Of a stretch of 40,632 nt of DNA, positions 1 to 40,632 are shown one piece after another (position 1 is the stretch's first letter; each line of letters opens with the position of its first letter). The position numbers were made by a program, and so were the translations under genes. Under the pieces are notes generated by a model. It made no database searches. It worked only from the letters and a program-made list of their open reading frames with translations, and was not told the DNA's origin. The stretch comes from Candidatus Zambryskibacteria bacterium RIFCSPHIGHO2_02_FULL_43_14 (GTDB lineage: Bacteria; Patescibacteriota; Minisyncoccia; Phycocordibacterales; Zambryskibacteraceae), in the NCBI GenBank assembly GCA_001825315.1, contig MHVR01000003.1:1-40632 (forward strand). Direction: 5' to 3'.

Positions 1-1
1 C

Positions 2-745
2 GAGCGGCGCCTCCGCGCCGCTCGCCTAGCCGGTCTCCAACAGGTGCCGGTACTTATCCGCACTGGTGAGGAGACCGACCTCATGAAGCTCGAACTCGCC
101 ATCATCGAGAATATTCAGCGCGAGGACTTGAGTCCGGTTGATCGTGCCCGCGCCTTCGACCGCCTGGTGAAAGAATTCAATTTCAAACATCATGAGATTG
201 GTAAGAAAGTTGGCAAAAGCCGCGAGTATGTCTCCAACTCCCTGCGCATTCTTTCTCTGCCGGAATATATTATCAACGCCCTTTCCGAGAATAAACTTAC
301 CGAAGGTCATACCCGACCGCTAATGATGCTTATCGATAGGCCGCAGGAACAAGAAACGCTTTTTAAAGAAATTCTTGCTAAAAAACTCAATGTCAGAGAA
401 GCAGAAAGTATTGCGCGCCACATCGCAGTTGAACGAGCTCGCAAGTTAATTGATCAGGAACTTATAGATATAGAAGATTTATTTAAGGAAAAACTTGGTA
501 CTCGCGTGCGAATAGAGAAGAAAGAGGAAGGCGGGCGAGTGACTATAGACTTCTTCAACAAGGAAGATCTGCGCGCTCTACTCGAAAGAATTGTCGCTGA
601 CGAGAAGGTCAATCATTCTCAAATAGAAATTTCAGTAGAAAACACGTCATCTTTAACCGACGAAGAGGAAGTTTTAATCGAAGATCAGACTAGTAAATCA
701 GAAGATGACGAATCTCTTTATTCTGTTACTAATTTTTCCATCTAA
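2..745 (+). CDS. parB: ParB/Spo0J-family chromosome partitioning protein (5' truncated by window edge)
   Basis: The frame is open upstream of the listed ATG: positions 2-61 translate to ERRLRAARLAGLQQVPVLIR, the ParB box, followed by ENIQREDLSPVDRARAF and an HTH (KVGKSREYVSNSLRILSLP). Confidence 0.93.
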   Translation, partial: ERRLRAARLAGLQQVPVLIRTGEETDLMKLELAIIENIQREDLSPVDRARAFDRLVKEFNFKHHEIGKKVGKSREYVSNSLRILSLPEYIINALSENKLTEGHTRPLMMLIDRPQEQETLFKEILAKKLNVREAESIARHIAVERARKLIDQELIDIEDLFKEKLGTRVRIEKKEEGGRVTIDFFNKEDLRALLERIVADEKVNHSQIEISVENTSSLTDEEEVLIEDQTSKSEDDESLYSVTNFSI

Positions 746-2298
746 TCGTCTCTATCAGATTTTCTTAATTTGCTGAGTCCGTGGCGTATATGTCGACGAG
801 CCATTGAAGTCTTGGCCATATCAATCCATTTGCGGTTCGGTTTGGCATTCTCGTTTGTCATAATAAGCACAATATCTCCGTTGTGCAGTGCCATATCAAG
901 AGAGACTAATTTACCGTTCACTTTAGCTCCAGTCATAGAGTCTCCGATATCAGAGTGGATGGAATAAGCAAAATCAATAGGTGTCGAGTCGACAGGTAAA
1001 TCTACCACATCGCCGTTGGGAGAAAAGACGAAAATTCGGTAATTGAAGAAATCACTTACTAGTCCTTTTTGGAAAAGTTCCTGATCTTTAGCAGGTTCTT
1101 CGTACGCTGCCAGTTCTGCTATCCATTTTGGCACATCTTTGATTAAATCTTTTTCATTATTGACTTTTGATTTTGGTAAGAGAGCGTGTATCCAAGCCCA
1201 AACATCTTTTTCTCCTCGTCCGGCTTTGTAAGAAAGGTGGGAAGCGATGCCGTATTCGGAATATCTATGCATCTCATGAGTTTTGATTTGGACTTCCACA
1301 ATATTGCCGTCTCCGACGAAGACTGTTGTATGCAGAGCTTTATAATCGTTCGGTTTTGGGAAAGCAATATAGTCTTTGATACGGTGTGGCAATGGTCTCC
1401 AACGTTCGTGTATAACCCCTAGCGCCTGATAACATTCGGCAACGGAATTTACCAAGATACGTATAGCGCTTATATCATATATTTTCTCCAGATCTTTGTC
1501 GTTTCTTAGATATTTTTTATAAAGACTGTATAACCCTTTTACTCGATATTCGGTTTTTGCCTTAGTCAGTCCGCCTTTAGCCAATGTCTTTTGGACCGAA
1601 CGGGAGAATTTTTCTAAGCTCTCGGTTCTATCTATATGCTGTTCTTTAAGCGTTTTTCTCATACTCTCATATTCTTTTGGCCATACGTAGGGAAAAGAAA
1701 GATCTTCAAGTTCTCGATTGATTTTTCTTATACCCAATCTATAAGCAATGGGGGCATAAATCTGGAGTGTCTCCTCTGCTATTCTTCTTTGTTTATCTTT
1801 GGGCACATAGGAAAGAGTTCTCATGTTATGGAGGCGATCTGCCAGTTTGATGAGTAATACTCTTATATCCTCTGACATGGCTACGAAGAGTTTGCGTAGA
1901 CTTTCGTTATGTCTATCAGTGCCTTTGTACTTCAAATGTCCGAGTTTGGTTACGCCGTCGACCAAAAAAGCAACTTCTTCTCCGAATTCTTTCACGATAA
2001 GGGCGCGATCGACACCAACATCCTCTATCGTGTCGTGAAGCAGACCAGCCGCTATAGTTGTGCCACTGGCTCCCAGTTCAGCAAGGATTCGAGCGGTTTC
2101 CGTCAGGTGTTTTAAACAAGGTTCTCCCGAGTGTCGAAAACATCCTTCGTGAGCGTGTTCGGCGAATGCAAATGCCTTCTTAACCAGAGCAATTTCTTCG
2201 GCCGAAGGTTTGACCATGCTTTTTAAAATCTCTGTAAGTGGGTCTAGGTCTCTTTGATTTTGTGGGGATTGTGGTTGGGACATGTTTTTAGAGAGCAT
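742..2298 (-). CDS. Bifunctional (p)ppGpp synthetase/hydrolase, RelA/SpoT family (HD + synthetase + TGS, no C-terminal ACT region)
   Basis: HD motif HDTIED, synthetase motifs YDISAIRILV and RIKDYIAFPKPNDYKALHTTV, TGS-like end DLPVDSTPIDFAYSIHSDIGD. The ORF ends soon after TGS. Confidence 0.93.
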   Translation of the reverse strand: MLSKNMSQPQSPQNQRDLDPLTEILKSMVKPSAEEIALVKKAFAFAEHAHEGCFRHSGEPCLKHLTETARILAELGASGTTIAAGLLHDTIEDVGVDRALIVKEFGEEVAFLVDGVTKLGHLKYKGTDRHNESLRKLFVAMSEDIRVLLIKLADRLHNMRTLSYVPKDKQRRIAEETLQIYAPIAYRLGIRKINRELEDLSFPYVWPKEYESMRKTLKEQHIDRTESLEKFSRSVQKTLAKGGLTKAKTEYRVKGLYSLYKKYLRNDKDLEKIYDISAIRILVNSVAECYQALGVIHERWRPLPHRIKDYIAFPKPNDYKALHTTVFVGDGNIVEVQIKTHEMHRYSEYGIASHLSYKAGRGEKDVWAWIHALLPKSKVNNEKDLIKDVPKWIAELAAYEEPAKDQELFQKGLVSDFFNYRIFVFSPNGDVVDLPVDSTPIDFAYSIHSDIGDSMTGAKVNGKLVSLDMALHNGDIVLIMTNENAKPNRKWIDMAKTSMARRHIRHGLSKLRKSDRDD

Positions 2299-4439
2299 CT
2301 CTCTGGAATAGTTTTGGTACCCTCCATCATTAAACTACCACAGAGTTTGCAGAACTCGCCAGTCGGCTTGGCTTTTATGGCGTATTTGCAGTCAGGATAA
2401 TTAGAACAGCTATAAAATATTCCGAAGCGGCCGCGACGTTCGGACATGAAGCCGGTTTTACAAACAAGACACTTTACTCCTGTAGAGTTTGCTTTCTCCT
2501 GCTCCTCATCCTTTTTAACAAATTTACATTTAGGAAAGCGCGAACAGGCGGTGAATATGCCGAATTTACCTTCGCGTGTGACTAAATTCCCTTTACCGCA
2601 CTTTGGACAGAGTTCGCCGGTATCTTTAGGACCTTCTAATTCCTTGCCATCGATGGTACGAGCGCCTTGGCACTCCGGAAATTTTTCACACGAGAGGAAT
2701 TTGCCACCCTTGCCAAGTTTGATAATCATGCCGGCGTTGCAGGTGGGGCATCTTTCTCCGTTTGGTGCCTTACCGAGATTGGTAACTTTTTCAACTTTTT
2801 CTTTAGATTTAATAGCTTTCTCAAATGGGGTATAAAAATCAGACAAAGTTTTCTTATAAGAACGCGCGCCACTTGCGATATCATCCAATTCGTCCTCCAT
2901 TTCGGCGGTAAATGAGTCGCTGATGTAAGTAGGAAAGTGCTCTTCGAGGAAAGAGCTCACCACGTCGCCGGTATCGGTAGGATAGAGCGCTTTATTAATC
3001 TTCTCTACATATCCGCGGTCATCAAGAGTTTTGATAATAGAAGCGTAAGTGGACGGTCGGCCGATACCGCGCTTCTCAAGCTCTTTAATTAATCCTGCTT
3101 CTGAATACCGCGCGGGTGGTTCCGTCTGTTTTTCTTGTGAGTTTATATTTAGAAGTTTCAGTGAATCACCAGTCTCAAGTTTTGGCAAAACGACGTCTTC
3201 ACTCGCCGAAGCCGGGTCAGCTTTGAGCCAGCCGTCGAAAAGGATGCGCGAGCCATTGAGCCAAAAATCTGGTATAATTGAGTCTGAAATATTAGCTACC
3301 ACTTTAGTGCGCATTATTTCTGCCCTCATCATCTGGCTCGCCACAGTTCTCTGCCAGATAAGCGAGTAGAGTTTCTGCTCCGCTTCATTTGTTCCCACTT
3401 TTTCCATATTGAAGTGAGTCGGCCTGATGGCCTCGTGCGCTTCTTGGGCATTTTTGGATTTCTTGGTGAAGACATGTGACTCAAAATAATTTTCTCCGTA
3501 CCTCTTCTTTATCAGTCCTTCTACTTCTTTTCTTGCACCGGCGCTTAAGTTGGTAGAGTCCGTACGCATGTAGGTTATATGCCCCGCTTCATAGAGTTTC
3601 TGGGCGAGACTCATGGTGCGAGAAGGAGCAAGACCGAGGCGTGAGCTCGCTGTCTGTTGCAGGGTCGAAGTTATAAAAGGTGCGCGAGGTACTCTAGTTA
3701 CTTTTGTTTCCCTTACATTTGTAATTTGCCAAGAATCTGTTTTGGCAGTTTTCAAAATATTTTCCACTTCCTCTTTTTTTGTAGGCTCTTTTGAACAAAC
3801 AAAAGCTAAATTATTTTTAGTTTTGTCCTCTAGGTGGGCAGTAATGGTCCAGAAAGTAATTGGGAGAAACGCGCGTATCTCGCGCTCGCGCTCCATGATG
3901 ATGCGTAGAGCGGGGGACTGTACTCTGCCGGCCGAAAGACCATAACGAACTTTCTTCCAGATTAACCCAGATAGATCGTAACCTACTAAGCGGTCAAGCA
4001 CTCTTCGCGCTTCCTGCGCTTCTCGCAGATTGATGTCAATTTCTCGAGGATGTTTGAGCGCTTCTTCAATCGCTTCTTTGGTTATTTCATAGAAAACAAT
4101 GCGTTTAACTGACTTATGGTTCGACTTACGCTCACCATCGCTGAGGCCACAGGCCTCAGCGACATGCCAGGCAATGGCTTCACCCTCGCGGTCAGGGTCG
4201 GTAGCAAGTAATATTTCATCGGCTTTTCTAGCCAATAATTTAATCTCCGAAATTACTTTTTCTTTACCTTTTACCACTTCGTAGTGGGGTATAAAACCGC
4301 CAGGCACGTCGATAGCTACTTTGTTTGACTTGGGCAAATCGCGAACATGACCAACACTCGCGAGTACGCGAAAATCTTTCCCGAGATATTTCTCGATAGT
4401 TTTTGCTTTCGATGGCGACTCTACTATCAGCAAACGCAT
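2244..4439 (-). CDS. topA: DNA topoisomerase I with C-terminal four-Cys zinc motifs
   Basis: MRLLIVESPSKAKTIEKYLG start, ATDPDREGEAIAWH toprim, YMRTDSTNLS active site, four C-terminal CxxC motif pairs. Confidence 0.97.
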   Translation of the reverse strand: MRLLIVESPSKAKTIEKYLGKDFRVLASVGHVRDLPKSNKVAIDVPGGFIPHYEVVKGKEKVISEIKLLARKADEILLATDPDREGEAIAWHVAEACGLSDGERKSNHKSVKRIVFYEITKEAIEEALKHPREIDINLREAQEARRVLDRLVGYDLSGLIWKKVRYGLSAGRVQSPALRIIMEREREIRAFLPITFWTITAHLEDKTKNNLAFVCSKEPTKKEEVENILKTAKTDSWQITNVRETKVTRVPRAPFITSTLQQTASSRLGLAPSRTMSLAQKLYEAGHITYMRTDSTNLSAGARKEVEGLIKKRYGENYFESHVFTKKSKNAQEAHEAIRPTHFNMEKVGTNEAEQKLYSLIWQRTVASQMMRAEIMRTKVVANISDSIIPDFWLNGSRILFDGWLKADPASASEDVVLPKLETGDSLKLLNINSQEKQTEPPARYSEAGLIKELEKRGIGRPSTYASIIKTLDDRGYVEKINKALYPTDTGDVVSSFLEEHFPTYISDSFTAEMEDELDDIASGARSYKKTLSDFYTPFEKAIKSKEKVEKVTNLGKAPNGERCPTCNAGMIIKLGKGGKFLSCEKFPECQGARTIDGKELEGPKDTGELCPKCGKGNLVTREGKFGIFTACSRFPKCKFVKKDEEQEKANSTGVKCLVCKTGFMSERRGRFGIFYSCSNYPDCKYAIKAKPTGEFCKLCGSLMMEGTKTIPERCSLKTCPNHNPHKIKET

Positions 4440-4475
4440 TGCTTAACAGATACTACAGAAACTTTTTATTTGCAA

Positions 4476-5333
4476 CTAAAATGTTTTCCTGACCTCACCA
4501 AGCTCTTCGGTGATGAGACCTTTAATTTCAAGAAGTGAGAGGATGGCCGAGGCGTTGCCGGTATCTAGTTTGGACCTGCGAATTAATTCATCGCGCGAGC
4601 ACGGATGTTCCAGAATTTTTATAAAAACTTTTTCTTCGTCACTCAATTCCTCTATATTCACTAAAGTTGGATTTTCATCTGTTCTCTTGAGTCCCAGAAG
4701 TTCGCGTACATCATTAGTATCTCGGATGAGCGCCGCGCCAAGGCGAATGAGCATATGCGGACCATCGGAAGTTGGGGAAGTGATAGGCCCGGGTACGCAT
4801 CCAACTTCTCTATTATATTCTGTCGCTAAGCGCGAGGTAATGAGAGTGCCGGAACGTCTCTCCGCTTCGATAACAAGAGTCGCATGGCACATACCTGCCA
4901 TAATTCTGTTTCTTCTCGGGAAGGCCCACGCGCCACTGGGCATGGTGTCATCGTATTCCGAAATTAAACCACCACCGTTCCTAATAATTTCTTCCGCGAG
5001 ATTGACGTGCGAGTGTGGATGAAGTACTTTGCGATCGAGGCCAGAACCGGGAATGGCGATAGTCTGAAGTCCAACGTCGAGAGCTTTGCGATGCGCGATG
5101 GAGTCAATGCCTAATGCTAATCCAGAAACTATAGTGACCGAGGAACCTGCAAGGCCGGCGATAAGAGATTCGCACACTTCTCTGCCATAGCTCGAATATT
5201 TCCTTGAACCAACTATGGCTAAGAGCTTGTTATCTTTCTTGGGTAATTCACCTTCGTAACGCAGACGTTTGGGAGCGTCCGGAATCTCTTTGAGAAGCTT
5301 CGGGAAGTCAGATAGAAGAAGTTCGTGTATCAT
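4476..5333 (-). CDS. dprA: DNA-processing protein DprA
   Basis: AIVGSRKYSSYG, TIVSGLALGIDSIAH, GGGLISEY, FPRRNRIMAGMCHATLVIEA motifs. Confidence 0.95.
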   Translation of the reverse strand: MIHELLLSDFPKLLKEIPDAPKRLRYEGELPKKDNKLLAIVGSRKYSSYGREVCESLIAGLAGSSVTIVSGLALGIDSIAHRKALDVGLQTIAIPGSGLDRKVLHPHSHVNLAEEIIRNGGGLISEYDDTMPSGAWAFPRRNRIMAGMCHATLVIEAERRSGTLITSRLATEYNREVGCVPGPITSPTSDGPHMLIRLGAALIRDTNDVRELLGLKRTDENPTLVNIEELSDEEKVFIKILEHPCSRDELIRRSKLDTGNASAILSLLEIKGLITEELGEVRKTF

Positions 5334-5355
5334 TATGATAATATTGTAGCGTATT

Positions 5356-6618
5356 ATGCTTGATATTAAATTTATCAGAGAAAATAAGGAGTTAATTCAA
5401 CAAGCGGCTAAAAAGAAGCAAGTAGAATTCGACGTCGATAAACTTATTGAAGTTGATGACAAACGTAAAATACTTCTTGGTCTAGTGGAAGAGAAGCGCG
5501 CTGAGCAGAAAGTATCGAGCAATACCATAGTTAAGGCAAATTCTGAGGAGCGTGAGATTATTCTTGAAAAAATGAAAATTCTGAAAGGTGAACTGGAGCG
5601 CGAAGAAGAAAATTTAAAGAAAGTGTTGCAAGAGTGGCAGACACTAATGCTCTCTGTGCCGAATGTGCCGGACACTTCTGTTCCAGATGGAGAAGGAGAG
5701 AAAGATAATGTCACCATCAAGGAGTGGGGAAACAAACCTAAATTTTCTTTCATACCGAAAGATCATATCGAAATTATGACCGCGCTTGATATGGTAGACT
5801 TCGAGCGGGGAGCTAAGGTACACGGCTTTCGTGGCTATTTTTTGAAAAATAGCGGAGTGCTCTTGTCTTGGGCCATTTGGAATTATGCCCAACATTTCTT
5901 CCTGCAAAGAAATTTCGTGCCATTTATTGCACCGTCAATTGTACGCAAAAATTATTTTTATGGCACAGGACACTTGCCAACCGATGCTGAAGATTTATAT
6001 AAAACTCAAGATGATGATTATCTCTCAGGTACGGCAGAAGTGCCGATGATGGCATACCACGCCGACGAAATTTTGAAGAAAGAGGAGTTACCGAAGCGAT
6101 ATTTGGCCTTCTCGCCATGTTACAGAAGAGAAGCGGGTAGTTACTCGAAGGATACTAAAGGCCTTATCCGGGTTCATGAATTTTTTAAACTCGAACAACT
6201 CATACTCTGTGAAGCAAGTCATGCTGAATCGGAGAAATTGCACGAAGAACTCAATCGCAATACTGAAGAGTTCATAGAATCACTCAGCATTCCGTATCGA
6301 CAGGTAGTTATTTCTACCGGTGACCTCAAAAAGGCACACGTTAAGTCGTATGACACAGAGTTATGGGTACCAGCTCAGAATACATATAGAGAAATTGCCA
6401 GCGCCTCCTATTATCATGATTTTCAAACTCGGCGTTTTAATATCCGCTACGATGATGATGGCAAAAAACTCTATACTCATTCACTCAACGCCACCGCCGC
6501 TCCCACTCCACGTCTCTTGGTATCTCTCATTGAGAATTTCCAACAAGCCGATGGTTCCATCAAAATCCCAGAAGTATTGGTGCCTTACATGAACGGTCTT
6601 TCTCTGATAAAGAAGTAA
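5356..6618 (+). CDS. serS: Seryl-tRNA synthetase
   Basis: N-terminal coiled coil MLDIKFIRENKELIQ; class II motifs YRREAGSYSKDTKGLIRVHEFFKLEQ and C-terminal THSLNATAAPTPRLLVSLIENFQ. Confidence 0.96.
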   Translation: MLDIKFIRENKELIQQAAKKKQVEFDVDKLIEVDDKRKILLGLVEEKRAEQKVSSNTIVKANSEEREIILEKMKILKGELEREEENLKKVLQEWQTLMLSVPNVPDTSVPDGEGEKDNVTIKEWGNKPKFSFIPKDHIEIMTALDMVDFERGAKVHGFRGYFLKNSGVLLSWAIWNYAQHFFLQRNFVPFIAPSIVRKNYFYGTGHLPTDAEDLYKTQDDDYLSGTAEVPMMAYHADEILKKEELPKRYLAFSPCYRREAGSYSKDTKGLIRVHEFFKLEQLILCEASHAESEKLHEELNRNTEEFIESLSIPYRQVVISTGDLKKAHVKSYDTELWVPAQNTYREIASASYYHDFQTRRFNIRYDDDGKKLYTHSLNATAAPTPRLLVSLIENFQQADGSIKIPEVLVPYMNGLSLIKK

Positions 6619-6633
6619 TATAAACGTGCAAAA

Positions 6634-6656
6634 TGTGCAAAGTCGAGCTTTGCACA
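6634..6656. repeat. REP-like hairpin, copy 1 (TGTGCAAAG-TCGAG-CTTTGCACA)
   Basis: Perfect 9-bp stem with 5-nt loop, immediately upstream of the RAYT gene. Confidence 0.85.
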
Positions 6657-6684
6657 AATAAAGATAAATGTATAGAATAGAGAC

Positions 6685-7347
6685 ATGCGACTACATGCGC
6701 CAGGCGAGTATCAACATATTTTCGATAGGGGTATGCAAAAACAACCGATTTTCGAAACAGATCGAGATAGATTGCGATTCTTATTTCTAATCCTTACTTT
6801 TCAAGGAGAAACTGTTATTAAAAATGTAAGTAGAGAAATTAAACAAAATGTGCAAAGCTCGACTTTGCACATAAGTGATGAATTGAAAGAAGAAATTTTA
6901 AGAAAGAGAATGGTTGAATTGGTACTTTTCTGTCTTGTACCGAATCATTTCCATATAATTGTTCGAGAACTTGTTGATGGTGGTATTTCTAAATACATGC
7001 AGAGGGTTTTAACAGCTTATACTAAATATTTTAATATTAGACATGAAAAGAGTGGGCATTTACTTCAAGGGCCTTATAAAAGTGTTCATATTGAAGATGA
7101 TCGACAATTGATGCATACTTCAGCTTATATTCATAAGCACCCATGCGAGATAAATGGCTGGTTAGGAAAAGAGGATAAGTATCCATGGTCAAGTTACCAA
7201 GACTGCATTGGTGAAAATAGATTTGGTGAGTTACTTGTAACTAACTTGATTACAGAACGTTATATAGAAAGTAAAGGAATCTCTTCATATAAAAAGTTTG
7301 TTTCCAGCAGTCCAGCTAAAGAAATAACAAAAGAATTGTTTAGGTGA
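6685..7347 (+). CDS. REP-associated tyrosine transposase (RAYT, IS200-like Y1/HUH family)
   Basis: GEYQHIFDRGMQKQPIF start, HUH motif VPNHFHIIV, YTKYFNIRHEKSGHLLQGPYKS with candidate catalytic Tyr. Confidence 0.9.
   Translation: MRLHAPGEYQHIFDRGMQKQPIFETDRDRLRFLFLILTFQGETVIKNVSREIKQNVQSSTLHISDELKEEILRKRMVELVLFCLVPNHFHIIVRELVDGGISKYMQRVLTAYTKYFNIRHEKSGHLLQGPYKSVHIEDDRQLMHTSAYIHKHPCEINGWLGKEDKYPWSSYQDCIGENRFGELLVTNLITERYIESKGISSYKKFVSSSPAKEITKELFR
6849..6871. repeat. REP-like hairpin, copy 2, inside the RAYT CDS, loop inverted (TGTGCAAAG-CTCGA-CTTTGCACA)
   Basis: Exact reverse complement of copies 1 and 3; read in frame as NVQSSTLHI. Confidence 0.85.
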
Positions 7348-7352
7348 TAAGT

Positions 7353-7375
7353 TGTGCAAAGTCGAGCTTTGCACA
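7353..7375. repeat. REP-like hairpin, copy 3 (TGTGCAAAG-TCGAG-CTTTGCACA)
   Basis: Identical to copy 1, 6 nt after the RAYT stop codon. Confidence 0.85.
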
Positions 7376-7391
7376 TTATGCAGGCGCAATG

Positions 7392-7420
7392 TTGACAGAA
7401 TTATAGAAGTGTGCTAAGAT
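7392..7420 (+). promoter_or_regulatory. Sigma70-type promoter: TTGACA-N17-TAAGAT
   Basis: Consensus -35 TTGACA at 7392-7397, 17-nt spacer, TAAGAT at 7415-7420, about 70 nt upstream of the 7493 ORF. Confidence 0.7.
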
Positions 7421-7492
7421 GCAAACAGATAGAAGGTAAGCCTTAAGCCCGGCAATTCAGCCGGATAAGAGGTAAGCCAAAGGGAGAGGCTC

Positions 7493-7966
7493 ATGGAAAT
7501 CAATCAGTTCGTCGAGTTCGCGTCGGCGGTCGTTCGGTCGCTTCCGCGGAACTTGGATCCGGTCACAGCCCAGCGCTGGATCCGGGAACAGGGAACGCTT
7601 GCGGACGTGCTCCGCAAGGCACTAGCACCCGCGTTCGAGCTCTACCTCGCACCCGGTCAGCAGAACGGCGGCACAATGACGGGCTTCGACATCGATAAGC
7701 ATCTCGAGGAAACGAAGCTTATCGACCGCGCGTTCATCCTCGACGACGAACTCGTGAAGGGCTGGCTCGCGAACCACGCGACCTATCCGGAGGAGTTCAA
7801 GGGCAAGGCCATCTTCCTCTGGAAGTCCAAGCGGACCATCGGCTCCAACCGCAGGGTCGCGTATCTCTGCTGGCACGACAACCGCGTGATCGTGCGCTGG
7901 GCCTGGCTCGAGAGCAGGTGGAGCGGCCGCAGTCCGGCCCTCCTCATGAGTTCCTCGGTCCTTTGA
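7493..7966 (+). CDS. Hypothetical protein (GC-rich stand-alone cassette)
   Basis: 157-aa ORF, RBS-like gggagagg upstream, own promoter and terminator; C-terminal half recurs as a remnant at 8350-8475. Confidence 0.75.
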   Translation: MEINQFVEFASAVVRSLPRNLDPVTAQRWIREQGTLADVLRKALAPAFELYLAPGQQNGGTMTGFDIDKHLEETKLIDRAFILDDELVKGWLANHATYPEEFKGKAIFLWKSKRTIGSNRRVAYLCWHDNRVIVRWAWLESRWSGRSPALLMSSSVL

Positions 7967-8013
7967 TCTTTTGACCCTTGGAGGCCTCCCATTCTTGGGC
8001 ACTTAGGCCTTAC

Positions 8014-8046
8014 GGCCCGACGCATGCGTCGGGCCGGTTTTTTTAT
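8014..8046 (+). terminator. Rho-independent terminator
   Basis: Perfect palindrome GGCCCGACGCATGCGTCGGGCC (8014-8035) followed by GGTTTTTTTATT. Confidence 0.85.
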
Positions 8047-8188
8047 TCTGGATTTCATGTAAAATTAATAATGGTAGTAGGGGAATAGTCACCGGTGATT
8101 ACGGTTGCCGGCTCCCGAACCCGGTATCCATGTACCGAGAGCGTCTGCGATTACGGTTTCAGACGGAGTGGTAGCATGGGGAACTTCA

Positions 8189-8228
8189 CCCTTCGACAGG
8201 TTCAGGGTGTTCCGAGCAAAGTCGAGGG
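8189..8228. repeat. Second, different REP-like imperfect hairpin (CCCTTCGAC...GTCGAGGG)
   Basis: CCCTTCGACAGGTTCAGGGTGTTCCGAGCAAAGTCGAGGG; complementary ends with one bulged T. Confidence 0.5.
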
Positions 8229-8349
8229 ACAAAAAATGAAGGAACTTGGTGGAGAGTGCTATCGCATTATGATGCGGAATACGATACAGCCTAGAAGTTG
8301 TTAATAACTCCACGCTGGGCAGTGGCACGGACGGCACTCTCTACGTTAA

Positions 8350-8475
8350 CGGACCATCGACTCCAACCGCAAGGTCGCGTATATCTGCTGGAGCGACGAC
8401 CGCGTGATCGTGAACTGGGACTGGCTCGAGAACAGGTGGAACGGCAACAATCCGGCCCTCCTCGCAAATCTCTTC
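8350..8475 (+). pseudogene. Truncated paralogous remnant of the 7493-7966 gene (3' part only)
   Basis: Translates RTIDSNRKVAYICWSDDRVIVNWDWLENRWNGNNPALLANLF, matching RTIGSNRRVAYLCWHDNRVIVRWAWLESRWSGRSPALLMSS of the upstream gene. Confidence 0.8.
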
Positions 8476-8528
8476 ATTTCTCTTCCGATCATTTGTCGGG
8501 AGAGTTTTTGTTTTATTAAATCTTATAT

Positions 8529-9380
8529 ATGAAAATTGTTTCGAGCGGCAGAGTTCTTAATTCAAGGGAATTCTATGAGAAAAAGAAGAGAAAAAAGCGT
8601 ATCAAGCTTACCCTTCTGTTTCTAGGATTTATATCACTTCTGGTCCTATCTATATATTTCTTTCGTCAGGAACGTTTCTTAATTGTCGAAGTTATAATTT
8701 CAGAAGAAAGCGTTGTCGATAGAGAAGAAATTATTTCTAGAGTGAAGAATTTGCTTACAGGTTATTACCTATGGTTCATTCCTCGAGCCAACACTTTTAT
8801 TTATCCGCGTCACGTTATCGAAGAAAATCTGCTTGCGGAGTTTCCAAAATTTAAATCGGTTGAGTTAAGTGTGAGTAACCGGGCACTCTCCATTTCTGTC
8901 GATGAGCGCATACCTTTCGCCCTCTATTGTCTTGAAACTTATAATCCCACAGCCACTTCTCTGTCTGCGCAGGCAGGTAAATGCTTTTTTCTCGACGAAG
9001 AGGGACTAATTTTTACTTCCGCGCCGTCTTTTTCCGGTGATGTTTATTTTGTCTACACTACCCAAGACCTGATTAAAAATCCCTTGGGTCAAAGATTGGC
9101 TACCATCGAAGATTTCAGGCAACTGCTAAAGTTTATAGAAACTCTCACAACTTTAAATATTCATTCTGTAGCTCTTGAGATTATGGACGGTGAGTACAGA
9201 CTCATCTTGATCAATGGCGGAGAGATCATATGGCGAAGAGATGGCAACCTTTCTCTCGTTCGCTCAAATCTGGAAGCTTTTCTTTCGAACGATTCCATTA
9301 AAGCTCAAGTGAATTTTCTGGACAAAATTCTTTTCCTTGACCTGCGTATCGATAATAAAGTGTTCTACAAGTTCAAGTAA
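8529..9380 (+). CDS. FtsQ/DivIB-like membrane protein (POTRA-like) or similar
   Basis: Basic N-terminus, one TM (LTLLFLGFISLLVLSIYFF), extracytoplasmic beta-rich region with FLIVEVIISEESVVDREEIISRVKNLL and DERIPFALYC...FFLDEEGLIF typical of FtsQ-type proteins. Confidence 0.6.
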   Translation: MKIVSSGRVLNSREFYEKKKRKKRIKLTLLFLGFISLLVLSIYFFRQERFLIVEVIISEESVVDREEIISRVKNLLTGYYLWFIPRANTFIYPRHVIEENLLAEFPKFKSVELSVSNRALSISVDERIPFALYCLETYNPTATSLSAQAGKCFFLDEEGLIFTSAPSFSGDVYFVYTTQDLIKNPLGQRLATIEDFRQLLKFIETLTTLNIHSVALEIMDGEYRLILINGGEIIWRRDGNLSLVRSNLEAFLSNDSIKAQVNFLDKILFLDLRIDNKVFYKFK

Positions 9381-9426
9381 GGAGTGATCAGACAAATTTA
9401 AGGATTGATAGTATAATCAAAAGGTT

Positions 9427-9816
9427 ATGCATTTACTATACTTAATACCTTTCTACGCTAAGTGGCATTATACCGAGGGTTTCCAAGATCTGTTTCGTAA
9501 TTGGCAAAGTTTTATTGTGTTCGTTCTCCATTTTTTCTCTTTAGGCCTTCTGATTCGTACCTGGTTTGTTCCTTTCGGACGGCTTGATGAAGAATATAAG
9601 AAAGGATTAAATGCGGAGACCTTCTTTGAGACGTTGGTAGCCAACACTTTAATGCGGGTGGTTGGATTTGTCTTAAGAACATTTGTGATTGTTATGGGAC
9701 TCTTCTCTCTGCTTGTTGTGGTGGCGTTCGGTCCGGTAGCATTTGTTTTATGGATCCTCGCACCACTCATCATCATATCTCTCTTCACCTTCGGCATGAC
9801 GAGCCTTCTACTTTAA
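9427..9816 (+). CDS. Small membrane protein of unknown function
   Basis: 129-aa ORF with several hydrophobic segments, 6 nt upstream of the Clp-like gene. Confidence 0.7.
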   Translation: MHLLYLIPFYAKWHYTEGFQDLFRNWQSFIVFVLHFFSLGLLIRTWFVPFGRLDEEYKKGLNAETFFETLVANTLMRVVGFVLRTFVIVMGLFSLLVVVAFGPVAFVLWILAPLIIISLFTFGMTSLLL

Positions 9817-9822
9817 AAATTT

Positions 9823-12219
9823 ATGGATTATAAAGAATTAAAGAAAAGTTTGGCTCCGTGGAAGCCTGTTTACGCGCTTGAGTTCGCCTTGCCGCGCCGT
9901 TTCCGTCGTGTCGCAAAAACGGTCCTATTTCCCTTGTCGTTGATTGTTTTGGCAGCGGCTACAGCCGCGTTCTTTAGCCTATTGCCTGTAGCTTACGGCA
10001 AATTAGCGGGTTTGTGCCTGATCTTTTTCTCGCTTTGGCTTGTGTTCTTTTTGCTTGACTGTTTCTACTACTCTTACTACTTTAAGCGTTCAAAAGAGGC
10101 CGGCAGATTTGCCTTCGAACTTGCTCTGATAATTTTCGGCTCGCCGAGAAATGATGTTACTTATGGATTCTTCTCTTCCAACTTGGGGCAAGAAATTCTT
10201 TGGCGATGTGGTATAGATCGGAAGTCTCAAGTAAATTTTCTGGCAAATAGGAAAGCTATGCTCTCGGAGAATCAATTTAAATTATCTAAAAACCGTTCCG
10301 TTTTCAATGCTTATTTACGTGGATTATGGGGTTCTGATGCTGAATTTAAAGATTTCATTCTCACTCATTATGTAACCGAAGAAGAATTTCTTGGAGCTGG
10401 AACGTGGACTGCGTCGATAATGTTTGATGCTTTGAAATTGAAGAGATGGTGGGATAAGGAAAATCTTCTGAAAACAGATTCCCTAGGTCGGGATTGGTCT
10501 TACGGGATGTCATACTCTTTGATGAAATACGCACGTCCACTTAGGATGTCCGGCTCAATAGTCGACGAAGGATATCATGCCGAAGAAGCGAAGCTTCTGG
10601 ATGTGGTTTTGGCACGTTCGCGTGAAGCCAATGCTCTTCTCGTTGGCGAGGATGGAGTAGGGAAAATGGAAGTGCTTGAAGAACTCCACCGACTAATCCA
10701 GAAAGGTGAATCATCCGATGTGTTGAAAGGTAAGCAATTTTGGGTTTTCGAAATATCTCTTTTATCTGCTGCTACAAGCGATGGTCAGATTTTTGAACGC
10801 GAATTAATCAAGGTGTTAAAAGAATCCGAAAGAGCCGGGAATATAATATTTGTCATACCGAATCTGTCTGTGTTTCTTAATACTGGTAATAGTTATGGAA
10901 TTTCTACGCTCTCTCTATTAACTCCTTTCCTTTCTTCTTCAGAGATGCAGATTGTCGGTATTTCAAGTACCGATGAATATCAACGTCTACTTGAACCTCT
11001 AGGCGACATTAAACAGCATTTTGAAAAATTAACTGTCCAGCCGGTTGATGAAAACATCTTGGTGAAAATGTTGGAGTCGGAAGTCATTCATCTGGAAAAC
11101 CAAGTTGGAATCACTATCTCGTATCCGGCGGTGTCCGAAGCGGTCGTTGCGGCCAAGAGATATTTCGTAAACAAACCAGTAGCCGATGCCACCATAGACC
11201 TCCTAGTTGAATCGGTGGCTAAAGCGAAGAAAGATAAAGATTTAATCGTCGATAAGGAAGATGTGCTCTCCGCTGTTAAGTCAAAGACCGGCATACCAAC
11301 AGGAGAAGTAAAGAAAGATGAAAAGGATAGGCTTCTAAATCTTGAGACTTTACTTCAAGAGAGAATTGTTGGCCAAAGTGAAGCAGTCTCGATGGTAAGC
11401 AATGCCATCAGGCGCGCCCGGTCCGGTATAGGGAATCCATTGAGACCTGCCGGCTCATTTTTATTTCTGGGTCCTACCGGAGTCGGCAAGACGGAGACAG
11501 CTAAAGCTTTGGGAGAAATATTTTTCGGCGAGACTTCGAAAATGCTTCGTCTCGATATGTCCGAATACAATGCTCCGGATTCACTAAATAGATTGATCGG
11601 TTCATTCGAGACAAATACGCCTGGAACCTTAGTAACTTTGCTTCGAGAAAATCCCTACGGCGTACTGCTTCTGGATGAATTTGAGAAAACGGATTCTAGA
11701 GTTCTTGATTTATTCTTACAAGTTATAGATGAAGGAATTTTTTCCGATATGCGCGGCGAAAAGGTCAGCGCCAGAAACGTCATTATTGTCGCAACTTCTA
11801 ATGCCGCGAGTGACATTATTTTTCGATATCTCGAGTCGGGCAAAGATTTGTCAGCTGTCCACGACACGGTCATTGACGAAATTATTAATAGAGGAATTTT
11901 CAAACCGGAGTTGCTGAACCGGTTTGACGGGGTGGTGCTGTTCCATCCTCTCGATGAGAAAGCTTTGCGAGAAGTTTCTTCGCGTTTATTGTCTCATTTG
12001 ATTAAGCGTCTGAAAGAAAAAGGCGTCACTCTTAAAATTAGTGACTCTTTAATATCTTTTTTGACCAAAAAAGGTATGGACCCGAAATTTGGTGCCCGTC
12101 CGCTCAATCGTGTCATTCAGGAAACAGTTGAACAAGCCATTGCCAAGAAGATGATCTCCGGCGAAATAAGTTCGGGTTCGGAAATTGAACTGACGGAGAA
12201 TGATCTGGGACAAACTTGA
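9823..12219 (+). CDS. Membrane-anchored Clp/Hsp100-type AAA+ ATPase with degenerate first AAA domain
   Basis: Two N-terminal hydrophobic segments; D2 has GPTGVGKTETAKALGE, VLLLDEFEKTDSRVLDLFLQVIDEG, ATSNA and FKPELLNRFD. D1 has only GEDGVGKM and IIFVIPNL. Confidence 0.85.
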   Translation: MDYKELKKSLAPWKPVYALEFALPRRFRRVAKTVLFPLSLIVLAAATAAFFSLLPVAYGKLAGLCLIFFSLWLVFFLLDCFYYSYYFKRSKEAGRFAFELALIIFGSPRNDVTYGFFSSNLGQEILWRCGIDRKSQVNFLANRKAMLSENQFKLSKNRSVFNAYLRGLWGSDAEFKDFILTHYVTEEEFLGAGTWTASIMFDALKLKRWWDKENLLKTDSLGRDWSYGMSYSLMKYARPLRMSGSIVDEGYHAEEAKLLDVVLARSREANALLVGEDGVGKMEVLEELHRLIQKGESSDVLKGKQFWVFEISLLSAATSDGQIFERELIKVLKESERAGNIIFVIPNLSVFLNTGNSYGISTLSLLTPFLSSSEMQIVGISSTDEYQRLLEPLGDIKQHFEKLTVQPVDENILVKMLESEVIHLENQVGITISYPAVSEAVVAAKRYFVNKPVADATIDLLVESVAKAKKDKDLIVDKEDVLSAVKSKTGIPTGEVKKDEKDRLLNLETLLQERIVGQSEAVSMVSNAIRRARSGIGNPLRPAGSFLFLGPTGVGKTETAKALGEIFFGETSKMLRLDMSEYNAPDSLNRLIGSFETNTPGTLVTLLRENPYGVLLLDEFEKTDSRVLDLFLQVIDEGIFSDMRGEKVSARNVIIVATSNAASDIIFRYLESGKDLSAVHDTVIDEIINRGIFKPELLNRFDGVVLFHPLDEKALREVSSRLLSHLIKRLKEKGVTLKISDSLISFLTKKGMDPKFGARPLNRVIQETVEQAIAKKMISGEISSGSEIELTENDLGQT

Positions 12220-13168
12220 GAAGCCGATAATGGCTCTGGCTCCCATCGCCGATGTTACAGATGCGGCTTTTCGCCGCATTATTGCCAAGTACAGCAAAGT
12301 GCCTAACGGCACTCCTTACGTAACGTGGACTGAATTCACTTCCGCCGACGGCTTAGTGCTTGCGCCGGCGGAAGGTAGGAAGAAACTTTTAAAAAATCTT
12401 GAATACAGCGAGTCGGAACGGCCAATCGTGGCGCAATTCTTCACCTCTTCTCCGGAAAATATGAAAAAAGCTGCTAAACTTGCTTTGGAGCTTGGCTTCG
12501 ACGGCGTAGATATCAATATGGGTTGCCCAGACAGAAGTGTTGAGAAGCAAGGCGCGGGCGCTTCACTCATGAAGAATATCGAATTGGCGAGAGAACTTGT
12601 TCGGGCAGCTAAAAAGGGAGCGGGAATATTGCCGGTTTCCATTAAAATTCGTACAGGTTACAACAAGCCAGAACTTGAGAAGTGGTTGCCAGAAATTCTG
12701 GAAGAAGAAGTGGCCGTGGTCGCTATCCACGCTCGTACTAGAAAAGAAATGTCCAAGGCGCCGGCCCGGTGGGAATATGTTATGCGCGCAGTGAAAATTC
12801 GAAACGCTTCTGGCAAAAACACTCTTATATTGGGTAATGGCGATGTCAAAAACTTAGAAGAAGCAAATATGCGAATCATAGAAACTGGTTGCAACGGAGT
12901 AATGCTCGGTCGCGCCATCTTCGGCAATCCGTGGCTTTTTTCTGGACAACCCAAGCCTCCAGTGGAAGAAAGGTTGCGAGTGCTAGTCGAACATGCAAAG
13001 TTATTTGAAGAGTTATTCGACGGACATAAGAATTTCACCGTCATGAAAAAACATTTCAAGGCGTACGTTGCTGACTTCGATGGAGCAGGGGATTTGCGCG
13101 CGAGACTTATGGGTGCAAATAATACGAAAGAAGTAGAAAAAATCGTCTCTGATATACTATCCATATGA
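12200..13168 (+). CDS. dus: tRNA-dihydrouridine synthase
   Basis: MALAPIADVTDAAFRRII, DINMGCPDRSVEKQGAGASLM, SIKIRTGYNK, NGDVKNLEEA, GVMLGRAIFGNPW motifs. Confidence 0.95.
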   Translation: MIWDKLEKPIMALAPIADVTDAAFRRIIAKYSKVPNGTPYVTWTEFTSADGLVLAPAEGRKKLLKNLEYSESERPIVAQFFTSSPENMKKAAKLALELGFDGVDINMGCPDRSVEKQGAGASLMKNIELARELVRAAKKGAGILPVSIKIRTGYNKPELEKWLPEILEEEVAVVAIHARTRKEMSKAPARWEYVMRAVKIRNASGKNTLILGNGDVKNLEEANMRIIETGCNGVMLGRAIFGNPWLFSGQPKPPVEERLRVLVEHAKLFEELFDGHKNFTVMKKHFKAYVADFDGAGDLRARLMGANNTKEVEKIVSDILSI

Positions 13169-14190
13169 ATGTCCTCTACCGCAAATATCGCCCGCAAACT
13201 TTCAAAGATATCATTGGCCAAAGTCATATCGTTAAGGTTTTGGAAGGGGCTATTAAATTTGGCAATATTTCCCACGCCTATCTCTTCTCTGGACCGCGCG
13301 GCACGGGTAAGACCTCTATGGCAAGAATTCTCTCGCGTGAAGTTGGTACCTCGCCGAACGATCTGGTGGAAATGGATGCTGCCTCCAATCGCGGTATAGA
13401 CGATGTCCGCGAGATTCGGGAGTCGGTCAATACTCTACCGTTTGAGTCGCGTTACAAGGTCTACATCATTGACGAGGTGCACATGCTTACCAAGGATGCA
13501 TGGAATGCATTTCTCAAGACCCTAGAAGAGCCACCTCGGCATGTTATCTTCATCCTCGCGACAACAGAACTTGAAAAAGTGCCTGATACGGTCATCTCGC
13601 GTTGCCAAACTTTCCAATTCAAACAACCCAATCAGGCGACGCTTAAAGATTTCGCGCTTGCTATCGCGAAATTGGAGAGGACGAAACTTGAACCCGAGGC
13701 GGCAGAACTGGTGGCGCTTCTTGGCGACGGTTCCTTCCGCGACGCGCATGGTATTTTAGAAAAAGTTCTCTCGTCTACCAAAGGCAAGAATATTACCAGA
13801 CAAGAGATAGAACAAGCAACAGGCGCGCCCAAGGCAGAATTAGTGCGAGAGATTCTCGAGGCGCTGGTGGAGAAGAATATTGAAAAGGGGATGAAGGCAA
13901 TACAGCGCGCGGGGGAGGCAAATGCAGAGATGAAGCTCTTTGCCAAACTTATCTTGGAGCGTTTGCGTTTTCTATTTCTCCTGCGGCTTAAAGCGGGTAT
14001 GGATGACTATATTGTCGAGCGAGTTTCGGAAGATGACTTCAAATTTCTGAAAAATCTTGCAGACAAAGCTGGTCCAAGTCTGACCGCCGATGTACTCCTG
14101 CATTTTATTACCGCCTACGAAGACTCTGGTAGGACCAGTATTCCCGAACTTGCCCTTGAGCTTGCGTTGGCGGATTCTATTAAAAGTTAA
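13165..14190 (+). CDS. dnaX: DNA polymerase III gamma-type subunit (compact DnaX)
   Basis: LYRKYRPQTFKDIIGQSHIV, SGPRGTGKTSMARILSRE, DAASNRGIDDVREIRE, IIDEVHMLTKDAWNAFLKTLEEPP, ATTELEKVPDTVISRCQTF. Confidence 0.95.
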   Translation: MNVLYRKYRPQTFKDIIGQSHIVKVLEGAIKFGNISHAYLFSGPRGTGKTSMARILSREVGTSPNDLVEMDAASNRGIDDVREIRESVNTLPFESRYKVYIIDEVHMLTKDAWNAFLKTLEEPPRHVIFILATTELEKVPDTVISRCQTFQFKQPNQATLKDFALAIAKLERTKLEPEAAELVALLGDGSFRDAHGILEKVLSSTKGKNITRQEIEQATGAPKAELVREILEALVEKNIEKGMKAIQRAGEANAEMKLFAKLILERLRFLFLLRLKAGMDDYIVERVSEDDFKFLKNLADKAGPSLTADVLLHFITAYEDSGRTSIPELALELALADSIKS

Positions 14191-14543
14191 CGATAACCTT
14201 TTCTAAAAAAATCTAGGAATCCCCAGAGCGAAAGGATAAAAGTAGCGCCGACAGCAGTAAGATAAAAAGAAGCGTCAAATTCGGTTCTAAAGAAATATAG
14301 CCACGTTGCAGAAAAAAATCCGAGTAGTCCGACGGCAATATCCACAGCCACATTTACAGATGGTTCGATAATCTCAATAAAAAATTCAAATATTTCCCAT
14401 AGCACAAGTAAAACAATCGAATATATAGATGTCCAGAAAAAACTCAACCCTAACCAATAAAAGAATCCGCAGAGGATAAATCCGGATAAGAAGTGGACCA
14501 GGGACCACAAATCCAAATATTTCCCATGCTTCCAGATATCCAT
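14187..14543 (-). CDS. Hypothetical membrane protein
   Basis: 118-aa ORF with several TM-like segments (SGFILCGFFYWLGLSFFWTSIYSIVLLVLWEIFEFF), convergent with dnaX. Confidence 0.65.
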   Translation of the reverse strand: MDIWKHGKYLDLWSLVHFLSGFILCGFFYWLGLSFFWTSIYSIVLLVLWEIFEFFIEIIEPSVNVAVDIAVGLLGFFSATWLYFFRTEFDASFYLTAVGATFILSLWGFLDFFRKGYR

Positions 14544-14587
14544 AGTTGATTGCCAGTATACACTAATTTGAAAATTTAAGTTATTAT

Positions 14588-14611
14588 TCTAATGTTCTCA
14601 AGAATATTAGA
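14588..14611. promoter_or_regulatory. Operator-like near-palindrome upstream of wHTH regulator
   Basis: TCTAATGTTCTC|AAGAATATTAGA, 10 of 12 symmetric positions, just upstream of RBS AAAGGAG and ATG 14621. Confidence 0.5.
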
Positions 14612-14620
14612 GTAAAGGAG

Positions 14621-14890
14621 ATGAAAAAACCTAGACAATTGGAAAGAATAATAAAAGGGTTCGCAAACCATAGAAGGATTGAGATTTTAATGCTCTTGGA
14701 AAAGATGCCAGAACTTTCTCTTATTGAAATATCAGATGAGTTGTGCATCAATTTCAAAACTGGTTCGGAGCATATTCGCCGTCTGGCCATAGCGAGTTTG
14801 GTGATGAAAAGAAATGCGGGAAGTAGCGTGCGCCATGCCTTAACAAAGGATGGAAAACTTATTCTCAAGTTCTTAAGAACATTGGAATAG
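14621..14890 (+). CDS. ArsR-like winged-helix transcriptional regulator
   Basis: FANHRRIEILMLLEKMPELSLIEISDELCINFKTGSEHIRRLAIASLVMKRNAGSSVRHALTKDGKLIL. Confidence 0.75.
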   Translation: MKKPRQLERIIKGFANHRRIEILMLLEKMPELSLIEISDELCINFKTGSEHIRRLAIASLVMKRNAGSSVRHALTKDGKLILKFLRTLE

Positions 14891-14941
14891 AGATGGAGGG
14901 ATGGTGGCAGGAGAGACAAAATTTTGATAAATTAGAACCAT

Positions 14942-15015
14942 TGCCGGCTCGTCTAACGGTAGGACACGTCCCTTTGAAGGATGGTATTGGGGTTCGATTC
15001 CCTGGCCGGCAGCCA
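14942..15015 (+). tRNA. tRNA-Gln (anticodon TTG), CCA encoded
   Basis: 7-bp acceptor TGCCGGC/GCCGGCA, D arm GTCT-AACGGTA-GGAC, anticodon arm CGTCC-CTTTGAA-GGATG, T-loop TTCGATT, then G + CCA. Confidence 0.92.
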
Positions 15016-15076
15016 ACTCGTGCGGCGCTCGAAAAGCGTCGATGCAATACTTTCTAAAATTTGCATAGAGCGAAAT

Positions 15077-16042
15077 ATGATCCCAATTCAAAACTCAAAA
15101 CAGAAGATTATTATCGCGATTTCTTTGTTTGGGTTAATAATCCTTGGTCTTTTGGTTTGGTATTTAAAGCAACCTCAAGGAATACCAAATCAAATCCGAG
15201 AATTAACGGTGGAAGAAATAAATGCCAACTTAGATGCGAATACTCAAGCTATGGCTTCCAGTTCTTCTGATTTCGCTCGTCGTATGGCTATAAATGAATT
15301 GCCAGACATTGGCAATTTCAGCAACTATAAAAAGGATGATAATTATGTATATTTTGGAACCGACATCGTTGTAGGAGCTGACCCAAAAACTTTTGAAATA
15401 ATTGACGACCAATTTGCGAAGGATAAAGCCCATGTGTATTACAAAGGGGATATGTTGGAGGATTCGGATTCAGGCACATTTGTTGTCGGCGAAATTCCTA
15501 AAGATAGATTTAACGTCTATTTGTTTTTAATTTGCGAAGATAATATTTGGGATCAGTGCTATAGGAAAGTCGAAGGTGCAGATCCGGCAACGCTCGAGCT
15601 GTTTGTGGGTGGTCTCTACAAAGATAAACTCCATATTTTCTCTGGTACAGAAATGATTCCAAATGCTGATATTGCTACTTTTGCCCTGCATGATGGAGGC
15701 AAGTATGGATATAGTTATTGGTATGATAAGAATTACATTTTTGTGAGGATATATGACGGTATTGGAGTGATAAAAGAAAAATGCAACAATCTCGACCGCA
15801 TCGCTGGCAATTATCTTAAATGCGATGACAAGGTATATTATGAGGACAAGTTTCTTGTCGGTGCCGATGTAAACACGATGATTCCTGTGGGAGTGACCGC
15901 CAATTATGCCAAAGATTCAAAGACTGTTTATTTTGATGGAGAAATTGTAGTAGGGGCAGATGCGGCAACGTTTAATATAGGAGATGGAATTAATGCGAAA
16001 GACAAAAATTACACCTATAAATTCGGGAAAAGAGTCGAATAA
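15077..16042 (+). CDS. DKNYY-type repeat membrane/secreted protein
   Basis: Start moved from 14981 (inside the tRNA) to ATG 15077. TM at N-terminus, then repeats such as YKKDDNYVYFGTDIVVGADPKTFEII, FAKDKAHVYYKGDMLEDSD, YAKDSKTVYFDGEIVVGADAATF. Confidence 0.8.
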   Translation: MIPIQNSKQKIIIAISLFGLIILGLLVWYLKQPQGIPNQIRELTVEEINANLDANTQAMASSSSDFARRMAINELPDIGNFSNYKKDDNYVYFGTDIVVGADPKTFEIIDDQFAKDKAHVYYKGDMLEDSDSGTFVVGEIPKDRFNVYLFLICEDNIWDQCYRKVEGADPATLELFVGGLYKDKLHIFSGTEMIPNADIATFALHDGGKYGYSYWYDKNYIFVRIYDGIGVIKEKCNNLDRIAGNYLKCDDKVYYEDKFLVGADVNTMIPVGVTANYAKDSKTVYFDGEIVVGADAATFNIGDGINAKDKNYTYKFGKRVE

Positions 16043-16044
16043 AC

Positions 16045-16248
16045 ATGAAATTACACAAGATCAGGACTGGAAATAGGGAAGATTTAGAGGATAAAAAGTA
16101 CACTTTGAGTATTGGAGTAAGTCTTGGTAACAAATGGTTTACCATCGAAAATATTATAGATCTGATCAGATGGTCTCTTCCTCGTACCAAATATGATTTA
16201 GTTGTATATGTTGGCGATTCTATACATGCAATAAATCTTGTGGGGTAA
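16045..16248 (+). pseudogene. N-terminal fragment resembling a tRNA-dependent cyclodipeptide synthase, truncated by an insertion
   Basis: YTLSIGVSLGNKWFTIENIIDLIRWSLPRTKYDLVVYVGDSIHAINL resembles the CDPS N-terminal catalytic-Ser region (AlbC-type G[IV]SxGNxxF...W...D.VVYV.D..H). The TAA at 16246-16248 lies inside the inverted repeat of the inserted element. Confidence 0.65.
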
Positions 16249-16618
16249 AAGGTGTCAGGAACCTTTATTTTGTATAACTGTATGTTAGTGTAGATTCATG
16301 GGAAGACCTCATAGAACTGACATCGGTGGATATGTGTATCATGTATTAAACCGAGCTAATGCGCGAATAGTCACAAACAATAGATTATGGGCATGTATAT
16401 CAAGGGAGATATAAATCTTTTTTAGTGTAAGAGGATTCATATTTGTGGGCATTACTGGCTTATGTTGAAAGAAATGCGTTACGAGCCAAATTAGTGAAAT
16501 TTCCCAAATCCATGGCGCTTTCTTTCGATAACGAAACCTATACTGCCAAAAAATTTGGGTTAGAGATAACAGAAAGAAAAAGAGGCAGACTAAAGAAAGG
16601 TTCCTGACACCTTTTACC
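16244..16618 (+). mobile_element. Internally deleted RAYT/REP element, about 375 bp, with 23-bp inverted repeats
   Basis: Left GGTAAAAGGTGTCAGGAACCTTT (16244-16266), right exact reverse complement AAAGGTTCCTGACACCTTTTACC (16596-16618), enclosing RAYT N- and C-terminal remnants. Confidence 0.85.
16298..16606 (+). pseudogene. Degenerate REP-associated tyrosine transposase (central part incl. HUH motif lost, plus in-frame stop)
   Basis: N-terminal MGRPHRTDIGGYVYHVLNRANARI joined in another frame to HVYQGRYKSFLV*EDSYLWALLAYVERNALRAKLV...FGLEITERKRGRLKKGS*. Confidence 0.85.
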
Positions 16619-16634
16619 TAATGGGCTCAGCCAG

Positions 16635-16790
16635 TTGAGAAGTGTGTTTGTTGGCGGTCCACAAAAACTAAAATATCAGTATAGATTTAAAGGTTTAGTT
16701 ATGACTGATTCAGAGTTTAAATTCTTTAAATTATTAAAGGATATTATACAAGAAAGTTATAATATTTTTCCTCAGATACACCTTTTACCC
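16635..16790 (+). pseudogene. Fragment resembling a DUF2726-type protein
   Basis: YQYRFKGLVMTDSEFKFFKLLKDIIQESYNIFPQIHLLP resembles the DUF2726 N-terminal pattern LLTxxExxFFxxLxxAxxxxYxVFPQVxL; the rest of the domain is absent. Confidence 0.45.
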
Positions 16791-16819
16791 CCGTGTGATT
16801 TTTTTGTTATAATGCTCTT

Positions 16820-17146
16820 ATGAGGCTCGGCATCATCCTACAATCCAACAAACCAGAACACGCATGGAACACGTTCCGTTTGGGTATCACCTCGCTGAAA
16901 GCAGGGCATCGGGTAGAAATCTTTTTGATGAGCGAAGGGTCGGAACTTGACTCTGTCCCGGACACCAAAGATTTTGATGTTTCGGTAAAAGTGGCGGAAT
17001 TTAAGGGACTGAAAGGAGAAATCTATGCCTGCGAAAGCTGTCTCAAGGTGCGGGGTAAGAGCGAAAGTAAAGTATGTCCCGTTTCCACGATGGCTGATTT
17101 GCTCAAAATGGTCGAGAATTCGGATAAAGTTTTAGTTTTTGGCTAA
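16820..17146 (+). CDS. DsrE-like small protein
   Basis: MRLGIILQSNKPEHAWNTFRLGITSLKAGHRVEIFLMSEGSELD...YACESCLKVRG...VCPVSTMADLLKMVENSDKVLVFG. Confidence 0.75.
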   Translation: MRLGIILQSNKPEHAWNTFRLGITSLKAGHRVEIFLMSEGSELDSVPDTKDFDVSVKVAEFKGLKGEIYACESCLKVRGKSESKVCPVSTMADLLKMVENSDKVLVFG

Positions 17147-17156
17147 CTTAATAAAT

Positions 17157-17846
17157 ATGAAAAAACTTATTTTCACAATTTTTGCAATAGTCATCATTGG
17201 CTCATTCGCCACAAGCGCAAACGCTCAAATGATGGGCGGATTTTCCAATTCCTCAGTGGATTGGGAAGAAGTAGTTGAGCACACCGTCCGCGAAGAACAA
17301 GAAGGCAAAGAGCTTTGGAACAAGCTCCAAGCCAAAGAAGTTGTTTGCGCCGATATAAACGATGAGCAGTATGGAGTCCTTGGCGAGTATTTTATGGGTC
17401 AAATGGCCGGAGATTCTCACGCCGCGATGAACGCCATGATGATTCAGGCTCATGGCGAAGATGGCGAGGAGCAAATTCATATCGTCATGGGTAAACGGCT
17501 TTCCGGTTGCGACACCTCGGCGGCGTTCCCCGCAATCAGCGGTGGCTGGATGCCGATGATGAATATAATGTGGGGAGGGTGGACGTCTCCTTTTAGCAAT
17601 AATTCAACAAATAATATGATGAATTTTGGATTCGGGCCTTTCGGTGGCTTCGGTTGGATTTTCATGATTCTCTGGTGGGTCTTGATAATCTCGGGCATTG
17701 TCGCGCTTATTAAATGGCTTACGAGCCAATCTCGTAGCGGTGATAATCGGGGAAAATCCGCACTTGATGTACTGAAAGAACGCTATGCAAAAGGCGAAAT
17801 AGACAAGAAGGAATTCGAGGAAAAGAAAAGGGATTTGGATATATAA
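17157..17846 (+). CDS. Membrane protein with signal peptide, Met/Gly-rich segment and C-terminal SHOCT domain
   Basis: ATG 17157 gives a clean signal peptide MKKLIFTIFAIVIIGSFATSANAQ; C-terminus ALDVLKERYAKGEIDKKEFEEKKRDL is SHOCT-like. Confidence 0.8.
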   Translation: MKKLIFTIFAIVIIGSFATSANAQMMGGFSNSSVDWEEVVEHTVREEQEGKELWNKLQAKEVVCADINDEQYGVLGEYFMGQMAGDSHAAMNAMMIQAHGEDGEEQIHIVMGKRLSGCDTSAAFPAISGGWMPMMNIMWGGWTSPFSNNSTNNMMNFGFGPFGGFGWIFMILWWVLIISGIVALIKWLTSQSRSGDNRGKSALDVLKERYAKGEIDKKEFEEKKRDLDI

Positions 17847-17986
17847 CAGAGTTTCTCCTTTGTTTGGTTTTTAAGTTTTTTGCGCTATAATTAGAAGCGC
17901 TATGATTCAAAATTATATTGAGAATCATCTGAATGAAACTCGGTACAAAATGGTTAGGATAGAACTTAAATAAATATTAAACAGTA

Positions 17987-18193
17987 ATGAATCAAGATAT
18001 TCACAAAAAATTTTCTGGTCATTTGTGTAGTAAATGTGGAGGCTCTGCACCCGGATGGAAGTGCCCGGCCTGTGGTGCGATGTCTGCAGTTTTTGATTCC
18101 ACACACGCTCTTAGTTGTCCAGCGAAAGGCAAAATTGAAGCTCAATGTCAAAAGTGCAGTGAAGCGGAATCAAAATGTACTTGTATAGTTTAG
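17987..18193 (+). CDS. Small Cys-rich (zinc-ribbon-like) protein
   Basis: 68 aa with CSKCGGSAPGWKCPACG ... CQKCSEAESKCTC. Confidence 0.6.
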   Translation: MNQDIHKKFSGHLCSKCGGSAPGWKCPACGAMSAVFDSTHALSCPAKGKIEAQCQKCSEAESKCTCIV

Positions 18194-18242
18194 ACAGATA
18201 TCTTAAATAATGTCTCCAGATTAAAGTGTCGGACCATGTATA

Positions 18243-19034
18243 ATGTATCCTGTGAAAAGAATTTTTTTAGTAGCGATTATTGTCATTCTTGGTCTTATCC
18301 TGTGGTGGCAGTTTGCCCCCCGAGATACTGTGTCTGTTGATAATGAACTCGAAAAGGCGGACCTTATTCGGCTTGATACTCCTCGCCCCAATCAAATCAT
18401 TAGTAGTCCCTTGGCTATAAAAGGAGTGGCAAGAGGTTACTGGTTCTTCGAAGCGAGTTTCCCGGTAGTGCTTGTCAACTGGGACGGGCTAATAATCGCG
18501 CAAGGCATTGCCACAGCGCAGGACGAATGGATGACAGAAGATTTCGTGCCGTTTGAAGCGACACTCACCTTTACGGTGGAGAAAGACGTTTATAGCAATA
18601 GAGGAGCCTTAATACTTCGCAAAGATAATCCATCCGGTCTTCCCGAACACGATGATGCGCTTGAAATCCCGGTGATGTTTGAAAAAGTTGAGTCGGATGA
18701 TTCGGGTATATTACCTTTTAATTCCGGGGTAAGCGGTATAGTCTCGCTTGGACCGACATGTCCTGTGATGCAATATCCGCCAGATCCAGACTGTAATGAC
18801 AAACCGTTTGAGACTACCGTTCAAGTGTTCGCAAAAAATAGCGCCAGCACCGCACCTTTTGCGGTCACGCGAACAGACAAAGAAGGACGATATTCATTTG
18901 CGCTTCCACCGGGGGGATACACCTTGCAGGCGGTTAGCGGCAAGCCATTTCCCAGTTGCGGAGCGCAGAGCATTACTATAGAACCGGAAGTAGCGATTGA
19001 AGTGAATCTCTCTTGCGATACCGGAATTAGATAA
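18243..19034 (+). CDS. Membrane-anchored protein with Gmad2-like domain and carboxypeptidase-regulatory-like domain
   Basis: N-terminal TM; PRPNQIISSPLAIKGVARGYWFFEASFPVVLVNWDG (Gmad2-like); SGIVSLGPTCPV...TRTDKEGRYSFALPPGGYTLQAVSG. Confidence 0.75.
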   Translation: MYPVKRIFLVAIIVILGLILWWQFAPRDTVSVDNELEKADLIRLDTPRPNQIISSPLAIKGVARGYWFFEASFPVVLVNWDGLIIAQGIATAQDEWMTEDFVPFEATLTFTVEKDVYSNRGALILRKDNPSGLPEHDDALEIPVMFEKVESDDSGILPFNSGVSGIVSLGPTCPVMQYPPDPDCNDKPFETTVQVFAKNSASTAPFAVTRTDKEGRYSFALPPGGYTLQAVSGKPFPSCGAQSITIEPEVAIEVNLSCDTGIR

Positions 19035-19051
19035 ATTATCAAAATAGATTT

Positions 19052-19663
19052 ATGAAAGCACAGATAGTGGTAATACACGGTGGAGATACGTTTGAGACTT
19101 ATGACGAATATTTAGATTTTCTACGTAACTACAAAATTGACATTGAGCGGTATAGAAATGGTAAAGATGATTGGAAACCATGGCTTAGGAAAAAGCTTGG
19201 TGGTAACTATGAAGTTATTCAGCCAATCATGCCTAATAAAAATAATGCCCAATTTGATGAGTGGAAACTCTGGTTCGAAAAGTTTATCCCTTTCTTGAAC
19301 GACGAGGTTATATTGATAGGACATTCTCTTGGTGGGGTGTTTTTGGCTAAATATCTTTCAGAAAATCAATTTCCAAGAAAAATAAAAGCCGTATTTCTTG
19401 TCGGCGCAATTTATGATAAAGACGATGAGGGTTACAATGTAGTTAGCTTTACATTACCTAAAAAACTGAATTTGCAAACTGATCAAGTGTATTTATATCA
19501 CAGTAAAGATGATCCAGTTGTACCTTTTTCTGCACTAGAGCAATATAAAAAAGCTTTGCCAAATGCCCAAACAAGAGTTTTTGAAGATAGGGGACACTTA
19601 AATCAAGAAGAGTTTCCAGAGCTTGTGGAGGATATATCAAAACTTCTCAAAAAATTACTTTAG
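19052..19663 (+). CDS. Alpha/beta hydrolase
   Basis: VILIGHSLGGVFLAKYLSE nucleophile elbow; DDPVVPFSALEQY and GHLNQEEFPEL supply the Asp and His region. Confidence 0.85.
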   Translation: MKAQIVVIHGGDTFETYDEYLDFLRNYKIDIERYRNGKDDWKPWLRKKLGGNYEVIQPIMPNKNNAQFDEWKLWFEKFIPFLNDEVILIGHSLGGVFLAKYLSENQFPRKIKAVFLVGAIYDKDDEGYNVVSFTLPKKLNLQTDQVYLYHSKDDPVVPFSALEQYKKALPNAQTRVFEDRGHLNQEEFPELVEDISKLLKKLL

Positions 19664-19750
19664 TACAAGCAGGATAGCGCCGTGCGTTTGTAGCTTCGCT
19701 GAAGTAGTCCACATCGAGACCTGAAGAAGCTTTTTCCCATGATATGATAA

Positions 19751-20182
19751 ATGCATATGAGTATAAAAAAAATTACATGGTTAGGGTTGCGTCTCGCGAT
19801 GGGTTTTATTTTCCTCTGGGCGTTTATCGATAAATTATTTGGCTTAGGATTTGCCACCACAAGCAAAAATGCGTGGCTCAACGGAGGGTCGCCTACCTCC
19901 GGGTTCTTGACGAATGCCACTCACGGGCCTTTGGCAGAATTTTTCAAGGAATTAGCGGGAATACCTACCGTGGACTGGCTCTTTATGCTTGGACTCTTAG
20001 GTGTGGGAGTCACTCTTTTATTTAATAAGTTTGTTACTTGGGGAGCGATGGCCGGCTCTGTTATGCTCCTTCTTATGTATTTGGCCGTTCTCCCGCCTGC
20101 TAACAATCCTCTCATAGATGACCATATCGTTTATATTTTTGTGTTAGTCCTATTGGCATTAAGAAATCAGGAAAACAGATAG
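19751..20182 (+). CDS. DoxX-like integral membrane protein
   Basis: LGLRLAMGFIFLWAFIDKLFGLGF, LLGVGVTLLF, AGSVMLLLMYLAVLPP, DDHIVYIFVLVLLAL: four TM segments with DoxX-like pattern. Confidence 0.7.
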   Translation: MHMSIKKITWLGLRLAMGFIFLWAFIDKLFGLGFATTSKNAWLNGGSPTSGFLTNATHGPLAEFFKELAGIPTVDWLFMLGLLGVGVTLLFNKFVTWGAMAGSVMLLLMYLAVLPPANNPLIDDHIVYIFVLVLLALRNQENR

Positions 20183-20332
20183 TTTGAAAAATTGGACAAA
20201 ATATCGATAATATGTTAGTAAGAGTGCGCTTGTGGTGATGCCACGAGTTTGGTCTCAATAAAGGCCGAAAAGCCCCTTGACAAACACGGGGAATTCCCTG
20301 TCATTAGGATTTAAAAGAAAGGTTGGTGTGTA

Positions 20333-21043
20333 GTGAGAAGGATGATTGTGATGATGATTCTCGTCTTCTTGCCGTCGGCTGGACTTTATGCTCAGACGAC
20401 TTCAGATCCCGCTTCGCGCGAGGATTTGCAAAAGGCGACTGCAGAGATGAAGAGGGCGGTTCGTGATGCGGAAAAGAAGTCCGCAACGCAGGCCGCCAAG
20501 GCTCGTACCGAAGCTGAAAAACAGCACCAAGAGTCTCTTCAGCAGTCAGTCGAAGTCGAGAAGAAACTTCGTGATGAGATCATCACGACGGCCGCCAAGC
20601 AACAGAAGGTGGCTGAAGAGACTGAAGCAAAAACAAGAAAAATGATGTTCTGGGGTGTAGGTGGTGTTGTAGCGGTTCTCGCTCTCATCGCCTTGGGTGT
20701 TGTCTTCGCAAGAAGCCGCACCAAAGCCCCAGAGGTCCGCGTGGTCCAAAACCACGGCAAGAAAACGGACATTCTGACAGATCCGGACATTCCGGCGCTG
20801 AAAGAGTTTGCCGCTCGGAACGGAAACATCTCGCGAGTGATGTTCTGTCTCACTCTCTCCCAAAAAGGAACTCTCTGGGACGGTGAACAGATCATCTGCA
20901 CAGCCGAACTCCGAGAGAACCTTCCCCCGCTTGTTTACTTCGACGGAGATGCAAGTCCCGTCGCATGGGACAAGCGGAAGAGAAGAGCAGTCCTGATTGC
21001 TATGCAAAAGCAATCAGCAGTCGTCGGGTCAGTAACCCAGTAG
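20333..21043 (+). CDS. Secreted/membrane coiled-coil protein
   Basis: GTG start, signal peptide (MIVMMILVFLPSAGLYAQ), Ala/Glu/Lys coiled coil, then TM MFWGVGGVVAVLALIALGVVFA. Confidence 0.7.
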   Translation: MRRMIVMMILVFLPSAGLYAQTTSDPASREDLQKATAEMKRAVRDAEKKSATQAAKARTEAEKQHQESLQQSVEVEKKLRDEIITTAAKQQKVAEETEAKTRKMMFWGVGGVVAVLALIALGVVFARSRTKAPEVRVVQNHGKKTDILTDPDIPALKEFAARNGNISRVMFCLTLSQKGTLWDGEQIICTAELRENLPPLVYFDGDASPVAWDKRKRRAVLIAMQKQSAVVGSVTQ

Positions 21044-21099
21044 AGCTTTAACCTCTAACAAAAAAGAAGGTTGAAATTCTTTCGAAGCATTCAATTCTG

Positions 21100-21140
21100 C
21101 AAAGTGATTCGTCACCCGTAAAAGGGGGCGTTTACATGGA
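21100..21140. repeat. 41-bp direct repeat, copy A
   Basis: CAAAGTGATTCGTCACCCGTAAAAGGGGGCGTTTACATGGA. Confidence 0.85.
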
Positions 21141-21213
21141 CCAGAAAAGAATTCTCGGAGGTGCGATTGACTGCGGCGTCTTGTATGGCTACAAAGTGAT
21201 TCGTCACCCGTAA
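21136..21213 (+). CDS. Possible 25-aa small ORF between the direct repeats
   Basis: RBS-like AAAGGGGGCG then ATG; MDQKRILGGAIDCGVLYGYKVIRHP*, ending inside repeat copy B. Confidence 0.3.
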   Translation: MDQKRILGGAIDCGVLYGYKVIRHP

Positions 21214-21232
21214 AAGGGGGCGTCTACATGGA
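21192..21232. repeat. 41-bp direct repeat, copy B
   Basis: CAAAGTGATTCGTCACCCGTAAAAGGGGGCGTCTACATGGA, one mismatch from copy A, 92-bp offset. Confidence 0.85.
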
Positions 21233-22495
21233 GTGGCTAGTTCAAGTCGTTCAAAGTCCTTCGCCGAAACTTTCGGGAAGGAAACGAAGATGCTTCGAGC
21301 AAGGTTCCATAAGCTTGACGAATACCGAATGACGTACACCGGTATTGGGATGGCTATTGGGCTGGTAATCGGAGTTCTTGTCAGCCAGTATATCTGGAAG
21401 ACATCCGCCGAGCCAACTCAAGTTCAGAAAGTAGCCGAAGCGCCAGCCCCTGTGGCTATCGCTTCAATCCCAACAACCATTGCACCGGCCTGCGAAGACC
21501 GGAGGTACACTGTGGTGGAGGGCAACTCGCTCTGGCGAATCGCTGAGAAAGAGTGGGGGAATGGAAATCTGTATCCTTACCTCTTTGCAGCGAACAGAAA
21601 TATGGTCAAGCATCAGGATTTGATCTATCCAGGTCAGGTTCTGGTGATTCCGTGCCAGAGCGATGTGCCAGTTCCTGTGAATGTGCTGACATCAAAAGTC
21701 TCCGTGCTGGAACAAACATTGGCAGAAATTCTGCCCGTGTCGGTTCCTACGACAGATGTGGTTGTGAACGTCGGTACGTCAGAAGTGGCGATGCAGGAAT
21801 CACAGGCTATTCCAGTCGAAAACGTGGTGGAAACGCCACGTGCAGAGGACTCTCAGACAGATACGATGCAAGTCGAGCTGTCTGTGCCGAGTTCGACGAC
21901 CGTCACACGGACGCCAAATTCGGTTAAAGTGATGAAGCCAGGGCTCTACGAAGTTACCGTCAGCAGTGATGCTATAAACGGTGCCTTTCCTGGGCTCTTT
22001 CCAACACTAATTAACATCAGTGTAGATGAGGATGGAAGATTTGAGTCTAAGAGGACCGTCACATCGGTTGAAAAAACTGATGGCGGCGATTGGAGGCTCG
22101 GAGTTCACCTCAACGACTCATTACCAGTCAATGATTTCTCATCCGTGGTCTTTGATCTCGGAGGAGGAAATGATCCGGTCATGGTCGGTTCTTTACTTCT
22201 CAGTCAGGGGAATTTGATTGAGAAGCCGAAGAAGATTAAAAGTCTCGATAAAAAGAGATACTTTAATCTTCTGCAGAATTTCCCGCAGAGGCCAGGACTG
22301 GCGTCTAGGGTTTTCCAACCGGTTCTTACCATCGGAGTACCTACGACGCTCGGGGTCCTCAGGGTTTTGGCGGGAGATCCGATGGGCGGGGTAGTAATGG
22401 TAGCCCCGCTAGTCAACGCCTTTGTTCAACACAAACTGGACAAGGCACAACAGGAAGTTGTTGCGGCGGGGCTTACCCTTGCCAGCAATAAATAA
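21233..22495 (+). CDS. LysM-domain membrane protein (start uncertain: GTG 21233 or ATG 21290)
   Basis: TM IGMAIGLVIGVLVSQYIW; LysM RRYTVVEGNSLWRIAEKEWGNGNLYPYLFAANRNMVKHQDLIYPGQVLVIP. Confidence 0.85.
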   Translation: MASSSRSKSFAETFGKETKMLRARFHKLDEYRMTYTGIGMAIGLVIGVLVSQYIWKTSAEPTQVQKVAEAPAPVAIASIPTTIAPACEDRRYTVVEGNSLWRIAEKEWGNGNLYPYLFAANRNMVKHQDLIYPGQVLVIPCQSDVPVPVNVLTSKVSVLEQTLAEILPVSVPTTDVVVNVGTSEVAMQESQAIPVENVVETPRAEDSQTDTMQVELSVPSSTTVTRTPNSVKVMKPGLYEVTVSSDAINGAFPGLFPTLINISVDEDGRFESKRTVTSVEKTDGGDWRLGVHLNDSLPVNDFSSVVFDLGGGNDPVMVGSLLLSQGNLIEKPKKIKSLDKKRYFNLLQNFPQRPGLASRVFQPVLTIGVPTTLGVLRVLAGDPMGGVVMVAPLVNAFVQHKLDKAQQEVVAAGLTLASNK

Positions 22496-22504
22496 GGAGG
22501 CGAC

Positions 22505-23485
22505 GTGATGAAGAAATTTTCGTCGTGGATCGTGTTCGTGTCATTCGTCTCGTCGGTGTCGGTTTTTGCCCAGCAGCAGCCGGTGCCACTTCAACCCACA
22601 CAGCTACTCGTTTGTCCGGTAGGTACGGTGCCTGGCTGTGTTCCAGCGCCCGCACCGACGGCATCACCAGCAACGAGGACAGTAGTAAGGCCGGCAGTAG
22701 CTGTACCCCAAGCAGGAGCGCCGATTAGCATTTCGGTCAACGTCACTGCTCCGCCAGCTCCGGCTCAATCGTCAATGTCACCAGAAATGATGGCGATGAT
22801 GATGAAGATGCTTCAGGCGCCACCGACGGGGACAACGTCAGACATTGCAATAGTCGAATTCCTGCGACAGAATGCCGACAAGGACGCAGACTTCCGAAGG
22901 CAAATGCTGGAAGTGGCTAGAGGACAAGCGGCATCGGCGCGAGTCGCCAACAAATGGTTGGCGCTTTCCGGAATTGCGAACTCGGTCAGTGCTGTTACCG
23001 GTGTGATGACCGTTCAACGTCTCGGAAAGCTAAACAAGTCGGCTTACAAGCAAGCCGAATCTGCAAAGATTATGGAAGCGGTCACGCTTTCCAAACCTTT
23101 GCAGGTCATCCAAAGCGTCACGCAAGATGTTGACGTCAAGGGTGTCAGTTCGTCCGAGGCCAATGCGCAGGGTGGCCAAGGTGGAGGTGGAGGTAGCGTT
23201 GGGGCAGGCGGGATAACTGCTTCCGCAACGGGCGGAAGTGCCACTAACACCAATAACAACGAAGGTGGTGACAACACGGCCAATGGAGGCCAAGCTACCG
23301 GCAATGGCGGTCAAGCCACTGGCAACGGTGGGCAAGCCAACGGTGGAAACGGTGGCAACGGTGGTCAAGTGACTGTACCAACGCCTCCTGCACCGCCAGT
23401 CCTCCATAATGATCACAAGGGGGACAAAGGTGGAAATGATCACGATGGTCACGATGATCATAGCGATCACGGTGGTAAAAAGTAA
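22505..23485 (+). CDS. Secreted low-complexity protein, Gly/Asn-rich region and His/Asp-rich C-terminal tail
   Basis: Signal peptide MMKKFSSWIVFVSFVSSVSVFAQ; GGQATGNGGQATGNGGQANGGNGGNGGQ; tail HNDHKGDKGGNDHDGHDDHSDHGGKK. Confidence 0.8.
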   Translation: MMKKFSSWIVFVSFVSSVSVFAQQQPVPLQPTQLLVCPVGTVPGCVPAPAPTASPATRTVVRPAVAVPQAGAPISISVNVTAPPAPAQSSMSPEMMAMMMKMLQAPPTGTTSDIAIVEFLRQNADKDADFRRQMLEVARGQAASARVANKWLALSGIANSVSAVTGVMTVQRLGKLNKSAYKQAESAKIMEAVTLSKPLQVIQSVTQDVDVKGVSSSEANAQGGQGGGGGSVGAGGITASATGGSATNTNNNEGGDNTANGGQATGNGGQATGNGGQANGGNGGNGGQVTVPTPPAPPVLHNDHKGDKGGNDHDGHDDHSDHGGKK

Positions 23486-23496
23486 GAGTTCTTTCG

Positions 23497-23536
23497 AGGG
23501 ACGTTCACGCGTATGTCGTGGCGTCCCTTTCTTTTT
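23497..23536 (+). terminator. Rho-independent terminator
   Basis: AGGGACG...CGTCCCT stem followed by TTCTTTTT. Confidence 0.7.
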
Positions 23537-23567
23537 AACAAGAATCGTATGATATATTGTACGAGCA

Positions 23568-24920
23568 ATGAATCCTACTGCGCAAAAGCTTCGCGGGACA
23601 AGAAATTGGCAAGGCGAGGGAGATGATTTTGAAATAGAGGGGGGACACAAACTCTCTGGTCAAATCACCACTAATGCTTCTAAAAATGGCGCCACGCATC
23701 TCTTTGCCGCCGCGTTGGTCAATCGGGGTAAAACTACTTTTCATAATATCCCGCGTATCGAGGAAGTGAGCCGATTTATAGAAGTTTTCAAAAGTCTTGG
23801 CATTAAAGTAGTTTGGATTGGTAAACACACTCTCACTATCGAGCCGCCGCGAACTTTCTCTGTCTTAAATATAAATAGTCGTGCTACTGGCAAAATTCGT
23901 TCCGCCCTCATGCTCATTGGTCCGCTCTCGGCCCGTATGCGTTCTTTCAGATTGCCCCATATCGGTGGTTGTAAAATGGGGGAGAGAACTATAGCCGCGC
24001 ATCGCTACGCACTCGAAGATTTGGGTCTAAAAATAGAGACAAAAGAAAACTATTATCAAATCTCTCATAATAAATGGATAAAAAAAGAGGTGGTTATGTA
24101 TGAAGCGTCAGATACAGGTACTACCAATGCTATTCTACGGGCGGCTATTTTACCGCAGCGAACCGTCATTGACTTCGCCCAACAGAATTACATGGTACTT
24201 GAAGTTTGTTACTTTTTGGAGAAACTTGGTATAGAAATTGAGGGTATCGGCACCAAGACACTAGTTATAAAAGGTAATCCAAATATAAATACGGAGATAG
24301 CGTACGCTAATAGTGAAGATCCGGTGGAAACCATGCTCTTTATCACAGCGGCCATCATGACGCATTCCAAGCTCCTTATTCGCAGGGTGCCTATTGATTT
24401 TCTGAAAGTGGAACTTTTAAAGCTTGAAAAGATGGGATTGCACTATAATATGTCTAGAAATTATCTATCCGATAATGGCCGCACTAAACTAGTAGATATT
24501 ACTATTAAACCATCTAAACTTAAGGCCCTTTATGACAAGATTCATGCTCAACCATATCCGGGTATCAATACCGACAATCTGCCGTTCTTCGTACCGATCG
24601 TCACTCAAGCTGTGGGTACGACTCTTATTCATGATTGGATGTGGGAGGATAGAGCCATTTTCTTTACTGAACTCAACCGGCTTGGTGCAAGTGTTCGTCT
24701 GGCTGACCCGCATCGTGTCTTTGTCGATGGACCGTCTAAGCTCAAGGGTGCACAGATAGTTTGTCCTCCAGCTCTCCGACCGGCAGTGATGCTCATGACT
24801 ACCATGCTTGGTGCGGAAGGAAAGTCAGTTTTGCGCAATGTTTACGCTATCAATCGCGGTTACGAAGATATCGTTGGACGACTAAATAGAATCGGCGCCA
24901 AAATCAAGATACTTAAGTAA
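23568..24920 (+). CDS. UDP-N-acetylglucosamine 1-carboxyvinyltransferase (MurA-like)
   Basis: EIEGGHKLSGQITTNASKNGATHLFAAALV, GKIRSALMLIGPLSARM, LPHIGGCKMGERTIAAH (active-site Cys context), YPGINTDNLPFFVPI. Confidence 0.88.
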   Translation: MNPTAQKLRGTRNWQGEGDDFEIEGGHKLSGQITTNASKNGATHLFAAALVNRGKTTFHNIPRIEEVSRFIEVFKSLGIKVVWIGKHTLTIEPPRTFSVLNINSRATGKIRSALMLIGPLSARMRSFRLPHIGGCKMGERTIAAHRYALEDLGLKIETKENYYQISHNKWIKKEVVMYEASDTGTTNAILRAAILPQRTVIDFAQQNYMVLEVCYFLEKLGIEIEGIGTKTLVIKGNPNINTEIAYANSEDPVETMLFITAAIMTHSKLLIRRVPIDFLKVELLKLEKMGLHYNMSRNYLSDNGRTKLVDITIKPSKLKALYDKIHAQPYPGINTDNLPFFVPIVTQAVGTTLIHDWMWEDRAIFFTELNRLGASVRLADPHRVFVDGPSKLKGAQIVCPPALRPAVMLMTTMLGAEGKSVLRNVYAINRGYEDIVGRLNRIGAKIKILK

Positions 24921-25047
24921 AGGACGTACTTCACTGAGAGTTATCCACAATAAGGTCAAAAGTTTATATTTGAAAGAGTCCTTGACTGATAAAGGTCATA
25001 AGTATATTCTGTTCAGAACGGACAGTATAAATACACGTCTGTCTTTA

Positions 25048-26340
25048 ATGAAACAGTCAATTGGAAATAAAAAAATAGTAGTAATAGGTCTCGGATATGT
25101 GGGTTTGCCACTCGCTCTTTTGTCATCTAAAAAGGGATTTCACACCACAGGCGTTGATCTTAATAAACAGAAAATTAAACTTATCCAAGAAAAGACATCC
25201 CCTTTTAATGATGAAGAGATTCAGAAGGAATTAACGACGACTTCACTTCAAGTTTCAAATGACTTTGCCGCGGTCGCCTCGGCGGATATAATCATTCTTT
25301 GCGTGCCTACTCCTGTTGATAATCATAAGATGCCTGACTATGGACCTGTTCAGAGTGCTTGTGAAAGCATAGGTCCCTATCTGAAAAAAGGCCAGTGCGT
25401 TATATTAGAGTCAACAGTAAACCCCGGAGTATGTGAAGAGATTGTGATCCCAACTATCGAATTGGTCTCCAAGCTTAGAGTGGGCGAAGATATCTCCGTT
25501 GCTCATTGTCCGGAGAGGATAAATCCTGGTGATAAAAAATGGAACGTATCAAACATTCCAAGAGTGATAGGTGGTTTTGACGAGAAAAGTCTTGACCTAG
25601 CGGTAGAGTTCTACCATTCAATCATAGATGCAGAGATAAAACCCATGGCTTCTCTTAAAGAAGCAGAAGCGGTAAAGATAGTTGAAAATTCTTTCAGAAA
25701 TATAAATATCGCCTTTGTAAATGAACTTGCCAAGTCATTTGCTCGCCTAAATATAGACGTCGTGAATGTGATTAATGGAGCGGCTACTAAGCCCTTTGCC
25801 TTCATGCCGCATTATCCGGGTTGCGGTATAGGCGGCCACTGTATACCTGTTGACCCTTATTATCTTATTGAATACGCGTTCAAGAATAACGGTTTCAAAC
25901 ATGATTTTCTGGCTTTAGCATGCAAAACCAATGAGAGTATGCATCGCTACACTGCCGATCTGGTGCGAGACGAACTTGCCAAAAAAGGGGTTTCAATCGA
26001 GAATGCTCGGGTGGCTGTGCTGGGTCTAGCGTACAAAAAGGATATTGATGATTGTCGCGAAAGTCCGTCATTTGGGATTATCAAATATCTTCAAGAAATG
26101 GGAGCAGAAGTGGTCTCATATGATCCTCACGTTCTATCGAAGTCGAGCGTAAGAACTTTAGAAGAAGCGCTGACAGGAACGGATGCGGTGGTGGTGGCTA
26201 CAGACCACGCAGAATTCAGTGGTCTTTCAGTTAATGACCTTGAGTCATTTGAGATAAAATCGGTAATCGACGGCAGAAATTGTTTGAAGAAGGAGGATTT
26301 TCTTGCCTCAAGTATTAGTTATAAGGGAGTAGGAAGATAA
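25048..26340 (+). CDS. Nucleotide-sugar (UDP-HexNAc-type) dehydrogenase
   Basis: Start likely ATG 25048. KIVVIGLGYVGLPLALL Rossmann, ESTVNPGVCEE, CPERINPGDK, GCGIGGHCIPVDPYYL active-site Cys, C-terminal AVLGLAYKKDIDDCRESP. Confidence 0.93.
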   Translation: MKQSIGNKKIVVIGLGYVGLPLALLSSKKGFHTTGVDLNKQKIKLIQEKTSPFNDEEIQKELTTTSLQVSNDFAAVASADIIILCVPTPVDNHKMPDYGPVQSACESIGPYLKKGQCVILESTVNPGVCEEIVIPTIELVSKLRVGEDISVAHCPERINPGDKKWNVSNIPRVIGGFDEKSLDLAVEFYHSIIDAEIKPMASLKEAEAVKIVENSFRNINIAFVNELAKSFARLNIDVVNVINGAATKPFAFMPHYPGCGIGGHCIPVDPYYLIEYAFKNNGFKHDFLALACKTNESMHRYTADLVRDELAKKGVSIENARVAVLGLAYKKDIDDCRESPSFGIIKYLQEMGAEVVSYDPHVLSKSSVRTLEEALTGTDAVVVATDHAEFSGLSVNDLESFEIKSVIDGRNCLKKEDFLASSISYKGVGR

Positions 26341-26351
26341 ATTCAATAATC

Positions 26352-27356
26352 ATGAATATCTTAATTGCAGGAGCGGCGGGATTTATTGGCTCAAACTTGA
26401 GTGATAAATTACTGAAAGATGGTCACAAAGTATGGGCAGTTGATAATTTCACGACCGGTAAATCTGAAAATCTCGAATCTTTTAAAGATAATAAGAATTT
26501 TATTTTTGCTGAATGTGGTGTAGAGACTGAAGATTTTCTAAAATTTTGTTCTGACCAACGAGTAAAATTTGACCAAATCTTTGATCTAGCTTGTCCGACA
26601 GGCGTGCCAAATATCGAAATTTTAGGAGATGAGATGCTGGAGGCTTGCTCTAATGGCACTAAGAATATATTGCGAGTTGCTCATGAGCATAATGCCAGAT
26701 TTCTCTTTACCAGTTCATCAGAAATTTATGGAGAACCGGAAGTACCTGTCCAATCCGAGAATTATACAGGCAATGTCGACCCTATCGGGTGGAGAGCTAA
26801 TTATGAGGAGGGAAAACGTTTCTCTGAAACATTAATTATGCACGCCGTACGCAAGCATAAACTAAATGCTAGAATTGTCAGATTATTTAATGTGTATGGG
26901 CCGAATATGGCATTAGGAGATTTTCGAGTTATACCGACATTTATTACACAAGCTTTGGTCAATAAACCTCTTACTGTGCATGGAGCGGGAACACAAATAC
27001 GCACTATGTGTTTTGTCGATGACTTGATTAACGGGCTTATCTTGGTTATGGAAAAAGGTATTGCCGGGGAAGCATATAATCTTGGTAGTGATAAAGCTAT
27101 AAGCATGCTCGATTTAGCTAAAGAAATAATACTGGCGACTGAATCAGAGAGTGATATCACTTTTATTCCGCGAGCTGAACATGATCACAATAGTCGTATG
27201 CCTGTCCTAGATAAAGTAAGAGCCTTGGGTTGGGATTATAAAGTGGACTTGCGAACGGGATTGGGAATTACTATCGATAATTTCCGCAAGCGTATAACTG
27301 CTTATGACGTTAAATACTCCATAGATGAAAGCTTGCAACTGCAACCACAGGGTTAG
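26352..27356 (+). CDS. NAD-dependent epimerase/dehydratase (UDP-glucuronate decarboxylase-like SDR)
   Basis: ILIAGAAGFIGSNL, SSSEIYGEPEVPVQSE, NYEEGKRFSETL (YxxxK), RLFNVYGPNM. Confidence 0.92.
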   Translation: MNILIAGAAGFIGSNLSDKLLKDGHKVWAVDNFTTGKSENLESFKDNKNFIFAECGVETEDFLKFCSDQRVKFDQIFDLACPTGVPNIEILGDEMLEACSNGTKNILRVAHEHNARFLFTSSSEIYGEPEVPVQSENYTGNVDPIGWRANYEEGKRFSETLIMHAVRKHKLNARIVRLFNVYGPNMALGDFRVIPTFITQALVNKPLTVHGAGTQIRTMCFVDDLINGLILVMEKGIAGEAYNLGSDKAISMLDLAKEIILATESESDITFIPRAEHDHNSRMPVLDKVRALGWDYKVDLRTGLGITIDNFRKRITAYDVKYSIDESLQLQPQG

Positions 27357-29033
27357 ATGTCTAAATTTTCCAGTATTTTAGAGAAGAATCTCCACTTTCT
27401 CATCGTAGCTTTTATTCTTGTTGTTCCCTTATTTTTTCTTAAGTACAAGACAGTTAATTTATCCAACCAAATCGTTATCTTGCCGTCGCTCGCTTCCTCA
27501 TGCGAAGTAATTTTCTCGAGGAATTTGCGTTACGGTAATACAGGGAATGATGTTGCAAAACTTCAGAAAATTCTAAATTTATCGGATGAATCTGGTCACT
27601 TCGACTTATTGACATATCATGCTGTCATAAAATTTCAGGAGAAATATGCCACCGATATTCTTCTACCGCTAGGTCTAACAGTAGGCACTGGTTTCGTCGG
27701 TCCCTATACTCGAGCCAAGATAGAAAAGGAGATGTGCCTCATATCCTTAGCCGGAGTTGTGGAAGATATCCCCACTAATTCTAATAAGTTATTCAACTTT
27801 TGGTATGTTCTAGTTGTTTTAATTCTAGTTTGGGGTGTTAATTTTATTTTCTGGGGATCAATAGGAGTCGCGCGCTTGCTTACAGAAAAAATAAACGCCT
27901 TAATATTTGGTAAAAATAGAAATGGTCTGAAAGAGCATCAAATCGAAGAAGAAGAGGTGGCAGTAATAGTGCCTGCTCATAATGAGGAACTGGTTATCGC
28001 TGATACTCTAAAGTCTCTCTTAAACATCACCAAGCCAACCAACATATTTGTCGTGTCGGACGGTTCGAGTGACAGTACTGCCCAGATTGCGCATCAGTAC
28101 GGAGTGTCTGTCTTAGAGTTAAATCCAAACAGAGGTAAGGCTGGCGCCATAGAGACAAGTATCCTTCGTTTTAAAATCTCTCAAAAATATAAAGCGGTTG
28201 TATTGATAGATGCTGATACTCGTCTTAAGAATGATTATCTAAAGAAAGCACTACCTTTTTTCGATGATCCAGAGGTGGTAGCTATTGCAGGGTTTGCCAG
28301 CACTATATGGCAAAGAGAGAAATTGTCTTGGAGACAAATGCTTTTTGTGTTGCACAGAGATCGCATCTACTTCTTGTTCCAGATGCTTATAAAATTCGGC
28401 CAGACTTGGAAATATGCAAATGTTACCCATATAGTTCCCGGATTTGCAAGTATCTATAGGACATCGATTTTAAATCAGATTGACATAAATCCTTCGGGAC
28501 TTGTGATAGAAGACTTCAATATGACCTTCGAGGTTCATCGTAAGAAACTTGGAAAAATCGCTCATCATCCGTCTGTGGTGGCATACACTCAAGATCCGGA
28601 TAATCTCAAGGATTATTATCGACAGATTAAGCGCTGGCACTTGGGATTCTGGCAAACTATACGGTTGCATGGCTTCTGGCCGTCTAAGTTCTGGTTATCT
28701 ATGGCTATAACTCTGATGGAAGTGGTGTTAGGGAATCTAACGTTCTTACTTATGCCGTTACTTATCTTGACTTATTTCGTACTAGATTCCAGTTTCTTCC
28801 TAACAGTTTTCTTCATAACTTGGGCTGTTGATTATCTTCTTACAATTATAGTCGCCCTATTCCAGAAGAGATGGGAATATCTGATTGTTGGCCTTACCTT
28901 TCCCCTCCTTCGCTTTGTAGATGCCGTAGCACTTCTGCTTGCCATACCCAGAGCATTTCTGGTTAGGTCGGATGGTCGCTGGATAAGTCCGTCACGAAGA
29001 GCAGAGGGCTCTCTAGGACAAATATCCACTTAA
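27357..29033 (+). CDS. Processive GT2 glycosyltransferase with N-terminal peptidoglycan-binding-like domain
   Basis: PG-binding-like LRYGNTGNDVAKLQKILNLSDESGHFDLLTYHAVIKFQEKYA; GT2 VAVIVPAHNEE, VLIDADTRL, VIEDFNMTFEV, QIKRWHLGFWQ, multiple TMs. Confidence 0.9.
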   Translation: MSKFSSILEKNLHFLIVAFILVVPLFFLKYKTVNLSNQIVILPSLASSCEVIFSRNLRYGNTGNDVAKLQKILNLSDESGHFDLLTYHAVIKFQEKYATDILLPLGLTVGTGFVGPYTRAKIEKEMCLISLAGVVEDIPTNSNKLFNFWYVLVVLILVWGVNFIFWGSIGVARLLTEKINALIFGKNRNGLKEHQIEEEEVAVIVPAHNEELVIADTLKSLLNITKPTNIFVVSDGSSDSTAQIAHQYGVSVLELNPNRGKAGAIETSILRFKISQKYKAVVLIDADTRLKNDYLKKALPFFDDPEVVAIAGFASTIWQREKLSWRQMLFVLHRDRIYFLFQMLIKFGQTWKYANVTHIVPGFASIYRTSILNQIDINPSGLVIEDFNMTFEVHRKKLGKIAHHPSVVAYTQDPDNLKDYYRQIKRWHLGFWQTIRLHGFWPSKFWLSMAITLMEVVLGNLTFLLMPLLILTYFVLDSSFFLTVFFITWAVDYLLTIIVALFQKRWEYLIVGLTFPLLRFVDAVALLLAIPRAFLVRSDGRWISPSRRAEGSLGQIST

Positions 29034-29101
29034 ATTACACAATCTTGAAAGACTTTCAATCAATATACGTTATCATTTATAATATAGCTAAAAGACAAAA
29101 A

Positions 29102-30280
29102 ATGAAAAAAACCATAAAATTGTTATCTGTTCTCGTAGTTACCGGGATCTTCCTGATGACAAGTAGTTCAGTCGCGGCTACTACCATAGGCGAACTTCTT
29201 TCTCAGCTTGCGGCTCTACAGGCACAAATTAATGCTTTACAAAATAGAGATCCCGTGTCTACAGCACCATATATTTTTAAACAAAATCTAACAGTCGGGT
29301 CTACTGGACCAGAGGTATCGTCTTTGCAACAAATGCTTGTGGCCCAGGGTCATTTGATTATGCCAGCAGGCGTAGCTTTCGGTTATTTTGGCTTTTTGAC
29401 TAAAACGGCCGTAGCTAAATGGCAGTCAGCAAATGGCGTATCACCGTCGGTCGGATACTGGGGGCCAATCTCTAGGACAAAGCAAGCAACTCTTAATAAA
29501 GTTAACGTTAGTATCGGTTCTGCACCTAACAGGAGTAGTGGTGGTGGGGGATCTTCAAGTAGAAGTTCTTCGTCTGGCAATGGGGGAAGTTCGGCATCGA
29601 ATCCACCCGCTGCCACTCCAACTCCTACTCCACTTTCTCCACCTTCAACTCCCACTTTTTCTCCGCAACCATCGCAATACCCTTTACATACAAATATTAC
29701 TGCGGCAGTCTTCTGGGTAGGAGAACCACAGGGTAATGGCTCATCTGAAGATAATGCTCTGTCTGCTTGGGATGATGACTGGCAGGTGCATTATGGCGGT
29801 TACGACGATTATCAAAATCGCAACGGTTATTATCCAACAGGATTTACCCCAAAAGAAAATCCGTTTTATTTGGACCTGCCGTATAACGACTTCAATGACA
29901 ACGGCAATCCGAAATCTAACCGCCTGACCGTAGTACCATGGGCCAATGAAAAAAACTGGAGTTCGGAAGAATCAATGATGAAGAATCGTTGGGTCAAGAT
30001 CACGAGAAACGATATTATTTGCTATGGACAGATTGAAGATGCTGGTCCTTATCAATACGATGATTATAATTACGTTTTCGGAACTAACGATGCTAGACCG
30101 AAGAGTACCATTTCTAATAATGCCGGTATGGATGTCTCTCCAGCACTTCGAGATTGTTTGCACTTCGTGGGATTAAATAATGTAGATAATAAAGTTGATT
30201 GGCAGTTTGTGAATTTCTCTGATGTGCCGAGCGGACCGTGGAAGGAAATAGTTACCACTTCTCAAATAAATTGGCCATAA
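29102..30280 (+). CDS. Secreted peptidoglycan-binding-like protein with C-terminal DPBB-like domain
   Basis: Start likely ATG 29102. Signal peptide; coil TTIGELLSQLAALQAQINALQN; PG-binding-like LTVGSTGPEVSSLQQMLVAQGH; Ser/Pro linker; CYGQIEDAGPY...NAGMDVSPALRDCLHFVG...VDWQFV. Confidence 0.8.
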   Translation: MKKTIKLLSVLVVTGIFLMTSSSVAATTIGELLSQLAALQAQINALQNRDPVSTAPYIFKQNLTVGSTGPEVSSLQQMLVAQGHLIMPAGVAFGYFGFLTKTAVAKWQSANGVSPSVGYWGPISRTKQATLNKVNVSIGSAPNRSSGGGGSSSRSSSSGNGGSSASNPPAATPTPTPLSPPSTPTFSPQPSQYPLHTNITAAVFWVGEPQGNGSSEDNALSAWDDDWQVHYGGYDDYQNRNGYYPTGFTPKENPFYLDLPYNDFNDNGNPKSNRLTVVPWANEKNWSSEESMMKNRWVKITRNDIICYGQIEDAGPYQYDDYNYVFGTNDARPKSTISNNAGMDVSPALRDCLHFVGLNNVDNKVDWQFVNFSDVPSGPWKEIVTTSQINWP

Positions 30281-30453
30281 TATAAAAGACATTAAATTGA
30301 TATAGACCCCTTGTATTATTTTGTCGTTTATAGTAATATCCAGACACACTTAAATATATAAGACATTATCTTAAATAATGGCTTGTATAAAGAGTTTAAA
30401 GGAATCAGTATTATTACTTGCCTGGTTTCGATTAAATATCAACGATTATTATT

Positions 30454-33400
30454 ATGAAGAGGTTCACATCACGCGGGGCAATCATTATTTTCGTTCTCGG
30501 TCTGGTTTTCAGTAATGCTAGTTCAATTTCAGCGGATACGACATCGACTCTTTTGCCTAATGGCCAGGGTAATTACACTTCTTGGAATGGAGACGAGAAC
30601 GATTTGGACGAGAGTGGTACGCCTAGTTGTGGTAGTAATGACTATATTGATAGTAACAATAGTAATAATCGCGAATCTGTAAATTTAGATCTTTCATCTA
30701 TCCCAAATGGAAACACAATAACTAGTGTAGAAGTTTTTACATGGGATGTTGCGCAGTTCTTTTTTAATGTAGGTGGCACGTATCAAACTTTTGTTAGAGT
30801 TGGCACGACCGATACAAACTCTGGTGTTAATCTTAATACTACAAGTTCAAACGGTTGCACTCAAAGGAGTCAGGTCATAAATATAGTTGACTTCGTCAAG
30901 AGTGGTACGACCGATCTTGAAGTGGGTGTGATGAAAGTTGGCAATACAACAGTTCGAGTTGGTGCGATAAGAGCTATCGTCACACACACTCCTCCCGACA
31001 CTATTGCTCCCGTTCTCGCTCAAGTGACAGCAGTTCCAACTATAACCAATGATGTTACTCCTAACTACACATTCAGTTCAACCGAAGCGGGAATTATTGC
31101 TTACAACGGTCTGTGTGGCACTGGTAGTTTATCTTCTGCCGTAGTAGGAAATAACACAACTACCTATGGATCACTTACAAATGGTGCCACCTATGGTAAT
31201 TGCACTATTACAGTCACGGATGCGGCGGGAAATGGGAGTATCCCGTTACCTGTAAGTGAATTCTCCATAAACACTGATGTCTTCAATAAAGGTATGGTTT
31301 CTCTCTCTTTCGACGACGGTACGCAATCCATCTATGACAATGCTCGTCCTATTCTCAATGCTGCTAGTGGTGGAATTGGTTACGACAGCACCCAATATAT
31401 TATCTCTGGTGCAATGGGATGTGCTGACATCAATAGTCCGGATTGCAGTTTTATGACTACTGCCGAGGTTAATATTTTAGAATCTGAAGGTCATGAGATT
31501 GCTGCCCATACCCGCACGGATCCTTGTGAGGTTGAACCATGCACGGGTCTTACTGGGCGTACTCCTATTGAACTTTTATTTGAAGTGGATGGTTTGCGTT
31601 TAGATCTCCTACAAGACATTGGTCTGCCGGTCAATACCTTTGCTTATCCTTTTGGCGTATTCGATGACGCGCTCATTCTCAAATTGAAGTCAGCTGGAAT
31701 TATCGGCGCTCGAACCGTGGATTTTATTGGCCCGTCAGCCGAGCATCTGTTTAACACGAAATCTACCAATCGCTACAAGCTGAATGCGGTGCAGGTAAAC
31801 ATCAATACTCCAATTACTCCTTTAGATCCACCAGAAGATCCAGATTTTGGAAACGTTGAAGAGTGGATTGATGAGGCGATTGCCGCAAACAAGTGGCTGA
31901 TTCTAGTCTTCCATGAAATCAAAGATGTTTGTGGAGATGAAATTTCCTGTACAACCCCAGCCAAACTTCAGACTATTACTGATTATCTAGACAGTAAAGG
32001 TGACAGCGTTGATGTCATTACCGTTAAAGAAGGTCTTTCACAGATGAATGATAATCCGGTATCGAATACCGGCGTACCGTCCATTGTTATTGCTGAAGAA
32101 GTGGCTGGAGTTGTTGGTGCAGAAGCAACTTCTCCTCTCGGCGCTCCAGTAACATTCACTCCAGCAGTAACTGACGACGACACAGGACTTCCTTCTACCT
32201 TGAACGCTTTTTGTACCATTCCAACCTTGGTTCTGAATACAAACTGGGGAGTTAGTTTCCCGACAGTTGTCATGTCTGGCGACACATTTGCGATGGGCAC
32301 TACGACAGTTACATGCACATCAGCAGATGCTGGCGGACGCCTTGGTACTAAAACCTTTGATGTAGTAGTAGCCAACAGCGCAGTTCCTTCTGTGACTATT
32401 ACAACCACATCTACCAATCCTACCAACATCTCACCAATTCCAGTTGCTGCTACTTTTTCTGAATCAGTAACCGGACTGACACAAGAAGATATTGCTGTTA
32501 CCAACGGTAGTGCGGAAAACTTTCTCGGCAGTGGTACCACATATACCTTTGACATAACACCTGTTACAGATGGGGAAGTAACGGTCAATATTCCAACAGG
32601 TTCTGCTCAAGATTCTGGCGGAGCGGACAACCTTGCTACAACTTCTATCTCTGTCATTTATGACGCTACAGCTCCGGAGCTCTCTATTACCGATGGTCCG
32701 GTCGAAGCTTCTACTATTACAACGACCGAGACATCATTCTCCTTTGTTGCTACAGGCGCAGATATTGTTGAATGCAAGCTCGATGGCGAAGGATACGCTC
32801 CATGTGATTCTCCGAAAGTATTGACTACTCTCGTCGAAGGCCTTCACACCTTTATGGTCAGAGCTTCTGATATTGCTCTCAATTCTACAGAAGTTTCTCG
32901 AACCTTCACGGTTGATACTCTGCCTCCGGTTTTGGTAGAAGTAACGCCGGTTCCAAGTCCTGCAAGCATTACTCCGAGTTATACTTTCAGTTCAACTGAA
33001 GCAGGGGTAATAACTTATGGCGGTTCCTGTTCCAGCGCTACTCTAGACGCGGTTGTTGGAGACAATACCGTAACCTTCAATGCTCTGGTTGGTGGAACTT
33101 ATAGCGACTGTACTATTACTGTTACAGATGCTTCCGCTCATATAAGTGAATCTCTAGCAATCAATGAGTTTACAGTTGACGACAGCGCACCGGTAATCAC
33201 GATAAATAGCCAGCCAAATCTATTCATTAACACCACTGATGCGGAGATTAACTTTACAGTCACAGATGCGTTAACAGTTGTCTGCACTTTCGATACTGTC
33301 AACAATGCTTGTGAAAGTGATGTTCCGGTTTCTCTATCTGGCCTTAGCGAAGCCGCTCACGAATTCGTCATCGTCGCTACCGACGAAGTAGGGAACAGCG

Positions 33401-34923
33401 CCACCAGCACCGCGAACTTCACCGTTGATTTGACTGCACCGGTACTTGCCGTCAACTCACTGGCAACCAATGACACTACTCCGACTGTTACCGGCACTAC
33501 GGATGATTCTGCTGACGTTACAATAACTGTAAACGCAGTAGAATACCTCACTACTCCAATTCTCGGAGCATGGTCTGTAACTATTCCTGCAGAAAACGAA
33601 CTTATTGACGGCGTATATCCTGTATCAGCAGTAAGCACAGATGCCGCTGGTAATCTATCTAATCTTGCGGAAGGCACTCTAACCATTAACACCCAAGCTC
33701 CTGACTTGACTCTCGATCCAATTGCCTCGAATGTTACCGCCATTACGGGTACCACTGAACCGACAGGTGTGACTGTTACTGTCACAGTTACTGATTCGGA
33801 ACTTAATGGCTTCACTTATGATGCTTCCGTTGACGGAGCCGGCATCTGGTCAGCTACCATCACTGATGTACTTGCTGAAGGCGTTTACACTGTCACTGTC
33901 ACTGCCACCGATGAACTCGGAAATGTGGCCACTCTCCCTTCCACCCTTACTATAGATACCACTAGTCCGGTTCTCACTTTGGTCGGCACCGATCCTGTTG
34001 ATGTGAATCTTAACGGCATTTACACAGAAGAAGGTGCAACAGGTACAGATAATATTGACTCAACTGTTACAGTGGTGATTGGCGGTGACACGGTAGACAC
34101 GGGAGTTCTCGGAGCCGAATACACTATCACTTATAGCGCAGTGGATACTTCTGGTAACTCATCCGGAATTACAAGGACCGTTCGTATTAAAGATCTTGAA
34201 GCTCCGGTACTCACACTCACTGGCGCGTCTCCTATGAATCTTGCAATTGGTCAGGAGTATGTTGAATCGGGTGCAATAGGTGTCGATAACGTAGATGCTT
34301 CGGTCGAAGTGACTATCGGTGGAGATACGGTAAATACGGCAATTGTCGGTACCTACTCTGTCACCTACGATGCGACAGATACAGCCGGTAATGTAGCTAC
34401 TCAAATTATCCGCACGGTAGTAGTTTCTGATCTCGTAGTCTCAACTGAAGAGACTAATACACCCGCAACAGATAGTATTACAATCACTTGGACTACCAGT
34501 CATCCATCGACCAGTCGAGTAGTTTACGACACCGTTTCTCATAATCCTATAACGGATCCTGCTCCCAACTACGGTTACGCCAACTCTACGGTTGAAGATG
34601 CTACTCTTGTCACTGAGCATTCTGTAGTAGTGAGCGGCCTTTCCGCAGGCACAACTTACTTCTTGCGACCGATATCACACGGTTCTCCGGAGGTGGTAGG
34701 AAACGAAGTTTCCGTAATTACTCAAAATGTACCTATTGCGGAAGTAACGAGACATAGGACACAAGGACAATTCTCGCGTCCAATAAATCTAACAGGTCAA
34801 GTTTTGGGAGCGTTTACTACTAGTGGCAATCAGGATCAAATAGAAGCTATAAAAGCGCAATTAATAATTCTTATGCAGGAGCTCATCAAGCTTCTACAAA
34901 TCGAGATAAACGCTAAAAGTTAG
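30454..34923 (+). CDS. Very large secreted polysaccharide deacetylase (NodB)-adhesin with HYR, Ig-like, DUF5011-like and Fn3-like domains
   Basis: Signal peptide; MVSLSFDDGTQSIYDN...HEIAAHTRTDP...NTFAYPFG...LVFHEI; HYR-like repeat; Ig-like repeats (TIAPVL, TPPVL, SAPVI, TAPVL); DUF5011-like VLTLTGASPMNLAIGQEYVESGAIGVDN; C-terminal coil. Confidence 0.88.
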   Translation: MKRFTSRGAIIIFVLGLVFSNASSISADTTSTLLPNGQGNYTSWNGDENDLDESGTPSCGSNDYIDSNNSNNRESVNLDLSSIPNGNTITSVEVFTWDVAQFFFNVGGTYQTFVRVGTTDTNSGVNLNTTSSNGCTQRSQVINIVDFVKSGTTDLEVGVMKVGNTTVRVGAIRAIVTHTPPDTIAPVLAQVTAVPTITNDVTPNYTFSSTEAGIIAYNGLCGTGSLSSAVVGNNTTTYGSLTNGATYGNCTITVTDAAGNGSIPLPVSEFSINTDVFNKGMVSLSFDDGTQSIYDNARPILNAASGGIGYDSTQYIISGAMGCADINSPDCSFMTTAEVNILESEGHEIAAHTRTDPCEVEPCTGLTGRTPIELLFEVDGLRLDLLQDIGLPVNTFAYPFGVFDDALILKLKSAGIIGARTVDFIGPSAEHLFNTKSTNRYKLNAVQVNINTPITPLDPPEDPDFGNVEEWIDEAIAANKWLILVFHEIKDVCGDEISCTTPAKLQTITDYLDSKGDSVDVITVKEGLSQMNDNPVSNTGVPSIVIAEEVAGVVGAEATSPLGAPVTFTPAVTDDDTGLPSTLNAFCTIPTLVLNTNWGVSFPTVVMSGDTFAMGTTTVTCTSADAGGRLGTKTFDVVVANSAVPSVTITTTSTNPTNISPIPVAATFSESVTGLTQEDIAVTNGSAENFLGSGTTYTFDITPVTDGEVTVNIPTGSAQDSGGADNLATTSISVIYDATAPELSITDGPVEASTITTTETSFSFVATGADIVECKLDGEGYAPCDSPKVLTTLVEGLHTFMVRASDIALNSTEVSRTFTVDTLPPVLVEVTPVPSPASITPSYTFSSTEAGVITYGGSCSSATLDAVVGDNTVTFNALVGGTYSDCTITVTDASAHISESLAINEFTVDDSAPVITINSQPNLFINTTDAEINFTVTDALTVVCTFDTVNNACESDVPVSLSGLSEAAHEFVIVATDEVGNSATSTANFTVDLTAPVLAVNSLATNDTTPTVTGTTDDSADVTITVNAVEYLTTPILGAWSVTIPAENELIDGVYPVSAVSTDAAGNLSNLAEGTLTINTQAPDLTLDPIASNVTAITGTTEPTGVTVTVTVTDSELNGFTYDASVDGAGIWSATITDVLAEGVYTVTVTATDELGNVATLPSTLTIDTTSPVLTLVGTDPVDVNLNGIYTEEGATGTDNIDSTVTVVIGGDTVDTGVLGAEYTITYSAVDTSGNSSGITRTVRIKDLEAPVLTLTGASPMNLAIGQEYVESGAIGVDNVDASVEVTIGGDTVNTAIVGTYSVTYDATDTAGNVATQIIRTVVVSDLVVSTEETNTPATDSITITWTTSHPSTSRVVYDTVSHNPITDPAPNYGYANSTVEDATLVTEHSVVVSGLSAGTTYFLRPISHGSPEVVGNEVSVITQNVPIAEVTRHRTQGQFSRPINLTGQVLGAFTTSGNQDQIEAIKAQLIILMQELIKLLQIEINAKS

Positions 34924-34953
34924 AGAAGAAAGATTATAATAAGAGATTAGACA

Positions 34954-34993
34954 ACACCAAAAAACCGCCTTTAAAAAGGCGGTTTTTTGGTGT
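34954..34993. terminator. Bidirectional-looking Rho-independent terminator
   Basis: Perfect 19-bp inverted repeat ACACCAAAAAACCGCCTTT-AA-AAAGGCGGTTTTTTGGTGT. Confidence 0.9.
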
Positions 34994-35005
34994 ATTCTTA
35001 AACAG

Positions 35006-35923
35006 ATGTTCAGGTGGTTTAAGAAACATTTCATACCGCACGAAGGCAATAATCATAGGCCGCACTTTCTCCATGGTCCCAATGCTCGCAAAATTGTTTT
35101 AGCGGTACTAGCTCTTGAGCTTATTCTCTTTGTTCTCCCATCTATTACGTTTTTTCGCGGGCCGGATTTTCTTGCTTCAGTTTTGCCTTCGGTGCTCAAT
35201 AATCTTACCAACGATAAGCGCGCCAGTGCTCATCTCAACCAGCTTACAACCAACTTGCTACTTGAGCAGGCTGCCGCCAGAAAAGCTTCCGATATGGCCT
35301 CTAAAGGCTACTTTGCCCACAACAGTCCCGAAGGAGTTACTCCGTGGTACTGGCTTAGAGTTTCCGGATATCTTTATGATACGGCCGGTGAAAATCTGGC
35401 TGTTAACTTTACCGACTCGAAAGATGTAACCGAGGCCTGGATGAATTCTCCCGCTCATCGTGACAATATTCTTAGACAGGGATTTACCGAAATAGGTACC
35501 GCCGCCGCTACCGGTTATTATGACGGGCGTGAGGCCATCTTTGTTGTTCAGTATTATGCTCGTCCTTCAAACATAATTTCCGTTACAAATTTGGTTTCAA
35601 CTGTTATCGCTTCTTCGACTGCTCCGGCTACTGTCGCAGTAGCTTCTTCCACTGCTGTTTTGGGCGAAGTGATAAACTCCCTTTCTACATCGCCGAAGCG
35701 CAATACCGATTTTGCGCTTCTTGGTATCTTGGGCGTAGTGGTGCTTGCTTTGGTAATTAATCTAATTACGAAAACCCGAGAGAAACATCCCGACCTTATT
35801 ACCAACGGCCTCGCTGTGATAGTGATCATCATCACTATATATTTGTCCAATAATTATTTGTTCAGTACTTATCCTACTGTACCGCTAGGGCAAGCTCTGA
35901 TTTCGGAAATTACTTTTAACTAA
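35006..35923 (+). CDS. CAP-superfamily (SCP/YkwD-like) membrane protein
   Basis: LNQLTTNLLLEQAAARKASDMASKGYFAHNSPEGVTPWYWL...AGENLAVNF...TEAWMNSPAHRDNILRQGFTEIGTA, flanked by TM segments. Confidence 0.92.
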   Translation: MFRWFKKHFIPHEGNNHRPHFLHGPNARKIVLAVLALELILFVLPSITFFRGPDFLASVLPSVLNNLTNDKRASAHLNQLTTNLLLEQAAARKASDMASKGYFAHNSPEGVTPWYWLRVSGYLYDTAGENLAVNFTDSKDVTEAWMNSPAHRDNILRQGFTEIGTAAATGYYDGREAIFVVQYYARPSNIISVTNLVSTVIASSTAPATVAVASSTAVLGEVINSLSTSPKRNTDFALLGILGVVVLALVINLITKTREKHPDLITNGLAVIVIIITIYLSNNYLFSTYPTVPLGQALISEITFN

Positions 35924-35933
35924 ATAATCAAAT

Positions 35934-37517
35934 ATGAATAAAACATGGAAAAGTCTTACATCTCTCGTTACCATTTTTATTGCGATAGGCAGTTTCTCAA
36001 TTCCAAGTGTCAGCGCCGAAGAAGTAAATCTCATTCAGAATTCTTCATTTGAGATTCAAGCTAGCGACGGAAGTCCTGCCAATTGGTCGAAGAATTATTG
36101 GGGTTCTCCGGTGCCGACTTTCAAATATCTCAATACCGGCAGGACTGGCGCGGGGAAAAGTGCTTCAGTTACTCTCAACAGGAAATCGACTGGAGGCGCA
36201 GATTGGGGTCACACCTCAGTCCTTGTCGAAGAGGGTGCTTCTTATAGGTATAGCAATTGGTATAAATCAAATGTCGCGACAGAAATAGATGCGGAGTTTA
36301 CTGATAGCAAGGGGAAACTTTCATATGCTTTGGTAGCCACACTGCCGTCTTCCGGTAATACTTGGAAACAAGCGTCTTCAACTTTAACCATTCCAGCCGA
36401 TGTCACCAAGGTGACGGTCTTCCATTTTATTAGTAAGAAGGGAACACTGACTGTTGATGATTTTTCTCTGGTTAAAGTGGAAACCACACCGACACCTCCA
36501 CCACCTACGGACCCGAATTTGTTTAATAAGGGTTTAGTCACTCTCTCATTCGATGACGGTTTGAAATCGGTCTTTGATAACATTAACCTTCTCGGTAGTC
36601 TCAAGAGCACTCAATATATCTATACCGAACCGATGTTTGGTGCTACGGAATGCGCAGGCGCCTGTTACGAAGACTTCATGAATATTTCTAACGTTAAAAG
36701 TCTCTACAATGCCGGTCATGAAGTCGCGTCGCATACTCGCTCTCATCCTAACCTGACCGCCGTTTCGGCCGTCACGAAACTCTTCGAAACAGACGGTTCC
36801 CGTCTCGATCTCTTGAGAGAAATAGGCATTCCAGTTTCTAATCTCGCATATCCCTATGGCGAATCTAACACCGATGTTGTAGCCAAATTACAGTCAGCCG
36901 GTTTTGTCGGAGCTCGCACGGTTGTTCCGGATGATCTCAATACTAGAAACACGAACCGCTACGCTCTCTTCGCGCGGCAGGTAAACGGCAATACCAGTTT
37001 TGCAGAAGTGAAGAGTTGGATTGACGAAGCAATTTTAAGTAAAAAGTGGCTCATTCTTGTATTCCACGAAATTAGAAATTCTTGTGGTAGTGAAGTTTAT
37101 TGCGCCACACCCACAACTCTTAGCGGTATCGTCAGTTATCTCACAACTCAAAACAGTAATGTCAATGTGGTCACAGTAGCTCAAGGTCTTGCTCAAATGA
37201 ACAATAATCCTGTTTCTAATCCCGGTGTACCAGTCATCGCACAAGAAGATATTACTGTCACTACCACTTCTCAAACCGGCGCTCCGGTAACATTTTCACC
37301 CGCGGTTTCAGACGATGACACAGGTCTGTCTCTTACTCTCAACGCTTTTTGTACCATAGCAAATACCGTTCCTGACCCTTATTCAGGATTAATTTTTCCA
37401 ACAGTTGTCACTTCCGGATACACTTTTTCGATAGGGACAACGATCGTAACGTGTACAGCAACGGATACGGGTGGACGTATCGGCACTAAAACTTTTACCG
37501 TAAAAGTGACAAATTGA
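35934..37517 (+). CDS. Secreted polysaccharide deacetylase (NodB) with N-terminal carbohydrate-binding-like domain and C-terminal HYR-like module
   Basis: NLIQNSSFEIQASDGSPANWSKNYWG N-terminal module; LVTLSFDDGLKSVFDN, HEVASHTRSHPNL, NLAYPYGES, LILVFHEI. Confidence 0.9.
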   Translation: MNKTWKSLTSLVTIFIAIGSFSIPSVSAEEVNLIQNSSFEIQASDGSPANWSKNYWGSPVPTFKYLNTGRTGAGKSASVTLNRKSTGGADWGHTSVLVEEGASYRYSNWYKSNVATEIDAEFTDSKGKLSYALVATLPSSGNTWKQASSTLTIPADVTKVTVFHFISKKGTLTVDDFSLVKVETTPTPPPPTDPNLFNKGLVTLSFDDGLKSVFDNINLLGSLKSTQYIYTEPMFGATECAGACYEDFMNISNVKSLYNAGHEVASHTRSHPNLTAVSAVTKLFETDGSRLDLLREIGIPVSNLAYPYGESNTDVVAKLQSAGFVGARTVVPDDLNTRNTNRYALFARQVNGNTSFAEVKSWIDEAILSKKWLILVFHEIRNSCGSEVYCATPTTLSGIVSYLTTQNSNVNVVTVAQGLAQMNNNPVSNPGVPVIAQEDITVTTTSQTGAPVTFSPAVSDDDTGLSLTLNAFCTIANTVPDPYSGLIFPTVVTSGYTFSIGTTIVTCTATDTGGRIGTKTFTVKVTN

Positions 37518-37587
37518 TTACTTAATTTGTTTATCCAATAATTTTTTATTAAAAGACAAAATTTTTCTATCCACATTTTGTACACAG

Positions 37588-37616
37588 AGAAATGCACACA
37601 ATGCATTTTCTTTTTA
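37588..37616 (+). terminator. Putative terminator after the second deacetylase
   Basis: GAAATGCA-caca-aTGCATTTTC hairpin followed by TTTTTATT. Confidence 0.4.
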
Positions 37617-37709
37617 TTCAATTAAGAAATAAACTTCTGTCTAATGGACACTATACGTGTCGCATGACAAAAATAAAATTAGTACTTTAAAAAATAATTT
37701 AAATTAATT

Positions 37710-38633
37710 ATGAAAAGAATTCTTTTAAGTTTGGGAATGATAGTCTTCGTCGGAGGACTAGTTGCCGGAGCCACTGGCGCCTTCTTCTCTGATGAGGAAA
37801 CCTCAACGGGGAATACGTTTGCGGCTGGAGATATTGATCTCCAGATTGATAACGAGAGTTATGTAGTTGATTACAATATTCCGCAGTATCTAAACCCAAC
37901 AGGTCAGTTTATCTTCAGTACATCGACTTCTTGGGCGCTCGCAGATCTTGTAGCAGGTGTGCAAAAATTCTTTAACTTCTCTGACCTCAAACCAGGTGAC
38001 ATGGGAGAAGATACCATCTCAATTCATGTAGGCAGCAATAATGCATGGATGTGCGCTGCTGCACATATTACTGCAGATGAAGATGTAGATTGTACTGAAC
38101 CAGAGCTAACTAATGATCCGAGCTGTAACATTAATCCACTACTTGATGACGGTGAACTTGACGAAGGACTCCAATTCGCATTCTGGGCGGACGACGGCGA
38201 TAATGTATATGAGCCAGGCACTCCTACACAAGGCGGGATTGCAGAAGTCATCTTTCTTTCTGGCACTCTCGCAAATATGGGCGCGGCAGGGCAAATTACT
38301 CTTGCAGATTCGGTAAGTAGCATACTTGGTGGTAATACTCCAATCCCAGGAGACACCACTTTCTACATTGGTAAGGCGTGGTGTTTTGGAACACTGGTAA
38401 CTTCAGGTTTAACGCAGGATGGTATAGGCAAAACAGGCGATCCGCTTAACAACATTCCTTCAACGAACGGTCCAATTCAGCGACCGGGGGGTGTGGCGTG
38501 TGGCGGTTCTGGTGTAAACAATGCGGCACAGACTGATCGGGTTCAGGGCGATATGCAGTTCTATGCAGTTCAAGCGCGGAACAATCCGAACTTCCTTTGC
38601 TCAATAAACTACATACCACAGTGGTCTAACTAG
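37710..38633 (+). CDS. TasA/CalY-like protein with SipW-dependent-type signal peptide, paralog 1
   Basis: MKRILLSLGMIVFVGGLVAGATGAFFSDEETSTGNTFAAGDIDLQIDNES; NFSDLKPGDMGEDTISIHV; FWADDGDNVYEPG. Confidence 0.9.
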   Translation: MKRILLSLGMIVFVGGLVAGATGAFFSDEETSTGNTFAAGDIDLQIDNESYVVDYNIPQYLNPTGQFIFSTSTSWALADLVAGVQKFFNFSDLKPGDMGEDTISIHVGSNNAWMCAAAHITADEDVDCTEPELTNDPSCNINPLLDDGELDEGLQFAFWADDGDNVYEPGTPTQGGIAEVIFLSGTLANMGAAGQITLADSVSSILGGNTPIPGDTTFYIGKAWCFGTLVTSGLTQDGIGKTGDPLNNIPSTNGPIQRPGGVACGGSGVNNAAQTDRVQGDMQFYAVQARNNPNFLCSINYIPQWSN

Positions 38634-38651
38634 TAATTCTCTCTAGCCGTT

Positions 38652-38678
38652 CAGGAGCTCTGCAAAACAGGGCTCTTG
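38652..38678. promoter_or_regulatory. Intergenic hairpin between TasA-like paralogs 1 and 2
   Basis: CAGGAGCTCTG-CAAAA-CAGGGCTCTTG, 11-bp stem including wobble pairs, no U-run. Confidence 0.4.
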
Positions 38679-38721
38679 CGGGCTGGATGGGAATTCAGCT
38701 TTACAAATTTAATATTTACTC

Positions 38722-39894
38722 ATGCGACGCATAATAATCGGACTCATCACTATCGTTGGAGCGGGAGCCATGGTCATTTCCGGGGCGACGGGCGCGTTCT
38801 TCTCTGATACAGAGACGTCAACGGGCAACACCTTCACTGCGGGAGCGATTGACCTCAAGATAGACAACGACAGCTGGTACAACGGCAATCGTTGCACGAA
38901 CGTTGGTACACAGGAGAATCCTGTGTGGCAATGGCAAGGAACAGCCGGGTTCCCTGTATCAGGAACTTCTTGCACGACTTCGTTTAAGCCATCCAACCTT
39001 GACGGTCTCCTCTTCTTCAACTTTCGCGATTTGAAACCGGATGACGAGGGCGAGGACACAATATCTATCGATGTCCAAAACGATGCATGGACGTGTATGG
39101 ACCTGACACTAACTTCGGATGACGACAAGTCTTCGACTGAACCGGAACTCGATGCTCCCGATGTTCTAGAGAACTCCGGAGATGCATGGGACGGCGAACT
39201 TGCTGATGCAATCAACTTCTTCTGGTGGGCAGATGACGGAGACAACGTGTATGAAGTAGGTGAGAACCAGATAACAAATGGCGTGATAAGTCTTGCTAAT
39301 CTTGATGACACATTCCCGATTGCCATTGCTGACTCCGAAAACAATGTCTGGGGTGATGTTGGCAATCCTGTGCCAGGAGGCGAGACGGTTTACATTGCCA
39401 AAGCATGGTGCATGGGGACATTGACGCTTGATGCAGTACCAGTAGGAGATAATCCATCTGTAGATCCAGGTGTTAACTGTGACGGTACAGCACTTGGTAA
39501 TGTAACCCAGACCGACATGGCCGAGCTAAACATTATCTTCAGCGCAGTACAAGCGCGACACAACCCTAACTTCGAATGCAATCCCGATGTAAGACCTCTA
39601 CCAATTCTCACGGTTAACAAAATTCTGACAGCCGATACTGTGGGAATCAGCGTTGAGGACTTCACGCTCCACATTTCCGGACCAAGTATTGAAATGGACG
39701 TGACTGACAATATTCCAGTACCCGATCTTCCTGTTGGGACCTACACTGTATCCGAAACTATTACCGGTGATGTGGGTGGAAAAACATTCACCACGACATT
39801 TGGCGGCGCGTGTGACTCCAGTACTCATCAAGTTACTCTCGGACTTGGAGACAATCTTGTTTGCACCATCGTCAATGTAGAGAACGGAATCTAG
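38722..39894 (+). CDS. TasA/CalY-like protein, paralog 2, with extra C-terminal prealbumin/SpaA-like domain
   Basis: GATGAFFSDTETSTGNTFTAGAIDLKIDNDSWY; FRDLKPDDEGEDTISIDV; FWWADDGDNVYEVGE; C-terminal LTVNKILTADTVGISVEDFTLHISG...VGTYTVSETITG...CTIVNVEN. Confidence 0.9.
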   Translation: MRRIIIGLITIVGAGAMVISGATGAFFSDTETSTGNTFTAGAIDLKIDNDSWYNGNRCTNVGTQENPVWQWQGTAGFPVSGTSCTTSFKPSNLDGLLFFNFRDLKPDDEGEDTISIDVQNDAWTCMDLTLTSDDDKSSTEPELDAPDVLENSGDAWDGELADAINFFWWADDGDNVYEVGENQITNGVISLANLDDTFPIAIADSENNVWGDVGNPVPGGETVYIAKAWCMGTLTLDAVPVGDNPSVDPGVNCDGTALGNVTQTDMAELNIIFSAVQARHNPNFECNPDVRPLPILTVNKILTADTVGISVEDFTLHISGPSIEMDVTDNIPVPDLPVGTYTVSETITGDVGGKTFTTTFGGACDSSTHQVTLGLGDNLVCTIVNVENGI

Positions 39895-39914
39895 TCTTTA
39901 GAAAATAATCTTGC

Positions 39915-40632
39915 ATGTCCACGACAATCATAAAAATTGTTGGGAGGGGAGTCCTGTTAGCGGGATTCTTTGCGCTGGTGGTAAGCGCGTTATATGCAAG
40001 AGAAGCCGAACCCGGTATAACCTTCGCTACTTACGGCATTGACCTCAAGATAGATAGTGAGGCGAGTTATAACGGTTTGCCAGTGCCTTCTGGCACATGG
40101 GATCTCAAGAATTTGGTGCCGGGCTCCGACCACTTCTTTAACTTCGACGACATTAAGCCCGGTGACTATGGCGAAAACACTATCAGCATGCATGTAAAAA
40201 AATCTGATGCATGGCTCTGTCTTGATTTTAAAAATCTCGATGAAAATGAAAATGGTGTTAACGAACCGGAGTCGCACGAAGATGTGGATGGTGTAGCAGA
40301 TGGAGAACTGGCGGAGGTGATGGAATTCTTCTCATGGCTTGATGATGGAGACAACATTTTCGAGCTCGGGGAAAAGCCGCTTTTCGGCACCGCAACCCAG
40401 TCGGCTGTGGAAGTGTTGAACGAAAAAACTTACACCATCGGCGATGCCGGTCAAGGTGGCTCGTGCAAAATAAATCAGAGTAGATATATAGGCATTTACT
40501 GGTGCGCGGGGGACCTTGAAGTCAACCTTGATACCGCAGAAATCACTTGCGATGGCTCGGGGCTTGGCAACGAAACCCAGACCGACTCTATGACCGTCGA
40601 TGTCTCCATTCGCGCCCTGCCAGCCAAAGAAA
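39915..40632 (+). CDS. TasA/CalY-like protein, paralog 3 (open at window end), signal region diverged
   Basis: Not in the ORF track because it has no stop in the window. MSTTIIKIVGRGVLLAGFFALVVSALYAREAEPGITFATYGIDLKIDSEASYNG...FDDIKPGDYGENTISMHV...FFSWLDDGDNIFELGE. Confidence 0.85.
   Translation, partial: MSTTIIKIVGRGVLLAGFFALVVSALYAREAEPGITFATYGIDLKIDSEASYNGLPVPSGTWDLKNLVPGSDHFFNFDDIKPGDYGENTISMHVKKSDAWLCLDFKNLDENENGVNEPESHEDVDGVADGELAEVMEFFSWLDDGDNIFELGEKPLFGTATQSAVEVLNEKTYTIGDAGQGGSCKINQSRYIGIYWCAGDLEVNLDTAEITCDGSGLGNETQTDSMTVDVSIRALPAKE

What the first reader, a model, noticed from the sequence alone, without database searches (positions are those of the whole stretch)
25048..40632. Candidate integrated extracellular-matrix locus: EPS synthase + precursor enzymes + two deacetylases + three TasA-like fibre proteins
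Seen directly: nucleotide-sugar dehydrogenase, SDR epimerase, processive GT2, PG-binding/DPBB-like protein, NodB-adhesin, CAP protein, second NodB protein and three TasA/CalY-like proteins, all on the + strand. Established: in Bacillus, EPS genes plus SipW-processed TasA build the biofilm matrix, and deacetylases such as PgaB modify poly-GlcNAc-type EPS. Inference: this is a minimal matrix or host-attachment system of a CPR-type bacterium. I know of no description of this exact combination, but could not search.
Basis: partly seen in the sequence, partly recalled or inferred. Interest (0 to 1): 0.82.

Follow-up and report, generated by a model that had tools for sequence, protein, structure and literature searches.

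The report
TasA-fibre operon beside polysaccharide-synthase cassette
A tiny uncultivated Patescibacterium carries a Bacillus-like matrix-fibre operon (three TasA-type proteins and their dedicated signal peptidase) next to genes for making and trimming a surface sugar polymer; the fibre operon is conserved across the group, but the sugar genes sit beside it in only a small minority of relatives.

Summary
The genes described are real. The window is a whole contig that stops inside TasA-like gene 3. TasA(x1-4)-SipW-SipC is a conserved operon in Patescibacteria: 36 of 384 genomes of the class, 54 named loci. SipC is a further TasA-like protein; here and in 11 other loci SipW is fused to it, with at least two origins. 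A CAP protein is linked to the operon more often than chance. The polysaccharide part is a separate, real cassette: QxxRW GT2, a DPBB-like protein and NodB deacetylases, often with NodB and GT2 fused. The DPBB-like gene lies beside NodB-GT2 in 5 of 5 genomes. The cassette is close to TasA-SipW in the window and six other lineages, but in only 2 of 34 unbiased SipW neighbourhoods. The matrix interpretation is plausible; an obligate integrated EPS-plus-TasA locus is not supported. TasA/SipW in Patescibacteria, and the SipW-substrate fusion, appear undescribed in the open papers searched.

The parts
25048..26340 (+). Nucleotide-sugar 6-dehydrogenase, closest to UDP-HexNAc dehydrogenases (ORF also open from TTG 24970)
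   Evidence: TIGR03026 410 bits; best PDB 4r16 E 5.6e-73, Cap5O
26352..27356 (+). UXS-like SDR enzyme (UDP-glucuronate decarboxylase type), 11 bp after the dehydrogenase
   Evidence: PDB 4gll/2b69 E 1e-67; homologue adjoins the orthologous GT2 in G340/L126
27357..29033 (+). Processive-type GT2 synthase with N-terminal PG-binding-like segment between two hydrophobic stretches; motifs D, DAD, ED, QIKRW
   Evidence: PF00535/PF13641/PF13632; motif alignment; N-terminal segment matches PG-binding-like regions of many other proteins in relatives; PDB hyaluronan synthase E 1.5e-10
29045..30280 (+). PG_binding_1 + C-terminal DPBB-like domain; the C-terminal domain is a conserved neighbour of NodB-GT2 genes
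   Evidence: PF01471; in 5 of 5 genomes beside NodB-GT2, E 1e-28 to 1e-51
30454..34923 (+). 1489-aa secreted adhesin-like protein: NodB domain with one metal ligand missing (HTRTD) + Big/HYR-type repeats
   Evidence: PF01522, PF19077, PF16403; alignment
35006..35923 (+). CAP (YkwD-like) membrane-anchored secreted protein
   Evidence: PF00188, TIGR02909; linked to SipW in relatives
35934..37517 (+). Secreted CBM-like + NodB deacetylase + HYR-type domain; motifs SFDDG, HTRSH, YPYG intact
   Evidence: PF01522 E 2.4e-12; alignment
37710..38633 (+). TasA-like 1, SipW-type signal (ATGAFFSD)
   Evidence: TIGR04088, PF12389; AlphaFold model's best PDB match is TasA fibre 8aur, prob 0.99, E 1.1e-3
38722..39894 (+). 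TasA-like 2, SipW-type signal, C-terminal SpaA-like domain
   Evidence: TIGR04088, PF12389; PF19403 below cut-off
39915..40632 (+). TasA-like 3, no SipW motif, cut by contig end; remainder and SipW-SipC fusion on contig C5 (L052:8178-7813 and 7804-5729, minus strand)
   Evidence: alignment with intact G015 homologue; about 50 residues missing between the contigs
23568..24920 (+). MurA/EPSP-synthase-like gene, left boundary of the variable surface-gene slot, not part of the system
   Evidence: PF00275; homologue precedes the slot in G015 and G018

Best explanation
This is a cell-surface matrix locus made of two functional units. Unit 1 is a conserved patescibacterial fibre operon: TasA-like subunits are exported by Sec, trimmed by a SipW-type signal peptidase and, by analogy with Bacillus TasA, polymerise outside the cell by donor-strand exchange. 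SipC, the extra TasA-like domain behind or fused to SipW, would be the membrane-proximal starter or anchor, a TapA-like role. Unit 2 is a facultative polymer cassette: the dehydrogenase and UXS-like enzyme make an activated sugar, the QxxRW GT2 polymerises and exports a glycan, and the NodB proteins de-N-acetylate it, while PG-binding and CAP proteins hold or remodel it at the cell surface. Shown: gene content, motifs, conserved order, SipW-SipC fusion, linkage statistics. Inferred: export, cleavage, fibre formation, glycan identity, and that the two units build one matrix.
For: SipW family match 103 bits against a 51.85 cut-off, with Ser, His and Asp candidates for the active site invariant in five relatives. 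TasA-like genes present in 28 of 34 unbiased SipW neighbourhoods and in most of 54 named loci. TasA fibre as top PDB fold match. SipC domain matches fimbrial, donor-strand type pilins, weakly. NodB and GT2 are fused in one protein in L082, L160, L161, L162, L165, L166 and L168, with a PG-binding domain detected in L082 and L160. The DPBB-like gene is beside NodB-GT2 in 5 of 5 genomes and directly behind GT2 here. NodB lies within about 17 kb of SipW in 2 of 3 genomes that have both, p about 0.007. CAP linked in 7 of 21, p about 1e-6. All genes co-directional; gaps of 0-11 bp from the dehydrogenase to the DPBB-like gene.
Against: Only 2 of 34 unbiased SipW neighbourhoods hold GT2(QxxRW)+NodB. 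Processive GT2 alone was 8 near versus 0 in 0.28 Mb of control, which is not significant. GT2, dehydrogenase and UXS genes are absent from the same place in same-genus relatives. No TasA match in the PDB by sequence. The TasA1 model is mediocre (pLDDT 69) and the SipW fusion model poor (pLDDT 53). No expression data.
Confidence: 0.58

Rival explanations
1. Two unrelated surface systems share a hypervariable surface-gene slot between a MurA-like gene and FtsEX. The TasA-SipW operon and CAP are residents; the polymer and adhesin genes are passing cargo with no joint function.
For: Same-genus relatives carry different cargo (Gly/Asn-rich repeat proteins and DUF11 proteins) in the same slot; GT2 orthologues are rare and elsewhere in other genomes; low rate of co-location.
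Against: GT2+NodB beside TasA-SipW in six other lineages; NodB distance test p about 0.007; CAP linkage. No difference in GC from the rest of the contig.
Confidence: 0.32
2. The NodB, CAP, PG-binding and DPBB-like proteins act on peptidoglycan, the cell's own or that of a host bacterium, rather than on an exopolysaccharide; the GT2 makes a wall-attached glycan.
For: PG-binding domains in GT2, DPBB-like, NodB-adhesin and NodB-GT2 proteins; nearest NodB structures include a peptidoglycan deacetylase; neighbours MurA-like and FtsEX.
Against: CBM and adhesin-type repeats point to extracellular glycan; NodB-GT2 fusions tie deacetylation to the synthase product.
Confidence: 0.2
3. The TasA-like proteins are not fibres but camelysin-type surface proteases or S-layer-like coat proteins processed by SipW.
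For: The library match is to Peptidase_M73 (camelysin), and only over the first 50 or so residues.
Against: Best fold match is the TasA fibre subunit; several tandem paralogues with SipW, as in fibre operons.
Confidence: 0.12

Closest known systems
Bacillus subtilis tapA-sipW-tasA / B. cereus sipW-tasA-calY operons (PMC9674648, PMC4292775)
   Same: SipW-type signal peptidase beside TasA-like precursors with SipW-type signals; TasA-fibre fold match; several paralogues as in B. cereus
   Different: No TapA orthologue identified; SipC domain behind or fused to SipW; TasA-like 3 lacks the SipW motif; lineage is Patescibacteria; some subunits carry extra C-terminal domains
Archaeal bundling pili (AbpA), described as TasA-related in PMC9674648
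   Same: TasA-like fibre subunits outside Firmicutes
   Different: Archaeal; not compared here at sequence level
Poly-GlcNAc synthase systems pga/ica (PgaC/IcaA + PgaB/IcaB)
   Same: Processive GT2 with QxxRW and NodB deacetylase
   Different: GT2 is 73 bits against a PgaC cut-off of 422 and NodB is far below the IcaB cut-off; PG-binding-like fusion; DPBB-like partner
NodB-GT2 fusion synthases
   Same: Same two activities; fused versions occur in relatives that carry the same DPBB-like partner
   Different: In the window they are separate genes, the GT2 keeping only a PG-binding-like N-terminal segment

Membership tests
SipW-TasA fibre system | SipW/ER-type signal peptidase encoded with the fibre genes | tested here: met
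   TIGR02228 103.4 bits; on C5 directly behind the TasA3 tail
SipW-TasA fibre system | SipW-cognate signal in the fibre precursors | tested here: met
   TIGR04088 over cut-off in TasA-like 1 and 2; absent in TasA-like 3
SipW-TasA fibre system | TasA fold | tested here: inconclusive
   8aur is the top Foldseek match, prob 0.99, E 1.1e-3, TM 0.32-0.40, model pLDDT 69; no PDB sequence match
SipW-TasA fibre system | TapA-type accessory protein | tested here: inconclusive
   No TapA orthologue identified; SipC domain pilin-like by weak fold match
SipW-TasA fibre system | Filaments outside the cell | not testable with these tools
   needs experiment
pga/ica poly-GlcNAc system | PgaC/IcaA synthase | tested here: not met
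   TIGR03937 72.9 bits, cut-off 422.3
pga/ica poly-GlcNAc system | PgaB/IcaB deacetylase | tested here: not met
   TIGR03933 21.8 bits, cut-off 248
Processive GT2 synthases (general) | D, DxD, (E)D, QxxRW motifs | tested here: met
   alignment with nine relatives
NodB/CE4 deacetylase | FDD and HxxxH metal-binding motifs | tested here: met
   Met in 35934-37517; not met in 30454-34923, which has HTRTD

The most novel reading that the evidence does not exclude
Patescibacteria possess an undescribed branch of TasA-type matrix fibres in which the dedicated signal peptidase is translationally coupled or fused to a TasA-like starter subunit (a peptidase carrying its own substrate), and some lineages couple this to a NodB-GT2 glycan cassette as a minimal two-component extracellular matrix.
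Probability: 0.45. Interest if true: 0.75.

Novelty: new variant of a known kind. Interest (0 to 1): 0.58.

Why it matters
How ultra-small, mostly epibiotic bacteria attach to hosts or live in biofilms is an open question. A conserved SipW-TasA-SipC operon in about 9% of sampled genomes of the class gives a specific, testable candidate filament. The SipW-SipC fusion would physically join a signal peptidase to a fibre subunit, suggesting how fibre start and cell anchoring could be coordinated.

Tried and rejected
Orthologous synteny of the whole block in the genus: rejected. Recent gain shown by base composition: no signal. PgaC/IcaA assignment: rejected by cut-off. Overlap joining C3 and C5 by shared bases: none found; the join rests on protein synteny. 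Co-occurrence of strong CBM-NodB homologues with SipW genome-wide: not significant (p 0.11). AlphaFold of the SipW-SipC fusion gave a poor model. Papers on TasA or SipW in Patescibacteria or Parcubacteria: none relevant among open-access texts. Promoter/terminator scan: uninformative. A PDB sequence search with the TasA profile: no hit.

Full report
OBSERVATION. The window is contig C3 (40,632 bases) of a 0.62-Mb, 23-contig genome, 94% complete; its nearest named relatives are Candidatus Zambryskibacteria. The ten ORFs of the finding are present, co-directional and match the stated families with the corrections given under the observation check.

THE MISSING SIPW. The contig stops inside TasA-like 3. 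The own genome has one strong SipW (103 bits), at the very end of contig C5, preceded by the tail of a protein that matches the C-terminus of the intact TasA-like 3 of G015; about 50 residues are missing between the two contigs. Four relatives (G015, G018, G028, G002) show three TasA-like genes and SipW unbroken. FtsE and FtsX follow SipW in the own genome and lie nearby in G018, G028 and G002. The join is inferred from synteny, with no sequence overlap.

THE FIBRE OPERON. A scan of 84,980 species genomes found 54 related loci; all those with informative names are Patescibacteria (the query patterns limit reach, so absence elsewhere is not shown). In most, 1-4 TasA-like genes are followed by SipW (about 170-230 aa) and by a further gene, SipC, with a TasA-type signal motif, a TasA-like domain, sometimes a lamin-tail domain, and an acidic Pro/Glu-rich tail. 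In several loci the SipW stop and SipC start overlap by 4 bases (L067, L071, L082). In the window's genus and some others they are one protein; on a SipW tree the fused form needs 5 changes by parsimony, and well-supported branches force at least 2. In a sample of 384 genomes of the class 36 have the system. TasA-like 1 modelled by AlphaFold finds the B. subtilis TasA fibre first in the PDB. The SipC domain resembles donor-strand fimbrial subunits, but the model is poor overall and TM-scores are low.

THE POLYMER CASSETTE. The window GT2 carries D, DAD, ED and QIKRW and an N-terminal PG-binding-like segment. It has no orthologue among 30 family genomes and four in the class; in one of these (G340) it adjoins the same UXS-like gene. 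The C-terminal domain of the DPBB-like protein occurs in 5 of 50 SipW-bearing genomes and always lies beside a NodB-GT2 fusion gene. In L082 and L160 the fusion also has a PG-binding domain. These fusions are the best evidence that GT2, NodB and the DPBB-like protein work together. One of the two NodB domains of the window (30454-34923) lacks a metal ligand and may be inactive.

ARE THE TWO COUPLED? In favour: GT2 and NodB lie near TasA-SipW in L067, L071/L160 (Taylorbacteria), L082, L163/L174 (Portnoybacteria), L164 and L107/L173; all these GT2s have a QxxRW motif (in L067, QVSRW). Of three class-sample genomes, other than the own, with both CBM-NodB and SipW, two have them within about 17 kb (p about 0.007 by random placement, with a distance chosen after the fact). 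CAP is within 12 kb in 7 of 21 genomes with both (p about 1e-6), although several are from the same family, so about four independent lineages. Against: in 34 unbiased neighbourhoods (0.93 Mb) only two hold GT2(QxxRW)+NodB, and same-genus relatives carry other surface proteins in that slot. The control of 0.28 Mb contained no hits to any of these families and is too small for a test of GT2 alone. I conclude that coupling is facultative.

MECHANISM. Established elsewhere: SipW trims TasA and TapA, TasA polymerises by donor-strand exchange and TapA is thought to start and anchor fibres (PMC9674648). Inferred here: the same route with SipC as starter or anchor. The dehydrogenase is nearest to UDP-HexNAc dehydrogenases and its neighbour to UDP-glucuronate decarboxylase; such a pair could make UDP-xylose or UDP-XylNAc (biosynthesis of the latter sugar is reported in B. 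cereus, cited in PMC4514872). The substrate assignment is a guess.

NOVELTY. Each part is known. The patescibacterial TasA-SipW-SipC operon and the SipW-SipC fusion are not mentioned in the open papers searched; subscription literature was not available.

Noticed in passing
window 6685-7347: IS200-like (Y1) transposase gene, low GC (0.335), directly downstream of the serS-like gene 5356-6618.
   Followed up: partly
window 7493-7966: 157-aa ORF with GC 0.62 and GC3 0.84 in a 44% GC contig, no Pfam match; compositional outlier.
   Followed up: no
L056:6283-9846, L057:3764-8799, L058:2-6908: In same-genus relatives the slot before TasA holds Gly/Asn-rich repeat proteins and an 820-940 aa DUF11 protein instead of the polymer genes.
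   Followed up: partly
L126:7743-11405 and L127:7024-10931: Orthologues of the window GT2 sit beside a PIG-L-like deacetylase and a WbqC-like gene (recognised by eye, not by a family search), without TasA genes.
   Followed up: partly
L107 (8001-16414) and G115:C19 (L191/L192): Genomes with two SipW genes in one neighbourhood, the second with its own small SipC in L107.
   Followed up: no
window 9823-12219: AAA+ protein with N-terminal hydrophobic segments and a ClpB-type second domain (AAA_2 + ClpB_D2-small).
   Followed up: no
L056:12333-13472 and L082:1-606: TasA-like 3 of some lineages has a conserved C-terminal C(S)xGYWKQSQHF domain of unknown role.
   Followed up: no
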